A stretch of 64,000 bases of DNA from Stigmatella aurantiaca DW4/3-1. GTDB taxonomy: Bacteria > Myxococcota > Myxococcia > Myxococcales > Myxococcaceae. The stretch is taken from the NCBI RefSeq assembly GCF_000165485.1, contig NC_014623.1, forward strand, positions 8,388,893-8,452,892, in the 5' to 3' direction. The position numbers and the translations under genes were made by a program. Position 1 is the first letter of the stretch. Each line of letters opens with the position of its first letter. Positions 1 to 64,000 of the stretch are shown here, one piece after another. The notes beneath the pieces are model-generated. The model ran no database searches, was not told the origin of the DNA, and was given only the letters and a program-made list of their open reading frames with translations.

Positions 1-590
1 CGCTCATACACGAGCGCCGCGGCGAACCGGGCGCAGTCACAGTCCAGGCACCCGCCTGCCGCACACGCGCCGCACGTCTTCTCCAGCTGCTTCTTGAGGG
101 CTTTCCGGGCGCGGTAGAGCCGGACGGCCGCGTGGTTGGCGGTGATTCCCGAGGATTGGGCGACCTCCGCCACGGACTGCTCCTCGAGGTCCACCTTCCG
201 CACGGCGTCCGCGTACTCGGGCTTCAGGGCCCCCAGCTGGCGGTGGAGGCACTGGCAAGGGGACGGCTTCAGCGCGGGCTGGAGCGCCTCTCCCGCCACC
301 GCCTGGGCCTCACGGGCCAGGGCCCGCTCGCTGACCCGCTGGTGCCGGAAGTGGTCGGCCAGAGCGTTGCGGAGCACCCGGTAGAACCACGCCATCAGCC
401 GTGCGCCCTCCAGCCCGGGCGCTCCCCGCTCGAGGACCCGGACGAGGGTGCCTTGCAGCACCTCCTCGGCCACGGACTCGCTGCCCGTCCTCCGCAGCAG
501 GAAGGACCGGAAGCGCGGGTACCTCAAGACGAGCATCCGCCGTGCCTCTTCGGACAGCGGCCTCCATTGTTTATCGCTCGGGCTTTCCAT
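1..590 (-). CDS. CorE-like ECF sigma factor with Cys-rich tail (partial)
   Basis: RNA polymerase sigma factor of the extracytoplasmic-function type, reading off the left edge of the window. It begins MESPSDKQWRPL at 590. Sigma region 2 is seen around FRSFLLRRTGS and AWFYRVLRNALADHFR. Region 4 has the helix-turn-helix stretch around SVAEVAQSSGITANHAAVR. A CQC pair lies in the linker, and the C-terminus carries five cysteines (TCGACAAGGCLDCDC). A Cys-rich C-terminal domain and a CxC linker are, from memory, features of the copper-sensing CorE group first studied in Myxococcus. The start overlaps the multicopper oxidase gene by 20 bp, implying translational coupling. Copper sensing is inferred from the cysteines and the neighbours. 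Confidence 0.85.
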   Translation of the reverse strand, partial: MESPSDKQWRPLSEEARRMLVLRYPRFRSFLLRRTGSESVAEEVLQGTLVRVLERGAPGLEGARLMAWFYRVLRNALADHFRHQRVSERALAREAQAVAGEALQPALKPSPCQCLHRQLGALKPEYADAVRKVDLEEQSVAEVAQSSGITANHAAVRLYRARKALKKQLEKTCGACAAGGCLDCDCARFAAALVYE

Positions 591-1863
591 CGGAGAGATC
601 GATGCCATCCGCGGTCATTTGTTGCGGGTTGGCTGGGCCCGCGACGGTGCCCGCCGGGTGGACGTACCAGCCGTGAGGGTCCGCGCGGTCCGGGTTGTCG
701 CGCACCTTTAGAATGGTGAACATGCCGCCCATGTCGATGTACGAGAAGGGGCCCGGCCCTCCGCGCATCGGCAGGCTGTTGGGCGGCATGGTCATCTCCA
801 TCTCCCCCATGCCCCCCATGCCCTGGGTGCCCATGGTCATGAAGTCGGGCATCACCCGGCTCATCCGGTGGTCCAGCTTGCGGGTGTCCGCGCCGACCAT
901 GTTCGGGGTGCCGTGCCCCATCTGCGTCATTGTGTGGTGCGTCATGTGGCAGTGCATGGCCCAGTCCCCCGGCTCGTCCGGGATGAACTCAATCACCCGG
1001 GTGCAGGCGACCGGCACGAGCACCGTGGTCTCGGGGATCTGCGCGGACGGCGGCACGTAGCCCCCATCCGTGGCCGTGAGCTTGAAGGACAGCCCGTGCA
1101 GGTGGATGGGGTGGTGGTCCATGGCGCTCAGGTTGCCCAGGCGGATCCGCACGCGCTCCCCCTTGCCGACCAGCAGGGGCTCGGTGGCGGGGAAGGACTT
1201 GCTGTTGAACGTGAGGACGTTGAAGTCCGTCATCTCGTTCGGGTCGGGCCGCCGGGCCCCCACATCGAGCCGCCACTCGTGGGTCATCAGGGCGAAGTCC
1301 CGGTCGACGCGCGGGCCCACCGGCACCTTCGGGTGCACGATGAACATCCCCATCATGCCCAGCGCCATCTGCGTCATCTCGTCGAAGTGCGGGTGGTACA
1401 TGAAGGTGCCCGGGTGGCGCAGGGTGAACTCGTAGACGTAGGTCTCCCCCGGGGGAATGGGCCGTTGGTTCAGCCCGGCCACCCCATCCATGCCGTTGGG
1501 CACGATGATGCCGTGCCAGTGGATCGTGGTGGGCTCCGGCAGGCGGTTGGTCACGTAGAGCCGGACCCGGTCCCCTTCCGTCACCTCGATGGTGGGCCCC
1601 GGCGTCCGGCCGTTGTAGCCCCAGACGAGCGCCCGCATGCCGGGGGCGAACTCGTGCTCGAACTCCCCGGCGATCAGGTGGCCCACCTTCACCTTGCCCG
1701 ACGTCTTCATCGGGAGGGTCACGCCGTTGGGCGTGATGACGGCGACCTGCCCCCCGGGCGCCACCACCCGGGCCGGGGGAGGACGCTCCGAGGCGTGGCC
1801 CGGCTCCACCATGGCCGCGCCCGTGGCGAGACCGCTCCACTTCAGAAATGAACGGCGATCCAT
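571..1863 (-). CDS. Multicopper oxidase, Tat-exported
   Basis: Periplasmic multicopper oxidase of about 430 residues, expected to oxidise Cu(I) to the less toxic Cu(II) or another small reductant with reduction of O2. The N-terminus has a twin-arginine signal (RRSFLKWSG). Copper-ligand motifs are visible in order: HWHGI, YHPHFDEM, then HPIHLHGL and HCHMTHHTMTQM, the last containing the type 1 site. A Met-rich stretch near residues 340-370 is typical of copper-resistance oxidases (CopA/CuoB type). The gene lies between an outer-membrane efflux gene and an ECF sigma gene in one transcription unit. Confidence 0.93.
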   Translation of the reverse strand: MDRRSFLKWSGLATGAAMVEPGHASERPPPARVVAPGGQVAVITPNGVTLPMKTSGKVKVGHLIAGEFEHEFAPGMRALVWGYNGRTPGPTIEVTEGDRVRLYVTNRLPEPTTIHWHGIIVPNGMDGVAGLNQRPIPPGETYVYEFTLRHPGTFMYHPHFDEMTQMALGMMGMFIVHPKVPVGPRVDRDFALMTHEWRLDVGARRPDPNEMTDFNVLTFNSKSFPATEPLLVGKGERVRIRLGNLSAMDHHPIHLHGLSFKLTATDGGYVPPSAQIPETTVLVPVACTRVIEFIPDEPGDWAMHCHMTHHTMTQMGHGTPNMVGADTRKLDHRMSRVMPDFMTMGTQGMGGMGEMEMTMPPNSLPMRGGPGPFSYIDMGGMFTILKVRDNPDRADPHGWYVHPAGTVAGPANPQQMTADGIDLSDGKPER

Positions 1864-1866
1864 TGT

Positions 1867-3306
1867 CTAATGACCTCCCGCCTCGGTCCCGCCCGCCAGG
1901 GAAGCGCCACTCCCAGGCCCCAGGGGTGCCCCCGTGCGCCGGCCCGCGAGCAAGGCCTCCAGCGCGGCGTGCGCCGTCCAGTACTCCCGGAGCAGGTCCA
2001 CATAGGCCAGCTCCGTGTCGAGCTGCTCCCGGCGGACCTGGAGCACCTGGAAGACGCCGATCTGCATGGCGTTGTATTGAAGCATCGTCTGCCGCATGAC
2101 CCGCTGGCGGGCCGGCAAGAGCACCTGCTGGTACTGCCGGGCCCTCAGGTACGTGGACAGCACGCGGTTGCGCGCCTCCCGCGCGGCGGAGCGGACATCG
2201 ATGGCCATCCCCTGGTAACGCTCCATCAGCGCATCGAACTCCGCCTCGGACGCGGAGCGTGTCCCCTGGCGCCGATCGAAGAGCGGCACCGTGAAGTGGA
2301 TGACGCCTCCCCATTCCCACTCGCCGTGCGCGGGGGCCACGGGGCTCTTCCGCTCGGCGATCACCCCCACGGAGACGTCCGGCAGCCACCCTTCCACGCT
2401 CGTCAGCCCAGCCCGCTGGGCCGCCCCTTCGAGGCGGTGCTGGGTTTCCGCCAGCTCCAGGCTGGCCGTGAGGGCCTTGCGCTCGAGGTTCTCGAGCGCT
2501 GGTTCCTGCTCAGCCATTCGCGGCAGCGTCTCCGTCACCGTCCACGCGGTGGCCTCCCCATGCAGTCCCAGGAGCCGCTGAAGCTGTTCGCGGCGCTCGA
2601 GGACCTCCAGCTCCAGCTGCGCCACCGTGGCCCGGGCCGACTCGTACGCGGCGTCCTGGGTCGCGGCATCGAGTTCGGGGATGTTGCCCGCCTCGAAGAG
2701 GGCCTGGCTGGCATCCCGGGCGGCGGCAAAGGCATCCAGGGCCTGGGTGGCGATCGCCACGCGCTGCTGGGCCGCCTGGAAGGCGTAGTAGGCCGCGCGC
2801 ACGGTGTAGCCCAGCTCCACGACGAAGGCGGCCGTCCGGTACCGGGCCGCCTCGAGCTCACGCTGGGCGGCCCGCGCGCGCGCCACCGAGAGCACGGCCT
2901 GCGTGAGGCCGTACTCGACGCGGACCTCGGCCTGGGGCTCGAACGGCAAACCCGGATCCTCCTGCTGCCGCAGCTCGACCTCGACCGCGGGATTGGGCAG
3001 GACGCCCGCCTGGAGGAGCTGGCCGCGCGCCACCCCGAGGTCCCTCAGCGAGGCGCGAAGCTCACGGTTGTTGAGAAGCGCGATGCGCACCGCCGCCTCC
3101 GCCGTCAGCGGCTGCTGGAGCCACTGCCGCACCTCCTCGGGGAAGCCCGTGCCCTCGTCCCTCGCCACGGCCAACTGCGGGGGCAGCGGCATGTGCGTGA
3201 GCTCGCGAACCCGTGCGAGGTCCGACTGCATGGAGGGGGACACGCACCCCGGCGCCCCCAGCCCCAGGAGCAGCACCAGCCCGGCAAGGCGCCTGTCAGT
3301 TCCCAT
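1867..3306 (-). CDS. TolC/CusC-type outer-membrane efflux lipoprotein
   Basis: Outer-membrane channel of the OEP family, 479 residues, normal length for CusC/OprM proteins. The start at 3306 is set by a strong ribosome binding site (AGGAGGGG) and a lipoprotein signal with lipobox LGAPGC. The body is rich in long amphipathic helices with heptad character, for example around ALTASLELAETQHRLEGA, as expected of the alpha-barrel tunnel. It overlaps the upstream lipoprotein gene by 11 bp and is followed after 3 bp by the multicopper oxidase. Metal export, probably copper, is inferred from the operon. No RND pump or adaptor gene is seen here, so the inner-membrane partner is unknown. Confidence 0.88.
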   Translation of the reverse strand: MGTDRRLAGLVLLLGLGAPGCVSPSMQSDLARVRELTHMPLPPQLAVARDEGTGFPEEVRQWLQQPLTAEAAVRIALLNNRELRASLRDLGVARGQLLQAGVLPNPAVEVELRQQEDPGLPFEPQAEVRVEYGLTQAVLSVARARAAQRELEAARYRTAAFVVELGYTVRAAYYAFQAAQQRVAIATQALDAFAAARDASQALFEAGNIPELDAATQDAAYESARATVAQLELEVLERREQLQRLLGLHGEATAWTVTETLPRMAEQEPALENLERKALTASLELAETQHRLEGAAQRAGLTSVEGWLPDVSVGVIAERKSPVAPAHGEWEWGGVIHFTVPLFDRRQGTRSASEAEFDALMERYQGMAIDVRSAAREARNRVLSTYLRARQYQQVLLPARQRVMRQTMLQYNAMQIGVFQVLQVRREQLDTELAYVDLLREYWTAHAALEALLAGRRTGAPLGPGSGASLAGGTEAGGH

Positions 3307-3643
3307 GCTCCCGCCCCTCCTGTGCGCCATCGTCTGTCCGGGCAGGCGGTGCCCCCTCTTTCCCTCCCGCGCCCCCTTCGGTGAGCGGCGGGTGCTCCTC
3401 GAGCCCCTGCCAGCTCCCCGTGGGCTCGCCCGGCAAGGGAGGGTCCTGCTCGAGCATGCCCCCCAGGCGCGCCACGGGTGCCTCTTCCGCCTCGGCGGAC
3501 GCCGCGGACGTCCTGGGAAAGGACTTCGGAAAGCTACGGGGTGCACAGGCGCCCAAGGGAGCGGCGGACACCATGGCGATCAGCACTGCTCGCGTCAGCA
3601 CGTTATTGACCCAGGTCCTCGGCAAGTGGAATTTCCGGCCCAT
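3296..3643 (-). CDS. Small predicted lipoprotein heading the copper operon
   Basis: Short exported protein with a lipobox (PLGAC) after a hydrophobic segment, followed by a Pro/Glu-rich tail with no recognised domain. The longest reading starts at 3643. However, the predicted promoter -10 element (3652-3657) lies only about 8 bp upstream of that ATG, so either the message is leaderless or translation starts at GTG 3601. That start would give a compact, very typical lipoprotein signal (MLTRAVLIAMVSAAPLGAC). The stop overlaps the start of the efflux gene. Function unknown; first gene of the copper operon. Confidence 0.6.
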   Translation of the reverse strand: MGRKFHLPRTWVNNVLTRAVLIAMVSAAPLGACAPRSFPKSFPRTSAASAEAEEAPVARLGGMLEQDPPLPGEPTGSWQGLEEHPPLTEGGAGGKEGAPPARTDDGAQEGREHGN

Positions 3644-3651
3644 CCCCCTCG

Positions 3652-3680
3652 TAGACGCCCTTCTTCGCGCGGAATGACAC
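3652..3680 (-). promoter_or_regulatory. ECF-type promoter of the oxidase/efflux operon
   Basis: Read on the minus strand: GTGTCA (3680-3675), 17 bp, CGTCTA (3657-3652). The same layout recurs in the facing promoter of the ATPase gene. A CGTC -10 core and this spacing are typical of ECF sigma factors. The linked CorE-like sigma factor is the likely user. Confidence 0.6.
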
Positions 3681-3724
3681 CCGCGCGGGCGAACTTTCTG
3701 AAGAAGGAAGGGGTAGGCGGGACG

Positions 3725-3753
3725 GTGTCATCCGGAAAAAGGGAATGCGTCTG
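3725..3753 (+). promoter_or_regulatory. ECF-type promoter of the copper ATPase gene
   Basis: GTGTCA at 3725-3730, 17 bp, CGTCTG at 3748-3753, 45 bp upstream of the ATPase start. Together with the opposite-strand copy it forms the inverted pair ATGACACC/GGTGTCAT (3674-3681 and 3724-3731). Confidence 0.6.
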
Positions 3754-3798
3754 CAAGAAAGGGCCCCGATCAAAACACAGCGGCCCCGAGGAGACGCG

Positions 3799-6132
3799 AT
3801 GCAGCCAACGAACCCATGGACGCAGGAGAGTATGTCCCGGGCCCTGGACGCCCAGCCATTCGAACTTTTGATCCAAGGCATGACCTGCGCCTCGTGTGCC
3901 CGGCGCGTGGAGAAGGCCCTCCACGGCGTTACGGGGATGCGACAGGCAACGGTCAACCTCGCGACCCAGCGCGCCACCGGGCTCTACGATGCCCGCCAGA
4001 CCACGCAGGCCGAGCTCGCCGAGGCCGTGGTCCACGCCGGCTATGCCGTCCCCGCCCCCGCGGCAGGCGAGCCTCCCAGCGGTGCGGCCGCCCTCGCCCC
4101 ACCCCCTGAGGAGGATGCGCAACGCGTCCTCCAACGGAGCCTGCTCGTGTCCGCGGCGCTCACGCTCCCCCTGCTGGCCGTGGCCATGTCGCATGGCGTC
4201 ATCGCCGGGACGGAAAGCCTCTGGGGCCGCTGGCTCCAGTTTGCCCTGGCCACCCCCGTCGTCTTCGGACCAGGCCGCCGCTTCTTCCGCCTCGCCTGGA
4301 CCGCGCTCCAGCACCGGACCGCCGACATGAATACCCTCGTGGCGCTCGGAGCGGGCGCCGCCTGGAGCTACTCGACGGCCGCGCTCGTGGCACCCGGGCT
4401 CTTTCCCCACGCCGAGCATGGAGCGGCGCCCCACCTCTACTTCGAGGCGGCCGCCGCCATCCTCTGCTTCGTGTTGCTCGGCAAGCTGCTCGAAACGCGT
4501 GCCCGCAGACGGCTCATGGATGCCGTGCACGGGCTGATGGCCCTCCAGCCCAGGCGGGCCAGGCGCCTCCGGGGGGAGGTGGAGGAAGACGTCCCCATCG
4601 ACCAGCTCGTTCCGGGAGACACCGTGCTCGTCCGTCCAGGAGAGCGCATCCCCACGGATGGCGACGTGGTGCGGGGCACCTCGGCCGTGGACGAGTCCAT
4701 GCTCACCGGCGAGAGCCTGCCCATCGACAAGGCGGCGGGGGCTCCCGTCTTCGGAGGCACCCTGAATCAGAGCGGCTCGCTGACCTTCCGGGTCCTCAAA
4801 ACGGGCAAGGGCACCGCGCTGTCCCGCATCATCGAGGCCGTTGAACAGGCGCAAAGCGCACGGGCCCCCATCGCCCGGCTCGCGGACAGGGTGAGTGGTC
4901 TCTTCGTCCCCGCCGTGCTTGGCATCGCCACGCTCACCTTCCTCGTCTGGCTCGGGCTGGACGGGAGCAGCGCGGGGTTCGCCACGGCGGTGGAGCGGTT
5001 CGTGGCGGTCCTCGTCATCGCCTGCCCGTGCGCCTTGGGGCTGGCCACCCCCGCGGCCGTGGCCGTGGGGACGGGGCGCGGCGCGGAGCTCGGCATCCTC
5101 ATCAAGGGCGGGGCCGCGCTCGAAGCGGCCAGCCACGTCGATACCGTCCTGCTGGACAAGACCGGGACCGTCACCGAGGGCAAGCCCTCGCTCACGGAGC
5201 TCATCAGCTGCTCGCACCTGGGCACCTCCGCCCTCCTCTCCTGGGCCGCCAGCGCGGAGCGCGAGAGCGAACACCCCATCGCCCGTGCCATCGTCGAGGG
5301 GGCCCGCGAGCGCGGCGTGCCGCTCCTGCCCGCCGAGGGCTTCCGCTCGGAAGCGGGCTCCGGCGTCGAAGCGTGCGTGCAAGGCCACACGGTGCGCGTG
5401 GGGACTCCGGCCTGGTTGGGCCGGGCCGGCATCGACGCCCAACCCCTCGAAGAGGAAGCCGGGCGTCTCGCGGCGAAAGGCCACACCCCTGTCTGGGTCG
5501 CCCTCGATGGGGCCCTCGTGGGGCTCGTGGCGGTCGCGGACCGCCCCACGAAGGCGGCCCGCCCGGTGGTGGACGCCCTCGGCGCGATGGGCATCGAGAC
5601 CCTCCTCGTCACGGGCGACCGGGCCGGCACGGCGCACGCGGTGGCGCGGGCGCTGGGCATCCGCACGGTGTTCGCGGAGGTGAAGCCCGAGGACAAGGCC
5701 CGCATCGTCCGGGAGCAGCGCGCCCGGGGCCGGACGGTGGCCATGGTGGGCGATGGCATCAACGATGCGCCCGCGCTCGCGGAGGCCCACACCGGCATCG
5801 CCCTCGGAACGGGCGCGGACATCGCCGTGGCCGCGGCCGAGCTCACCCTCCTGTCGGACGGCATCGCCGCCCTGCCCACGGCGCTCCAGTTGGCGCGCGC
5901 CACCCTGAAGACCATCCGCCAGAACCTCTTCTGGGCGTTCATCTACAATGTGATGGGGATTCCGCTGGCCGCCGGCCTTCTCTATCCTTGGACGGGATGG
6001 CTGCTCTCGCCCATCGTCGCGAGCGCGGCCATGTCACTGTCGAGCGTGTCCGTCCTCACCAACTCCCTGCGCCTGAGGCGCTTCCGCCCCGCCGTTGCAG
6101 AGCCCATTCACCTCGAGGAAACAACCCCATGA
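3799..6132 (+). CDS. copA: Cu(I)-exporting P1B-type ATPase
   Basis: Inner-membrane copper pump, 777 residues, normal for CopA. One N-terminal heavy-metal-associated domain carries [15 protein letters not shown]. Then come the expected signatures: TGES in the actuator loop, the CPCALG transmembrane metal motif, [10 protein letters not shown] with the phosphorylated Asp, the SEHPIARA histidine-proline motif of the nucleotide domain, and [10 protein letters not shown] in the P domain. The CPC motif with an HMA domain points to Cu(I)/Ag(I). The start at 3799 is chosen for the GAGGAG upstream and because the HMA domain begins soon after. It overlaps the cupredoxin gene by 4 bp (ATGA). Confidence 0.96.
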
Positions 6133-6521
6133 CCCCGCTCCGCTCCTTCGTCCTGGCCTCCACCCTCGCCCTGGCCTCCGCCAGCGCCCTGCTGATGCCG
6201 GGCGGGGCCTTGGCCCAGGAGGCTTCCCCCCAGACAGAGTCCCCGGCGGTGCGGGAAATCGAAGTCGTCGTCGACCGGGGCTACAAGCCGGTCCGCATCG
6301 AGGTCGACGAGGGCGAGCGGGTCCGGCTCAAGTTCGTCCGGCGCGAGTACACGCCCTGCACCCGCGAGGTGCTCCTCCCCTCGCTGAACATCCGCCAGGA
6401 GCTGCCCCCCAACAAGCCCGTCATCGTCGAGCTGCCCCCCCTCAAGGCGGGGGACGTGGAGTTCCAGTGCGGCATGAAGATGGTTCGGGGCACCCTGGTC
6501 GTGACGCCCCGGAAGGGCTAG
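6129..6521 (+). CDS. Periplasmic cupredoxin-domain protein
   Basis: Exported protein of 130 residues with a Sec signal peptide ending near GALAQE and a single cupredoxin-like domain. The putative copper-site residues are the conserved [11 protein letters not shown] loop and the FQCGMKM segment near the C-terminus, as in small cupredoxin_1-type proteins found next to copper ATPases. The start overlaps the ATPase stop (ATGA), so the two are made together. A role in accepting or holding copper exported to the periplasm is inferred from this arrangement. Confidence 0.82.
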
Positions 6522-6536
6522 CGGGCGCGCCGCCCG
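6522..6536. terminator. Short GC hairpin after the cupredoxin gene
   Basis: CGGGCG, 3-bp loop, CGCCCG, directly after the stop codon and 7 bp before the convergent pirin stop. There is no T tract, so terminator function is tentative. Confidence 0.3.
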
Positions 6537-6543
6537 GCCGGGT

Positions 6544-7563
6544 TCAGCGCGCCGTCGGCTCGTCCCGGCCGTCCGCGTGGCGGGCGAAGCGCCCCTGGTC
6601 GCGCCCGTGCACCGGGTCGTCCGTGCGCCATGGCCACCCGCCGAAGCCCGTGCGCTGGTAGTCCATGAACGCCTGTTGGATCTCCGCGCGGCTGTTCATC
6701 ACGAAGGGGCCATGCTGCACCACCGGCTCGCCGATGGGGCGCCCTTGCAGCATCAACACCTCGCAGGCGCCCCCCGCCTCGAGCCGCACCGGCATGTCGC
6801 TGCGCACGGCCAGGGCCAGGTGGGAGCGCACGAGCTGATCCGCGACCCGCAGCGACTCCCCTCGGAAGAAATAGAGCGTGCGGTGAGCCCGCGGGTTCGC
6901 CGCGGCAGGCAGCGTCCAGACGGCGCCCGCCTCCATGCGAATCGTCCAGATCGCCACGTCGGAGTCCGGACGCGAGGCCCATGAGCGGGGCGGCGGCGGG
7001 GGGGCCCGCCGTCCCGCCAATTGCCCCGCGACAACCGTCACCTCGGTGCCCCGCCCCGCCTCATCGGTGAAAGCGCAGCGCGGGATGTCCTGGTTCCACA
7101 GCATCGAGAAATGCGGCGGGGCGAGCTTGTCGGCCGCCGGGAGGTTGAGCCAGATCTGAAACAACTCCACCGGATTGGGCTTGTCCTGATTCAGCAGGGG
7201 AAACATCTCCGAGTGCACGACGCCCGCACCCGCGGTGAGCCACTGGGCGTCGCCCTCCCCGAAGCGGGCCGAGGCCCCCAGGGAGTCGGAGTGGTCAATC
7301 AGGCCGCGCCGCGCGAGCGTGACTGTCTCGAAACCACGGTGGGGGTGCTGGGGAAAACCTGGAACGGTTTCGCCATGATACATGCGCCAGCCGTCTTTTC
7401 CCTCGAAGTCCTGGCCCATCTGCCGGCCCGCCAGGGACGCCGCGGGCCCCAGGTGCTCGTTGCCCGCGGGGTAGGCGTCATCGTGGTGCACGCAGAACAG
7501 GAACGGATCGACCGTCACCCAGGGAAACCCCAGGGGAAGGGTATCGAGCAGAGGGCTTGCCAT
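6544..7563 (-). CDS. Pirin family bicupin protein
   Basis: 339-residue pirin-family protein. The N-terminal cupin has the metal-site histidines in HPHRGFETVTL and the later GVVHSE motif; the segment PHFSMLW resembles the family's linker. Bacterial pirins are Fe-binding cupins that act as quercetin 2,3-dioxygenases or redox-sensitive cofactors. It lies convergent to the copper locus and divergent from the SRPBCC genes, with its own AT-rich upstream region, so no functional link to either is implied. Confidence 0.9.
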   Translation of the reverse strand: MASPLLDTLPLGFPWVTVDPFLFCVHHDDAYPAGNEHLGPAASLAGRQMGQDFEGKDGWRMYHGETVPGFPQHPHRGFETVTLARRGLIDHSDSLGASARFGEGDAQWLTAGAGVVHSEMFPLLNQDKPNPVELFQIWLNLPAADKLAPPHFSMLWNQDIPRCAFTDEAGRGTEVTVVAGQLAGRRAPPPPPRSWASRPDSDVAIWTIRMEAGAVWTLPAAANPRAHRTLYFFRGESLRVADQLVRSHLALAVRSDMPVRLEAGGACEVLMLQGRPIGEPVVQHGPFVMNSRAEIQQAFMDYQRTGFGGWPWRTDDPVHGRDQGRFARHADGRDEPTAR

Positions 7564-7696
7564 GGCGTAAGCGTAACGCGAGCCGACGCCGCGCGCCGCA
7601 ACCCCCTCCGCCTGGGCTCAAGGCGGAAAAAACTGAAAACCATGATGTTAGACAGAATCTGTGCCTTCATTCCTTTAAAGTTTTCACTTCCTATTC

Positions 7697-7724
7697 TTGA
7701 AATTTCATAAAAAGCGTTGATACT
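7697..7724 (+). promoter_or_regulatory. Candidate sigma-70 type promoter
   Basis: TTGAAA at 7697-7702, 16 bp, GATACT at 7719-7724, 36 bp before the first SRPBCC gene. It lies in the only strongly AT-rich stretch of this region (about 7625-7735). Assigned by pattern only. Confidence 0.45.
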
Positions 7725-7760
7725 GGCTACCAGCAATTTCCCCCATTTTGTGACGGCGCT

Positions 7761-8273
7761 ATGGAAACCAACTGGTACCGTTTCATCGAGCACTGGGACA
7801 TTCCTGGGTTCACGCCAGACGAAGTGTGGCAAGTCGTCATTGACGCAACGAAGCTCCCGGAGTGGTGGCGCGGCGTCTACCAAGAGGTGGAAGTGCTCTC
7901 TCCCGAGGAGATCTCCGCGGAGGGGGGTTGGCTTCGAGCCCGTGCCCGGGGGTTGCTGCCCTACCAGCTGCGCTTCATGCTGGAGCCCGTCGTGCTCGAC
8001 CCGAATGGCATCATCGAGGTCCGTGCGTACGGCGACTTCAAGGGCGTCTGGCGCGCCACCTTCTCCGCCACCGAGGACGGGACGCGGATCGACATCGAGT
8101 GGGAGGTCACGGTCAACAAGCCGATCATCCGCTTCACGGGATGGTTGCTCAAGCCGCTGTTTGCCTGGAACCACCGCTGGACCATGCCGCGAGGAGAAGC
8201 CGGGCTCCTGGCCTATCTGACCGCACAGCGCGCCGCGATGGAGTCGGGTGAGCTTCGTGCGAGTCTCTCATAG
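7761..8273 (+). CDS. SRPBCC (START-like) domain protein 1
   Basis: 170-residue protein with the START/polyketide-cyclase fold pattern: an N-terminal strand, EVWQVVIDATKLPEWWRGV in the first helices, then alternating strands and a long C-terminal helix with LLKPLFAWNHRWTMPRGEAGL. SRPBCC proteins bind hydrophobic ligands in a deep cavity and may be cyclases, hydrolases or carriers. It overlaps the next SRPBCC gene by 26 bp, and a P450 follows. I cannot name a substrate. Confidence 0.85.
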   Translation: METNWYRFIEHWDIPGFTPDEVWQVVIDATKLPEWWRGVYQEVEVLSPEEISAEGGWLRARARGLLPYQLRFMLEPVVLDPNGIIEVRAYGDFKGVWRATFSATEDGTRIDIEWEVTVNKPIIRFTGWLLKPLFAWNHRWTMPRGEAGLLAYLTAQRAAMESGELRASLS

Positions 8274-8691
8274 CGTCCTCATCCACCGGCCCGTGGAACA
8301 AGTCTTCGCGTACGTGACGGACTTGCGCAACGAGGTGCGCTGGCAACCTGAAATCAAAGAAGTCCGCATCACCTCCCCGGGCCCGCTGGGCAAGGGCTCG
8401 ACGTTCATCGAGGTGCGCCGGACCTTCGGCCGCAACCTGGTGTGGCACTTCGAGATCGAGGACTACGAGGCCCCCTTCCGCCTGTGCATCCGCAGCACCT
8501 CGGGGACGATGCCGTACACCGGGTGCCGGCTCTTCGAGGCCGTGCCGGAGGGAACGCGCGTCACCGAGTCCGGAGAGCTGACGACCCCGCTCATGGTGCG
8601 GTGGATGGACGGGCTGTTCGCGCGCCTGTCCCAGCGGCCCCTCACGGCCGCGTACGGCAACCTCAAGGCCCTGCTGGAACAAGACTCCTGA
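8248..8691 (+). CDS. SRPBCC domain protein 2
   Basis: 147-residue second SRPBCC protein, starting at a GTG inside the previous gene. The segment SHSVLIHRPVEQVFAYVTDLRNEVRWQPEI is a classic polyketide-cyclase/dehydrase-type N-terminus (VFAYVTD..N..RW). It resembles the first protein only in fold, so this looks like two distinct family members and not a recent duplication. Translational coupling to gene 1 and the P450 53 bp downstream suggest a three-gene unit acting on one hydrophobic substrate (inference). Confidence 0.87.
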   Translation: MSFVRVSHSVLIHRPVEQVFAYVTDLRNEVRWQPEIKEVRITSPGPLGKGSTFIEVRRTFGRNLVWHFEIEDYEAPFRLCIRSTSGTMPYTGCRLFEAVPEGTRVTESGELTTPLMVRWMDGLFARLSQRPLTAAYGNLKALLEQDS

Positions 8692-8744
8692 CAGCGCACC
8701 CGTCAGTCCCTTTTCGCCCCCCCACCCGCCAGCCCCATCGGACC

Positions 8745-9974
8745 ATGCCCCTCTCCCAGACCTTTCACCCCTTCGCGCCCCCCCTCCGGGACAATCCCCA
8801 CCCCATCTTCGAGGAGGCCCGGAAGGAAGAGCCGGTCTTCTTCAGTGAAATCCTGAAGTGCTGGGTGGTGACGCGCTACGAGGACGTCTACGCCGTCCTC
8901 CAGGACTCGCGGCGCTTCTCCTCGGCGGGCAACCTGGCCGTCCACAAGGAATCCCTCTGTCCGGCCGCCAAGAGCCTGCTCATCGAGAACCAGTACACCG
9001 ACCCGCCGCTGGTGAACGAGGACGCCCCCGTCCACACGCGCCGGCGCCCCGTCTACAAGAAGCTCTTCTCCCAGGAGGCCATCCGCTCCCTGGAGCCCCG
9101 CATCCGCGACATCACGAAGGAGCTCGTGGACGGCTTTGCCCACCAGGGGCACGCCGACATCGTCTCCCAGCTGGCCTACCCCCTGCCCATGCGCGTCGTC
9201 CTGTCGTGGATGGACATCCCGCAGGAGATGATGGAGACCATCAAGCGCTGGGGGGATGCGTGGGTGCTGCTGCTGTTCGCGGAGCTGACGCCCGAGCATC
9301 AGATGGAATGCGCGCACATGGTGGTGAAGCTCCAGCGCTACATCGCCGATCTGCTGGCCGAGCGGCTGGATCAGAAGCGGACCGACGCAATGACCCAGTT
9401 GGCCACCCAGCTGCTCACCCTGGAGAAGCTCTCCATCGAGGAGCTGGCGGGGATGGTGTCCGGCACGGTGGTGGCCGGCAACGCGACGCTCACCAGCATG
9501 GTGGGCCTGACCACCCGGGTGTTCCTGCAACAGCCCAACCTCTGGCAGCGGCTGCGCGAGCAGCCCGAGCGCATCTCCCAGGCCATCGATGAGGCGCTCC
9601 GGCTGGAGTCCCCGTTCTGGGGCCTGCGCCGCGTGACGACCGAGCCCGTGGAGGTGGGCGGGGTGAAGCTGCCCGCGGGTGCGCGCGTGCTGGTGGCGTT
9701 CATCTCCGCCAACCGGGACGTGGAGCGCTTCCCCCAGTCCGAGGTGTTCGACCTGGACCGGCCCAACGCCTCGCAGCACATGTCCTTTGGCAAGGGCGTC
9801 CACGTGTGCGTGGGCTCGGGCTTGGCCAAGCAGGAGGTCCAAGCGGCGATGGAGGTGCTCCTGCAACGGCTGCCCGATGCCCGGCTGGTGCCAGGCCAGG
9901 AGCTGACCTTCGTCCCGGGCCTGCTGCGCCAGCACGAGCGGCTGCTCGTGGAGTGGAGCCCCCAGCGCGTCTGA
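8745..9974 (+). CDS. Cytochrome P450
   Basis: Soluble bacterial P450 of 409 residues, normal length. Start at MPLSQTFHPFAPPLRDNPH. The K-helix ExxR is seen in ESPFWGLRR. The heme loop is FGKGVHVC, with C355 as the thiolate ligand. The I-helix segment reads AGNATLTSM, with Asn where many P450s have an acidic residue before the conserved Thr, so proton delivery may differ. No ferredoxin or reductase gene is adjacent, so electrons must come from elsewhere. Likely a hydroxylase acting with the two SRPBCC proteins. Confidence 0.95.
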   Translation: MPLSQTFHPFAPPLRDNPHPIFEEARKEEPVFFSEILKCWVVTRYEDVYAVLQDSRRFSSAGNLAVHKESLCPAAKSLLIENQYTDPPLVNEDAPVHTRRRPVYKKLFSQEAIRSLEPRIRDITKELVDGFAHQGHADIVSQLAYPLPMRVVLSWMDIPQEMMETIKRWGDAWVLLLFAELTPEHQMECAHMVVKLQRYIADLLAERLDQKRTDAMTQLATQLLTLEKLSIEELAGMVSGTVVAGNATLTSMVGLTTRVFLQQPNLWQRLREQPERISQAIDEALRLESPFWGLRRVTTEPVEVGGVKLPAGARVLVAFISANRDVERFPQSEVFDLDRPNASQHMSFGKGVHVCVGSGLAKQEVQAAMEVLLQRLPDARLVPGQELTFVPGLLRQHERLLVEWSPQRV

Positions 9975-9996
9975 GCGGCGCGGCGGGGGCGGGGCC

Positions 9997-10764
9997 TCAG
10001 TCCACCACGTCCTGGAGGGCCTTGTAGGCCTTCTTGGTGTCCGTCACCATGGCGTCGTGGCTGGCATGGAGGTCCTCGAGCTTCCAGCCCCGGGCCACCG
10101 CCTTCGCGCGGAAGCCGAGGAAGATGTCCCGCTGGAACCACTCGCCCTTGCAGTGGATGTACGCCTTGGGGATCTTCGAGAGCGTCTTCCAGTCGAACGC
10201 GATGGGCTCCTGGAAGGTCGCCAGCGGCTGGGGCCGCAGGCGCGCCCCGACGAAGGCCACGTCCGAGGGGCGCGTCACCCCGAAGTCCTGAGGCGAGAAG
10301 GAGGGCAGCAGCCACATGTCCGCGGGGAACGCGTCGGGGAACCCCACCGTGGCGAAGAAGGACTGGCCCGGCTCCGGGATGGCCGCATCGAAGTACACCA
10401 GCCGGTCAATCCGGTCCGGCAGGGCGGCGGCCACGCCGGTGATGACCATGCCCGCGTAGCTGTGGCCCACCAAGATGACGTCGCGCAGGTCCTCGAACAG
10501 GATGAGCGAGACGATGTCCTGCACATGCGTCTCGAGGCTGACGTCGGGCCGCGCCAGGTGCGCGCGCTCGCCCAACCCCGTCAGCGTCGGCGTGTAGACG
10601 GTGGCCTTGTCCTGGCGCAGCTCCTCGGCGAGTGCTTGCCAGGCCCACCCCCCGTGGAAGGCGCCATGGACGAGGATGTAGGTGGACCGCTTCGAGCCCG
10701 CCAACGCCCCCGTCGATGAGAGCAGGAGTGCCAGGACCAGGGTGACCGCCACGTTGAAACGCAT
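9997..10764 (-). CDS. Exported alpha/beta hydrolase
   Basis: 255-residue alpha/beta hydrolase with a Sec signal peptide (MRFNVAVTLVLALLLSSTGALA). After it come the oxyanion-hole motif HGAFHGGW, the nucleophile elbow GHSYAG, and a late DLHASHDAM containing the probable catalytic His. The overall pattern matches the esterase/EstC and plant hydroxynitrile-lyase/salicylate-esterase branch. The start at 10764 follows a good ribosome binding site (GAAGGAG). Substrate unknown. Convergent with the P450 gene. Confidence 0.87.
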   Translation of the reverse strand: MRFNVAVTLVLALLLSSTGALAGSKRSTYILVHGAFHGGWAWQALAEELRQDKATVYTPTLTGLGERAHLARPDVSLETHVQDIVSLILFEDLRDVILVGHSYAGMVITGVAAALPDRIDRLVYFDAAIPEPGQSFFATVGFPDAFPADMWLLPSFSPQDFGVTRPSDVAFVGARLRPQPLATFQEPIAFDWKTLSKIPKAYIHCKGEWFQRDIFLGFRAKAVARGWKLEDLHASHDAMVTDTKKAYKALQDVVD

Positions 10765-11013
10765 GCCTCGCTCCTTCCTGAACAACCCTTGTGCCCGAAC
10801 TGCCGGGGTTTTCTTGGAGCCAGCCGCCCCCGCGTTCAGGTACTTCGTGCAGTGTATCCCGAAAAAAGGGGATATCAGCATAATTTTACGAAGCCATTTC
10901 AATTGTCTACCGGCGTTCAATGGGAGGACGCCTCCTGTGCGCCTGAGACACACGGGCCCCTCCTTCTTTCCATTCTCCTGGAATCCTAGAAAGTCCGTGG
11001 TACGCAGCGGCGC

Positions 11014-11541
11014 ATGAATGCCACCCGCTCTCCGTCCCTCGTCCTCGCCGCCGTTGCGGCGGTCCTCCTCACGTCCTGTCACGCCGGACACAACAAGGCG
11101 GTGCCCCCCGCAAATGCCGGCGAAGCGGCCGGTGCGGCCGCGAGCGGGGCGTGTCAGGACGCGCCCACCGTCGAATTGCCGTCCCTGTTCGCGTCACCGG
11201 CGGATGCCGCGTCCCGGCCCGAGGCGGGGGCGGTGGTCGCGATGGAAGGCACACCGCTGGCGGGGCTCGTCTGCACGCTGATGGCGTGCGATGCGAAGTG
11301 CTGCAACAACGCGTGCGGATCCACCGAGGGCTGCCCCTTCACGCTCGCCACGGAGCAGGGCAACCTCTGCCTGAGCCACCAGGACTTCGCGTGTGGGGGC
11401 ACGGATTGCAGCCCCTGGTGCCGTCCGTTCAACCTCTCCGAGAAGCGCCGCTACCGCTTCGTGGGCACCCTCTCGTACCAGGCGGGACAGGAGCCCCCGG
11501 GGGCCACCCTCCACGTCCAGAAGTTCTGCCCGATCGACTGA
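11014..11541 (+). CDS. Cys-rich predicted lipoprotein
   Basis: 175-residue protein with a lipoprotein signal ending in LLTSC. The mature part contains about ten cysteines clustered in ACDAKCCNNACG and CLSHQDFACGGTDCSPWC, suggesting a small disulfide-stabilised fold. I do not recognise a family. It is divergent from the exported hydrolase and convergent with the peroxiredoxin. Confidence 0.7.
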   Translation: MNATRSPSLVLAAVAAVLLTSCHAGHNKAVPPANAGEAAGAAASGACQDAPTVELPSLFASPADAASRPEAGAVVAMEGTPLAGLVCTLMACDAKCCNNACGSTEGCPFTLATEQGNLCLSHQDFACGGTDCSPWCRPFNLSEKRRYRFVGTLSYQAGQEPPGATLHVQKFCPID

Positions 11542-11546
11542 CGGCC

Positions 11547-11569
11547 GGAGCGCCTCGTCCAGGCGCTCC
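11547..11569. terminator. Bidirectional hairpin terminator
   Basis: GGAGCGCCT, 5-bp loop, AGGCGCTCC: a perfect 9-bp stem between two convergent stop codons (11541 and 11584). No T tract. Confidence 0.6.
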
Positions 11570-11583
11570 CGCGCGGGGCGGCC

Positions 11584-12108
11584 TCAGTGAGGCTTGGCCT
11601 TCGTGTCCGGCTTCGCGTCCTGCTTGCGCAGCGGGCAGGCCGCGATGGCCGAGGACGGATCAATGGCGTCCTTGCCAGACTCCACCTTGAGGATTTTGCG
11701 GCCCTCGCCCACGACGAACGTGTAGCGCTGCGCGTAGGACATCACCGGCGTCTTCACATCGAACTGCTTCACCACCGCCCCGTCCGGGTCGGGGATGAAG
11801 GCAAAGGGCGCCTTCAGGGAGTCCTTGAACTTCTTCAGCGTCTCCGCGTCGTCCATGGAGACGGCCAGCACCTGGCCCTTGAGCTTCTCGATGTCCGCGT
11901 ACCGGTCCCGGTACGCCGTGAGCTCGTTGGTGCACCCAGGGGTGAACGCCTTGGGGAAGAAGGCCACGATGACCGGGCCCTCCTTCACCTGCTCCGAGAG
12001 CGTGTACTTCTTGCCATCGGTGTCCGTGACCGTGAAGTCCGGAGCGGTGTCACCGGCTTGGGGCGTCGCCGCCGCGAAGAAACCTGTCATCAGCAGGGGA
12101 AGGAGCAT
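11584..12108 (-). CDS. Exported peroxiredoxin (AhpC/TSA, Bcp-like)
   Basis: 174-residue thioredoxin-fold peroxiredoxin with a short N-terminal export signal ([19 protein letters not shown]). The peroxidatic site is [13 protein letters not shown] second Cys sits near the C-terminus (IAACPLRK) and could resolve the sulfenate. It would reduce hydroperoxides in the periplasm. Export is unusual for Bcp-type enzymes, which are mostly cytosolic. The C-terminus is Lys-rich. It lies 12 bp after an amidohydrolase gene on the same strand. Confidence 0.88.
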
Positions 12109-12120
12109 TCCCCGGTCTTA

Positions 12121-13437
12121 TCAGCCCTGGGACATCCGCGCCCAGACCGCCGTGGCGGCCTCCCGGGCCTGGTCCGCCACCACCGAGGGGCTGACCGAGA
12201 GCGGCCGCCGCGCCCAGATGCGCCACGTGCCCTCCACCATCACCGCCTCCACATGCCGCGAGCCCAGGCCGTATGCCACGTGCCAGGCCAGGTTGCCGGC
12301 GTTCAGCGGCGTGGGGGGCAGGTAGTCCAACAGCAGCAGGTCCGCCGCGGCCCCCTCTCGCAGGGGCCCCACGGGAAAATCAAAGGATTGCGAGGCCAGG
12401 CGGTGGCCGTTGGCCAGGTAGCGCAGCACGTCGATGGGCTGCCCCGCCTCGCGCGAGCGCAGGTAGGCCGCCTGAGCCTCGGCGAAGACATCCGCCGCCA
12501 TGCCGTCCGTGCCCAAGGTGGCGCGCGCGCCGAACTTCAACGCCGGCGCATATCCCACCTCGAGCTGCTGGTTGGAGCGCGGGGTGTGCACCACCCACGT
12601 GCCGGTGGCGAGCAGCTGCGCCAACTCCGCCCACGCCAGGTGCCCCACGTGCGCAAGCTGGCTCTTGGGCGAGAGCAACCCCGCCTCCAGGAGCCGCGTC
12701 ACGGGCGGGGCGCCATGGCGCTCCACCGAGAGCTTCTCGTCCAGGGGATCCTCGGCCACCGGGACGTGCAGCCCCGCGCCCGTGGCGGCCAGCGCCTCCT
12801 GGATGCCCGCCAGCGCCTCCGGGCCCACCGTGAAGAGGGACGCGGCGCCCACCTGGCCCCGGAAGCGCCCCTTGGCCTTGCGGGCAAACCCCACGGTCTC
12901 CTCCAGCCCCTCCTCGCGCCCCAGGGCCCCCTTGCGGTCCGTCACCGCGTAGGAGAGCACCCCGCGCACCCCCACCTCGTGGAGCCCGCGCGCCACCCGC
13001 ACCAGCGAGCCGGCAATGGCCTTGGGCGAGGAGTGGAAATCAAAGAGGGTGGTGGTGCCGCACTGCAACGCCTCCAGGCCGCCCACGCACGCGGCCACCT
13101 GCACCGCGTCGCCGTCCAGGGCCGCCTCGTAGCGCCAGCGCCCGTTCTCCAGCGCCTCCTGGTAATTGCCCGCCCGGGGCTCGGCCAGGCCCCGGGCCAG
13201 GGAGGCGTGCAGCCGGTGGTGTGCGCTCACCAGCCCCGGAAAGATGAGCTTGCCCGACAGGGCCACCACCTCGTCGTCGGGCCGGGGCGCGATGTCCGGC
13301 GCCCGCTCGACGATGCGCTCGCCCTCGATGCGCAGGTCCACCCGCTCGACGAGGGCAGGCTCCAGTTCGACGACATGTCCACCCTTGAGGACGGTGCCCA
13401 ACGTCCCTCCACCGTGAAGCCGCACGAGAAGCGCCAC
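12121..13437 (-). CDS. SsnA-like amidohydrolase with altered metal site
   Basis: 438-residue amidohydrolase, full length for the SsnA/chlorohydrolase branch. Long stretches match my recollection of E. coli SsnA: PGLVSAHHRLHASLARG, GLHVPVAEDPLD, WVVHTPRSN, LGTDGMAADVF. The usual HxH metal motif reads H73-H-R75, and the His expected in the GLHxHxAED strand is Pro226, while H263 and D311 are kept. Two of the normal metal ligands are therefore absent, so hydrolase activity is doubtful. It ends 12 bp from the peroxiredoxin start, probably in one transcript. Confidence 0.82.
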   Translation of the reverse strand: MALLVRLHGGGTLGTVLKGGHVVELEPALVERVDLRIEGERIVERAPDIAPRPDDEVVALSGKLIFPGLVSAHHRLHASLARGLAEPRAGNYQEALENGRWRYEAALDGDAVQVAACVGGLEALQCGTTTLFDFHSSPKAIAGSLVRVARGLHEVGVRGVLSYAVTDRKGALGREEGLEETVGFARKAKGRFRGQVGAASLFTVGPEALAGIQEALAATGAGLHVPVAEDPLDEKLSVERHGAPPVTRLLEAGLLSPKSQLAHVGHLAWAELAQLLATGTWVVHTPRSNQQLEVGYAPALKFGARATLGTDGMAADVFAEAQAAYLRSREAGQPIDVLRYLANGHRLASQSFDFPVGPLREGAAADLLLLDYLPPTPLNAGNLAWHVAYGLGSRHVEAVMVEGTWRIWARRPLSVSPSVVADQAREAATAVWARMSQG

Positions 13438-13621
13438 GCTGGGACAGGCCCTTGCGGACGCCCAGCCTTTCTGCAGGCTACCATTGCAGGGCGCCCAGCG
13501 TGGAGGGGGAAGCCGGGAGGGGCAAATTTCCCGCCGTCCGGCAGCCCGGGCGTCCGGCCAAGCGGCGGGCCCTTTCAGGGAAGTAGGCCCCCAGCGCTCC
13601 GGCCCGTAGACTGCCCCCGCC

Positions 13622-15640
13622 GTGGGGTCTCCCGAGCAGCACCTCTCCTGGATGGGTCGCTACCGCCTGAGCGCGCGCATCGCGACGGGCGGCATGGCGG
13701 AGGTGTACCTGGGCCGCCGCATCGAGGAGGACGGGCGGCGCGGCCCTTCGGTGGCGGTGAAGCGGCTCCTGCCCCACCTCACCTCGGACCGGCGCGTCGT
13801 GCAGATGTTCCTCAACGAGGCGCGCATCACCGCGCAGATTCACCACCCCAACGTCGTCACCATCCTGGAGACGGGGATGGACGGGGGCGAGCCTTTTATC
13901 GCCCTGGAGCTGCTGGAGGGGCGCTCCTTCGCCGAGCTCCGGCAAGAGGCCGCGGAGCGGGGCCGGCGCGTGCCCTTGGGCGTCACCCTGCGCACCCTGG
14001 TGGACGCGTGCCGGGGCCTGGACGCGGCCCACCGGGCCGTGGACGAAGCCGGACGCCCCCTGCGCATCGTCCACCGGGACTTCACCCCCGACAACATCCA
14101 CGTCGGCGCCAACGGGTGCGTCAAGGTCATCGACTTCGGCATCGCCAAGGCGGACGCGCTCGGCTCGGGCACGGAGCCGGGCACGCTCAAGGGCAAGTTC
14201 TTCTACATGTCGCCGGAGATGATCACCGGGCAGCGGGTGGACCACCGCGCGGACATCTTCGCCGCGGGGGTGATGCTCTACGAGCAGCTCTGTGGCAGGC
14301 GCCCCTTCACCGGCCTCAAGCCCGAGGAGGTGCTGGCCCGCATCACCGAGGGGCGCCCCAAGCCCCCCACCGCGTTCGATCCGTCCGTCCCCGACGCCCT
14401 GGAGCACATCTGCCTCACCGCGCTCCACCGGGCCCCCGAGTCCCGCTTCGAAACGCTTCAAGTCTTCATCGACGCCATCGAGAGCGTGGGGGGCTCGGCC
14501 GAGGTGGCCTCCTCCGAGGCGGTGGCCGCCTATGTCGAGTCCCTCTTCCCCAAGGACAGCGATCCGAAGCGCTTGACCCTCCAGCGGGCCCGCTCCGCGG
14601 ATCCCTCGGATTCGGGCGTCTCCGCCCCGTCGGCCGCGTCCGCGCCCTCCCGGGCCCCTCGGGCGGACTCCCAGCCCCCGCGCCGCGAGCCTCCCCCCCG
14701 GAAGCGGCGCCAGTGGGCGCTGCTCGCCCTCGCCGGGCTGGCGTTGCTGGGCCTCGGCGCGGGGGGCACCTACCTCATGCTGCGGCCCACCGTTCCCCCA
14801 GCCGAGCGGCTCGCCCAGGCGGAGACCGCCCCGGCCCCGCCGCAGCGGCTGGCCTTCCTGGAAGGCATCGAGAAGGACCCGCGCGCCACCGCTCAGGAGC
14901 TGGCCCGGGCGGGAGAGCTTCTCATGGAGCTGGGCGCCCACGAGGCCGTCCTCTCGCTCTCGGAGACATTCACCCAGCGCTTCCCCCAGGACCTGGAGGC
15001 CCACCTGCTCGAGGCGCGCGCCGCCACCGCCCTGCTCATGGGCAAGCGCGCCGAGCGATCCATCGAAGAGGCCTCCTCGCTGGCCCCCAAGGACGTGCGC
15101 CCGCTGCTCGCCCTGGCCGACCTGCGGGAGCGGCAGGGCGACGTGCCCGGCGCGCTGGGCGCGCTCGCCAAGGCCTACGAAAAACGGCCGCGGGAGGCCC
15201 GGGTCGCCCCCCGCTATGGCCTGCTCCTCTCCCAGAGCGGACGGCTCGACGAGGCCGCGGAGGTGCTCGGCGCCTGGATCCGGGAACACAATGACGCGAG
15301 ACCCCTCGCCGAGCTGGCCTTCGTGCGCTACCGCCAGGCGCGCATGGAGGACGCCGCCGCCCTGCTCAAGCGCGCGTTGCGCAAGGCCCCCCGGCTCGCC
15401 GTGGCGCACTACTACCTGGGGGCCGTCCTCTTCCAGAAAGGGGACACCGCGGGCGCCGAGCGCGCCTATCGCCAGGCGGATCAGCTCGACCCGGAAGACC
15501 CGCGTGCCCTCTCGGCCCGGTGTCAGCTCCATGCCCGGACGGGCGATGCGAACGCCGTGGCCGAGGCCAAGCAGCTCATCGCCAGCCGTTTTCCGGCGCA
15601 GGCGACCGCTTTGGCGGCGGAGTGCTCGGCGGGCCATTAA
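13622..15640 (+). CDS. Ser/Thr protein kinase with membrane anchor and TPR domain
   Basis: 672-residue Hanks-type kinase. The glycine loop is ATGGMAEVYLG, the ATP Lys is in VAVKRL, the catalytic loop is HRDFTPDNI (Phe instead of the commoner Leu/Val), and then come DFG and SPE motifs, so it looks active. A Pro/Ser/Arg-rich linker leads to one transmembrane helix (WALLALAGLALLGLGAGG, about residue 365-385). The C-terminal half is TPR-like helical repeats, predicted extracytoplasmic, which could bind a peptide or protein signal. The start is GTG; an in-frame ATG 30 bp downstream is possible. Confidence 0.92.
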   Translation: MGSPEQHLSWMGRYRLSARIATGGMAEVYLGRRIEEDGRRGPSVAVKRLLPHLTSDRRVVQMFLNEARITAQIHHPNVVTILETGMDGGEPFIALELLEGRSFAELRQEAAERGRRVPLGVTLRTLVDACRGLDAAHRAVDEAGRPLRIVHRDFTPDNIHVGANGCVKVIDFGIAKADALGSGTEPGTLKGKFFYMSPEMITGQRVDHRADIFAAGVMLYEQLCGRRPFTGLKPEEVLARITEGRPKPPTAFDPSVPDALEHICLTALHRAPESRFETLQVFIDAIESVGGSAEVASSEAVAAYVESLFPKDSDPKRLTLQRARSADPSDSGVSAPSAASAPSRAPRADSQPPRREPPPRKRRQWALLALAGLALLGLGAGGTYLMLRPTVPPAERLAQAETAPAPPQRLAFLEGIEKDPRATAQELARAGELLMELGAHEAVLSLSETFTQRFPQDLEAHLLEARAATALLMGKRAERSIEEASSLAPKDVRPLLALADLRERQGDVPGALGALAKAYEKRPREARVAPRYGLLLSQSGRLDEAAEVLGAWIREHNDARPLAELAFVRYRQARMEDAAALLKRALRKAPRLAVAHYYLGAVLFQKGDTAGAERAYRQADQLDPEDPRALSARCQLHARTGDANAVAEAKQLIASRFPAQATALAAECSAGH

Positions 15641-15652
15641 CTCCTGCGAGCC

Positions 15653-16672
15653 ATGACACCCCCTGCCCTCCTCGGGTTCCTCGGCGCGGTATGGCTCCTC
15701 GCGAGCGCCCCCGCCTGCTCCTCGGATTCCAGCGATGCGCCCCCGGGCGGCGCCCCAGACGGCGGCTTTCCACCCATCGTGGATCGCACCTCCTGCACCG
15801 GGCTCACCGTGAGGCCCGGCGACTCTGAATGGACGCTGGAGCACGAGGGGCGTTCACGGGTCTACACGCTCCATGTCCCCCCCGGCTACGACGCGGCGAA
15901 GCCCACCCCCACCGTCATCGCCTTTCATGGCTTCGGCTCGACCGAGCTGGAGCAAGAGGGCCTGAGCCGGATGTCCGAAGTGGCGGACGAGGAGGGCTTC
16001 CTCGCCATCTACCCCCGGGGACTGAACAACCCCGAGGTGGAGCGCACCCCGGACGGCGGGTTCGCCGACTCGCGGAGCTGGAACGCGGGCGGGTGCTGCG
16101 GGTCCGCGCAGCTCGCCCGGGTGGACGACGTGGCCTTCGTGGAGGCGCTCTTCGCGGATCTGGACACGAAGGTCTGCGTGGACACCCGCCGCACCTATGC
16201 CACGGGGCTCTCCAATGGGGCCTTCTTCTCGTACCGCCTGGCCTGTGAGCGCGCGGAGCGCTTCGCCGCCATCGCGCCCGTGGCCGGCATGGAGAACGTC
16301 CCCGAATGCGAGCCCCACCGTCCGGTGCCGGTGATGCACTTCCACGGCACGGCCGACACCACCATCTCTTATCACGGGGGCACCATTCCCTTCGGCCGCG
16401 CCTACCCGTCCGCGCCCGCCACGGTGGCGCTCTGGGCAGAGCGCAATGGCTGCTCGGGCCCCCAGACGCAAACCTACCGCCGTGGGGACAGCACCTGCGT
16501 CACCCATACCGGCTGCCAGCCCGAGGGCGCCACCGCCACGCTGTGCACCGTGGAGGGCGGCGGCCACACCTGGCCCGGGGGCCTCGTTCCTCCCGACCTG
16601 GGCTACACGACGCAGGACCTCGACGCCACGCGCGAGATGTGGCGCTTTTTCAAAGCCCACCCCCGCCCCTGA
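15653..16672 (+). CDS. Secreted esterase of the LpqC/PHB-depolymerase type
   Basis: 339-residue lipoprotein (lipobox near SAPAC). The mature part matches polyhydroxybutyrate depolymerase/feruloyl esterase-like hydrolases: YTLHVPPGYDA, IAFHGFGST (oxyanion hole), GLSNGAFFSYRLAC with the catalytic Ser, HFHGTADT with a likely Asp, and GGGHTWPGG with the His. The catalytic triad is complete. It would cleave an extracellular ester; the natural substrate is unknown. It starts 12 bp after the kinase gene. Confidence 0.88.
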   Translation: MTPPALLGFLGAVWLLASAPACSSDSSDAPPGGAPDGGFPPIVDRTSCTGLTVRPGDSEWTLEHEGRSRVYTLHVPPGYDAAKPTPTVIAFHGFGSTELEQEGLSRMSEVADEEGFLAIYPRGLNNPEVERTPDGGFADSRSWNAGGCCGSAQLARVDDVAFVEALFADLDTKVCVDTRRTYATGLSNGAFFSYRLACERAERFAAIAPVAGMENVPECEPHRPVPVMHFHGTADTTISYHGGTIPFGRAYPSAPATVALWAERNGCSGPQTQTYRRGDSTCVTHTGCQPEGATATLCTVEGGGHTWPGGLVPPDLGYTTQDLDATREMWRFFKAHPRP

Positions 16673-16676
16673 GCCC

Positions 16677-16702
16677 GGGCCGCCTCTTGCGCCAGGCGGC
16701 CC
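16677..16702. terminator. Bidirectional hairpin terminator
   Basis: GGGCCGCCT, 8-bp loop, AGGCGGCCC: a perfect 9-bp stem exactly between the convergent esterase and histidine kinase stop codons. Confidence 0.65.
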
Positions 16703-16706
16703 CCGC

Positions 16707-18602
16707 TCACATCCGGACCATGACCTCTTCGGCCACGGGCCAGCCCGGGTCCGGCGTCAGCGCCAACGTGTTGCGCACCCGGGCCACCAGTTCGTCCTGA
16801 CGGTAGGGCCGGGCACACAACACCGTGCCCTCCTGCGCCCAGGTGGGCAGCCTCGCGCCCGCCAGCAGAATGGGCACCGGCCGGGCCCGGGGCAGCGTGG
16901 CGAAGGTCTCCAGGAAGACCCCCACCTCCTTCTGGGAGGCGCTCGCGGACAGGAGGATGAGGTCCACGGGCAAGTGGGCCTCCTGACGCAGGGCCTCGTT
17001 CCCATCCCGCACGGTGAGCACCTCGAAGCCCTCGGCCCGCAGCACGCGCGCGGCCTCGTCCTCCTGGAGGCGGTCCTCGTCCAGGAGCAGGACGCGCCGG
17101 GGCAGCCGCCCCACCTCGCGTGCGCTCATCCGCGGCAGGCTCACCGAGAAGGTAGAGCCCTGACCCTCGGCGCTCGACAGGGTGAGGTTGCCGCCGTGCA
17201 TCTTGCAAATGGAGTGGCTGATGAAGAGCCCCAGCCCCAGCCCACCGAAGTTGCGGTGGGAGACGTTGCGCGCCCGGTAGAAGCGCTGAAACACCTGCGC
17301 TTGGTCCGCCCCGGGAATGCCAATGCCGTGGTCCTTCACGTGGATGCGGGCCTCGTCGCCCCCCTCCTCCACCTCCACGGTGATGGGCGCGCCCGCGGGG
17401 CTGTACTTGTGCGCGTTTTCCAGCAAGTTCACGAGCACTTGCTCCAGCCGGTCCCGATCTCCCTGCACCCACACGCGGGAGCGGGACACGCTCACCGAGA
17501 AGGGGCGTTCGAAGGCATGGCGGAAGTGGTCTACCACCTCCGCCACGAGCTGGCCCAGTTCCAGCGGCGCGGCGTGCATCGCCAGCTTGCCCAGTTCCAG
17601 CCGCGAGGCGTCCAGCAGGTCATCCACCAGCCCCGCCAGCCGGTCCACCTGCCGCTTGGACTTGAGCACGCTGGCGAGCTCCACCGGCTGCCCGGTGGCG
17701 ATGCGCCGCTCCATCGTATAGAGGCTGAGCTTGAGCGGGGTGAGCGGCGTCTTCAACTCGTGCGAGGCGATGGACATGAACTCCTCGCGCACCCGCAGCG
17801 CCGCCTGGGCCTCGCGCAGCAGCCGCGCGTTCTCCACCGCCACCGCGAGCTGCCCGGCCGCCGCCATCCACAGGTCCAGCTCCCTCACGGAGAAGGACGC
17901 ACCCTGCTCCTTATAAAGGAGGAGCAGCCCCACCGTGCGCTTGGGCGCGCACAACGGCACGGCGGCGAAGATGGAGCCCATGCTGTCGCCATACCCGCGC
18001 TGGACGCCAATCTGGGCCCGCCGCGTGGCGAGCGCGTGCTGGAAGGGGTCCGCCGCCGGATCAAACGTGTCCTCGGGAGAGTCCCGGTCCGCCAGGTCCG
18101 ACACGGCGGCCCGGCGCAGCGCACCCTGTGTTCCTTCCTCGCACAGGAACACCTCCGCGCGCCGCACCTGGGCGCAGCGCACCAGGGCCAGCACGGCGGC
18201 CGAGCACACGCTGTCCACATCCAGCGTCTCCCCCACGGCGCGCGCCACCTGCTGCACCACCTGGGAGAAGGCCTCCTCGTCATCCATCCCGGAGGGATCA
18301 AAGATGAGCCAGGCGCCAGGCGGCTCCGCCTCGCCCGCGGGCTGCACCTGGACCCGCACCTGCCGCATCGCGCTGGTGATGAGGTGCCCCGCGTACGACC
18401 GGCCCGTCCGGACGGCCCGAGCCAGGGCATCCCGGCTCCGGCTGTACTCGAGCCCTTCGAGCAGGCCCCGGCCCACCGTCAGGGACAGCCCCACTTTCCG
18501 GGCGAAGTCCGCTTCCAGCCACTGGACCTGCAACTCAGGACCCACGCGGAGCATGGCCTGAGGCAGCAGATGGAGAACGTTCTCAAAGTCTGAAGGGACC
18601 AT
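16707..18602 (-). CDS. GAF-domain histidine kinase with degenerate receiver
   Basis: 631-residue cytosolic sensor kinase. Order: an N-terminal PAS-like segment, a GAF domain (about residues 115-285), the HisKA dimer helix with phospho-accepting His in SHELKTPLTPL, an HATPase domain with ENAHKYS (N box), DHGIGIP (G1) and GGLGLGLFIS (G2), then a receiver-like domain. The receiver keeps the acidic pocket (LLDED) but has Ser where the phosphorylated Asp should be (DLILLSAS), and the conserved Lys appears to be Arg. It cannot be a normal phosphoacceptor. Start at MVPSDFENVL because upstream sequence lacks coding character. Confidence 0.88.
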   Translation of the reverse strand: MVPSDFENVLHLLPQAMLRVGPELQVQWLEADFARKVGLSLTVGRGLLEGLEYSRSRDALARAVRTGRSYAGHLITSAMRQVRVQVQPAGEAEPPGAWLIFDPSGMDDEEAFSQVVQQVARAVGETLDVDSVCSAAVLALVRCAQVRRAEVFLCEEGTQGALRRAAVSDLADRDSPEDTFDPAADPFQHALATRRAQIGVQRGYGDSMGSIFAAVPLCAPKRTVGLLLLYKEQGASFSVRELDLWMAAAGQLAVAVENARLLREAQAALRVREEFMSIASHELKTPLTPLKLSLYTMERRIATGQPVELASVLKSKRQVDRLAGLVDDLLDASRLELGKLAMHAAPLELGQLVAEVVDHFRHAFERPFSVSVSRSRVWVQGDRDRLEQVLVNLLENAHKYSPAGAPITVEVEEGGDEARIHVKDHGIGIPGADQAQVFQRFYRARNVSHRNFGGLGLGLFISHSICKMHGGNLTLSSAEGQGSTFSVSLPRMSAREVGRLPRRVLLLDEDRLQEDEAARVLRAEGFEVLTVRDGNEALRQEAHLPVDLILLSASASQKEVGVFLETFATLPRARPVPILLAGARLPTWAQEGTVLCARPYRQDELVARVRNTLALTPDPGWPVAEEVMVRM

Positions 18603-18813
18603 GGGTGGGGTTCTTCGAAATAGGGGCCCCCTGCCCCTGGTGACAACCGCCCGCCAGGCTTTTCCCACTAGTCCGTCGTCCTCCCCGTTGGTGGGACAAC
18701 ACTGACCCAGGCCGTTCTCTCCACCGGCTGACACCTTCCCCTCCCCACGGGCAGGGAAGCATTCACCCGGGAACGCTTACGGCGGCACCTTCGTGTGGTA
18801 GAGGACACGCGCC

Positions 18814-19176
18814 ATGCCTTCCGAGCCCTCCAAGGATCTGCAGACCTTCCCCAACCCGGCGTCCGAGCGCGACTATGAGATCGCCTTCGACGTTCCGGAG
18901 TTCACCTGCCTGTGCCCGATGACTGGGCAGCCGGACTTCGCGCACTTCAAGATCCGCTATGTGCCGGACGAACTGTGCGTGGAGCTCAAGAGCCTCAAGT
19001 TCTACATGTGGTCCTACCGCAACGAGGGCGCCTTCCACGAGAAGGTGACCAACACCATCGCGGACGACATCATCCGGGCCATCAAGCCCCGCAAGCTCAC
19101 CGTGGTGGGTGACTTCTTCGTGCGCGGCGGCATCGGCACCGTCGTCACCGTGACGCACGAGAAGAAGAAGGGCTAA
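18814..19176 (+). CDS. queF: NADPH-dependent preQ0 reductase QueF (type I)
   Basis: 120-residue QueF, the compact unimodular type. It reduces 7-cyano-7-deazaguanine (preQ0) to preQ1 in queuosine synthesis. The catalytic Cys is in [13 protein letters not shown] and the Asp follows in PDFAHF; the substrate-binding Glu is in YRNEGAFHE. It stands alone with no other queuosine gene beside it. Its substrate preQ0 is also the precursor inserted into DNA by DpdA-type enzymes, one of which is encoded 7 kb downstream. Confidence 0.96.
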
Positions 19177-19225
19177 GCTCCCGGATGTTAAGCACCTTCT
19201 GGTGAGGGGCGTTCAAGCGACCCTG

Positions 19226-20470
19226 TCAGCAGATAGAAGAGCCGCCTCGCACGCCAGCAGCACCCGTTTCACCCTGCTCCTCTTCAGGCACTCGATGGCC
19301 GGTCACGGCCCCCGCTTGCCCAACCGTGCACGCTCCACCTTGTTCACCCTCCGCCGTTCCATCCAGCAGGAGGTGTCCGCCCTCTCTGTCCAGGCCCGAG
19401 CCAACCGGAGCTTGGGACGGTCGCTCCTGGTGGCCAGGCGGAACCCTTCGCGACGCTTCCTGGCCATGAGGCACTTCCGCGCCGGGCGTCCCGTCTCCCA
19501 GAGAGGTGTGGGAGTCAGAGGAGGGAGCCTCGGGTGGGGGGCCCCCCGTGGGCGGCCGTTGGCTCAAACCTGTAGGGCAAGCAGACTGGATGGGACGATT
19601 CGCCTCCGACAGCCTCTCCGTGGCGTCCTCAGGCTCTGAGGTGGGGTGAGAGGGGGCTGTGTCTGCGCAGAGTGGGGGCTGTGACGACCCCTTTGGCTCC
19701 TGCGGGGAGGCTGTGTCTGCGCAGAGTGGGGGCAGTAACGACCCTCTATTAGGCTCCTGCGGGGGTGGGAGGCCTGCGAGCAGGTGCGCATCGCTCGCCT
19801 GGAGCAAGGCGGGCAGTTCCTGGCGCAGGGGCTGCGCATCCTTGGCTGCCAGGGCGTGCAGCGCACAGAGTGCCCACTGCCGAGTGGCCTGCGCATTCAG
19901 GTGCGGCCTCAGCCGCCGGGCCATTCCTCGGTACGAGCGCTCCAGCGACTGCAGCAGCAGTGCCTGTCCGGGACGCTCCACCGCGCGGGCTGCTTGCCTC
20001 AGCAACGCGAACTCTAGCTCCGCCCACCTGCCGGGGTTTTCGCCCCAGCGGGCCTCCTCCGCCAACTCGAAGCACAGGCCTCCTAGCGTGTCCAAGTCCC
20101 TGGCAGAGGCCTGCTGACAACACGCCGCCAGCAGTTCCACAGCCGTCTCTCGCTTGAGGGCCAGAAAGCCTTCCAGCAGCTTGCGTCTCTCCGGTTGAGC
20201 GGCGCCCGGGCCCTCCAGCACCACTCCCAGGTTCTCCAGGGTCACCGCCCCCTCCAAGGGGAGGGCTCGGCTGCGGCGGCCCGGGTGCTGCTCAATCAAT
20301 GCTCTGGCGGCCAGTCGCTTCAGTGCTTCACGGACGGTGCTGCGTGAGAGGCCGTAGTGCTTGGCCAGCGAGTTTTCCGAGGGAAGAAAGCCGTCCTGGG
20401 GCAGCAGGCCTTGCGAAATCATCCGCTCCAGGTCCTGCTCCACTCGTCCGACGAGCCCCGACCATTCCAT
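19226..20470 (-). CDS. GntR/FadR-like regulator with aberrant tail
   Basis: Transcription regulator. An N-terminal winged helix of the GntR type is seen in LPSENSLAKHYGLSRSTVREALKRLAAR, followed by an all-helical FadR/FCD-like ligand domain to about residue 250. Start at MEWSGLV, preceded by AAGGAGGGGGG. From about residue 255 to the stop at 414 the protein turns into Pro/Ser/Gly-rich, low-complexity sequence that includes a tandem repeat. This last third does not look like a natural domain and may be read-through into a decayed gene. No obvious target operon is adjacent. Confidence 0.75.
   Translation of the reverse strand: MEWSGLVGRVEQDLERMISQGLLPQDGFLPSENSLAKHYGLSRSTVREALKRLAARALIEQHPGRRSRALPLEGAVTLENLGVVLEGPGAAQPERRKLLEGFLALKRETAVELLAACCQQASARDLDTLGGLCFELAEEARWGENPGRWAELEFALLRQAARAVERPGQALLLQSLERSYRGMARRLRPHLNAQATRQWALCALHALAAKDAQPLRQELPALLQASDAHLLAGLPPPQEPNRGSLLPPLCADTASPQEPKGSSQPPLCADTAPSHPTSEPEDATERLSEANRPIQSACPTGLSQRPPTGGPPPEAPSSDSHTSLGDGTPGAEVPHGQEASRRVPPGHQERPSQAPVGSGLDREGGHLLLDGTAEGEQGGACTVGQAGAVTGHRVPEEEQGETGAAGVRGGSSIC
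19655..19765. repeat. Two-copy tandem repeat of about 54-57 bp in the regulator tail
   Basis: Units start at 19655 and 19709, both opening GGCTGTGTCTGCGCAGAGTG and both ending in GGCTCCTGCGGG. The second is about 3 bp longer. Encoded on the minus strand as PPLCADTA with flanking residues, so the repeat stays in frame. Confidence 0.85.
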
Positions 20471-20560
20471 GTCCCGCCCCCCTCCTTGTTTCAGGCAGGG
20501 CCATCTCACCACCTAGGGCTGACAGAGTGGGAAGGGGGTTCATCCTCGATGCCCGAGCGC

Positions 20561-21475
20561 TTAGAGCCCTCCGCGCAGCTCCATTTGCATCCGGAAGGCG
20601 CCCTCCTGCTCCCGCAGGAGTGCCACCAGCCGACCGAGGTGGAAGCCGCGCACGGGGGCCTCGGGATCCGGAAAGCCCGGGGGCAGACGCCAGTCCGGAG
20701 GCAGCAGCCGCCCCAGGGCAATGGGCCGCTCCCGCCGCAGCTCGCCCACCTCCGCGTCCGAGAGCTCCCGGAGGGCACTCCAGGGCAGTACCTGGCGCCC
20801 GTGCAGTCCCATGCGCCGCCCAGGCCCCGGGTCCTCCCAGGGGCCGATGGCCGTGCGGTGCAGCCGGGCCAGGTGAGCCCCACATCCAAGGATCCTCCCC
20901 AGCTCTCGGGCCAGGGAGCGCACATAGAATCCCCCCCGGCACACCAGCTCCAGCTGGCTGGAGCGCGGCAGTTCGTGGGAGCGCCAACGCGCCTCGTGCA
21001 GGTAGACGCGCGAGGGCGGCAACACCACCTCCTCGCCCCGGTGGGCCTTGCGGTAGGCGGGCTCTCCGCCGAGCTTCTTCGCGCTGGTGGCTGGCGGCAC
21101 CTGATCCTGCCAGCCCCGGAAGCCCGCGAGCGCCGCCTCCAGCGCCCCGGGCGTCAGGGCCGAGGGATCTCCCGCGTGCACCACCCGGCCCAACAAGTCC
21201 CCGGTGTCCGTCTCCGTGCCCCAGATGACCTGCGCCACATAGTGCTTCGGCACGGCGTGCAGCAGGTCCATGAGCCGCGTGGCCTGGCCCACCAGCAGCA
21301 GCAGCAACCCTTCGGCGAACGGATCCAGCGTCCCGCCATGGCACACGGGCACCCGCTTGCCCGGGCGCGCGGCCTCGAGCTCGGCCATCGCGGCGCGCAC
21401 CGAGGAGAAGCTCGTCTCCCCCAGCGGCTTGTGGACGAGGTGAATGCCGGGGGCCAGCGGAGGGGCGTCCCTCAA
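20561..21475 (-). CDS. truB: tRNA pseudouridine-55 synthase TruB
   Basis: 304-residue TruB, which makes pseudouridine at position 55 of the tRNA T loop. The catalytic Asp lies in GGTLDPFAEGLL. Other family segments are KHYVAQVIWGTETDTGD and RGGFYVRSLARELG. The start is taken as TTG at 21475 because it overlaps the kinase stop (TTGA) and gives the family's usual N-terminus (PGIHLVHKPLGETSF). Longer readings would run into the kinase gene. Coupling of truB to a kinase gene, and not to infB/rbfA, is unusual. Confidence 0.93.
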   Translation of the reverse strand: MRDAPPLAPGIHLVHKPLGETSFSSVRAAMAELEAARPGKRVPVCHGGTLDPFAEGLLLLLVGQATRLMDLLHAVPKHYVAQVIWGTETDTGDLLGRVVHAGDPSALTPGALEAALAGFRGWQDQVPPATSAKKLGGEPAYRKAHRGEEVVLPPSRVYLHEARWRSHELPRSSQLELVCRGGFYVRSLARELGRILGCGAHLARLHRTAIGPWEDPGPGRRMGLHGRQVLPWSALRELSDAEVGELRRERPIALGRLLPPDWRLPPGFPDPEAPVRGFHLGRLVALLREQEGAFRMQMELRGGL

Positions 21476-22596
21476 CGCTTCATCTTCTTCTCGACGGGAG
21501 GAGCCCACTGGTCCTGGGTAAGGTAAATGCCCGTGCCCGTGGCGGTGGCCAGGGCGAGCAGCGCCGCCACGACCCACTTGAGCTTCCCGCCCGCCGGGCG
21601 CTTGCGGCGGCCCGCGGCGTAGGAGTCCAACACCCCCAGTTCCGCCTGCGTCAGGTGCGCCAGCGCCTCCGACTCCGTGAGCTTCTCCCGGTGGCGCAGG
21701 AAGGCCACCAGCAGGGCTGGGTGAGACACTTCGATCTCCCGGGCGAGGAACAGGTCCAGCTCGCGCCGCATCGCCGCCGCGTCCGGGTAGCGGTTCTCCG
21801 GCTTCACCTCCAGGGCGCGCCGGACGATGTTCACCAGGGGCTTGGGCACCTCGGGGGCCACCTTGTGCAGCGGCTTGTACAGACCATCGCGGATCTTCGC
21901 GAAGACCTCGCCCGCGGTCCGCCCCTGGAAGGGCCTCGTGCCGGTCAGGGTCTCGTAGAGCAACACGCCGAGCGAGAAGATGTCGGTCCGGGGATCCAGC
22001 TTCGCCCCGGTCACCTGCTCCGGAGACATGTACGCCGGGGTGCCCACCGCCACGCCTTGCTGGGTGAGCGCCACCAGGTCCACGTCCTTGGCGATGCCAA
22101 AATCCATCAGCTTCACCTCACCGGCCTTGGTGAGCATGACGTTCGCGGGCTTGAGGTCGCGGTGGATGATGTGGCGGAAGTGCGCATGGTCCAGCGCGCT
22201 GGCGATGCGCGCGCAGATGACGGCGGCCACATCGGCGGGCAGCGGCCCCTCCTTGATGAGCTCCTGAAGGGTGGGCCCATCCACGAACTCCAGCACCATG
22301 AAGAGGCTGTCGTTCTTCTCCACCATGTCATACAGGGTGACGATGTTCTGGTGGCGGAAGGCGGCCAGGGCGAGCGCCTCGCGGTGGAAGCGCGAGAGCG
22401 ACTCCTTGTCCCGCTGGCCCTCGGGCAGCAGTTCCTTGATGGCGGCCTCGCGCTGAATGGTCTCGTGCAGGCCCCGGTACACCTGGGCCATGCCTCCGCG
22501 GCCCAGCTCTCCGAGCACGCGATAGGGGCCGATCTTCCGGTGACGAATGGGGTTCTTGTCCGACTTGTCCTTCTGAAGGTCAGCCACGGTCCACAC
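21472..22596 (-). CDS. Ser/Thr protein kinase with C-terminal membrane anchor
   Basis: 374-residue Hanks kinase with all core motifs: GRGGMAQVY glycine loop, [31 protein letters not shown]. One transmembrane helix near the end ([20 protein letters not shown]) is followed by only about 15 residues, so there is no sizeable external sensor. The start is a GTG at 22596; another GTG 9 bp downstream is equally possible. Its stop overlaps the truB start, so the two are translated together. Confidence 0.92.
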
Positions 22597-22791
22597 GGTA
22601 GCGGCTTGTGCCCAGACCGTCGACAGGTCTCGCGGGTCCTCCTTGCCTGCTCACGGTCGAAGCAGGCTCAACCGGTTTCTCCGGGACACCGGGTGAGCCC
22701 CCCCCTGGTGGACACGGCCCAGGCCCGGAGACGTAAAATCCTCCCACTGGAGCGCACCGCGGAACACCCTGCGCTCACTGGATGTGCCCCC

Positions 22792-24273
22792 ATGACCCCT
22801 CCGTCCGATGTTCGCCTCTCCGTGGGCCTCCGCCTCCTGCTCCACAGCGGCTCGGTGCTCGTGGGGCTCTTCACGTTCGTCTACGCCCGGCTCGTGTGCA
22901 CTTTCATCTGCGGCCTGCCCACGCCCGTGCTGGCCCGCACCGTCGCGATCCTGACGGTGTTGCACATCTCGCTCCGAGAGCTGCTGCTTCAGCGCGTCCC
23001 CTTGTCCGGAAAGAGCGCCTCCCCGGCCCGGCGCGCCTGGCTGCTGTCGGTCCTCTCCTGGGGGGTGACGGGGCTGGCCGCCAGCCTCCTCCACAAGGCG
23101 CAATACCCCGCGTTCCCCCTGTTCAGCCACGTGAAGTTCGCCATGGGCTACGGGCTGCTGGGCGGAGCACTCCTGGGCCAGGTGGAGTACCTCCTCTTCG
23201 AGCGTGCGTTGCCCCCCGCCCCGTCCGTCTCGCGCGCCGAGCAGCTTCGCGAGCGGCTCGGACGGCGGCTGATCGAGGGCTACGTCATCTTCACCACCGT
23301 GCCCGCGGCGGTCCTGCTGCTCACGCTGCTGCGCTTCATCTGGGAGCTCCATGGGGAGTCGCACTACGTGGTGGAAGCGGCCATGATGTCCCTGGGCTTC
23401 ACGGGCATCGCACTCGGGGCCGCGGTCGCCTACGGCCGGAGCGTGCGCCGGGACACCGAGCGGCTGCTCGAGGCAGTGCGCCGCGTGGGCAGCGGAGACT
23501 TCCAGCCGGGCGCCTCCACGAGCCGGCCGGACGAGCTGTTCCTCGTGGCCGAGGGCATCAACGAGATGGCGGGCGGACTCCAGTTGCGCGAGCGCATCCG
23601 CGAGGCCTTTGGCCGCTTCGTCTCGCCCCAGGTGGCCTCCGAGTTCATCGAGAAGTACGCGCGCCACGGAAAAACGGCGGTGATGGGCGGAGAGCGCAAG
23701 GACGTGGTGGTTCTCTTCAGCGACCTGCGCGACTTCACGCACCTGTCGGAATCGCTGGCGCCCGAGGTGCTCATCGAGGTGCTCAACGGCTACTTCCAGG
23801 AGATGGTGGGCGCCATCCAGCAGCACGGGGGCATGGTGGACAAGTTCATCGGCGACGCGGTGCTGGCCGTGTTCGGGCTGACCGAAGGGGAGGCGAACCC
23901 CGCCCGCGCGGCGGTGGCCGCGGGCCTGGAGATGCAGCGGCGCCTGGAGGCCTACAACGCGCGGCTGGCCGAGAGGGGCATCCAGCTCCGCTCGGGCGTG
24001 GGCATCCACGCGGGGGAGGCCGTCGCCGGCTACCTGGGGAGCACGGACCGGATGGAGTTCACGGTCATTGGCCACACGGTCAACGTGGCCTCCCGCATCG
24101 AGGGCCAGGCCCGCGAGCCCCGCCCTCCCCTGCTCTTCAGCGAGGAGGTGGCCCGCCGCTTCGGGGACGCCTTCGGCGTGAAGGACGTCGGCAGCGTGCC
24201 GCTCAAAGGCGTGGCCCACGAGGTCCGCCTGCTCACGGTGACGGGCGAGGGGGGCTCGATCCAGGCGGCCTGA
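22792..24273 (+). CDS. Membrane-bound class III adenylate/guanylate cyclase
   Basis: 493-residue cyclase. The N-terminal half has about six hydrophobic helices, then a HAMP-like linker (around RRVGSGDFQPGAS). The C-terminal catalytic domain has metal Asp residues in VVLFSDLRDF and DKFIGDAVLAVFG. The Lys in DKF with the Thr in EFTVIGHTVN is the Lys/Thr pair common in bacterial adenylate cyclases, and Asn and Arg of VNVASRIE are present. It should make cAMP in response to a membrane or hydrophobic signal. Divergent from the kinase-truB pair. Confidence 0.93.
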   Translation: MTPPSDVRLSVGLRLLLHSGSVLVGLFTFVYARLVCTFICGLPTPVLARTVAILTVLHISLRELLLQRVPLSGKSASPARRAWLLSVLSWGVTGLAASLLHKAQYPAFPLFSHVKFAMGYGLLGGALLGQVEYLLFERALPPAPSVSRAEQLRERLGRRLIEGYVIFTTVPAAVLLLTLLRFIWELHGESHYVVEAAMMSLGFTGIALGAAVAYGRSVRRDTERLLEAVRRVGSGDFQPGASTSRPDELFLVAEGINEMAGGLQLRERIREAFGRFVSPQVASEFIEKYARHGKTAVMGGERKDVVVLFSDLRDFTHLSESLAPEVLIEVLNGYFQEMVGAIQQHGGMVDKFIGDAVLAVFGLTEGEANPARAAVAAGLEMQRRLEAYNARLAERGIQLRSGVGIHAGEAVAGYLGSTDRMEFTVIGHTVNVASRIEGQAREPRPPLLFSEEVARRFGDAFGVKDVGSVPLKGVAHEVRLLTVTGEGGSIQAA

Positions 24274-24282
24274 GCAGCCCCC

Positions 24283-24753
24283 TCACTTCGCCGCGTCGTC
24301 CATGGCCCGCTGGAGCGTGGCGCCCAGCGAGTTCACCTCCCGCTGGTGCATCTCGAGGATCTCGGACACGACCGTGCAGGGACCTTGCCAGGAGTCTCCG
24401 TGGCGGTTCTCGCCCCGGATCTCGCAGCACTGGGCGTCCATGCTGACGGTGATGGTGTTGCCAGCAGAAGCCATGGGCGCCACGGTGGTGGTGAAGCGGC
24501 GCATCAGGGAGCCCTCCTTTTGGGTGGGCGTGTAGCAAACGCCCGTGGACTCCCAGCGCGTGTGGAGAATGCCCAGTTCCGGCTCGACGCTCTCGGGCGG
24601 ATGGCCCGCGGAGATCAGGGCCCGTACGAGCGTATCGATGGGCGACTCGGGCCCCTGGGGAGCCTTGAACGTGTAGGGCCGCTGGGGCTGCGTGCAGCCC
24701 ACCAGGGACAGGGCCAGGACAACACCGAGACGAACGGGGGAAGCGAATGACAC
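24283..24753 (-). CDS. Predicted lipoprotein, unknown function
   Basis: 156-residue lipoprotein starting at GTG 24753 behind GGAGAGG, with lipobox SLVGC. The mature part has paired cysteines (CYTPTQ and QCCEIRG) and no domain that I recognise. It faces the cyclase gene with only 9 bp between the stop codons. Confidence 0.75.
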   Translation of the reverse strand: MSFASPVRLGVVLALSLVGCTQPQRPYTFKAPQGPESPIDTLVRALISAGHPPESVEPELGILHTRWESTGVCYTPTQKEGSLMRRFTTTVAPMASAGNTITVSMDAQCCEIRGENRHGDSWQGPCTVVSEILEMHQREVNSLGATLQRAMDDAAK

Positions 24754-24800
24754 GGAACCTCTCCAAGCCGGGAAGGAAGACTCCGTGTTACCACAACGCC

Positions 24801-25427
24801 ATGTACACCCCTCCCCACTACAAAGAAGAGCGCCCCGAGGTGCTTCAAGCCTTGATCCACCAGCACAGCTTTGGGCTGTTGATCAGCTCGGGGCCCCACG
24901 GGGTGGAGGCCACCCACGTGCCCTTCCTCCTGGAGGTGGAAGGACCCGGGCCGGGACGGCTCCTGGCGCACCTGTCCCGGGCCAACCCCCAGTGGCGGCA
25001 CCTGGAGGAAGCGGGCGAGGTGCTGGCCATCTTCTCCGGGCCCCACGCCTACATCTCCGCGTCCTGGTACACGGAACGCACGGACGTGCCCACGTGGAAC
25101 TATGTGGCGGTCCATGCCTCCGGGCGCGCCCGCGTGATGGAGGGGGACCGGTTGCGCAGCCTGCTCGATCGGATGTCGCGGCGTTACGAACAGACCAGCG
25201 CCGCGCCCTGGTCCCTCGAGGACGTGCCCGAAGCCTCTCTCCAGGCGATGACCAAGGGAATCGTGGGCATCGAAATCGACATCACCCGGCTGCAAGGCAC
25301 CCAGAAGCTGAGCCAGAACCGCTCGGCGGAGGATCAGCAACGCGTCATTCACGAATTGAAGGCGCGAGGCAGCCAGGACGACCTCGCGCTCGCGGCCCTC
25401 ATGGAGCACCCTTCAAGGCCGCGCTGA
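24801..25427 (+). CDS. FMN-binding PaiB-like protein
   Basis: 208-residue protein of the PaiB/FMN-binding split-barrel family. Diagnostic segments are MYTPPHYKEERPEVL at the start, ATHVPFLLE, HLSRANPQW, FSGPHAYISASWY and PTWNYVAVHASG. PaiB was described as a transcriptional regulator in Bacillus, but the fold is a flavin-dependent oxidoreductase type, so the biochemical role is open. The start at MYTPP is the one conserved in the family. Confidence 0.92.
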   Translation: MYTPPHYKEERPEVLQALIHQHSFGLLISSGPHGVEATHVPFLLEVEGPGPGRLLAHLSRANPQWRHLEEAGEVLAIFSGPHAYISASWYTERTDVPTWNYVAVHASGRARVMEGDRLRSLLDRMSRRYEQTSAAPWSLEDVPEASLQAMTKGIVGIEIDITRLQGTQKLSQNRSAEDQQRVIHELKARGSQDDLALAALMEHPSRPR

Positions 25428-25549
25428 AGCCACGCCCAACCTGAGAAGTAGCGAAAAGCCCTCGATCCGTCAACCATCCTCCCCGGACACCGGGCCATGC
25501 GCGGGGCGTGGCACGCGAGTCCCCCCTTGATTGACGGAGCGCCCGGCAT

Positions 25550-25583
25550 ACCTTGTCACCCGGTGAAACCCTATCGACAAGGT
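25550..25583. promoter_or_regulatory. Inverted repeat upstream of the deazaguanine cassette
   Basis: ACCTTGTC (25550-25557) and GACAAGGT (25576-25583), a perfect 8-bp inverted repeat with an 18-bp spacer, 134 bp before the first cassette gene. It could be an operator or a hairpin ending upstream transcription. The rest of 25428-25716 shows no gene. Confidence 0.4.
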
Positions 25584-25716
25584 TGGGTCATACATGCTCT
25601 ACCTCACAGGTCACCCCACGGCCCCATCCCAAGCGAGGACTCTCCCCGTTGAAGGCCCCCCGCGGACTCCCTGACCTCATCACGAGCAGATGCCTCGTGA
25701 GGGCTCTGCGCCCCCT

Positions 25717-26673
25717 ATGCCTGCCGACCTCCACATCATCGCGAGTTGTACAGACCGCAAGCGGATGACGGTGCCGGACACCCTCCGGTTGCGGAGCGTG
25801 ACCGCCTCGGGCATCGAGGCCCGCGCTCGCCAATGGTGGGCCCGCCTGGAGCAGCCTGCCGCTCCCCCCGTGCGCGCGCTGGAACTCTACGCGGGAGACC
25901 ATTGGCGCATCATCCGGGAACTCCCGGCGATGGCCACCGCGGCGGGATTTTCCCCCAAGCTCTGGATCGCCTCCGCGGGCTACGGGCTCATTCCAGCCAA
26001 TGCCGTGATCCAGCCGTACTCCGCCACCTTCGCGCCGGGGAAGCCGGACTCCGTCACCATGGACCATGCAGGCGTGCCCTCCCGGGCCCAGCACCAACGT
26101 TGGTGGGATGCCATGGCGCGCATGGCCCGCGCCCCCTCGAGCACGCCGCGGCAGGTGCAGCAGCTCGCCGAGTCTGGACGCAATCCCATCCTCCTCGTCG
26201 TTGCGTCACCGTCCTATGTCGCCGCGCTCGAGCAGGATCTCGTGCTCGCGGCCCAGGCACTTCGTCATCCTGAGCGGCTCATCATCATCTCGGCGCCCTC
26301 CCGCATCGCTCGAGGCACGCTGGCCCCGCATTGGGTGCCGTCGAGCGCCCACCTCCAGGCACAACTGGGAGGGGCGCGGCTGTCCCTGCATGCCCGCGTC
26401 GCGAGGAAGGCCCTCCAGCGCGCGAGACACGGGATTCTGGACGCCCGCGAACTCCGAGGGTATTACGGGCGGCTCATCCAATGTAGCCATCCTCTCGTCC
26501 GCTATGAGCGGACCCCTATGACAGATGACGACGTACGGGCTTTCATCGCCAGGGCGCTGCGCGTGGAGCCGCTCTCCTGCAGCGCCACCCTACGGAAGTT
26601 GCGCGACAGTGGCCATGCGTGCGAGCAGCAGCGATTCAAGCGAATCTTCCTCGAACTCCGGGAATGCACATGA
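25717..26673 (+). CDS. YaaA/DUF328-like protein, candidate DpdC-type partner
   Basis: 318-residue protein. An SCTDRK motif follows the first strand (residues 10-15), then ELYAG (56-60), SAGYGL (86-91) and QPYSATF (99-105). This order (S/C..K, Y.G, S..YG.L, .PY...) matches the YaaA/DUF328/DUF6884 superfamily, whose members bind nucleic acid or handle 7-deazaguanine bases. From memory, DpdC of the Dpd system is a DUF328-type protein that converts preQ0 in DNA to the amido form. Assignment to that role here is inference from fold motifs plus linkage to dpdA and dpdB. An upstream ATG at 25690 is also possible. Confidence 0.7.
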   Translation: MPADLHIIASCTDRKRMTVPDTLRLRSVTASGIEARARQWWARLEQPAAPPVRALELYAGDHWRIIRELPAMATAAGFSPKLWIASAGYGLIPANAVIQPYSATFAPGKPDSVTMDHAGVPSRAQHQRWWDAMARMARAPSSTPRQVQQLAESGRNPILLVVASPSYVAALEQDLVLAAQALRHPERLIIISAPSRIARGTLAPHWVPSSAHLQAQLGGARLSLHARVARKALQRARHGILDARELRGYYGRLIQCSHPLVRYERTPMTDDDVRAFIARALRVEPLSCSATLRKLRDSGHACEQQRFKRIFLELRECT

Positions 26674-26765
26674 GGAGAGCCGCGCCCGCCCTCCGCTCAC
26701 ATGAGGGCCCTCTCCTGCCATCCCTCGTTGCTCGGAAACACCCTTCCACCTGGCGGGGACGCCAC

Positions 26766-28073
26766 GTGAAATTCTTTCTTCCTGACAGTCAGGATCTCGT
26801 CGACCCCTCCTTTGATTTCGAGAATGAGCAGCGATCAAAGGACCGGCGGCGCCAGCGCCACGACCTCTATGCCCACGAGGTGTTTTCCCAGCCTGCCTTT
26901 GACGGATTCTTGGTCTCGAAAGGCATGGTGGATGGATTCGGGGCACTGGGCAGCCGCTATACGCTCTCGCAGCGCCTGCGCTTGTCACAGATGGGCGCCC
27001 CGGAGTTCTTCCGGGTGGAGCGTGCCCCTCATCCCCTCCAGATCATGGGGGACTGTGGCGCCTTCACCTATGTGAAGGAACAAAAGCCTCCCTACAGCGT
27101 CGATGACGTGATCGACTTCTACGCCACCTCCCGGTTCGACTATGGCGTCTCCCTGGACCACGTCATCCTCGACTTCATCCCAGAGGCAGACGCTCCGGGC
27201 GCGGGCCCCCGGGCAGTCCCCGCCGCCATCCGCCATCGGCAGGAATTGACCCTCCAGTACGCCACCGAGTTTCTCCATCAGCACAGGCTGGGCCGCCATG
27301 CCTTCAAGCCCTTGGGCGTCGCCCAGGGCTGGAGCCCCCAGTCCTACGCCACCAGCGTCAAACGCTTGCAGAAAATGGGTTATGACTACATCGCGCTGGG
27401 AGGAATGGTCCCCCTCAAGACCCAGGACATTCTCCGGTGCTTGCAGGCCATCCAGGACCAGAGGGCCCACGGCACCCGCCTGCACCTGCTGGGCGTGACG
27501 CGCACCGAGCACCTCGAGGAGTTCTACCGCCTGGGGGTCGCCTCGTTCGACAGCACCTCACCCCTTCGCCAGGCCTTCAAGGACGCCCACGACAACTACT
27601 ATTTCAATGGGCAAACCTACACCGCCATCCGCATCCCCCAGGTGGAAGGCAATACGCGCTTGCAGCAACGGATTGCCTCGGGGCAGATCTCACAAAACCA
27701 GGCACGCAAGCTGGAGACCGCCTGCCTTCAGGCCATGCGGTTGTTCGATGCGGGCCGGCGCTCCCTCTCCAAGGTCATCGAGGTCCTCCTCGAGTACGAA
27801 GACCTCTATGCCCACGACGTGAAACGCAGTCATGCCAAAGACTACGAGCGGACCCTCACGGATGCGCCTTGGCGCCAGTGCGCCTGCGACATCTGCAAGC
27901 ACCTCAAATACCATGTCATCATCTTCCGGGGAGCAGAGCGCAACCGGCGCAGAGGCTTTCACAACATCTGGAGCCTCTACCACCATATGCGCGGCTCCGG
28001 CACGGGCATTCCTGAGTTCACCGTGGGGCAACACGCTGCTGGCTTGAAGGAACGAGCATGCCGGACGAATTGA
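26766..28073 (+). CDS. dpdA: DpdA-type DNA-guanine transglycosylase (TGT paralogue)
   Basis: 435-residue paralogue of tRNA-guanine transglycosylase that would exchange guanine in DNA for preQ0. TGT landmarks are kept: GDCGAF (95-100; TGT has DSGGF), SLDH (129-132), GVAQG (184-188), IALGGMVP (209-216), FDSTSPLR (261-268) with the probable nucleophile Asp262, and a zinc site of C372, C374, C377 and H399. The N-terminus KFFLPDSQDLVDPSFDFENE is typical of DpdA as I recall, which favours the GTG start at 26766 over ATGs at 26664/26670 that overlap the previous gene. Its last 16 bp overlap dpdB. Confidence 0.88.
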   Translation: MKFFLPDSQDLVDPSFDFENEQRSKDRRRQRHDLYAHEVFSQPAFDGFLVSKGMVDGFGALGSRYTLSQRLRLSQMGAPEFFRVERAPHPLQIMGDCGAFTYVKEQKPPYSVDDVIDFYATSRFDYGVSLDHVILDFIPEADAPGAGPRAVPAAIRHRQELTLQYATEFLHQHRLGRHAFKPLGVAQGWSPQSYATSVKRLQKMGYDYIALGGMVPLKTQDILRCLQAIQDQRAHGTRLHLLGVTRTEHLEEFYRLGVASFDSTSPLRQAFKDAHDNYYFNGQTYTAIRIPQVEGNTRLQQRIASGQISQNQARKLETACLQAMRLFDAGRRSLSKVIEVLLEYEDLYAHDVKRSHAKDYERTLTDAPWRQCACDICKHLKYHVIIFRGAERNRRRGFHNIWSLYHHMRGSGTGIPEFTVGQHAAGLKERACRTN

Positions 28074-29173
28074 GGCTTCCCGCCCTGGAAGTACACCAGT
28101 CCAAGGGACGCAAGCTGTACTCCTTCGCCGTGGACGGCAAACTGTTGCAGGATTTCGTCACCGTCTCGCGCGTGCGCAGGGACGACGAACAGGAGCTGTC
28201 AGGCTACCAGCGGCCCGAGGCGCTTGCGCACATCCAGGAGATCCGCGCCTACCTGGAAGCCCCTTCTCCCATGATCCCCAACTCCATCGTCCTGGCCTTC
28301 GACTCACGGGTCCGGTTCGAGCCAGACAAGGGCAAGACCGCGTTCCCCTATGTGCGAACGGGGACGGTCGTGATTCCCCTGGCCAAAGACATCTCCGATT
28401 CAGACAAGCCGGGCTTCGTCGTGGATGGGCAGCAACGCCTGGCGGCCATCCGGGATGCGGACATCAGCCGTTTCCCCATCTTCGTGACGGCTTTCATTAC
28501 CAACGATGTCCGGCAACAGACCGAGCAGTTCATCCTCGTCAACTCGACGAAACCCCTCCCCAAGGGGCTCATCTACGAGCTCCTGCCCAGCACGGACGCG
28601 CAACTTCCCTCGCCCCTGCACCGGCGCAAGCTCCCGGCGCTCCTGATGGAGCGGCTGAACCTGGATGCGGACTCTCCCCTGGCGGGCCGCATCCGCACGA
28701 CCACCAATCCCACGGGCACCATCAAGGACAACTCCATCCTGAAAATGATTGAGAACAGCCTGAGCGATGGCGTCCTCTTTCATTTCCTGCGTCCGCAGAC
28801 GGCCCTTGGCGCGGATGTGGCCCCCATGCTGGAAATCCTGCACCACTTCTGGGCCGCCGTGGCCCGCGTCTTCCATGCCGCCTGGGGACTGCCGCCGAAG
28901 CAGTCCCGGCTCATGCACGGCGCGGGAATCATCAGCCTGGGCCACGTCATGGATGCCATCAGCTACCGGCTGCGCAACGTCTCCATCCCCACGGAAGCCC
29001 AGTACATCGAGGAGCTGATGCCCCTCAAGGCGATCACCCATTGGACCGGGGGGTCCTGGAACTTCGGCAATGGGGAGCGCCGGAAATGGAACAACCTGCA
29101 AAACACGCCCGGGGACATCGAGCTGCTCTCCAAATACCTCTGCGCCCCGTACCAGAAGCAAGCCAGCAAGTGA
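28058..29173 (+). CDS. dpdB: DpdB-type DGQHR-domain protein
   Basis: 371-residue protein of the DGQHR/DndB-ParB-like superfamily; the signature is VDGQQRLAAI (residues 122-131), with FILVNSTKPLPKGLI further on. In the characterised Dpd system DpdB is an ATP-hydrolysing partner that DpdA needs to insert preQ0 into DNA. Here it starts inside dpdA (16-bp overlap) behind GAAGGAACG, so the two are coupled. The distance to other DGQHR proteins (DndB) cannot be judged by eye, but the partner gene makes DpdB the best label. Confidence 0.87.
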   Translation: MPDELRLPALEVHQSKGRKLYSFAVDGKLLQDFVTVSRVRRDDEQELSGYQRPEALAHIQEIRAYLEAPSPMIPNSIVLAFDSRVRFEPDKGKTAFPYVRTGTVVIPLAKDISDSDKPGFVVDGQQRLAAIRDADISRFPIFVTAFITNDVRQQTEQFILVNSTKPLPKGLIYELLPSTDAQLPSPLHRRKLPALLMERLNLDADSPLAGRIRTTTNPTGTIKDNSILKMIENSLSDGVLFHFLRPQTALGADVAPMLEILHHFWAAVARVFHAAWGLPPKQSRLMHGAGIISLGHVMDAISYRLRNVSIPTEAQYIEELMPLKAITHWTGGSWNFGNGERRKWNNLQNTPGDIELLSKYLCAPYQKQASK

Positions 29174-29228
29174 GGTCTGTTTCCAAACGTACATCAGGAC
29201 ATTTTCCCGTCACGCGCATTCTTCGTGG

Positions 29229-29248
29229 GCGATTGGCGCATCAATCGC
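29229..29248. terminator. Hairpin after the dpd-like cassette
   Basis: GCGATTG, 6-bp loop, CAATCGC. It lies 55 bp after the dpdB stop and just before the next gene; no T tract. It could equally be an operator for the next gene. Confidence 0.35.
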
Positions 29249-29262
29249 TATGAGTGAGCGCC

Positions 29263-30255
29263 ATGACCCTGCTCAAGTGCTTCCTTCTCACGGGTGCCCT
29301 GTTGGGCACATCCCCGGCCGCCGCGCAAAACAGCGCGCCTGCTCCTTCGTTCAAGACCGCCCAGGACGTTGAGGCCTGGAAAGAGAAGAACCGGAACTGG
29401 AACCGCTGGGGGCCGGAGGATCAGCTCGGCGCCGTGAATCTCATCACCCCCGCCAAGCGGAAGGAGGCCGCGCGGCTCGTCCGTGAAGGCGTCTCCATCT
29501 CCCTGGCGCACCCGCTGGAGACCCAGAAGGCCGCGGATGTCTCCTCGCCCCTCGGCCACAAGATGCTCTTCACGGGAGAGTCCCCGGAGTCCCTGTACAG
29601 CGCCGATGCCCTGTCCCTCGAGTTCCATGGCTTCACGCACACGCACCTCGATGCGCTCTGCCACGTCTTCGACCACGGCAAGATGTACAACGGCTACGAG
29701 CAGAAGCTCGTCACCGCGAACGGGTGCGCGAAGCTCGCCGTGACCACGCTCAAGGATGGCATCCTGACGCGCGGGGTGCTCATCGACATCCCGGCCCTCC
29801 AGGGCGTCCCCTACCTGGAGCCAGGGACGCCGATCCACGCCAAGGATCTGGAAGCCTGGGAGAAGAAGACGAAGGTCCGCGTGTCGAGCGGTGACGCCGT
29901 CATCGTCCGCACGGGCCGCTGGGCCCGCCGCGCCGCCGTGGGGCCCTGGGACGTCTCGCAGCACTCCGCGGGGCTGCACGCCTCCACCGCCGACTGGTTC
30001 AAGAAGCGCGGCGTCGCCCTCGTCGCCACGGATACGGGCCTGGATGTGCTTCCCTCGGGCGTGGAGAATGACCCGTTTCCGACGCACGTGATGTTGATCA
30101 ACGCCCTGGGCATTTCCGTCCTCGACAATGCCGACACCGAGGCGTTGAGCAAGGCCATCGCCGAGCGCAAGCGCTACGACTTCCTCCTCAGCATCGCCCC
30201 GCTGATCGTCGAGGGCGGAACGGGCTCTCCCGTCAACCCCATCGCGGTCTTCTGA
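29263..30255 (+). CDS. Exported cyclase/kynurenine-formamidase-like hydrolase
   Basis: 330-residue member of the cyclase superfamily (PF04199 type), metal-dependent hydrolases related to bacterial kynurenine formamidase. A Sec signal peptide ends near AAAQN. Metal-binding His/Asp residues are in FHGFTHTHLDALCH; the later VATDTGLD and the late HVMLINALGI also fit. Export argues against tryptophan breakdown and for an extracytoplasmic substrate. ATG 29263 is preferred to a GTG 9 bp upstream. Not obviously linked to the DNA-modification cassette. Confidence 0.85.
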   Translation: MTLLKCFLLTGALLGTSPAAAQNSAPAPSFKTAQDVEAWKEKNRNWNRWGPEDQLGAVNLITPAKRKEAARLVREGVSISLAHPLETQKAADVSSPLGHKMLFTGESPESLYSADALSLEFHGFTHTHLDALCHVFDHGKMYNGYEQKLVTANGCAKLAVTTLKDGILTRGVLIDIPALQGVPYLEPGTPIHAKDLEAWEKKTKVRVSSGDAVIVRTGRWARRAAVGPWDVSQHSAGLHASTADWFKKRGVALVATDTGLDVLPSGVENDPFPTHVMLINALGISVLDNADTEALSKAIAERKRYDFLLSIAPLIVEGGTGSPVNPIAVF

Positions 30256-30267
30256 ACCCCGGCGAGG

Positions 30268-30657
30268 CTATTCCGCGCAGGGAAAGGACGTGTCGAGCGT
30301 CTTGCTGCCCTTGACCCCGGGCCCCGTCACCTTGACCTGGGAGGCGCAGGCATAGGGCAGCAGGAAGGGCACCTGGGTGGTGCCCTCCTCGGAGACACGG
30401 GCCTCGACGCTGACGAGGGAGGGCTTGCGCACGGCAGGCCCGCCCCCCACGGGGAGTGACTGCAGCAGCTGGTGCTCGAGGCCCACGGAGAAAGGCCCTA
30501 TCCGCGCAGCGGTCCCCCCAGGGCGTGAAGCCAAAGGCCCCTGGGGGCGTGTCACACTCGAGCCAGGCATGGGCGAGCTGCCCACCCCGACGGGGTACGG
30601 CTCGCGCGACTGCTCATCGAAGAGGGCAGGGGCCGCGAACACGAGACTGCCCAGCAT
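30268..30657 (-). CDS. Hypothetical exported protein
   Basis: 129-residue reading ending in a believable C-terminus (ACASQVKVTGPGVKGSKTLDTSFPC), with a short hydrophobic N-terminus (MLGSLVFAAPALF). No recognised domain and no good ribosome binding site. The frame stays open upstream to 31110, but that part is compositionally random, so I stop at 30657. It faces the cyclase-family gene with 12 bp between stops. Confidence 0.4.
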   Translation of the reverse strand: MLGSLVFAAPALFDEQSREPYPVGVGSSPMPGSSVTRPQGPLASRPGGTAARIGPFSVGLEHQLLQSLPVGGGPAVRKPSLVSVEARVSEEGTTQVPFLLPYACASQVKVTGPGVKGSKTLDTSFPCAE

Positions 30658-31247
30658 GGTGGGTACACGGCCAACCCGGGACCCGCGCGAATGTTGCAGC
30701 CGAATCAACACTCGTCCCACTTGGCCGGACGAACTTCCAAGGGCAGTTATTGTCGACAACCGGCTTGAAGGGCCCGGCCCAGCCCACGTTCGCGCATTTG
30801 ACGTCGCAACAAACGGCCTGCTCTTCCGGAGAGCCCTGGGGCTCTTGCTCCAGACCTCATGGCCCCCCTGCTGTCTGTTATCAAGACTCAAGGCACGCCA
30901 CTGTAAGGCGCCCTGCCCAGACAGGGCAGCAGGGGAGACCGGAAAGGGGCGGCGGCGTTGACCGCTGGATGATGGGGGCGCGCGAGGGTTGGCGGAGCCA
31001 ACACTTCCCTCCTCCCGAAGGGCCAGGTGAAACATGTTCCGCCTGCGCGAAGCCATGCATGCGACAGCGCGCCATCCACGCAAAGATCCAGCTGCACCAT
31101 CTGAGATCAATTGAGGAGACTGGGGGGATTCACGGATGGGCCCGTGGGTTTGAGAAGAAACAACATGTCAGTCCCCCTGACATCCAGGCTCGCAAAGCCC
31201 ATTCAACTCCAGCTCTCTCCTTGCACATAAGCGAAAGGGTCTTGCAC
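30658..31247. other. 590-bp stretch without a convincing gene
   Basis: All open frames here look like composition artefacts: no ribosome binding sites, no recognisable motifs, mixed codon bias. I see no tRNA fold, long inverted repeat or direct repeat. It probably holds the promoter of the two-gene GNAT unit downstream. Confidence 0.5.
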
Positions 31248-31970
31248 ATGCGAAGACAGCGCACCACGGACGTCATGCAGTGGCGGGGGTTACAGGAGAT
31301 GCTCGGCGAACTCGAGGCGCCCCCGGGCTACGCCTTCGAGCAGCTCGCGCGGGAAGACATTCCCCGGACCACGGAGCTGCTGCGCACCTGGTATCCGGAC
31401 ATCTGTGTCGGCACGGAGAGCCGTCACCTGGAGCCTTCCTTCTACGAGCGGGAGGTCTTCCTTCGCGGCGAGTCGCCCGACCGCCCGCTGTACGCGGTGC
31501 TGTCACGCGACCAGGACACCCAGGACATCATCGGGCTGATGACACTCGAGAAGAACATCCGGGGGCTTCAGATCTCGGCCGCCATGGGCGCGATCGAGCC
31601 CTCGCGCCGGGGGCTGGGCCTGGGCCAGCATGGCCTCACCCTGCTGGAAGTCATTGGCCGGAGCATTGGCGCCGAGGTGGCCCTCTACTACTCCACGCTG
31701 AAGGCCGCCCGGGGCCAGCTCAACGCCGAGCGCCGGGGCTTCCTGCTCGTGGGCATCGTGCCCGCCTTCGACATGGACGCCATCGCCCCCGGCACGGTGA
31801 AGCGCGTCTACGAAGCGCTGTATGCCAAGGTGCTCGCCAACCCGGAGCGGGTCCACCTCCCCGATTGGAACGCCCTCATCCCCTCCACCCGGGCGCTCTT
31901 CACGCACCTGTTTGGCCACCACCCAGCCGACCTCGCGGCCCTCCCCGAGAGAAAGCTGCTCCATGGTTGA
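31248..31970 (+). CDS. GNAT-like acyltransferase domain protein 1
   Basis: 240-residue protein with a GNAT-like layout: YAVLSRDQDTQDIIGLMTLEKN as the central strands, then AAMGAIEPSRRGLGLGQHGLTLLEVI, whose RRGLGLG is close to the acetyl-CoA loop R/QxxGxG/A. The C-terminal third is longer than in ordinary GNATs. The start is uncertain between ATG 31248 and ATG 31275. It overlaps the next gene by 8 bp, and the two GNAT-like proteins are probably made together. Substrate unknown. Confidence 0.6.
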   Translation: MRRQRTTDVMQWRGLQEMLGELEAPPGYAFEQLAREDIPRTTELLRTWYPDICVGTESRHLEPSFYEREVFLRGESPDRPLYAVLSRDQDTQDIIGLMTLEKNIRGLQISAAMGAIEPSRRGLGLGQHGLTLLEVIGRSIGAEVALYYSTLKAARGQLNAERRGFLLVGIVPAFDMDAIAPGTVKRVYEALYAKVLANPERVHLPDWNALIPSTRALFTHLFGHHPADLAALPERKLLHG

Positions 31971-33015
31971 GATCCGCACCTTCGATGGAGACGCCGAAGA
32001 GGCCTCCCGGTTCGTCAACGGCGTCTGGCAGGCCACCTACGGCCAGGAGCTCTCCCTGGCCACGTGGGACGCGCGCTTTCTGGACTGGCTGCTGTTCCGT
32101 CAGGGCCAGGCGGACCGGGGCTACCTGGTCGCGGCCTACGCGGGCGGAACGCTGGTGGGCACCCTCTTCGCCGAGCCCGCCCGGATCCGGCTCGGCCACC
32201 GGGAGGTGGATGGCTCCTATGCGAGCTGGAACAGCGTGGCCCCCGGGCACCGGGGACAAGGCATTGGACACAAGCTGGCCGAGGAGCTGTTCCGGCGCCA
32301 CCGCGAGCGCGGTGCACACCTCACCCTGAGCTGCGTGGCGTCCGGCACCGCGCTCGCGCAGCGGTTCTGGGGACGCTCTTCCAACGCCCGCCTCCTCAAC
32401 GACCTGGGCCTCTGGATGCATGTCTTCGATCCCAAGGCGCTGGCCCGCTGGTCACTCCACGCCTCCGAGCGGGCACTCTTCACCCTGGCCAGGCCCTTGC
32501 TCAGGCAAGGCTTCCACCACGCGAGCACGGAGGGCATCCGGCCCTACCGCCCCGCCGACCTCCCCGCCTGCATGGCCCTGGTCCAACGGATGATGGCGCC
32601 CGTGAACCTGGGCTACGCCTACACCCCCGGGCGGCTCGCCCATCAACTCCAGTACCGGAACGTGCCACGCACCTTCGTGCTGGAGCGAGGCGGCGAGGTC
32701 CGTGGACTCGTCAACTACTACACGTTGCGGATGAAAGCCCGGGGTGAGCTGACCGCGGCGGTCGTGGACCTCCTGGCGTTCGATGAGCACCTGCCCACGG
32801 CCGAGCGCCAACGGCTGTTGCAGGTGGCCATGCAAGACATGGTGCACCAGGGCGCGAGCTGCGCCGCACTGCTCCGGGGGCCGTGCATCCCGGCGCACCT
32901 GATGTGGCGCTCCGGGTGGCTGCCCTGGCCGGGGGGCGCGAAGGTGACGTGCCTGTTGCCCACGGCGGACGTCGAGCTTCCCACCTCTCCCCGTGTGTTC
33001 ACGCACCTGCGCTGA
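31963..33015 (+). CDS. GNAT-family protein 2, two-domain
   Basis: 350-residue protein. The N-terminal domain carries a clear acetyl-CoA signature (SVAPGHRGQGIGHKL). The C-terminal half (from about residue 185, GIRPYRPADLPACMALVQ) restarts a second GNAT-like fold with no intact CoA loop, so this is probably a tandem GNAT with one active domain. ATG 31963 overlaps the stop of the preceding gene. Together the two genes may modify one target (inference). Confidence 0.78.
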   Translation: MVEIRTFDGDAEEASRFVNGVWQATYGQELSLATWDARFLDWLLFRQGQADRGYLVAAYAGGTLVGTLFAEPARIRLGHREVDGSYASWNSVAPGHRGQGIGHKLAEELFRRHRERGAHLTLSCVASGTALAQRFWGRSSNARLLNDLGLWMHVFDPKALARWSLHASERALFTLARPLLRQGFHHASTEGIRPYRPADLPACMALVQRMMAPVNLGYAYTPGRLAHQLQYRNVPRTFVLERGGEVRGLVNYYTLRMKARGELTAAVVDLLAFDEHLPTAERQRLLQVAMQDMVHQGASCAALLRGPCIPAHLMWRSGWLPWPGGAKVTCLLPTADVELPTSPRVFTHLR

Positions 33016-33020
33016 GCCGC

Positions 33021-33755
33021 TCAGGGACGCAGGCAAAGGAAGATGTCATCGAAGGTGCCGTCGCCCAGAGGCCGCGGCATTGTTTCGACGCGGAACCCAG
33101 CCCGGGTGAGCACGCGGCGCCAGGTCTCCCGGGTGAAGAGCCCCTCGACATGCCGGTCGTGGACGGCCTTGACGTCGTCCCCCGCTCGCAACAGGAACGC
33201 GAAGTCCACGAAGTAAGTGCTGTCTTCTGGATGGGGAGCCCACGTCCACATGAGGCCGCGAAGCGCGCGCTGGCCGTGATCTGCCATCAGCGTCTCCGTG
33301 GTGTCACGGAACGTCTCTCGGTAGCAGTCCGGCGCGAAAATGGCGGCTCCTCCGGACCGCGTGTGAAGAAAGGCCGTCTCCACCGCGGCGGACAGATCCT
33401 CCTCGGTCAGCATGTACATGATCGCGTCGTGAACCAGCACGGCGTCGAAGGTCCGGCCCAGCCGAAGTGTGCGCATGTCTCCAAGGACATGCTCACACCC
33501 GGGGTTCTGCTCGCGGCTCAGCGCCAGCATGTCCGCGGAGACATCCGTGAGCGTGCAGATGAAGCGGTGCGTCAAATGACGTGCGTTGTTTCCAGCCCCC
33601 GCGCCAAGTTCCAGCAAAGTCTCTGGCCGCGGGGTGACCACCCGCTCGAAGGCGGCCTGGAAACACACACCTTCTTCTTGATGGTCCTCGGGCGGATCGA
33701 CGAGGTGATACCAAGGAACGAGTTCGCCATAGAGAAGGGGCTGCATCCTCGCCAT
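33021..33755 (-). CDS. SAM-dependent methyltransferase
   Basis: 244-residue class I methyltransferase. Motif I is LLELGAGAGNNARHL, the acidic residue of motif II is in CTLTDVSADML, and GDMRTLRLGRTFDAVLVHD gives motifs III-IV. A C-terminal extension of about 100 residues includes YFVDFAFLLRAGDDVKAVHDRH, as in small-molecule methyltransferases. The start may be 33755 or the Met at 33746. It is convergent with the GNAT pair and divergent from the di-heme protein. Substrate unknown. Confidence 0.87.
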   Translation of the reverse strand: MARMQPLLYGELVPWYHLVDPPEDHQEEGVCFQAAFERVVTPRPETLLELGAGAGNNARHLTHRFICTLTDVSADMLALSREQNPGCEHVLGDMRTLRLGRTFDAVLVHDAIMYMLTEEDLSAAVETAFLHTRSGGAAIFAPDCYRETFRDTTETLMADHGQRALRGLMWTWAPHPEDSTYFVDFAFLLRAGDDVKAVHDRHVEGLFTRETWRRVLTRAGFRVETMPRPLGDGTFDDIFLCLRP

Positions 33756-33807
33756 TCTATGCTTGAGCTTCTCCTCTCAGAGAGCGGTCAGTGCTAAACT
33801 ATCGGAA

Positions 33808-36069
<2,262 letters not shown>

Positions 36070-36092
36070 GCATCTGAAGTTGCCCAACCATT

Positions 36093-36127
36093 CGGAGCAT
36101 ACGCCCCCCTGAGCCTGCTCCGTTTTT
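36093..36127 (+). terminator. Rho-independent terminator
   Basis: CGGAGCA (36093-36099), 16-bp loop, TGCTCCG (36116-36122), then TTTTT, 24 bp after the di-heme gene stop. Confidence 0.6.
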
Positions 36128-36287
36128 GTGGCTCTCCCGCGCTTCGTGTGGAGCGCGTTCTGAGGAATTCACAAGGGCGTCGTGCACGTCGCGGCCTCGT
36201 GGAACCTGTCTGCTTGTCGGACAGGTTCGTGTCCTCATATCGACCCTCTGCGTTCAATACGCCGGGGCGGCGGTTACGCCGGAATCA

Positions 36288-36992
36288 TCACTCACGCTCC
36301 AACCGAGCGATCCTGCTCAAGTTCCTGAACTCAGCCACGAAGTCCAGGTATCGACGAATGGCCTGCACGTGGTCCCCATAACAATCCCGTAGGAATTTCG
36401 CGGGCCACCCCTCCCCAGGCATCTCCTTCTTCACATCCCGGAGCCATTCGAAGAAGTGGCCATATTCCTCATCAGCGAATCCATTGGCCAGCATACAAGC
36501 GTGACAGCCTTCAACGAAGGTTTCGAAGCACTCTGCACTCGCTTCACTGAGGGGCACAGCAAGCTGCCCCTGAATCATTTCCTGACGCACCCGGCACAGC
36601 ACATCGAGCGTCCCAGCCTGACTCCTCGCTGGAGTCTCAGCGTCTCCGGTCTGAAGCGCTGCCGAGACTTTCTCCATGGAGGCGAACTCGGCCACGAGGT
36701 CCAGATACTTCCGAATGGCCTGCTCGTGGTCGCCGTGACAATCCAATCGATATTTTGCTGGCCATTCCTTTCCTGAAGCTTCCTGCTTGATGTCCCGAAG
36801 CCACTCCATGAAGCGCTCGTATTCATCGCTCTCGGACCCGTTGGCTTGAAGGCATGCATGGTATCCTTCGATGAAGCAGGCAAGCCGCTCAACACGGGTC
36901 TCACCTATATACATTCGTAACCGCCTTCGCTGCATGTCGGAGCGAATGCGGAGGAGATAAGAGAGTGTCTCAAGATGCATTCTAGGGCCCAT
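36288..36992 (-). CDS. Two-repeat protein of unknown family (copy A)
   Basis: 234-residue protein built from two related units. Each has the pattern F.EG.HAC..ANG, EY..F.EWLRD.K.E, W PAK, DC.GDH.QAIR.YLD.VAEF. Unit 1 spans roughly residues 35-110 and unit 2 roughly 145-230. Predicted mostly helical, no signal peptide, no membrane segment. I do not recognise the family. Start at MGPRMHLETL because the same start is kept in the paralogue at 42.9 kb. It is divergent from a membrane Ser/Thr kinase, 111 bp away, and that pairing is also repeated, so the proteins may work with the kinase (inference). Confidence 0.78.
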   Translation of the reverse strand: MGPRMHLETLSYLLRIRSDMQRRRLRMYIGETRVERLACFIEGYHACLQANGSESDEYERFMEWLRDIKQEASGKEWPAKYRLDCHGDHEQAIRKYLDLVAEFASMEKVSAALQTGDAETPARSQAGTLDVLCRVRQEMIQGQLAVPLSEASAECFETFVEGCHACMLANGFADEEYGHFFEWLRDVKKEMPGEGWPAKFLRDCYGDHVQAIRRYLDFVAEFRNLSRIARLERE

Positions 36993-37103
36993 CGAGCACG
37001 CCAGCGCTCTCTCCTCGAAGCCAAGAGAAATGGAACATCGCCGATGGAATACGGCTTCATACGACCCCTGAGGTATGGTGTCCATCTCTTACCTGAGGGA
37101 CCC

Positions 37104-38567
37104 ATGCCGAGCTCCCAAGCCCCCGAATTGAAACCCGCGCTCCTGCCTCCTGGCACCGTGGTGGGCTCCTGGCGTGTGGCCGCCTGGGCGGGCCGGGGCG
37201 TCCACGGCACCGTCTACCGGGCAGTCCCGGTCACCGATGAGCATGCCGAGCCCACGGCCCTCAAGCTCGCCCTGCTCCCCAGAGACCCTCGCTTCGCGCG
37301 TGAGGTGGAACTGCTCTCCAGGGTCCGGCATGCCTGTATCCCGCGCCTGAGAGACTCCGGCATCTGGCAGCACCCGGGGGGTACGCTTCACCCCTTCCTC
37401 GTGATGGACTGGGTGGATGGAACACCTTTGTATGAATGGGCCCAGCAGCACACCCCTTCCTCCCAGCACGTTCTTCGGCTGCTCGCCCAATTGGCGCGCG
37501 CCCTCCAGGCCGTGCATGCCCAGGGCTGCCTTCACCGCGACGTCAAGGGCGACAACATCCTGGTGCGCCACTCCGATGGCAGCGCCCTGCTCACCGACTT
37601 TGGCTCGGGCCGCTTCCCAGATGCCGCCACCCTCACCCCTGGCACCCTTCCTCCTGGCACCCCGGCCTACCGCTCCCCGGAGGCCTGTCTGTTCGAACTC
37701 CAGTGCTTCCGGGACCCCCGGGCCCATTACGCCGCACAGCCGGCCGATGACCTCTATTCCCTGGGCGTCACCGCCTACCGGCTCGTCACGGGCGAATACC
37801 CTGAGTTTGGAGACCCGAGCCGGGATGCCTCCGGCACCTGGCACCTGGAGGGTTTTGTCTCGGCCGCCCCGCTTTCCCTCAACCCCTCCCTGGATCCGCA
37901 GCTCAACGCCTTGATCCTTCGCATGCTCTCCATGCGCCCCGAGCAACGTGGCACCGCAGCGGAACTGGCCAGCGCGCTGGAGCAGGCAGCGCAGGGCTCC
38001 AGCCCTGAGAGCACTCCTCCTTGCCTCGTCCCAGAGCCGCCGCGCACCGCCAAGACACCGTCGACCGAGGTATCCACTCCCACGCCGGATGCCCTCGTGC
38101 GTGTCACGCCTCCAGGACGAGCTCAGCCGTGGCAAAGCGTGTTCGCGGCGGCAGCAGCGCTCGGGGTGTGGATCATCTGGGTCTACGAGAGCATGCCCCT
38201 GAACGCCCCAGAGCTGCCCACCGCCGTCAGGCACGAGGCAGACGCGGCCGGTTTGGAGGATGGGGGGACCGCAGGGCTCGGCGATGAGGCCGTCGCGTCC
38301 TCCGTGGCCCCCTCCGTCCCCTCCGTGTCAGGAGAGCCAGCCGAAAGCCCCCTTCCAGAGCCAAAGCCAGGCCAAACACGGCCCAATGCAAAGGGGAAAT
38401 GCGCTCACCCACGGCAGGTTCCCCTCAATGGCGGCTGTTGGGTCAAGCTTTCGGTGGATCGCGAGGGATGCGAGGCGCTCTCTGGCACCCTGATTGAGGG
38501 AACTTGCTACGTGCCTATCGCCACCCATGAGCGCCAGCCCACATCCCACCCCGCGTGCACTCCATGA
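37104..38567 (+). CDS. Membrane Ser/Thr kinase of the duplicated module (copy A)
   Basis: 487-residue Hanks-type kinase. Glycine loop GRGVHGTVY (30-38), ATP Lys54, HRDVKGDN (144-151), DFG (165-167), SPE (191-193): all core residues present. A Pro/Thr-rich linker leads to a single transmembrane helix (about residues 343-360, SVFAAAAALGVWIIWVYE) and an external tail with four cysteines (KCAHPRQ, GGCWVK, REGCEA, GTCYVP) that could form a small disulfide-bonded sensor knob. Start behind GAGGGA. Compared with copy B the kinase domain is nearly identical, while the linker and tail differ. Confidence 0.93.
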   Translation: MPSSQAPELKPALLPPGTVVGSWRVAAWAGRGVHGTVYRAVPVTDEHAEPTALKLALLPRDPRFAREVELLSRVRHACIPRLRDSGIWQHPGGTLHPFLVMDWVDGTPLYEWAQQHTPSSQHVLRLLAQLARALQAVHAQGCLHRDVKGDNILVRHSDGSALLTDFGSGRFPDAATLTPGTLPPGTPAYRSPEACLFELQCFRDPRAHYAAQPADDLYSLGVTAYRLVTGEYPEFGDPSRDASGTWHLEGFVSAAPLSLNPSLDPQLNALILRMLSMRPEQRGTAAELASALEQAAQGSSPESTPPCLVPEPPRTAKTPSTEVSTPTPDALVRVTPPGRAQPWQSVFAAAAALGVWIIWVYESMPLNAPELPTAVRHEADAAGLEDGGTAGLGDEAVASSVAPSVPSVSGEPAESPLPEPKPGQTRPNAKGKCAHPRQVPLNGGCWVKLSVDREGCEALSGTLIEGTCYVPIATHERQPTSHPACTP

Positions 38568-38589
38568 TCCGTTGGCCTTCTGAGATACC

Positions 38590-39405
38590 ATGAGCACCAA
38601 TAGAGCCAAGATCGTCCTCGTCACGGGAGCCTCCTCCGGCATTGGCCGGGCCTGCGCGGAGCTGCTGAGTGCTCAAGGCCATACGGTCTATGGCACGAGC
38701 CGCAAGCCCGCTCAGGCCCCGGCGGGCTTCCGCATGCTGGAGCTGGACGTGACCCGGGATGATTCGGTCCAGGCAGCGGTGGCCACCGTGCTCGCGGAAC
38801 AGGGGCGCCTCGACGCGGTGGTGAACAACGCGGGCTACGCCTTGGCAGGGCCCTTGGAAGAGACGTCGATCGAGGAGGCGCGGCACCAGTTCGACACCAA
38901 CTTCTTCGGCGTGCTGCGCGTGTGCCAGGCGGTGCTCCCCTCCATGCGGACGCACCGCTCGGGCCTCATCATCAACGTGAGTTCTCTGGGGGGTGTGGCA
39001 GGGCTGCCCTTCCAGGGGCTCTACAGCGCGAGCAAGTTCGCCCTGGAAGGGCTGACGGAGAGCTTGCGCCTGGAAGTGGCCTCGTTTGGCATCCAGGTCA
39101 CCTCGCTCCAACCTGGAGACGTGTACACGCCCATCACCGAGAATCGCGTGCGGGTCCGGCAGAGCGGCCCGGATTCCCCCTACCGGAGCGCATTCGCGAC
39201 GGCGCTCGGCATCATCGAGAAAGAGGAACGGGCCGGAGCCCCCGCTGGGCTCGTGGCGAGACACGTGCTGACGCTGCTGGAGCGAAAGCAAGTGGGCGTC
39301 CGCTACACGGTGGGCCGGCTGTCGCAGCGGATCATCACCGCCGCCAAGGCGTTCCTCCCCTCGCGCCTCTTCGAGCACCTTCTCAAATCCTATTACGGTC
39401 TGTAG
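38590..39405 (+). CDS. Short-chain dehydrogenase/reductase
   Basis: 271-residue classical SDR. NAD(P)-binding GASSGIGR (residues 14-21), NNAG, catalytic Ser in NVSSLGG, and YSASK with catalytic Tyr and Lys. Basic residues after the second strand (TSRKPAQ) suggest NADP(H). No cofactor of a named pathway is nearby, so the substrate is unknown. It follows the kinase gene by 22 bp but is more likely an independent gene. Confidence 0.94.
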   Translation: MSTNRAKIVLVTGASSGIGRACAELLSAQGHTVYGTSRKPAQAPAGFRMLELDVTRDDSVQAAVATVLAEQGRLDAVVNNAGYALAGPLEETSIEEARHQFDTNFFGVLRVCQAVLPSMRTHRSGLIINVSSLGGVAGLPFQGLYSASKFALEGLTESLRLEVASFGIQVTSLQPGDVYTPITENRVRVRQSGPDSPYRSAFATALGIIEKEERAGAPAGLVARHVLTLLERKQVGVRYTVGRLSQRIITAAKAFLPSRLFEHLLKSYYGL

Positions 39406-39418
39406 CCGCACCACCGCT

Positions 39419-40750
39419 TCAAGGCTTGTAGCGCCGAGGCCGAGATTCGGGCACGCGCCGGGCCAACCGCTCCATGCGGCCGACCACTTCCGCGAGGACG
39501 CGCTCCTTGTCGAGCGTTAGCAGTTGGCGATCGCGCAGGAGGACCCGGCCATTCACCAGAACGGTGTGCACGTCGCTCGCGCGCGCGCCGTACACCAGTC
39601 CGGCGGTCAGATCATGCTGCGGATGCCAGTGGGTGCCGCGCGTGTCCACGAGGACGATGTCGGCCAGAGCGCCCGGCGCGAGCACACCGAGTTCCGTGCC
39701 CAAGCCCAATGCGGACGCGCTCCCGCGCGTGGCGATGTCGAGCGCCTCGGGGATGGGCAGGACTTCGGGATCGAGCGCATCGTGCTTCTGCAACATGGCC
39801 ATGAGCCGCAGGCTCTCGAAAAGCTCCAGCGTGTTGCCGCTGGCCGTGCCCGTGGCCAGCCCCACGGGAACACCGGACTTGCGCAAGGCGCGCAGGGGTG
39901 CCACCCCCAACGCCAGCTTGAGCGCTTGCTTGGGCGCATGGGCGATGCCCACGTGCGCGCGGTGGCGGGCGAGCAGTTCGACGTCCTGGGGCAGCAGCCC
40001 GCAGCCGTGGGCGATGAGCGTGGGGACACTCAACACGCCCATGTCCTGGAGCACCTGGATGGGGGTGCGGTCCCGCCGGCTCACGCTGGCGAGTGTCTGG
40101 TTCATCTCCTCGGCGGCGTGCAGGTGGATGCCCACGCCCAGCCGGGTCGCATGCCCCACACAGGCGCGCAGCAAACCGTCATCGCAGGTGTAGGGAGAGA
40201 AGGGCGCCATGCAGGTGGAGATGCGGCCCCCAGCGCCGCCCTTCCACCGCTCCGCGAAGGCGGCCGTCTCGGCGAGCGCGGCGTAGCCCCCGCTGGAGAA
40301 CGCGCTCCACCCCAGCCGAGCCCGGGTCCCCGCCGCCTCGACGGCCCGGGCCACCTCGTCCATGAAGACGGAGTGGTCGGCCACGGTGGTGACCCCCGCC
40401 TCGATCATCTCGATGAGACCGAGCTGAGCCCCCCAGTACACGTCCTCCGGCGTGAGGTGGGTCTCCAGGGGCCAGATGAAGTCGTTGAACCACCGCTCCA
40501 GGGACACGTCCTCGGCCAGCCCTCGGAAGAGCACGCTGGCGACATGGGCGTGGGTATTGATGAGCCCGGGCAGGGCCAGCATCCGCTGCCCTTCGACCAC
40601 GGTCACTCCGGAAGCCAGGGGCTCGCCCGTGGGCCTCAACGCGGCGATCCGGTTGTCCTGAATGAGGATGTCCTGATGGCGGGCCACCCCCAGGCCCCCT
40701 TGCTCATTCGGAACGAGCGCGTGGCAGTCGCGGATGCAGATCTCCGTCAT
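39419..40750 (-). CDS. MtaD/TrzN-like amidohydrolase lacking the catalytic Asp
   Basis: 443-residue amidohydrolase of the methylthioadenosine/SAH-deaminase and s-triazine-hydrolase branch: NTHAHVASVLFRGLAEDV (HxH at 67/69), a long IWPLE segment, IHLHAAEE (H211), LIAHGCGL (H248), IAHAPKQALKLALG. At the expected metal Asp (LGTDGAASNNTL in relatives) it reads LATGTASGNTL (residues 298-308): one residue shorter and without Asp. Deaminase activity is therefore uncertain. No metabolic context supports a substrate. Confidence 0.85.
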   Translation of the reverse strand: MTEICIRDCHALVPNEQGGLGVARHQDILIQDNRIAALRPTGEPLASGVTVVEGQRMLALPGLINTHAHVASVLFRGLAEDVSLERWFNDFIWPLETHLTPEDVYWGAQLGLIEMIEAGVTTVADHSVFMDEVARAVEAAGTRARLGWSAFSSGGYAALAETAAFAERWKGGAGGRISTCMAPFSPYTCDDGLLRACVGHATRLGVGIHLHAAEEMNQTLASVSRRDRTPIQVLQDMGVLSVPTLIAHGCGLLPQDVELLARHRAHVGIAHAPKQALKLALGVAPLRALRKSGVPVGLATGTASGNTLELFESLRLMAMLQKHDALDPEVLPIPEALDIATRGSASALGLGTELGVLAPGALADIVLVDTRGTHWHPQHDLTAGLVYGARASDVHTVLVNGRVLLRDRQLLTLDKERVLAEVVGRMERLARRVPESRPRRYKP

Positions 40751-40786
40751 TCAAGTCTCCAACGGCAGGTCCAGGGGAGGTGCGTA

Positions 40787-41293
40787 TCATAAGCCCGGGA
40801 CGTGATCGCGGTGACGCACGGCCTTTTCGAATGCCGCCTGAAGCTCGGCGAGAACCGAGCGGGAAGGCGTGGGCGCGCCGAGATGCACCGCCCGAAGCTC
40901 CTCCATGAAGGCTTCCCACAAGGCAGGGCCCCCTTGCTCCAGCAGCCGCGCGCGGATCGCCAGCTCCTCGGTGACGGGAGTATGCCGCACGCCCCAGGCC
41001 CCCATGTGCGCGAGCAGCGGCACGAGCTGGATGGCGGGCTCGGTGAGGCTGTAGATGGACTTCTGCCGGTGTCTGGGGTCGTCGCGCTTGGACAGCAGAC
41101 CCGCCTTGAGCAGGTGCTTGAGCCGGGCCGCGAGGATGTTGGAGGCGATGCCCTCCTCGGACTGGTTCAGCAGTTCGCGGTAATGGCGCCGGTTGCCGAA
41201 CATGACGTCACGGATGACGATCAGGCTCCAGCGGTCGCCGAGTACCTCCAGCGTCAAATTGATCGGGCAGCCCGAGCGGCGCGGTCCTTCCAT
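40787..41293 (-). CDS. HxlR-family transcription regulator
   Basis: 168-residue winged-helix regulator. The HxlR signature is clear: SGCPINLTLEVLGDRWSLIVIRDVMFGNRRHYRELL, followed by GIASNILAARLKHLLKAGLL and a wing with RHRQKSIYSLTEPA. Such proteins often control a divergent detoxification gene. Here the neighbour is a glutathione S-transferase, and an inverted repeat lies between them. It has an extra C-terminal helix region (about residues 115-168). The Cys in SGCP is common in redox-responsive members. Start at MEGPRRSG. Confidence 0.93.
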   Translation of the reverse strand: MEGPRRSGCPINLTLEVLGDRWSLIVIRDVMFGNRRHYRELLNQSEEGIASNILAARLKHLLKAGLLSKRDDPRHRQKSIYSLTEPAIQLVPLLAHMGAWGVRHTPVTEELAIRARLLEQGGPALWEAFMEELRAVHLGAPTPSRSVLAELQAAFEKAVRHRDHVPGL

Positions 41294-41346
41294 CCCATGA
41301 ACTCCCAGAAACTGGTTGCAGCATAAAATCGGTTTGTCTACAGTGC

Positions 41347-41371
41347 AACCGCTTTCAACTTGCAAGCGGTT
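41347..41371. promoter_or_regulatory. Putative HxlR operator
   Basis: AACCGCTT (41347-41354), 9-bp spacer, AAGCGGTT (41364-41371), in the 104-bp gap between the divergent HxlR and GST genes. A palindrome there fits binding by a dimeric regulator. Confidence 0.55.
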
Positions 41372-41397
41372 TGCGCTTGCCACCCGAGGACTCCACG

Positions 41398-42051
41398 ATG
41401 GCCCTGAAGCTCTACGCCCACCCGTTCTCGTCGTACTGCCAGAAGGTGTTGATCGCACTCTACGAGAACGCCTTGCCCTTCGAGTGGCGCGTGGTGGACA
41501 GCGCCGAGGCGATGGCCGAGCTCGCGGCGCTCTGGCCGCTCAAGCGCTTTCCGGTCCTGGTGGACGAGGGCCGCACGGTGGTGGAAGCGAGCATCATCAT
41601 CGAGCATTTGCAGCTGTATCACCCGGGCCCCGTGCGGCTGATTCCCGAGGATGCGCGCGCGGCGCTGGAAGTGCGCACCTTGGACCGGTTCTTCGACAAC
41701 TACGTGTCGACGCCGCAGCAGAAGATCGTTTTCAACCAGCTGCGGCCCGAGGCGAATCGCGACCCGTACGGCGTGACGGAGGCGCGCACGCAGCTCGAGA
41801 TGGCCTATGGCTGGCTCGACGGGTGGATGGCGGAGCGCGAGTGGGCCGCGGGCCGGGATTTCAGCCTCGCGGACTGCGCCGCCGCGCCGTTCCTGTTTTA
41901 CGCGGACTGGAGCCACCCCATCGACTCGCGCTTCGCCAACGTCCGTGCCTACCGCCAGCGGTTGCTGAAACGGCCGTCGTTCGCGCGTGCCGTGGACGAG
42001 GCGCGGCCGTACCGCCCCCTCTTTCCTCTCGGCGTGCCAGATCGGGACTGA
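41398..42051 (+). CDS. Glutathione S-transferase
   Basis: 217-residue GST with an N-terminal thioredoxin-like domain (KLYAHPFSSYCQKVLIALYEN), the cis-Pro and gamma-glutamyl site in KRFPVLVDEGRTVVEASIIIEHL, and an all-helical C-terminal domain with the conserved FSLADCAAAPFL. The catalytic residue is probably one of the Ser/Tyr/Cys in SSYC. Start at MALKLYAH behind GAGGA. Likely controlled by the divergent HxlR protein. Confidence 0.94.
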   Translation: MALKLYAHPFSSYCQKVLIALYENALPFEWRVVDSAEAMAELAALWPLKRFPVLVDEGRTVVEASIIIEHLQLYHPGPVRLIPEDARAALEVRTLDRFFDNYVSTPQQKIVFNQLRPEANRDPYGVTEARTQLEMAYGWLDGWMAEREWAAGRDFSLADCAAAPFLFYADWSHPIDSRFANVRAYRQRLLKRPSFARAVDEARPYRPLFPLGVPDRD

Positions 42052-42237
42052 GGGGGGCGAGCGTCTACCCGGCTGGGGATGACTCGGCCTTCGTGCTCGC
42101 TCCAGACGGTAGCAGCATGAAAGCCGACCGCTTATAGATATCGCCCGGTTCAGTGTATAGCTACTTACGGGGGGCAGCAGCAAGCGACGCGCTGTAGGGC
42201 TTAGTTCGAGTTTCGCACTTTTAGAAGGCCCTGGCAG

Positions 42238-42417
42238 CAGCGCGACCCGAAGCGTATCGAGTAGCAGAAACAGGCGGTTTTGACGCCCCTGGTGCGCAGC
42301 AGGGATCGCCGAAAGTGCAGGCTTCAAACAGGCCAGACGAAGAGTGGCCAGCATGTCAGCACAGGAAGGACGGACCTTGTGGCGGTACCAAGGGCGAATC
42401 ACGAGCTTAGGCCCAAA
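42238..42417 (-). pseudogene. Probable transposase C-terminal relic
   Basis: A minus-strand frame reads GPKLVIRPWYRHKVRPSCAD, then MLATLRLACLKPALSAIP and HQGRQNRLFLLLDTLRVA. The WYRHK..PS.ADMLATLR pattern resembles the tail of transposases, from memory. No start, no catalytic part and no ends are visible, so this is a fragment at most. The left border of the duplicated module copy B falls exactly here. The remaining 42052-42237 shows nothing. Confidence 0.4.
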
Positions 42418-42947
42418 AACTCGGCCACGAAGTCCAGGTATTGACGAACGGCCTGAGCATAGTCCCCATGACAATCTCTTAGGAATTTCGCAGGCCACCC
42501 CTCCCCAGGCATCTCCTGCTTCACATCGCGGAGCCATTCGAAGAAGCGGCCATACTCATCAAGCTGCCCCTGAATCAGTTCCTGATGCGCTTGCCACAGC
42601 ACACCGAGCGTCCCGGCACCACTGCCGCTTCCCGCCGCCGCCCTGGCGTCTCTGCCTTGAAGCGTTGCCGCCACGCCATTGATTTCGCCGAACTCGGCCA
42701 CGAGGTCCAGATACTTTTGAATGGCCTGCTCTTGATCACCGTGACACTCCAGCAGATATTTGGCTGGCCAGTCCTTCCCTGAAGCCTCCTGACCGTTGGC
42801 ACGAAGGCATGCCCGATATCCGTCCATGAAGCAGGAAAGCCGCTCGACACGAATGTCGCCAACATACATCCGCAACCGCCGCCGCTGCATGTCAGCGCGA
42901 ATGCGCAGGAGATAAGAGAGCGTCTCAAGATGCATTTCAGGACCCAT
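42399..42947 (-). CDS. Two-repeat protein of unknown family (copy B, shortened)
   Basis: 182-residue paralogue of the protein at 36.3-37.0 kb, with the same start (MGPEMHLETLSYLLRIR). Compared with copy A it lacks about 17 residues of unit 1 (the EY..FMEWLRDIK part) and about 29 residues between the units (including F.EGCHAC..ANG), both in frame. The C-terminus after YLDFVAEF is also replaced by LGLSS, at the junction with the transposase relic. So it has probably lost one complete repeat surface. Still open, so possibly expressed. Divergent from kinase copy B. Confidence 0.72.
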   Translation of the reverse strand: MGPEMHLETLSYLLRIRADMQRRRLRMYVGDIRVERLSCFMDGYRACLRANGQEASGKDWPAKYLLECHGDQEQAIQKYLDLVAEFGEINGVAATLQGRDARAAAGSGSGAGTLGVLWQAHQELIQGQLDEYGRFFEWLRDVKQEMPGEGWPAKFLRDCHGDYAQAVRQYLDFVAEFLGLSS

Positions 42948-43106
42948 CGCACTCGCCGGACCGAAGCTTGCGTCCCGTATGAGCCTCGCACAGCACGAGC
43001 GCGCCAGTTCAACCTCCTCGAAGCCAATAGAAATGGGGCATCACCGATGAGATGCGGCATCACACGACCCTTGAGGTAAAGTGTCTCTCTCCTACCTGAG
43101 GGACCC

Positions 43107-44570
43107 ATGCCGAGCTCCCGAGCCCCCGAATTGAACCCCGCGCTGCTGCCTCCTGGCACCGTGGTGGGCTCCTGGCGTGTGGCCGCCTGGGCGGGCCGGG
43201 GCGTCCACGGCACCGTCTACCGGGCAGTCCCGGTCACCGATGAGCATGCCGAGCCCACGGCCCTCAAGCTCGCCCTGCTCCCCAGAGACCCCCGCTTCGC
43301 GCGTGAGGTGGAACTGCTCTCCAGGGTCCGGCATGCCTGTATCCCGCGCCTGAGAGACTCCGGCATCTGGCAGCACCCGGGGGGTACGCTTCACCCCTTC
43401 TTCGTGATGGACTGGGTGGATGGAACGCCTTTGTATGAATGGGCCCAGCAGCACACCCCTTCCTCCCAGCACGTTCTTCGGCTGCTCGCCCAACTGGCGC
43501 GCGCCCTCCAGGCCGTGCATGCCCAGGGCTGCCTTCACCGCGACGTCAAGGGCGACAACATCCTGGTGCGCCACTCCGATGGCAGCGCCCTGCTCACCGA
43601 CTTTGGCTCGGGCCGCTTCCCAGATGCCGCCACCCTCACTCCTGGCACCCTGCCTCCTGGCACCCCGGCCTACCGCTCCCCGGAGGCCTGTCTGTTCGAA
43701 CTCCAGTTCTTCCGTGACCCCCGGGCCCATTACGCCGCACAGCCGGCCGATGACCTTTATGCCCTGGGAGTCACCGCCTACCGGCTCGTCACGGGCGAGT
43801 ACCCTGAGTTTGGAGACCCGATCCGGGATGCATCCGGCACCTGGCACCTGGAGGGCCTTGTCTCGGCCGCCCCCCTTGCCCTCAACCCCTCCCTGGATCC
43901 GCAGCTCAACGTCTTGATCCTTCGCATGCTCTCCATGCGCCCCGAGCAACGTGGCACCGCAGCGGAACTGGCCAGCGCGCTGGAACAGGCAGCGCAGGGC
44001 TCCAGTCCTGAGAGCACTCCTTCGTGCTTCGTCCCAGAGACGCTGCGCACCGCCAATACACAGTCGGCCGCGGCGTCCACTCCCACGCCGAGTGCCGCTG
44101 CGCATGTCAGACCTCCCACACGAGCCCAGCCGTGGCAAGGCTTGTTCGCGGCGGCAGCAGCGCTCGGGGTGTGGATCATCTGGGTCTGCGGGAGCACGCC
44201 CCTGAACTCTCCAGAGCTGCCCACGGCCGTCAGGCATGAGGCAGACGCGGCCGGTTTGGAAGATGGGGGGACCGCAGGGCTCGGCGATGAGGCCGTCGCG
44301 TCCTCCGTGGCACCCTCCGTTCCCTCCGTGTCAGGAGAACCGGCCGAGAGCCCCCTTCCAGAACCAATGCCAGGCCAAACACGGCCCAATGCGAAGGGGA
44401 AATGCGCTCACCCACGGCAGATTCCCCTCAACGGCGGCTGCTGGGTCAAGACTTCGGTGGATCGAGAAGGATGCGAGGTACTCACCGGCACAATGATTGA
44501 GGGCACATGCTACTTGCCCGTTCCTCTTCCTAAACGCCAGCCCACCTCCTATCCCGTGCATACTCCATAA
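43107..44570 (+). CDS. Membrane Ser/Thr kinase of the duplicated module (copy B)
   Basis: 487-residue kinase with the same motifs as copy A at the same positions (GRGVHGTVY, HRDVKGDN, DFG, SPE), the same transmembrane helix and the same four external cysteines (KCAHPRQ, GGCWVK, REGCEV, GTCYLP). By eye the first 330 residues differ from copy A at about nine positions, but the linker and tail differ at more than thirty. The ribosome binding site and start context are identical to copy A. The TAA stop is also the left flank of an inserted element. Confidence 0.93.
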   Translation: MPSSRAPELNPALLPPGTVVGSWRVAAWAGRGVHGTVYRAVPVTDEHAEPTALKLALLPRDPRFAREVELLSRVRHACIPRLRDSGIWQHPGGTLHPFFVMDWVDGTPLYEWAQQHTPSSQHVLRLLAQLARALQAVHAQGCLHRDVKGDNILVRHSDGSALLTDFGSGRFPDAATLTPGTLPPGTPAYRSPEACLFELQFFRDPRAHYAAQPADDLYALGVTAYRLVTGEYPEFGDPIRDASGTWHLEGLVSAAPLALNPSLDPQLNVLILRMLSMRPEQRGTAAELASALEQAAQGSSPESTPSCFVPETLRTANTQSAAASTPTPSAAAHVRPPTRAQPWQGLFAAAAALGVWIIWVCGSTPLNSPELPTAVRHEADAAGLEDGGTAGLGDEAVASSVAPSVPSVSGEPAESPLPEPMPGQTRPNAKGKCAHPRQIPLNGGCWVKTSVDREGCEVLTGTMIEGTCYLPVPLPKRQPTSYPVHTP

Positions 44571-44651
44571 GAGACTGTTTCGGTAGGAGTCGTCCCTGGC
44601 AGGCTACTCCTCGGGCGAGGAACTGGCATTGCCACCTACCGAAACTGGCTC
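44571..44651. mobile_element. 81-bp MITE-like element at the kinase stop codon
   Basis: 16-bp terminal inverted repeats: GAGACTGTTTCGGTAG (44571-44586) and CTACCGAAACTGGCTC (44636-44651), about 13 of 16 matching when folded. It is flanked on both sides by TAA (44568-44570, 44652-44654), as expected for a 3-bp target duplication of IS5-like elements. The interior has a small CCTCGGGCGAGG palindrome and no ORF. Confidence 0.65.
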
Positions 44652-44662
44652 TAACACTACAG

Positions 44663-46247
44663 GTAAGCGTTCACTGCCTCAGGCAGCGACCGCGAGCTGA
44701 GAGGGCTCTGCGACGGGGAGGAGGGATGGCACTGGAAGCCCTCGTCGATGCGCGCCAACGGCTGCGGTCAGGTATTCGAGCACGTTGCGCTTCTGCAGCC
44801 GCAGCGTCGTGACCACTGTGAGAATCCGCTCGACGAAGCGGCTGCCTTCTGGCGACTGCGTCCCGAAGCTGGTCTTCCTGTACATGACAGCGTGGCGGAT
44901 GGTGCGCTCACCGAAGTTGTTGGTGGGCTCGAGCCCCTCCACATGGACGAACGTCCACATGGCCGACTCAAGCTTCAGGATTTCCGCCGCCGTGCCGGCG
45001 GTCTTGTCCTCTGCGCACACGACGGCGTCACGGAGGAGCCTGCCGACTCTGCGCTCGACCTTCGGCATCCGCAGTTCAAACTCCTCTCGAGGCATCGTCC
45101 CGTCGCGTACTCGGCGCCACCCCTTGAACATGCGGTCGCGCTCCTTCATGAGCAGCGCGCCGAGGCGGCCGCCTTCCCCACCCCGGTCAATGAAGCTCTG
45201 GAAGTCCCTCGTCAGGTGGCTCCAGCACAACTGGCGCAGGAAGGTGTCGTACCAGTTGTACGCGCTCCATCGGTCCGTGGTGAGAAAACCGGTGAAGTCC
45301 TCGCCCAGCAGGGCCTTGGCCACCTCGCTGCCCCGGCTGGGGGAGATGCGGAAGAGTGCCAGGTGCGCGGTGACGACGACCCACAGCCAGGCCCGCTTGG
45401 CTCGTCCATTCACCTTGCCTTCGAACCAGCCTGTCTCATCCGCATGGGCGCGCTCCGCCTCTCGGATGGCGTCCCCCACCTGCGCCACCGGCACCTCCAA
45501 CGCCTTGGCGACTTCGGCTTCGCGGTTGGAAATGGAGCCCAGGCAGATGCGCACTCCGAGCAGGTCCGAAAGCGCATCCTGCACCTTGCGCTTGGAGAGC
45601 CGGTACTGCCCCGACAGCAGCACGATGATGCCGGTCAGGCGCTCTCCAAAGGTGTGGCCTGCCACCTCGACGGGAAGCTCGCCATAGCTCACCGCGCCGC
45701 ATCTGCCACACTGCTTGCCGTGGCACCGGTACTCTGTCACGTGCGGCTTTATCGGCTCCACCTCCACCGTCTGGTGCCGGAGAGGCTCGACAGCACGGCC
45801 TGCCAACCCCTGCTCGCACTGGTCGCACTGCCGTGGCGCGGCAATGTCGACAGTGCGGTGGACCTGCTCCGCTGGCACCAGCTCTCGCTTGTGGTGCTTG
45901 TGTCCCGGCTGGCCACCAGGGCGGCGACCCGAAGCTGGCTTCGAGGGGCGCTGTGTCCCGGGTGGGTCGGACGATGGGGGCTTGGACGAGTTGGTCGAGT
46001 TCTGGCCCAGTCGCCCTCGCAGCTCAGCCACTTCAGCGCGCAGGGATGCATTCTCCGCGAGCAGTGCCGCCACGAGCTTCTTCAGCTCGGCCACTTCCCC
46101 TTCCAACTCGGCGATGCGGGCATCTGTGGGGTCAACCGGGCTCACCCCACAGGTAGTACACTCCCAAACCTACCCTGTCGATAGGTTCCTCTCCCCTCTG
46201 TCCCCTCCTGCTCACCCCTCATACAGCCCAGTCCGGTGAACGCTTAC
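44663..46247. mobile_element. IS66-family insertion sequence
   Basis: 1,585-bp element with 12-bp perfect terminal repeats GTAAGCGTTCAC (44663-44674) and GTGAACGCTTAC (46236-46247), which match the GTAAGCG start usual for IS66. It contains only the large transposase; tnpA and tnpB accessory genes are absent. The 8-bp flanks (CACTACAG and AGCTAATG) do not match, so no target duplication remains. Confidence 0.87.
44679..46145 (-). CDS. tnpC: IS66 family transposase (TnpC)
   Basis: 488-residue transposase, apparently intact. An N-terminal coiled coil (IAELEGEVAELKKLVAALLAE) is followed by NSTNSSKPPSSDPP, the Arg/Gly-rich GRRPGGQPGHK signature, a zinc-binding region (CDQCEQ, CGRCG), and the DDE core with ADETGWFEG, TTDRWSAY and ERTIRH. 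Start is GTG. It nearly fills the element between the terminal repeats. Confidence 0.95.
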   Translation of the reverse strand: MSPVDPTDARIAELEGEVAELKKLVAALLAENASLRAEVAELRGRLGQNSTNSSKPPSSDPPGTQRPSKPASGRRPGGQPGHKHHKRELVPAEQVHRTVDIAAPRQCDQCEQGLAGRAVEPLRHQTVEVEPIKPHVTEYRCHGKQCGRCGAVSYGELPVEVAGHTFGERLTGIIVLLSGQYRLSKRKVQDALSDLLGVRICLGSISNREAEVAKALEVPVAQVGDAIREAERAHADETGWFEGKVNGRAKRAWLWVVVTAHLALFRISPSRGSEVAKALLGEDFTGFLTTDRWSAYNWYDTFLRQLCWSHLTRDFQSFIDRGGEGGRLGALLMKERDRMFKGWRRVRDGTMPREEFELRMPKVERRVGRLLRDAVVCAEDKTAGTAAEILKLESAMWTFVHVEGLEPTNNFGERTIRHAVMYRKTSFGTQSPEGSRFVERILTVVTTLRLQKRNVLEYLTAAVGAHRRGLPVPSLLPVAEPSQLAVAA

Positions 46248-46284
46248 AGCTAATGCACTGTTACCCATCCGATCAACCCCTGAC

Positions 46285-48474
46285 TCAGCCTGTGGAGGGC
46301 ACGGGGGTGGCTGGAACACGCAGTGGCTCGGCTGGTATCTCCGGCGCCGCCACGTGCCGCATCAGCGACTCGATGGGCTTGGAATCCGCCACCCGCCGCG
46401 CCAACTCCAGCAACACCATCTGGCTGCGCACGGGGGAGCCCGTCCGCTCCACTGGCACATACGTCCCATCCCGCTGGAGCCGCCGGGCCTTCGCGTTGTC
46501 CCTCAACGCCACCCCCAGCACTTCGTCCAGGAGCCGTTGCCGCAAGAGGGGCTCCTCTACCGGGAACATCGTCTCGATGCGGCGCACGAAGTTGCGTGGC
46601 ATCCAGTCCGCGCTCGAGGCCCATACCTCCGCCTGAGCACCTTCCCCAAACGCGAACACCCGGCTGTGCTCCAGGAACCGGTCCACCACGCTGGTCACCT
46701 GGATGTTCTCGCTCACCCCCGGCACCCCCGGCCTCAGGCAGCAGATGCCTCGCACCAGCAAGTCGATCCGCACCCCCGCCTGGCTTGCCGCGTACAGCGC
46801 GCGGATGACGCTCGGGTCCACCAGCGAGTTCATCTTCGCCACGATGCGCGCGGGCTCTCCCTTGCGCGCCTTGTCCGCCTCACGCTGAATCAGTCCCAAT
46901 ACCTTCTCATGCAAGCCCATCGGCGCCACCGCCAACCGCTTCCATTGGGGCGCCGTGGAATAACCCGTGAGCATGTTGAAGAGCGCCGTCACGTCCTCGG
47001 CGATCTCCTGCCGAGCCGTGAAGAGCGACAGGTCCGTGTACAGCCTCGCCGTGGTCGGGTTGTAGTTGCCCGTGCCCAGGTGCACGTACCGGCGGATGCC
47101 ATTGCCCTCGCGCCGCACCACCAGCGCCACCTTGCAGTGTGTCTTCAGGCCAATCAGCCCGTAGACGACGTGCACCCCGCTCTCCTCCATCCGCCGCGCC
47201 CAGGCGATGTTGTTCGCCTCGTCCAGCCGGGCTTTGATTTCCACCAGCACCGCCACCTGCTTGCCGTTCTCCACCGCCCGCGTCAGCGCCCGGGCAATCG
47301 GGCTGTCCCCGCTGGTCCGGTACAGCGTCTGCTTGATGGCCAGCACGTTCGGGTCTTCCGCCGCCTCCTCCAGGAAGCGCACCACCGGATCAAACGACTC
47401 GTAGGGGTGGTGCAGGAGGATGTCCCGCTTGGCGATGAGGCTCAGCACCGGCTCCTCGTCCCTCAACACGGGCGGCGTGGCCGGGACAAAGGGCTCCACC
47501 CGCAGCTCCGGCCGGGGGTCCAGGTCCGTCAGCGCCATCAGGTCCGAAGGCTGCATCGGGCCGTTCAACCGGTACACGTCCTGGGTGCCCAGCTTCAGCG
47601 CCCCCGTCAGGGCCGTCTCCAGCTCCATGCTGGCCGCCGCCTCCAGCTCCAGCCGCACCGCCGCGCCGCGATCCCGGCGGCGCAACTCCTCCTGCAACGT
47701 GGAGAGCAGATCCGCGCTCTCCTCTTCATCCACGTTGAGGTCCCAGTTCCGGGTGACCCGGAAGGCCGCCGACTGCTCCACCGCGTACCCCGGAAAGAGT
47801 TCACCCGCGCACAGCGCGATGAGCTCCTCCAAGGGCAGCACCGCCAGCACCGTGCCCGAAGACGCCGGCACCGGCGCGAGCCGGCTCAACACACTGGGCA
47901 CCTGCACCACCGCCAGCGACTTCTCCCGCGCGTTGCGCCGGCGCCGGGGGCCCTCGCGCCGCAGCAGGATCGCCACGTTGAGCGACTTGTTGCGCAGGTG
48001 GGGAAACGGGTGCCCCGGATCCACCGCCAGCGGCGTGAGCGCGGGGAACACCGAGGAGGTGAAGAAGGTCTTCGCCGCCGCCTTTTGTTCCGCCGTCAGC
48101 TTGTCCCGCGTCAGCACCGCCACCCCGTGCGAGGCCAGCTTCGGCAGCAGCTCTTCCCGCCAGAGCCGGTACATCTCCTCGGAGGCCGAGTGCACCCGCT
48201 CGCCGATGGCCACCAGCTGGTCGGCCGGCAGCATGCCGTCCGCCGCCGTCTCGGCCACACCGCTGGCCAGCTGCTGCTTGAGCCCCGCCACGCGGACCAT
48301 GAAGAACTCGTCCAGGTTCGACGAGGTGATGGCGAAGAACTTGAGCCGCTCGTAGATGGGAAGGCTCGCCTCCCGCACATCGGCGAGAACGCGCTCGTTG
48401 AACGCGAGCCAGGACAACTCACGGTTGATGAAGAGCTGGGGGTCGTTGAGGTCCACGGTCACAGCCTCTTGCAT
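46285..48474 (-). CDS. ppk: Polyphosphate kinase 1
   Basis: 729-residue Ppk1, which reversibly makes inorganic polyphosphate from ATP. Family segments are FINRELSWLAFNERVL at the start, ITSSNLDEFFMVRVAG, LLHHPYESFDPVVRF, IKQTLYRTSGDSPI, and the catalytic His region YGLIGLKTHCKVALVVRR followed by YVHLGTGNYNP. Full length. Divergent from the exopolyphosphatase gene, so synthesis and breakdown genes share a 116-bp intergenic region. The IS66 element ends 37 bp past its stop. Confidence 0.96.
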   Translation of the reverse strand: MQEAVTVDLNDPQLFINRELSWLAFNERVLADVREASLPIYERLKFFAITSSNLDEFFMVRVAGLKQQLASGVAETAADGMLPADQLVAIGERVHSASEEMYRLWREELLPKLASHGVAVLTRDKLTAEQKAAAKTFFTSSVFPALTPLAVDPGHPFPHLRNKSLNVAILLRREGPRRRRNAREKSLAVVQVPSVLSRLAPVPASSGTVLAVLPLEELIALCAGELFPGYAVEQSAAFRVTRNWDLNVDEEESADLLSTLQEELRRRDRGAAVRLELEAAASMELETALTGALKLGTQDVYRLNGPMQPSDLMALTDLDPRPELRVEPFVPATPPVLRDEEPVLSLIAKRDILLHHPYESFDPVVRFLEEAAEDPNVLAIKQTLYRTSGDSPIARALTRAVENGKQVAVLVEIKARLDEANNIAWARRMEESGVHVVYGLIGLKTHCKVALVVRREGNGIRRYVHLGTGNYNPTTARLYTDLSLFTARQEIAEDVTALFNMLTGYSTAPQWKRLAVAPMGLHEKVLGLIQREADKARKGEPARIVAKMNSLVDPSVIRALYAASQAGVRIDLLVRGICCLRPGVPGVSENIQVTSVVDRFLEHSRVFAFGEGAQAEVWASSADWMPRNFVRRIETMFPVEEPLLRQRLLDEVLGVALRDNAKARRLQRDGTYVPVERTGSPVRSQMVLLELARRVADSKPIESLMRHVAAPEIPAEPLRVPATPVPSTG

Positions 48475-48590
48475 GGAACGTTCCCCTGCGTCACGTCACG
48501 GGCATGTCACGTCGCCCCCCCCCAGGCAAGCGGCTGGCATGATTCCGTACATGGAGACGTTGAGGCGATACACTTGCCCCCGTCCTTTTT

Positions 48591-50093
48591 ATGGCCCCTT
48601 CAACGCTTCCCCCCGTCCTCGCCGCCATCGATGTAGGCACCAATGCCGTGCGCCTGGAGCTCGCCCGCCCGGACGCGGATGGCGCCCTGGAGACCCTCCA
48701 TCAGGAGCGGGACCCCATCCGCCCCGGCGAGGGCGTCTTCGCCACGGGGGCCATGCCCGAGGAGACGGCGGAGCGCTTGCTGTCCACGCTGCGCCGTTAT
48801 GCCGCACTGTGTAAACGACACAAGGCCCTGGTCCGGGCGGTGGCCACCAGCGCCCTGCGTGAGTCGCGCAACCGCGACGACATCGTCCGGCGCGTGCGCG
48901 AGGAGACGGGGCTGGACCTGGAGGTGGTGAGCGGCAAGGAGGAGGCGCGCCTCATCTGCCTGGGCGTGCTCCACCGCAAGCCCCCCGGCACCCGCTCGTT
49001 GCTGATTGACATCGGGGGAGGGTCCACCGAGGTGGCCGTCACGACCGGCGAGCGGCCGGACCACCTCTGGAGCCTGGCCCTGGGGGCGGTGCGGCTCACC
49101 GAGGTGTTCGACGCCTCCCAGGAGGTCTCCTCCAAGCACCTGCGGCTGATGCGCAGCTTCGTGGCCGAGACGGTGCGCAAGACCCTGCCCGAGAAGGTCG
49201 CGGGAGCCCCCAAAGGGGCCCTGGGCTCCTCGGGCACCATCAACGCCGTGGTGTCCTTCGCCTGCGGGGAGAGCGGCAGCCTCGCCACCGCGCGGCAGAT
49301 CAGCCAGGCGGTGGACGCGCTGGCGGCCATGCCCCCCGAGCGGCGGCGCAAGCGCTTCGATCCGCGCCGGGCGGACATCATCGTCTCGGGGGCCCTCATC
49401 CTCGAAGGGACGATGAAGCACCTGGGCGTGGAGACCGTGTCCGCCGTGAACCGGGGGCTGCGCGACGGGCTGCTGGTGGATCTGCTCTACCGGCAGGACG
49501 CCTCGCACAAGGACCACAGCCTGACGGCCGCGGCGCTGGAGATCGGCAAGCGCTTCTTCTTCGATGAGAAGCACTCCCGGCAGGTGTCCCGGCTGGCCGT
49601 CACCCTCTTCGATGGGCTGGCGGCGCTGCACCAGTTGCCGCTGTCCACCCGGCCCTACCTCGAGGTGGCCGCGCTGCTGCACGACATCGGCAACGCGGTG
49701 AGCTACGAGCGCCACCACAAGCACACCTATTACCTCATCCACAACGCGGACATCCCCGGCCTGTCCGAGCGTGAGCGCGAGCTGGTGGCGCTGGTGGCCC
49801 GCTACCACCGCCGCAGCCCTCCGAAGGTGTCCCACCCCGGCATGGCGGGGCTGCCCACCTCCGAGGCGCGGATCGTGCGCAAGCTGTCCACCCTGCTGCG
49901 GGTGGCGGACTCGCTGGATTGCAGCCACCAGCAGCTCATCAAGTCCCTCAAGGCCACCACCAGCCGGGACGGCGTCACCCTGCACCTGAACGCCCGGCAG
50001 CCGTTGGACCTGGAGCTGTGGGACGCGGACCGGGAAGTGGTCTACTTCCGCTCGGTCTTCGGCAAGCGGCTCACCTTTCATGTCAGCAAGTAG
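48591..50093 (+). CDS. ppx: Exopolyphosphatase/GppA-type phosphatase
   Basis: 500-residue Ppx/GppA enzyme that removes phosphate from polyphosphate or hydrolyses pppGpp. ASKHA-type phosphate loops are seen in AAIDVGTNAVRLEL and LLIDIGGGSTEVAV; the C-terminal third is an HD-like domain (EVAALLHDIGNAVSYERHHKHT). The length and HD domain fit the long Ppx form. Divergent from ppk. Confidence 0.94.
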   Translation: MAPSTLPPVLAAIDVGTNAVRLELARPDADGALETLHQERDPIRPGEGVFATGAMPEETAERLLSTLRRYAALCKRHKALVRAVATSALRESRNRDDIVRRVREETGLDLEVVSGKEEARLICLGVLHRKPPGTRSLLIDIGGGSTEVAVTTGERPDHLWSLALGAVRLTEVFDASQEVSSKHLRLMRSFVAETVRKTLPEKVAGAPKGALGSSGTINAVVSFACGESGSLATARQISQAVDALAAMPPERRRKRFDPRRADIIVSGALILEGTMKHLGVETVSAVNRGLRDGLLVDLLYRQDASHKDHSLTAAALEIGKRFFFDEKHSRQVSRLAVTLFDGLAALHQLPLSTRPYLEVAALLHDIGNAVSYERHHKHTYYLIHNADIPGLSERERELVALVARYHRRSPPKVSHPGMAGLPTSEARIVRKLSTLLRVADSLDCSHQQLIKSLKATTSRDGVTLHLNARQPLDLELWDADREVVYFRSVFGKRLTFHVSK

Positions 50094-50098
50094 GCCCG

Positions 50099-50126
50099 CT
50101 CCCTCCCCTGCCCTTCAGGGAGGGAG
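50099..50126 (+). terminator. Hairpin terminator after ppx
   Basis: CTCCCTCCC (50099-50107), 10-bp loop, GGGAGGGAG (50118-50126), a perfect 9-bp stem just after the stop; no T tract. Confidence 0.5.
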
Positions 50127-50243
50127 GTGACGCGGCGTGGCTCCCCCCCCAGGGGATGGCCACCCTGCATGGCGAACGGAGCCCTCCTCCCAGGAGGGTG
50201 TCCGGGTTCATTTCGGCGCCTGCGGGCAGAAGGAGCTGTCGCG

Positions 50244-51464
50244 ATGAAAGCCGTCGTTTTTCACGGGATTGGGGACATCCGGCTCGATGACGTGGAGGAG
50301 CCGAGGCTCGAAAAGCCCACGGATGCCATCGTCCGGGTCAGCGCCAGCGCCATCTGCGGCACGGACCTGCACATGATCCGCGGCACCATGCCTGGCATGA
50401 AGCCGGGCACCATCCTCGGCCACGAGGGCGTGGGCTACATCGAGGAGTTGGGCGAGGACGTGCGCAACTTCAACGTGGGAGACCGCGTCGTCATCCCCTC
50501 CACCATCGCTTGTGGAAGCTGTGTGTACTGCCGCTCCGGCTATTACGCCCAGTGCAACGAGGCCAACCCCCATGGACCCCTGGCGGGCACGGCCTTCTTT
50601 GGAGGACCAATGATGACGGGGCCCTTCCACGGCATGCAGGCCGAGAAGGTTCGCGTGCCATTCGCCCACGTGGGGCTGGTGCGCGTGCCGGATGGGGTCT
50701 CGGACGAGCAGGCCATCCTCATCTCGGACATCTTCCCCACCGGGTACATGGGGGCGGAGATGGCGGAGATCAAACCCGGCGACACGGTGGCGGTGTTCGG
50801 GTGTGGCCCCGTGGGCCAGTTCGCCATCGTGAGCGCCAAGCTGCTGGGGGCCGGCCGGGTCTTCGCCATCGACTGCCATGAAGACCGGCTGGAGATGGCG
50901 CGATCGCAGGGGGCCGAGATCATCAACTTCGACGCGGAGGACCCGGTGGAGACGCTGCGCCGGCTCACCGGGGGCATCGGCGTGGACCGGGCCATCGACG
51001 CGGTGGGGGTGGACTCCGTGCACGCGCACCATGGGCCCGCCGCCAAGGCCGCCAAGGCCGAGCATGCGGAGTTCAAGCGTGAGGTGAAGGAGGTGGCCCC
51101 CAAGACGAACCCGGACGGGGACAACTGGGTGCCCGGGGATGCGCCCGCCCAGGCGCTGCTGTGGGCGGTGCAGGCGCTGGCCAAGGCAGGCACCCTGTCC
51201 ATCATCGGTGTCTATCCTCAGACGGCCCGCACGTTCCCCATCGGCGAGGCGATGAACAAGAACCTCACGCTGAAGATGGGCAACTGCAACCACCGCAAGT
51301 ACATCCCCAAGCTGCTGGAGCTGGTGCGCACCGGCGAGGTGGACCCCACGGCCATCCTCTCCCACGTGGAGCCGATGACGAGCGCCATCGACGCCTACCG
51401 GCAGTTCGACCTGCGCAAGCCCGGCTGGCTCAAGGTGGAGCTTGAGCCCACGATGCTCACCTGA
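50244..51464 (+). CDS. Zinc-dependent alcohol dehydrogenase
   Basis: 406-residue medium-chain dehydrogenase. Catalytic zinc ligands are in ICGTDLHM and GHEGVG. The structural zinc loop appears as CGSCVYCRSGYYAQC, giving four cysteines. The Rossmann loop is VFGCGPVGQFAI with an acidic residue (AIDCHEDRL) favouring NAD. An insert of about 30 residues (HAHHGPAAKAAKAEHAEF) is typical of the formaldehyde-dismutase/glutathione-independent branch. Start at MKAVVFHG behind GAAGGAG. Confidence 0.92.
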   Translation: MKAVVFHGIGDIRLDDVEEPRLEKPTDAIVRVSASAICGTDLHMIRGTMPGMKPGTILGHEGVGYIEELGEDVRNFNVGDRVVIPSTIACGSCVYCRSGYYAQCNEANPHGPLAGTAFFGGPMMTGPFHGMQAEKVRVPFAHVGLVRVPDGVSDEQAILISDIFPTGYMGAEMAEIKPGDTVAVFGCGPVGQFAIVSAKLLGAGRVFAIDCHEDRLEMARSQGAEIINFDAEDPVETLRRLTGGIGVDRAIDAVGVDSVHAHHGPAAKAAKAEHAEFKREVKEVAPKTNPDGDNWVPGDAPAQALLWAVQALAKAGTLSIIGVYPQTARTFPIGEAMNKNLTLKMGNCNHRKYIPKLLELVRTGEVDPTAILSHVEPMTSAIDAYRQFDLRKPGWLKVELEPTMLT

Positions 51465-51498
51465 GTCACGGCCCTCTCGCGCCGGGCTGCCGGGAGGC

Positions 51499-52347
51499 TC
51501 ATGGCAGCCCGGTGCCCGTGACGGCGCGGAGCAGCGTCATCGGGCCCACCGCGCGCACCCGCTCGCGCAACTCCCGGTTCTTCACCAGCAGCGAGCCGGC
51601 GAAGGCCAGACAGTTCAGGGAGATGGACTCGAAGGACTCCTGGGTACGGGGCACCACCATCGTCCAGTCCCGCGTCGCCAGGAAGTTGTAGGGCGTGCCG
51701 GGCTGCTCGCGGCCCACCTCTCGCAACAGCTCCAGGTAGAGGGCATGTGCCTGCGCGGGTTCCCGGAGGGGCGGTCCCAGGGCGTGCCGGAACGGCAGCC
51801 GGCCCCGGGCCACCGCCTCGTCCATGGGCGTACGGCTCCCGCCCGGGGCCAGCGGCACGGGGACGAGCTGAAGGTGCTTGTGTGGCTGGCTCGCGCCCGC
51901 CAGCCGCCCCCCGTTGTAGAAGCCAAGCGCGTCGAACTCCGCCATGCAGTGGAGCAGCGCCTCGAAGTCCGCGGGGGTGAGCAGGGAGTCCTGGTCCTCG
52001 TAGTCCCGGGTGATGAGCAGGGCGTGGTGCTCGTAGACATTGAACTTGTTCAGCAGGCACGCGTGCGCGGGGGCGACCGGCCCCACGAAGAGGTCCTCCT
52101 CATAGGGGGGCAGAAAGGGATTCTTCGGGGGGGCCCCTTCGGGAGCGGACTGCGTGGCCCGCGCCTTGCGCTCCAGGTTGGAGACCACCCGGACGAGAAA
52201 CGGGACGCCCTCGTCCTCGATGACCTCCATCTCCGTGCGGATGGGCACCAACGCCCCACTGGCGAGCGCCCGCGAGGCACGCTCGACGAGGGCATTCCAC
52301 AGCGTTCCCTTCGCGAAGGAGGAAGGGCGCTCCATGAGCGGTTCCAT
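51499..52347 (-). CDS. Ap4A phosphorylase-like HIT-superfamily protein
   Basis: 282-residue protein of the Apa1/Apa2 (ATP adenylyltransferase) type. The HIT-like active site is GASQPHKHLQLVP, with HxHxQ. Other matching segments are NPFLPPYEEDLFVG, NKFNVYEHHALLITRDYEDQ and PYNFLATRDWTMVVPR. Such enzymes split diadenosine tetraphosphate to ATP and ADP. The start codon directly follows the stop of the upstream oxygenase gene, so they are co-translated. Confidence 0.88.
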   Translation of the reverse strand: MEPLMERPSSFAKGTLWNALVERASRALASGALVPIRTEMEVIEDEGVPFLVRVVSNLERKARATQSAPEGAPPKNPFLPPYEEDLFVGPVAPAHACLLNKFNVYEHHALLITRDYEDQDSLLTPADFEALLHCMAEFDALGFYNGGRLAGASQPHKHLQLVPVPLAPGGSRTPMDEAVARGRLPFRHALGPPLREPAQAHALYLELLREVGREQPGTPYNFLATRDWTMVVPRTQESFESISLNCLAFAGSLLVKNRELRERVRAVGPMTLLRAVTGTGLP

Positions 52348-52947
52348 CTAAGCCACGTCCCGTCCGTAGTACCACGCGGTCAGCGCGAGCCTGGGCGCAT
52401 GCGTGGGAAGCACTTCGTGTTCCAGCCGCTCGCTCAGGAAGACGACCAGCGTGTCCAGGGCCGGCGCCACCTCCAGGGTGCCCGCTCCCGGGTACAGCCG
52501 GAGCTGCCCCCCGTGTGCGGGCCGCCAGTCTGGATTGGCGTAGTAGATGGCCGTCAGCCGCCGGTTGGACTGGCCCGGGAAGGCATCCCGGTGGCGGACA
52601 TACCGCGTCCCCCCGCCTGGATAGTGGGCGAGCTGAACATCGAAGCGGCCCAGCCCCAGGTACGCGCCCGCCGAGAGGGCCTCGCCCAGGGCCGCGAAGG
52701 CCTCCCAGAGGCGGCCCAGGGCCGAGCCCGGCGAGGGGGAGAGCCACTCGATGAAATCTCCCCGCACCGCCGTGTCCTCGGCGCGGTCCGCCCCTCGGCG
52801 GATGCCCGCGGGCCGCAGCGCCCCCGTGGCGGCGCGCGCCTGGGCTTCCGCGTGGATGGCCCTCGCCTGCTGCTCACCCAAGGAGGCAGTGCGTATGAAG
52901 AAGCCCTGGGTGCCCAGCGCCTCGATGTCTTCATCCCGGAGGTCCAT
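52348..52947 (-). CDS. 2OG-Fe(II) oxygenase (prolyl 4-hydroxylase-like)
   Basis: 199-residue 2-oxoglutarate/Fe(II) dioxygenase. The iron triad is seen in VRHRDAFP (His..Asp) and LEHEVLP (His), and the 2OG-binding Arg in APRLALTAWYY. The layout is that of the P4Hc/PHD2-like family, which can modify prolines or serve as oxygen sensors. Its stop (52348-52350) abuts the ATG of the Ap4A phosphorylase gene. The substrate is unknown. Confidence 0.9.
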   Translation of the reverse strand: MDLRDEDIEALGTQGFFIRTASLGEQQARAIHAEAQARAATGALRPAGIRRGADRAEDTAVRGDFIEWLSPSPGSALGRLWEAFAALGEALSAGAYLGLGRFDVQLAHYPGGGTRYVRHRDAFPGQSNRRLTAIYYANPDWRPAHGGQLRLYPGAGTLEVAPALDTLVVFLSERLEHEVLPTHAPRLALTAWYYGRDVA

Positions 52948-53009
52948 CGGTTCCAGCCCGCAGGGTGCCCCAGACGCCGCGTGCTGTCAGCCAGGATAGA
53001 CTGGGGGCC

Positions 53010-53624
53010 ATGGCGAACGTCTCGCGGGTGCTCTCCGTTGTCATCGCAGGGGTCCTCGGTGCTCTCGGCGCCTTCTTCGTCATGCGCTCCCAGCCCCGGG
53101 CCTTGCCCGATACCCCCGCCCTCGTGCTGCAAATGCGCGAGGTGACACGGCTCGAGACGCTCGACGTCTCCCTTTACAAGAAGGTGGTTTTCAGCCCAGA
53201 GCCCAAGGCCTCGGATGCGCTCTGGAAGGACGTGGTCCATTGGGCCGCCTACTCGCTGCGCGCCCCCCGGGGCCGCGCCATCGTCTTCGCGGACGTGCAT
53301 CTGGGCTACGAGTTCCAGCGCATCGACGCGTCGTCGCTTCAGGTGCGCGGCTCCCAGGTGGAGGTGGTGCTCCCACCCGTGACGGTGCAGGTGGAGCTGC
53401 GCCCCGGGGAGACCGAGATCATCGACTCCAACCTCAACAGCACCGAGACCACGCAGTTGCTCGAGCTGGCCCGGACCGCCTTCGAGCGCGAGGCGCGCGG
53501 AGACGCCCGGCTGAAGGAGCGCGCCCGGCAGTCCGCGGAGCGCTCCTTGAAGGCCCTGTTCCTGTCGCTCGGCTTCACCGAGGTCCGCTTCGTGGAGAAG
53601 CTGACCCGCGCTACCGCGGGCTAG
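53010..53624 (+). CDS. DUF4230-like membrane-anchored protein
   Basis: 204-residue protein with an N-terminal transmembrane anchor (VLSVVIAGVLGALGAFFVM) and a domain with LQMREVTRLETLDVSLYKKVVF and VEVVLPPVTVQVELRPGETEI, which match my memory of DUF4230. The role of the family is unknown. The start at MANVSR has a modest ribosome binding site. Its 3' end overlaps the convergent TPR gene by 14 bp. Confidence 0.75.
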   Translation: MANVSRVLSVVIAGVLGALGAFFVMRSQPRALPDTPALVLQMREVTRLETLDVSLYKKVVFSPEPKASDALWKDVVHWAAYSLRAPRGRAIVFADVHLGYEFQRIDASSLQVRGSQVEVVLPPVTVQVELRPGETEIIDSNLNSTETTQLLELARTAFEREARGDARLKERARQSAERSLKALFLSLGFTEVRFVEKLTRATAG

Positions 53625-54876
53625 CGGGGGACGCGGGAGACAACCCCTCGGCCGTGAGGCGGAAGAGGCCCGGAATTCCATCCGGGGCGTGTCCCAACCG
53701 GGCCAAGGCCTCGCACTCGCTGGCGTCGGACTCGCGGCACAGCAGCACGTACTCCCGCCGCCCCAGGCTCACCCGCAGCGGCGCCTCGCCCGCGTGCAGC
53801 ACCAACCGCCGCCGCTGCTCCGCCGTGAGCAGCCGCGCGCCATCGTGTCCGTCTCCCTCTGCCAGGACCCACATGCCGCTGAAGGTCTCCGCCAGGCCCA
53901 CCTCGCCTCGATCCAGCACCGCCGGGCGCACCACCGCCGGGTGGGCCTCCAGGTTTTGCCATGCCGCCCGGTCCACGGCTTCCGCCGTCAGCCCCGCCGG
54001 CCCCAGCCGCGAGGCGGGCAGGTAGCGGACATACTCGGCGTCCTCCAGGACATAGAACACCTCCAGCCCCGTGGGACCCGGGCGAGACAATGCCCCCACG
54101 GCCTGCGCCTCGAACCCCGCGGGCCGCAGCACCGGGCGCAGCTTCGCCATCCACGCCGCCGGGTCCTCCCTCCAGCCCGTGTCCAACCCTCCCAACCGCG
54201 CGGCCAGCCCCTCCACATAGGCTCCCAGCGCCTGCCGGCCCCCGTCATAGGCCGCGAACAGCGAGGCCACATCGATCCGCGCCACCTCGCCGCCCGCCTG
54301 CCGCACGAGCACATCCCGCCCCTGCCGCCGGAACGCCACGCCCGCCCGGCGAAGGGCCGCGGCCAGCGCGGCATTGAACTCGGGCCGGAGCACCTGCTCC
54401 TCTGCCCGGGGCGGCGCGGGGAGCGCCACCGCCTCCAGCTCCTCCTTTAAGAGGCGGGCCTCCGCATCGAACGGATCCCTCTCCAGCACCTGCGCCACAT
54501 GGGCCCGCGCCCGGGCCGTCTCCCCCCGGCGCAGCGCCAGCACCGCCAGCACCTTGAGCGCCTCCGGGTCGCCCGGACTCAACGCCAGGGCCTCGCCCAG
54601 CGCCGCCTCCGCGTCCCCATGGCGCTCCAGCCCCAGCAGCCCCCGCGCCAGCCCCAAGCGCACCTGCAAGTCGTTCGGGAAGTCCCTCCGCAGGCGCTCC
54701 AGCAGCGGCAGCGCCTCCCGGTCCGCCTCGGCGTTGATGAGCGCGTGCGCCACCGCCAGCCACAGCGTGGGCCCCGCGCTCCCCTGGGCCGCCTCGCGCA
54801 GCGCCTCCAGCTCCGCGGCGCTCAAGCGCTCACCTGCCTCGACCTTGCGGCGGAGGCTCTCCAAGTCCGGGGTCAC
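53611..54876 (-). CDS. TPR-repeat protein, unknown function
   Basis: 421-residue cytosolic protein. The first third holds about three TPR-like helical pairs (HALINAEADREALPLLERL, LGLERHGDAEAALGEALAL, RRGETARARAHVAQVLERDP). From about residue 165 a mixed domain follows (RRQGRDVLVRQAGGEVARIDVASLF) that resembles DUF1444-like proteins but that I cannot name firmly. It lies just before the hybrid kinase stop, in the same direction, so it may be co-transcribed. Confidence 0.78.
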   Translation of the reverse strand: MTPDLESLRRKVEAGERLSAAELEALREAAQGSAGPTLWLAVAHALINAEADREALPLLERLRRDFPNDLQVRLGLARGLLGLERHGDAEAALGEALALSPGDPEALKVLAVLALRRGETARARAHVAQVLERDPFDAEARLLKEELEAVALPAPPRAEEQVLRPEFNAALAAALRRAGVAFRRQGRDVLVRQAGGEVARIDVASLFAAYDGGRQALGAYVEGLAARLGGLDTGWREDPAAWMAKLRPVLRPAGFEAQAVGALSRPGPTGLEVFYVLEDAEYVRYLPASRLGPAGLTAEAVDRAAWQNLEAHPAVVRPAVLDRGEVGLAETFSGMWVLAEGDGHDGARLLTAEQRRRLVLHAGEAPLRVSLGRREYVLLCRESDASECEALARLGHAPDGIPGLFRLTAEGLSPASPASPR

Positions 54877-54885
54877 CCCGCGACT

Positions 54886-56934
54886 CTACTGGCCCGGTGC
54901 ACCGGGCCCAATGGATTCCCCTGGGGGGTCCTCTTCCGGCGAGGCCTCTTGCCCGGGGACATCGGACTGAGACAGGAACTCGTCCAGCGCCCCCACGTCG
55001 ATGGGCTTGCGGAACACGGCATCCACCAGCGCCAGGGTGGAGCGGTTCTGCCCCCGCACATCCATGCCCGTGACAATGGCCAGCAGCGCCTGCGGCGTGC
55101 GCTGGCGAAGCTCGCGCGCCAGATCCCAACCCGAGATGTCCGGCATCACCGCGTCCAGCAGCGCGGCGTCATAGCGGCGCCGCTCCCACAGCTGAAGGGC
55201 CACCTCCGCGTTCTGGGCCAACTGCACGTCATAGCCCTCTTCGCCCAGCACCTCCGCCATCATCCGGGCGTTGTCCAGGTCGTCGTCCACCACCAGCACC
55301 CGGCGCGTCTGCTGGAAGCGGCGGGGCCCCTCCGTGCGTCTGCTGGCGGCAGGCTCCTCCTCGTGGCCCTCCCGCAGCCGGGGCAGCCGCACCACGAAGG
55401 CGCCCCCCACTCCCCCCTCGACGTTCTCCACCGTCAGCTCGCCGCCCCAGCGGCGCACCTGGTCCTTCACCACCGCCAGTTGCAGCGCGGACTGGGGGGC
55501 TCCCGCCTCCCGGGTGAGCGGATCGAACAGCCGCGCCAGCGCCTCCACGGGGAACGGAGGCCCCGCGTCCTGGATGCGCAGGCTCAGCTCCGCGTTGCCA
55601 TCCCTCCGGGTGATCAGCGTCAGCTTCCCCGCGTGCTTCATCCGGTCCCGGGCCGCCAGCAGCAAGGTCACCACCAGCTCCCGCAGAAAACCGGCATCCA
55701 CGTGGACCTTCCCCGGGTCCTCCAGCTTCAACTCCACCTCCAGGGGGGAATCGCCCCGCTCCAGTTCCCCGCGCATCAGCTCCAGGGCCTCGCGCACCAC
55801 CGTGTCCAGCACCACGTCGGTGAGGTGTTCCTCGGTGCGCTGCACGTTGAACTCCTGCAACCGGCTCACCAGATCGCCGATCTGCCCCACCGTCCGGTCC
55901 AGCGCGTCCAGGTGCTCGGGTTTGAACTCGCGGCGCAGCAACGTGACGCGCAGGCGCACCACGTTGAGGAAGTTGTTGAGGGCGTGCGCGGCGCCGCTGG
56001 CGAGCTGCCCCAGGGACTGGGCCCGGGTCCGCTGGAGCAACTGCCCCTGCAACCGCCGAAGCTCATCCTGCGCGGTGCTCAACTCCCGGGTCTTCTGGGC
56101 GGCCTCCGTGCGGTCCGTGAACGTCTGGATGACGCCCGCCAGCTCCCCGCCCTCTTCCCAGATGGGGGTGGCGCTCATCTCCAGGCTCGCCGCGCCGCCG
56201 CCGGGGCGCTCCACCTCCATCATCACCCCGCGCACGGGCCGACTCTCCTTGAGCGCCCGCATGAAGGGCATGTCCGCCACCCGGAAGGGCTCGCCCGAGG
56301 GGTGGTGCGCGTTCACCTGGGACAGCACCGGGGCCATCGAGGTGAGGGCCCGCGCGCCCACCACCGAGCGGATCGGCACCCCCAACAGGCGGCTGACCGG
56401 CTGCGTGGCGAAGGACACGCTCCCATCCAGCTCGGCCAGCAGGATGCCCACGTCCATGTGGTACAGCACGGACTCCATCACCGCCGCCTCGCGGAAGCGC
56501 ACCGCCTCGGTCCGCAGCACCCGGGAGTAGGAGGCTTGGGCGGAGGCGCTCGCCTCGCCGACCAACTCGTTGATGAGGTCCGCCACTTCCGGCGGGAGGT
56601 GTCCCCCCTCGCAGCGCGAATAGACGCGCATCAACACCGCTTCGAGCGCCTTGAACTCGCGCGCCAGATCCTCGGGCTCGAAGCGCTGGTCATACCGGAA
56701 TGCCCCATGGGGGCGGACCACCTCGGGCCAGAGCCGCAAGGCGTCTTCCCCCCGGTCATGGAGCAGGCGCACCAGCTCGTCCAGGAGCTGGCGCAGGGGG
56801 GCCCGGAGGTCCTTTCCAGGCACCTCGACTTCGTACAGCTCTTCCCTCAGACGCTTGGCCCACAGGCGCGCGACACGCTCGCGCTCCTTCTCGAGCACCT
56901 GGGCCAGTCTTTGGATGGGATTCGTGTCACTCAC
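54886..56934 (-). CDS. Hybrid histidine kinase with RsbRD-like N-terminus
   Basis: 682-residue cytosolic hybrid kinase. An N-terminal RsbRD_N/globin-like helical domain (LAQVLEKERERVARLWAKRL) is followed by a PAS domain, a coiled coil, a histidine-kinase dimer region with the likely phospho-His in GAAHALNNFLN (the HxxNN type, seen in NtrB-like kinases), an HATPase domain, and a C-terminal receiver with LVVDDDLDNARM, phosphorylatable Asp in ALLDAVMPDISG and Lys in RKPID. So it can complete an internal phosphorelay. The start is taken at GTG 56934; upstream sequence is not convincing protein. Confidence 0.87.
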   Translation of the reverse strand: MSDTNPIQRLAQVLEKERERVARLWAKRLREELYEVEVPGKDLRAPLRQLLDELVRLLHDRGEDALRLWPEVVRPHGAFRYDQRFEPEDLAREFKALEAVLMRVYSRCEGGHLPPEVADLINELVGEASASAQASYSRVLRTEAVRFREAAVMESVLYHMDVGILLAELDGSVSFATQPVSRLLGVPIRSVVGARALTSMAPVLSQVNAHHPSGEPFRVADMPFMRALKESRPVRGVMMEVERPGGGAASLEMSATPIWEEGGELAGVIQTFTDRTEAAQKTRELSTAQDELRRLQGQLLQRTRAQSLGQLASGAAHALNNFLNVVRLRVTLLRREFKPEHLDALDRTVGQIGDLVSRLQEFNVQRTEEHLTDVVLDTVVREALELMRGELERGDSPLEVELKLEDPGKVHVDAGFLRELVVTLLLAARDRMKHAGKLTLITRRDGNAELSLRIQDAGPPFPVEALARLFDPLTREAGAPQSALQLAVVKDQVRRWGGELTVENVEGGVGGAFVVRLPRLREGHEEEPAASRRTEGPRRFQQTRRVLVVDDDLDNARMMAEVLGEEGYDVQLAQNAEVALQLWERRRYDAALLDAVMPDISGWDLARELRQRTPQALLAIVTGMDVRGQNRSTLALVDAVFRKPIDVGALDEFLSQSDVPGQEASPEEDPPGESIGPGAPGQ

Positions 56935-57058
56935 CGTCAGGACTTCAACCTGTGCACGGCTGGCGGCCTGGGCCAGCGGGGGCAAGCAGGCAGGCAGGCC
57001 ATTCTTCGCCCCGGGTTTTGTACGGGCGGGGCCGACCCCACTATGGAGAGGCAACGGC

Positions 57059-57835
57059 ATGCGACCCACGGGACGAGACAAGAACGCTCTGACGCCGCTG
57101 CCCATCTCCGATACGGCGATGGTGCACCTCTACCGGGGCGAGCTGGGCCGTTCTGACAACTGGCGGACACGCCTCGACACGACCACCAACTGGGCCCTCA
57201 CCACCACGGCGGCCGTCATCTCCTTTGGCTTCGCCAACACCCAGAGCCCCCATGTGACGTTTCTCGTGGGCATCTGGATGGTGATCTCCTTCCTGCTCAT
57301 CGAGGCGCGCCGCTACCGGTACTACGACTTGTGGAACCGCCGGGTCCGCCTGCTGGAGGATGGCTATTGGGCTCCCATGCTTCGCCATGAGCCCGTGGAT
57401 CCCGACTCCCTGCGCGAGCTGGCCCAGGAACTGGCCCGCCCCCAACTCCAGCTCTCTTTGATTTCCGCCATTTCCACGCGGCTCAACCGGGCCTATGGCC
57501 CCATCCTCATCGTCCTGCTGCTGAGCTGGTTCGTGAAGGTGTACAGCCACCCGCAGATACCGGGCTCCTTCAAGGAGTTCGTGGAGAGGGCCCACGTGGG
57601 CCCGGTGCCCGGAGAGCTGATCATGAGCGTGCTGGCCGCCATGAGCCTGCTGGCCATCTACCTCTTCGTCTCCTCGTTCTTCGTGCGCGCGCCGCTGGGA
57701 GAGTTGCGCACGCGGCCCCGGGGCCGCCGCGCGGCGCTGTGGGAGTCCTTCTACCGGCCCTACGCCATGAGCCGCACCCGGCGACGCGCCCCCCGTTCCC
57801 AGACTTCCCCGCCGGCCATGCCTCCAGAGCCTTGA
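57059..57835 (+). CDS. DUF2270 membrane protein
   Basis: 258-residue protein with two pairs of hydrophobic helices (WALTTTAAVISFGFANT, FLVGIWMVISFLLIEA, YGPILIVLLLSWFV, IMSVLAAMSLLAIYLF) and the conserved EARRYRYYDLWNRRVRLLEDGY of DUF2270. Function unknown. Start at ATG 57059 behind GAGGC. Divergent from the hybrid kinase. Confidence 0.87.
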   Translation: MRPTGRDKNALTPLPISDTAMVHLYRGELGRSDNWRTRLDTTTNWALTTTAAVISFGFANTQSPHVTFLVGIWMVISFLLIEARRYRYYDLWNRRVRLLEDGYWAPMLRHEPVDPDSLRELAQELARPQLQLSLISAISTRLNRAYGPILIVLLLSWFVKVYSHPQIPGSFKEFVERAHVGPVPGELIMSVLAAMSLLAIYLFVSSFFVRAPLGELRTRPRGRRAALWESFYRPYAMSRTRRRAPRSQTSPPAMPPEP

Positions 57836-57953
57836 GGCGCTCGACAGGTTTTCGACACTCCAGGGGCCTGCTTGTGGCTCCCATCAGCGGCGCGGCGGCT
57901 CGGGGGCTTTCGTCCTTCCGGGACCTGAATTTTTGTGTCTTGTATCCGCCACC

Positions 57954-58958
57954 ATGGCGAATACGCGCACTGTGACGATCATCAATGGCGATGGCATTGG
58001 CCCCGAGGTGATGGGGGCCACGCTCCGGGTTCTCGAAGCCCTCAAGCTGCCGCTGGAGTTCGACCACAGGGACGCGGGCACCGAGGTGATTGCCAAGTAC
58101 GGCACCAACCTGCCGCACGAGACGGTGGAGGCAGTGCTGCGCAGTGGCGTGGCGCTCAAGGGCCCCACGGGCACCGTGGTGGGCGGCGGCATGCCGTCGG
58201 CCAACGTGAGCCTGCGCAAGCGCTTGGACCTGTACTCATCGCTGCGCCCGGTCAAGAGCGTGCCCAATGTGAAGACGCGCTACGAGGACGTGGACCTCAT
58301 CGTGGTGCGCGAGAACACCGAGGGGCTCTACGTCGGCATCGAGCACATCATCGTGCCGGGCGTGGTGGAGTCGCTGAAGATCATCACCGAGAAGGCCTCC
58401 ACGCGCATTGCCCGCTTCGCCTTCGAGCACGCCCGGAAGATGGGGCGCAAGAAGGTGACGGCCGTGCACAAAGCCAACATCATGAAGCTGTCGGATGGCC
58501 TCTTCCTGGACTGCTGCCGCAAGGTGGGCCGCGAGTTTCCGGAGATCCAGTACGAGGAGGTCATCATCGACAACCTCTGCATGCAGCTCGTCAAGGACCC
58601 GTCGCGGTTCGACGTGATGGTGCTGGAGAACCTCTATGGCGACATCATCAGCGACCTGTGCGCGGGGCTGGTGGGGGGCCTGGGCGTGGTGCCCGGCGCC
58701 AACATTGGCGAGCGGACGGCGGTGTTCGAGGCCGTCCACGGCACCGCGCCCGACATCGCCGGCAAGGGCATCGCCAACCCCACCGCGCTGCTGATGTCCT
58801 CGGTGATGATGCTCGACTGGATGGGGCTCACCGAGGAGTCCAAGCGTGTGCAGGGCGCCCTTCAGACAGTCTACGGCAACGGGAAGATCCGTACCGGCGA
58901 CCTGGGCGGCAGTGCCACCACACGAGAGTTCACCGACGCCATCATCGCAGCCCTTTGA
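57954..58958 (+). CDS. NAD-dependent isocitrate dehydrogenase
   Basis: 334-residue decarboxylating dehydrogenase of the isocitrate/isopropylmalate family. Seen: NGDGIGPEVM, KGPTGTVVGGG, ASNVSLRKRL-like ANVSLRKRLDLYSSLRP, RENTEGLYVGIEH (the ENTEG form marks isocitrate over isopropylmalate dehydrogenase), the Mg-binding DIISDLCAGL, and GTAPDIAGKGIANP. Short homodimeric NAD-IDH type, TCA cycle. 14 bp before glutathione peroxidase. Confidence 0.93.
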   Translation: MANTRTVTIINGDGIGPEVMGATLRVLEALKLPLEFDHRDAGTEVIAKYGTNLPHETVEAVLRSGVALKGPTGTVVGGGMPSANVSLRKRLDLYSSLRPVKSVPNVKTRYEDVDLIVVRENTEGLYVGIEHIIVPGVVESLKIITEKASTRIARFAFEHARKMGRKKVTAVHKANIMKLSDGLFLDCCRKVGREFPEIQYEEVIIDNLCMQLVKDPSRFDVMVLENLYGDIISDLCAGLVGGLGVVPGANIGERTAVFEAVHGTAPDIAGKGIANPTALLMSSVMMLDWMGLTEESKRVQGALQTVYGNGKIRTGDLGGSATTREFTDAIIAAL

Positions 58959-58972
58959 GCAGTCCTTTGACC

Positions 58973-59515
58973 ATGAAAACACTCACCCTGCCGTCCACCC
59001 TCGCGGCACTCACCCTGAGTGCCGCCGTGCTCGCGGAGCCTCCCATGTCTTTCTTTGACCTGACCACCCACCGCCTCGACGGCAAGCCGGAGAACCTCTC
59101 TGCCTACAAAGGCAAGGTCCTCCTGGTGGTGAACACCGCCTCCGAGTGTGGCTACACGCCCCAGTACAAGGGGCTGGAGAAGCTGCACCAGGACTACAAG
59201 GACAAGGGCGTGGAGGTGCTGGGCTTCCCCTCCAATGATTTCGGCGGGCAGGAGCCGGGCACCGCGAAGCAGATCGCCCAGTTCTGCGAGCTGCGCTTCA
59301 AGGTCACCTTCCCGATGTTCGACAAGGTGAAGACGAAGGGCGAGGGCCAGTCGCCGGTGTATGCGTTCCTCGCGAGCAAGCACGGGGAGCCCAAGTGGAA
59401 CTTCCACAAGTACGTGGTGGGCAAGGATGGCCAGGTGAAGGCCGCCTTCCCCAGTTCCGTGGAGCCGGACAGCGCCGAGCTGAAGAAGGCCCTCGACAGC
59501 GCCCTGAAAGAGTAG
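58973..59515 (+). CDS. Glutathione peroxidase, exported
   Basis: 180-residue glutathione peroxidase with an N-terminal Sec signal (LAALTLSAAVLAEPP). The peroxidatic Cys is in VVNTASECGYTPQYKGL, the conserved Gln/Trp tetrad in FPSNDFGGQEPG and WNFHKYVV. It should remove peroxides in the periplasm using thioredoxin-like reductants (the Cys-type enzymes mostly do). The thioredoxin-like gene 13 bp downstream could supply electrons. Confidence 0.93.
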   Translation: MKTLTLPSTLAALTLSAAVLAEPPMSFFDLTTHRLDGKPENLSAYKGKVLLVVNTASECGYTPQYKGLEKLHQDYKDKGVEVLGFPSNDFGGQEPGTAKQIAQFCELRFKVTFPMFDKVKTKGEGQSPVYAFLASKHGEPKWNFHKYVVGKDGQVKAAFPSSVEPDSAELKKALDSALKE

Positions 59516-59528
59516 CATCCGCGGCACG

Positions 59529-60086
59529 ATGACGGATGCCAAACCATGGGGGGAGGGCCTGCGAGCCGCATGGCGCCGGGCCCGGCAGCGGTGGTGGGTG
59601 CGCTGGGGCGTGGATCTGGCCGTGATGGCCCTGGCCGCCCTGGCCATCATGGCCTGGCAGACGCGCAACCTCCCCCACGCGGGCACGCCCGCGCCGGACT
59701 TCCAGCTGCGCAGCCTCTCGGGCGAGACGGTGCGCCTGTCGGACTTCCGGGGCAAGCCCGTGGTGCTCGCCTTCTGGGCGCCCTGGTGCGGGGTGTGCCA
59801 GCAGGAGTCGTCCACCCTGTCCGCGGTCCGACGCACGCTCGGGGACCGGGCACACGTGCTCAGCGTGGCGGTGGACTACTCGGACGAGGCCCAGGTCCAG
59901 CGCTTTGTTCAGGAACACGGGGCGGATTACCCGGTGCTCCTCGGCGACGACGCGCTGAGGAGGGCTTTCCGGGTGAACCAGTACCCCACCCTCTTCGTCA
60001 TCTCCCCGCAGGGCACCATCGCCCAGGCGGCCATTGGCTATACCACCCAAGCCGGACTGCTGTGGCGGGTCTGGCGCTCCGGCTAG
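59529..60086 (+). CDS. Membrane-anchored TlpA-like thioredoxin
   Basis: 185-residue protein with one N-terminal transmembrane helix (WGVDLAVMALAALAIMAW) and a periplasmic thioredoxin fold of the TlpA/ResA type: APDFQLRSLSGETVRLSDFRG, active site FWAPWCGVC, cis-Pro in NQYPTLFVIS. Start at ATG 59529. Likely a reductant for periplasmic thiols, perhaps the adjacent glutathione peroxidase. Confidence 0.92.
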   Translation: MTDAKPWGEGLRAAWRRARQRWWVRWGVDLAVMALAALAIMAWQTRNLPHAGTPAPDFQLRSLSGETVRLSDFRGKPVVLAFWAPWCGVCQQESSTLSAVRRTLGDRAHVLSVAVDYSDEAQVQRFVQEHGADYPVLLGDDALRRAFRVNQYPTLFVISPQGTIAQAAIGYTTQAGLLWRVWRSG

Positions 60087-60105
60087 TCCGGAAAAGGAAC
60101 GCGAG

Positions 60106-60801
60106 ATGCGCGCAGTGGTCTTCGAGCACGACGAGAACACGGGCGTGGGGCGGATAGGCCCCGCGCTCCAGCAAGCGGGGTTCACCCTCGTCAAGCGCTT
60201 CCGCTCGGTGCGCCGCGAGGACGTGGACGCCGAGCTGGTGGTGGTGATGGGCGGACACATGGGCGCCTACGAGGGGGCGCAGCACCCTTTCCTCCACGAG
60301 GAGATCGCCCTGCTCGCCGAGCGGCTGGCCAATGAGCGGCCCTGCCTCGGCATCTGCCTGGGCGCGCAGATGATGGCCTCCGCCGCCGGGGTGGACGTGT
60401 TCCCCGGCAAGAACGGGTTCGAGGTGGGCGCCGCCCCCGTGCGGTGGACGCCCGAGGGGCTGAAGGATCCGGTCATCGCCGGCGTCCGCCCCCGCACCGT
60501 GGTGGCCCACTGGCACCAGGACACCTTCAAGCCCGTGCCCGGGGCCACGCTGCTCGCCTCCACGGACCGGTACACGCAGCAAGCCTTCCGGCTGGGCAAC
60601 TCCTATGGCTTTCAGTTCCACCTAGAGCTGGAGGCCAGCGTGCTCGACAGCTGGCTGACCCAGTGGCCGGAAGAGCTGAACCACCACGGCACGGACATTT
60701 CCGCCGTCCGCAACCAACTGCCCAAGCTCAAGGCCGCCCAGGCGGAACTCGACGAGCTGATGCACCGCCTGGCCCACCATTTCGCCAAGGCCGTCCGTTA
60801 A
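60106..60801 (+). CDS. Class I glutamine amidotransferase-like protein
   Basis: 231-residue GATase of the GuaA-like stand-alone type. The triad is complete: Cys in PCLGICLGAQMMA, His and Glu in YGFQFHLELE. VVVMGGHMGAYE provides the oxyanion strand. No synthase partner is adjacent, so the nitrogen acceptor is unknown. Start at MRAVVFEHDE behind AAAAGGAA. Confidence 0.88.
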   Translation: MRAVVFEHDENTGVGRIGPALQQAGFTLVKRFRSVRREDVDAELVVVMGGHMGAYEGAQHPFLHEEIALLAERLANERPCLGICLGAQMMASAAGVDVFPGKNGFEVGAAPVRWTPEGLKDPVIAGVRPRTVVAHWHQDTFKPVPGATLLASTDRYTQQAFRLGNSYGFQFHLELEASVLDSWLTQWPEELNHHGTDISAVRNQLPKLKAAQAELDELMHRLAHHFAKAVR

Positions 60802-60966
60802 AGACGCTCCCGCCATGTCCGCCCCTTCTCCCGCCCAGCCCCCCCCGCTCGCCAGCTCCTTTTTGGAAGGGGGAGAAGAGATGGGGGCGCTCATGCGCTG
60901 ATCTGCCCCGCATCATGGAATCCACCTCGAAGAAGAACCCAGCACCGCCTTGAGGCAGACACGGCC

Positions 60967-62142
60967 ATGTCCCGTCCCTCCCCCTTCCCCGCTCCTGTCT
61001 CCTGGCACCTGCTCACGGGCGAGTATCCCCCCCAACCCGGGGGGGTCAGCGACTACACGCGGCTGGTCGCACGGGCCCTGGTCCAGGCGGGTGAGCGCGT
61101 CCACGTCTGGGCGCCGGGAGCGCCAGAAGCGCTTGGGGAGGACGGGGTGCAGGTCCACCGCGTGCCGGGGCTCTTCACCCCCGTGGGCCTGGCGAAGCTG
61201 ACATGGGCGCTCGAGCGGCTTCCGGGCCCCCGGCGGCTGCTGCTCCAGTATGTGCCGCATGCCTTCGGGATGAAGGCGATGAACATTCCGTTCTGCGCCT
61301 GGTTCGCCGCGCGACGGCAAGACGAGCGCTGGGTCTTCTTCCATGAAGTGGTGTACCCATGGAGCCCTGGCGCCCCGCTGCGGCACCAGTTGCTGGCGGG
61401 CGCCACGCGGGTGATGGCGCACCTGGCCGCCGGGAACGCGGCGAGGACGTTCGTCTCCATCCCCACCTGGAGGGAGTACCTGCCCGAGGGGACCCGCGCG
61501 CGCGCCGAGTGGCGTCCCGTGCCGAGCACCTTGCCCATCGAAGCGCCCCCGGAGGCGGTGGCGCGCCTGCGCGCGGAGCTGGGACCGGGGCCCTGGATCG
61601 GCCACTTCGGAACGTATGGGAAGGCCACCGCCGAGCCGCTGGAGCGGGTGCTGGTGCCGCTGCTGCGCGCGGGGCCGGAGCGCCGGGCCCTGCTGCTCGG
61701 CCGGGGCAGCCAGGCCTATGCCGCCGGACTGGCGCAGCGCCACCCGGAGCTGGCGAACCGGCTGCTCTTCCGCGACTCGCTCTCGCCGGAGGACGTCGTG
61801 GTGCACCTGAAGGCGAGCGACCTGCTCGTGCAGCCCTATCCGGACGGGGTGAGCGCGCGGCGGACGACGACCATGGCGGGAATGGCGCTGGGCCTGCCGC
61901 TGGTGACGAACACCGGCCACCTCACCGAGCCGATCTGGCGTGGGTTGGGAGCCGTCGCGCTGGCGGAAGGCACGGACCCCGCGCCCCTGGCCGCGCTCGC
62001 CGAGCGGCTCCTGTCCCACCCTCAGGAGCGGGCCGCCCTGGGCGCGCACGCGGCGGAGATCTACCGGGAGCGCTTCTCGCTGGAGCGCACGGTGGAGGCC
62101 TTGTTGAGTGCACCTCCCTCGGAAGGACAGGAGACGCCGTGA
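60967..62142 (+). CDS. Glycosyltransferase (GT4-like), first of a pair
   Basis: 391-residue GT-B glycosyltransferase. N-terminal donor-facing loop HLLTGEYPPQPGGVSDYTR, typical of GT4 family enzymes, then IGHFGTYGK and a C-terminal domain with KASDLLVQPYPDGVSARRTTTMAGMALGLPLVTN in place of the EGFG motif. It overlaps the next glycosyltransferase by 4 bp (GTGA). The acceptor is unknown; two coupled transferases suggest a surface glycan. Confidence 0.88.
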   Translation: MSRPSPFPAPVSWHLLTGEYPPQPGGVSDYTRLVARALVQAGERVHVWAPGAPEALGEDGVQVHRVPGLFTPVGLAKLTWALERLPGPRRLLLQYVPHAFGMKAMNIPFCAWFAARRQDERWVFFHEVVYPWSPGAPLRHQLLAGATRVMAHLAAGNAARTFVSIPTWREYLPEGTRARAEWRPVPSTLPIEAPPEAVARLRAELGPGPWIGHFGTYGKATAEPLERVLVPLLRAGPERRALLLGRGSQAYAAGLAQRHPELANRLLFRDSLSPEDVVVHLKASDLLVQPYPDGVSARRTTTMAGMALGLPLVTNTGHLTEPIWRGLGAVALAEGTDPAPLAALAERLLSHPQERAALGAHAAEIYRERFSLERTVEALLSAPPSEGQETP

Positions 62143-63323
62143 GCGTGATTTCGCCCCTGAAGCTCGCGCTGCTGATGGATCCGCGCGAGGAGGGCTGGCC
62201 GAGCATGGACCTCGTGGGCGAGGCCCTGCTGGAGGGCTTGTCGGCGTGGCCCCGGGAGGTGCGGGTGATGGGCGTCCGCCCCTCCCTGCGCAAGGTGGTC
62301 CGCCACCTACCGAAGGTGGGAGCCCGCAACGCGGCGTTCAACGCGGACAGGCTGCTCACGCGCTTCGGGGCCTATCCGCTGCGCGCCCTGCTCACCCGGG
62401 GCCAGCACGAGGCCTTCCACGTGGTGGACCACTCGTACGCCCAGCTCGTCCACGCCCTCCCCGCGGGTCAGACGGGCGTCTATTGCCACGACCTCGATGC
62501 CTTCTGGTCCGTGCTGGAACCGTCCCGGGAGCCCCGGCCCGCATGGTTCCGCTGGATGGCCCGCGCCACGCTTCGAGGCCTGGAGCGCGCGGCCATCGTG
62601 TTCCACAGCACCCAGGCGGTGCGCAGCCAGCTCCTGGCCCATGGGGTCACCGACCCGGCGCGGCTCGTCTGGGCGCCCTATGGCGTCTCTCCCGAGTACC
62701 GCCCGGACCCCTCGCCCTCGGACGCCAGCGAAGCCCTCCTCGCGCCGCTGGGGGGCAGGCCCTTCCTCCTGCACGTGGGCAGCTCCATTCCCCGCAAGCG
62801 CCTGGACGTCCTCTTCGACGTGTTCGCCGCGCTGCGGGCCCGGCATCCCGACCTCCGGCTCGTTCAGCAGGGAGGTGCCCTCACCCCGGCCCAGCGCGAA
62901 CAGGTGTCCCAACTTGGAATCGCCGGCGCGCTCCTTCAGCCCCCCAAGGTGGACCGGGCGACGCTGGCGGGGATGTACCGCCGTGCCTGGGCGGTGCTCG
63001 TCCCCAGCGAGGCGGAAGGCTTTGGACTGCCCGTCATCGAGGCGCTCGCCTGCGGGGCGAAGGTCATCGCCAGCGATCTGGCCGTGCTGCGGGAAGTCGG
63101 CGGTGAGGCTTGCACCTACTGCCCCGTGGCGAACGTGGAGGCCTGGGTGGAGACGCTGGACGCGCTGCTCTCGGGCCGACACCACGCCCCCTCCCCCGAG
63201 GCCCGCCGGGCCCGCGCGGCGCGCTTCACCTGGCAACAGCACGCCCGCACCGTGCTGGAGGCCTACCTTCACCTGCTCCGCCCGGGATTCTTGGACCACA
63301 AGACAAAAGACGGCACCCGCTGA
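62139..63323 (+). CDS. Glycosyltransferase (GT4), second of a pair
   Basis: 394-residue GT4 enzyme, starting at GTG 62139 inside the previous stop, behind AGGAG. FLLHVGSSIPRKRLDVLF and PSEAEGFGLPVIEALACGAKVIASD carry the donor-binding Lys/Arg and the E..GFG..E motif. Probably adds the sugar after the first enzyme. The C-terminal region ends in a basic tail. Confidence 0.94.
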   Translation: MSVISPLKLALLMDPREEGWPSMDLVGEALLEGLSAWPREVRVMGVRPSLRKVVRHLPKVGARNAAFNADRLLTRFGAYPLRALLTRGQHEAFHVVDHSYAQLVHALPAGQTGVYCHDLDAFWSVLEPSREPRPAWFRWMARATLRGLERAAIVFHSTQAVRSQLLAHGVTDPARLVWAPYGVSPEYRPDPSPSDASEALLAPLGGRPFLLHVGSSIPRKRLDVLFDVFAALRARHPDLRLVQQGGALTPAQREQVSQLGIAGALLQPPKVDRATLAGMYRRAWAVLVPSEAEGFGLPVIEALACGAKVIASDLAVLREVGGEACTYCPVANVEAWVETLDALLSGRHHAPSPEARRARAARFTWQQHARTVLEAYLHLLRPGFLDHKTKDGTR

Positions 63324-63580
63324 CAATTTTGGGCACGTAGGCGCGAGGGTCCCATTGCAGGCGGAGCGCGGAGGTGCGGGCACACGGTGCGTGCCAGGCC
63401 CCCATGACAGCCGAGAAAATCCGGTGCGGTCCCGTTTTCGTTTGCATGAGGAGCGGATCATCACATCAACCCTGTACGGCCACGGGGCGGCAATTCCCGG
63501 AGCATTCGCACACGGCGTGTGGCTCGGCCCTTGCTCTCTCGTCTGGTCAGGGTGCCGTTGCCAATTCTCCAGGAGCTCCC

Positions 63581-64000
63581 ATGGTGCACCGTTCACGTGG
63601 CTTCACCCTCATTGAGCTCATGATTGTCGTGGCCATCATCGGAATCCTGGCCAGCATCGCCATTCCGAGTTTCATGCGCTTCCAGGCGCGCGCCCGGCAG
63701 TCCGAGGCCAGCACACAGCTCAAGAGCCTCTTCACCTCGATGCGCACCCAGCAGCGCAAGCCGACCAACAACATCCACGCCTCGGGCTTCTCGCCCGACC
63801 GCGGCAACCGCTACGGCTACCACCTGGAGAACGGGTGCTCTTCTTACGAGGACCGCAGCACGATCGACGCCGCCCCCAACCCCATCGACACGTGCATCGG
63901 CGCGGACAAGGCCCGGTTCAGGGAATTCCCGGCCTTCTTTACGCCGGTGTCCGTGTCGACCCCCACTTGGGATGAAGAGGGCATCGAGCACGGCATGGGG
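63581..64000 (+). CDS. pilA: Type IV pilin PilA-like (partial)
   Basis: First 140 residues of a type IV pilin that continues beyond the window. The prepilin peptidase site is [20 protein letters not shown], with the essential Glu at +5. The rest matches myxobacterial Pil[23 protein letters not shown] and [14 protein letters not shown]. Strong AGGAG ribosome binding site. No pilS/pilR or pil assembly genes lie upstream, so this may be a detached or second pilin locus. The 257 bp upstream shows no gene; I see no perfect sigma-54 element there. Confidence 0.92.

What the first reader, a model, noticed from the sequence alone, without database searches (positions are those of the whole stretch)
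25717..29173. Compact dpdC-like/dpdA/dpdB cassette: a candidate 7-deazaguanine DNA modification system without its restriction genes
Three same-strand genes encode a YaaA/DUF328-like protein, a TGT paralogue with DpdA features (zinc Cys/His set, GDCGAF, FDSTSPLR) and a DGQHR protein. dpdB starts 16 bp inside dpdA. In the known Dpd island, DpdA and DpdB insert preQ0 into DNA and DpdC converts it, followed by many restriction genes (DpdD-K). Here the cassette is followed by an exported hydrolase and none of those genes is visible on either side. It could be modification-only (epigenetic or phage-evasive), or a new form with an unlinked defence part.
Basis: partly seen in the sequence, partly recalled or inferred. 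Interest (0 to 1): 0.86.

Follow-up and report, generated by a model that had tools for sequence, protein, structure and literature searches.

The report
Dpd DNA-modification genes without restriction partners
A bacterium, probably a soil myxobacterium, carries three genes that very likely swap guanine in its DNA for a modified base; the matching DNA-cutting genes are not beside them, and only three of that set were found, millions of bases away, in an arrangement that is partly known already.

Summary
Window 25717-26673, 26766-28073 and 28058-29173 encode DpdC, DpdA and DpdB (PADLOC 353, 596, 495 bits). DpdA is not a tRNA TGT (100/100). No dpdD-K gene was found in the window. Two of six congeners (G096, G097) lack a 3.8-kb segment (25409-29210) holding just these genes. 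dN/dS against sister genome G095 is 0.09-0.18, and G095 has no DpdD, G or H match.

Restriction-less dpdABC islands, Archangium included, are already reported (PMC11888242): a new member of a known kind.

Two refinements. The window's genome keeps full-length dpdJ-K-D 5.09 Mb away, with no DpdG or DpdH match and no convincing DpdE or DpdF; an IS4/5 transposase fragment and a GntR gene stand where they would be. Archangium lansinium has a restriction operon 6.6 Mb from its dpdA. So 'no linked restriction genes' is not 'no restriction genes', though 10 of 16 dpdA genomes show none. Second, nine of 16 loci have the order dpdC-B2-A-B1; the window's clade lacks B2. No modified base was measured.

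The parts
25409..29210 (+). 3802-base segment absent from the orthologous site of G096 and G097; it holds the whole cassette and no called integrase or transposase gene
   Evidence: G097: left flank matches to window 25408 and right flank from 29211 at adjoining bases; G096 the same except that the right match begins at 29256, about 42 bases on; gene calls
25717..26673 (+). dpdC (318 aa), related to DUF6884/YaaA; predicted to turn dPreQ0 in DNA into dADG
   Evidence: PADLOC DpdC 353 bits over 4-317; Pfam DUF6884 and YaaA only below cut-off
26766..28073 (+). dpdA (435 aa, GTG start), DNA-guanine transglycosylase
   Evidence: NF041059 565 bits (cut-off 200); PDB 7ui4 (DNA-guanine transglycosylase) E 1e-124 over residues 1-409; tree
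28058..29173 (+). dpdB (371 aa), DGQHR/DndB-family protein, groups with the downstream copy (B1) of relatives; overlaps dpdA by 16 bases
   Evidence: NF041060 476 bits (cut-off 300); PF14072 DndB 79 bits; B1/B2 tree
24747..25427 (+). flank, not part of the system: FMN-binding protein gene (the segment's left edge falls at its last codons)
   Evidence: PF04299 203 bits; present at the empty site
29263..30255 (+). flank, not part of the system: exported cyclase-family hydrolase
   Evidence: PF04199 73 bits; present at the empty site

Best explanation
This is a complete Dpd modification module. DpdA, helped by the DndB-like DpdB, replaces guanine in the host's DNA with preQ0; DpdC hydrolyses the nitrile to the amide, giving dADG. 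The module came into (or was lost from) lineages of this genus as a bare 3.8-kb three-gene segment and is kept by selection. In this genome it works without most of the Dpd restriction half: DpdG and DpdH have no match, DpdE and DpdF only helicase matches of the size found across the relatives, and a full-length J-K-D effector fragment survives at a distant locus beside a transposase fragment. Most likely effect: an orphan DNA modification that protects the chromosome against incoming or resident nucleases sensitive to 7-deazaguanine, comparable to orphan methyltransferases. Shown: gene identity, empty site, selection, gene content by these models. Inferred: chemistry (from studied Dpd systems) and protective role.
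For: Family models far over cut-off for DpdA and DpdB and a strong PADLOC DpdC match; DpdA aligned over 409 residues with 7ui4, with both aspartate motifs present (their catalytic role is recalled). 23 DpdA and 5 TGT on two sides of one branch, 100/100. Empty site in G096 and G097, 2 of the 6 other genomes of the genus. dN/dS against G095: dpdC 0.18, dpdA 0.09, dpdB 0.18; four neighbouring genes 0.18, 0.21, 0.23, 0.39. G095 has no DpdD, G or H match, DpdK at most 24 bits, DpdJ at most 34 bits, DpdE and DpdF at the general level. QueC over cut-off in G000 at 8749721. Roles of DpdA, B and C as stated in PMC12839542 (passages) and PMC11888242 (section 37).
Against: No nucleoside was measured. QueD, QueE, FolE and a canonical Tgt were not searched for in G000, and DpdI was not searched genome-wide. 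J-K-D is full length, so 'modification only' is less certain for this genome than for G095. dN/dS covers only the time since the split from G095. The protective role is not tested, and nothing here shows which nuclease would be resisted.
Confidence: 0.72

Rival explanations
1. Split restriction-modification system: dpdCAB modifies, and the distant J-K-D unit (YprA-type helicase, PLD nuclease, DpdD) cuts unmodified DNA, with E-I dispensable or replaced by other proteins.
For: DpdJ 1625 bits, DpdK 182, DpdD 527, all over cut-off and adjacent at C1:3316380-3323874. K keeps HxK; J keeps DEVH and GTGSGKT (the latter string is also in E. cloacae J, not in that exact form in G098 or G062 J). G000's J keeps 251 of 296 positions invariant in the other three; in the same test G098 keeps 251 of 290, E. 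cloacae 251 of 348, G062 251 of 376. DpdD is found in 3 of 16 genomes with DpdA over cut-off and 1 of 179 without (Fisher p 0.0017). A. lansinium (G062) has a restriction operon unlinked from its dpdA.
Against: DpdG and DpdH have no match in G000, and DpdE/F only general-level matches. Upstream of J stand an IS4/5-family transposase fragment and a gene 83% identical to the window's GntR gene (19226-20470) instead of E-I. None of the other five members of the compact clade has D, K or J over cut-off. The association rests on four genomes, three of one family, is not corrected for kinship, and one search scored only up to five candidates per genome. G171 has DpdF-to-D genes and no DpdA match, so the restriction half also occurs without dpdA.
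Confidence: 0.22
2. J-K-D is a decaying remnant and dpdCAB a relic antidote, retained only because enough time has not passed.
For: Transposase fragment at the broken end; no restriction gene found in 10 of 16 genomes with dpdA.
Against: All three cassette genes are intact and under purifying selection since the split from G095, and the J, K and D frames are open over the full models.
Confidence: 0.12
3. The TGT-like protein is a tRNA enzyme (queuosine or archaeosine pathway).
For: Pfam TGT hit of 32.3 bits, cut-off 26.3.
Against: NF041059 565 bits against TIGR00430 20.7 and TIGR00432 13.9; 23 DpdA and 5 TGT on two sides of one branch, 100/100 (no ArcTGT row); dpdB and dpdC as neighbours.
Confidence: 0.01

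Closest known systems
Complete Dpd island (here: Enterobacter cloacae plasmid pPOL9A, NZ_CP086409.1)
   Same: Same order dpdC (annotated hypothetical)-dpdA-dpdB on one strand; DpdA 49%, DpdB 49%, DpdC 27% identical
   Different: There dpdD-K-J-(hypothetical)-H-G-F-E follows directly, convergent; here none of it is linked
Restriction-less dpd islands with dpdC reported by GATOR-GC (Aliarcobacter, Agrobacterium, Archangium; PMC11888242)
   Same: dpdA-C without a restriction operon in the genomic window; Myxococcota included
   Different: That survey, as described, looks at windows around dpdAB; here whole genomes were searched with seven models, and unlinked restriction genes were found in two genomes (G000 and A. 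lansinium G062) whose fetched dpdA locus has none
Myxobacterial dpdC-B2-A-B1 operons (e.g. G064, G098, A. lansinium)
   Same: DpdA 57-70%, B1 55-67% identical to the window's
   Different: They carry a second DpdB paralogue upstream of dpdA, absent in the window's clade
BRC and BRIGADE systems (PMC12839542, PMC12458937; passages read)
   Same: Dpd-derived transglycosylase or 7-deazaguanine genes combined with other effectors
   Different: BRC was reported without DpdB and DpdC; BRIGADE only from halophilic archaea; no such partners are next to the window's cassette

Membership tests
Dpd (7-deazapurine in DNA) modification module | DpdA over a curated cut-off and outside the tRNA TGT clade | tested here: met
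   565 bits, cut-off 200; tree 100/100 (no ArcTGT row included)
Dpd (7-deazapurine in DNA) modification module | DpdB (DGQHR) adjacent | tested here: met
   476 bits, cut-off 300; DGQQR motif
Dpd (7-deazapurine in DNA) modification module | DpdC adjacent | tested here: met
   PADLOC DpdC 353 bits
Dpd (7-deazapurine in DNA) modification module | preQ0 synthesis in the genome | tested here: inconclusive
   QueC 195 bits, cut-off 150.3, at C1:8749721; QueD, QueE and FolE not searched
Dpd (7-deazapurine in DNA) modification module | dPreQ0 or dADG in DNA | not testable with these tools
   needs LC-MS
Complete Dpd restriction-modification island | dpdD-K linked to dpdCAB | tested here: not met
   none in the 64-kb window
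Complete Dpd restriction-modification island | dpdD-K all present somewhere in the genome | tested here: not met
   D, J, K over cut-off at 3.32 Mb; G and H no match; E (284 bits, cut-off 500) and F (210 bits, cut-off 550) only at the level of the relatives; I not searched
tRNA-guanine transglycosylase (Tgt / ArcTGT) | equivalog model over cut-off | tested here: not met
   TIGR00430 20.7 bits (cut-off 306.75), TIGR00432 13.9 bits (cut-off 350)

The most novel reading that the evidence does not exclude
A split, stripped-down Dpd restriction-modification system: the modification genes and a three-gene effector (helicase J, nuclease K, D) work together from loci 5 Mb apart, and DpdE-I are not needed for restriction. 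If so, J-K-D is the minimal cutting unit of Dpd, and surveys limited to the neighbourhood of dpdA undercount working Dpd systems.
Probability: 0.2. Interest if true: 0.62.

Novelty: new member of a known kind. Interest (0 to 1): 0.42.

Why it matters
It gives a natural test of what Dpd modification does without restriction: one genus holds the cassette with no restriction gene detected (G095), the cassette with only J-K-D (the window's genome), a related cassette with two restriction gene sets (G098), and an empty site (G096, G097). It also warns that calling a Dpd island 'restriction-less' from its neighbourhood alone is unsafe: A. lansinium, of a genus named in that way, has an eight-gene restriction operon elsewhere in its genome (five of its genes score under the curated cut-offs, and DpdI is named by position).

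Tried and rejected
One search used a wrongly recalled Pfam accession (PF20314 is DUF6610); it says nothing about the cassette. The NCBIfam accessions of DpdD, E, F, G, H, J and K were guessed from those of DpdA and DpdB; the tool's own names confirmed each. A first DpdA tree held two short mis-picked fragments (G172, G046b) and a haloarchaeal row; there the DpdA label needed 3 changes rather than 1. These three rows were dropped and the tree rebuilt. My first gene calls missed or cut dpdC, B2 or B1 in several loci; the layout used is the tblastn one. The DpdE and DpdF matches in G000 (284 and 210 bits) were rejected as Dpd genes: a DpdE match of 270-299 bits occurs in 13 of 16 genomes (169-178 in the other three, apart from true ones) and a DpdF match of 208-242 bits in all 16 (both match lists were cut by the tool). 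One of these DpdE matches, in G078 (299 bits over model 41-1041, another contig), may be a real DpdE-like protein. The 98-aa ORF upstream of dpdJ has no PADLOC match and is not claimed as DpdI. Considered and rejected: the cyclase gene as a fourth member (it is at the empty site); Agrobacterium vitis CG957 as a restriction-less example (its plasmid has dpdD-to-E about 10 kb beyond dpdB); Paenibacillus sp. 37 as a J-K-D-only example (a helicase gene and dpdF follow). The search for related loci returned two relatives only and is no measure of abundance. No structure prediction was run: the family models and the 7ui4 alignment sufficed.
Full report
What is there. The window is C1:8388893-8452892 of a one-contig genome of 10.26 Mb, completeness 100. 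DpdC, DpdA and DpdB models of PADLOC match at 353, 596 and 495 bits; NCBIfam DpdA and DpdB at 565 and 476 bits against cut-offs of 200 and 300, while the tRNA TGT models TIGR00430 and TIGR00432 reach 20.7 and 13.9 bits. DpdA aligns over residues 1-409 with 7ui4, deposited as a DNA-guanine transglycosylase (E 1e-124). DpdC and DpdB have no solved relative by sequence at E 1.

DpdA is not a tRNA enzyme. In a tree of 23 DpdA and 5 TGT sequences the two groups lie on either side of one branch with 100/100 support. Three rows of an earlier tree were left out, two as mis-picked fragments and one as a very long branch. No archaeal ArcTGT was included.

The cassette is a unit. In G096 and G097, of the same genus, the left flank matches up to window 25408 and the right flank resumes at 29211 (G097, adjoining bases) or 29256 (G096, about 42 bases on), so roughly 25409-29210 is missing there. 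The segment holds dpdC-A-B, 308 bases upstream and 37 downstream, and no called mobility gene. A search of 60 bases at each end found no shared direct repeat of 6 bases or more and one inverted hexamer. Gain here or loss there cannot be told apart: in G100 the two flanks lie about 166 kb apart, G099 shows only short flank-like matches, and G098's dpd locus matches the window over dpdA and dpdB only. GC3 of the three genes is 0.80, 0.80 and 0.85 against a mean of 0.87 (sd 0.07) for 57 called window genes over 300 bases: at most mildly low.

It is under selection. Against G095 my Nei-Gojobori dN/dS values are 0.18 (dpdC), 0.09 (dpdA) and 0.18 (dpdB); four neighbouring genes give 0.18, 0.21, 0.23 and 0.39.

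Restriction genes. Nothing linked: tblastn of DpdD-K from three sources against the window gave one weak DpdJ hit. Whole-genome searches of the 16 genomes with DpdA over cut-off (16 of 195 in the phylum search, 14 of them in the window's family) used models of DpdH, K, J, F, E, G and D; DpdI was not searched. In G000, D (527), J (1625) and K (182 bits) are over cut-off, side by side at 3316380-3323874 on the minus strand, and are DpdD, DpdJ and DpdK in PADLOC too (the DpdD model PDLC02835 gives 1770 bits over 754 aa, so a near-identical protein was probably among PADLOC's own Dpd sequences, which is my inference). DpdG and DpdH have no match in G000; DpdE and DpdF reach 284 and 210 bits, the level of the relatives. 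The distance from dpdJ to dpdC is 5,090,735 bases. G098 and G062 have eight genes in the order E-F-G-H-I-J-K-D at one place away from dpdA (I is named by position). In G098 all but G (75 bits, cut-off 80) of the seven searched are over cut-off; in G062 J and F are, while D, E, G, H and K are below theirs. G098 also has a divergent second E, F, G, H, J set beside its dpdA. G064 and G042 have linked sets and G078 a linked DpdJ-like protein. The other 10 of 16 (G095, G061, G063, G066, G101, G120, G126, G136, G139, G046) have no D, G or H match, DpdK matches of at most 27 bits, DpdJ matches of at most 54 bits, and E and F at the general level; G139 is 86% complete and its dpdA contig only 8.3 kb. 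Two linked helicase-like hits, in G126 (DpdE, 112 aa) and G101 (DpdF, 341 aa), are taken as generic.

The J-K-D fragment. All three frames are open. K keeps the HxK motif, J the DEVH and GTGSGKT motifs; J retains 251 of 296 positions invariant in three other DpdJ, while those three retain 251 of 290, 348 and 376 in the same test. Where E-I would stand there is an IS4/5-family transposase fragment (PF13340, 65 bits, 137 aa) and a GntR-family gene 83% identical over 379 aa to window 19226-20470. Synteny with G095 (92% over 18.2 kb) ends at 3314162, 2.2 kb from dpdD. DpdD occurs in 4 of 195 genomes: 3 of 16 with DpdA over cut-off and 1 of 179 without (G171; Fisher p 0.0017, not corrected for kinship; up to five candidates scored per genome). 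G171 holds DpdF, H, J, K and D (G and I by position) without any DpdA match, so the restriction half can stand without dpdA, which counts against a strict need for the pair.

A second DpdB. In 9 of 16 myxobacterial loci, and in a Verrucomicrobia MAG, two rhizobial plasmids and one phage contig, dpdA is flanked by two dpdB genes, C-B2-A-B1 (no dpdC hit in the 9.3 kb taken of the phage contig). All 13 B2 form one clade (100/100) and the window's DpdB groups with B1. The six compact C-A-B cassettes (G000, G095, G061, G063, G066, G139) form one DpdA clade (97/95), which fits a single loss of B2; the DpdB tree does not support this, since B1 of G062 and G064 fall among the six. In G139 the contig begins within dpdC, but dpdC adjoins dpdA. 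G046 is divergent, with only a partial dpdC hit and no dpdB found in 20 kb.

Mechanism. From studied systems as stated in PMC12839542 (passages) and PMC11888242 (section 37): DpdA with DpdB puts preQ0 into DNA, and DpdC turns it into ADG. PMC12707154 (passages) calls dpdCAB the well-characterised modifying component and says the restriction activity was not further explored; PMC5567051 (passages) reports over 1,000-fold restriction of unmodified plasmid by the S. Montevideo cluster and names DpdK as PLD-family endonuclease and DpdJ as helicase. preQ0 here would come from the cell's own pathway: QueC is over cut-off 332 kb away, whereas several relatives carry queC, E or D beside dpd. The protective role is my inference; that 7-deazaguanine bases in phage DNA hinder many restriction enzymes is in the abstracts of PMC6884629 and PMC5567051. 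Thiaville 2016, Yuan 2018, Gedara 2023 and the 2024 review are not held, so whether they describe unlinked arrangements is unknown to me.

Known or new. PMC11888242 states that islands lacking the restriction operon but with dpdC occur in, for example, Aliarcobacter, Agrobacterium and Archangium, that Myxococcota (n=6) have reduced restriction content with some genes retained, and that dpdB has many extra copies. The cassette is therefore a new member of a known kind. I saw no description of the split arrangement over distant loci in the listings of searches or in the passages read; that is a limited look.

Noticed in passing
G000:C1:8370676-8372818 (L073:10677-12819), about 16 kb before the window: QueC-like protein (PF06508, 87 bits) next to a PfkB/nucleoside 2-deoxyribosyltransferase protein and a 120-aa protein without a Pfam or PADLOC match; the neighbourhood fits 'Cluster 4' of the QueC superfamily in PMC13329287 (passages).
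   Followed up: partly
G171:C66 (L091): DpdF, H, J, K and D matches (G and I by position) in a 98%-complete genome with no DpdA match: restriction half without the modification half.
   Followed up: partly
window 19226-20470 and G000:C1:3324551-3325924: Two genes of one GntR-family kind (83% identical over 379 aa); one stands, with an IS4/5 transposase fragment, where dpdE-I are missing upstream of dpdJ. Possibly a repeated or mobile element.
   Followed up: partly
window 36288-38567 and 42399-44570: Two similar pairs: a low-GC3 ORF without a family over cut-off (208 and 178 aa) divergent from a Ser/Thr protein kinase gene (487 aa each); an IS66-family transposase gene follows at 44679-46145. 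The two small ORFs were not compared.
   Followed up: no
L105 (MT835580.1, phage-labelled contig from human faeces): Carries B2-dpdA-B1-queE-queD-queC of the bacterial kind, grouping with the two rhizobial plasmids in the DpdA tree.
   Followed up: no
L108 (Nostoc sp. C057 plasmid p057_I): dpdE-to-J and dpdK-D are separated by six annotated genes; no DpdA match on that plasmid record at E 1e-5.
   Followed up: no
L002 (Verrucomicrobia MAG contig), 12454-12828 and 19629-21197: DpdK-like (31% over 126 aa) and DpdH-like (24% over 580 aa) tblastn hits near a dpdC-B2-A-B1 operon, although PMC11888242 found no restriction gene in its one Verrucomicrobiota window.
   Followed up: no
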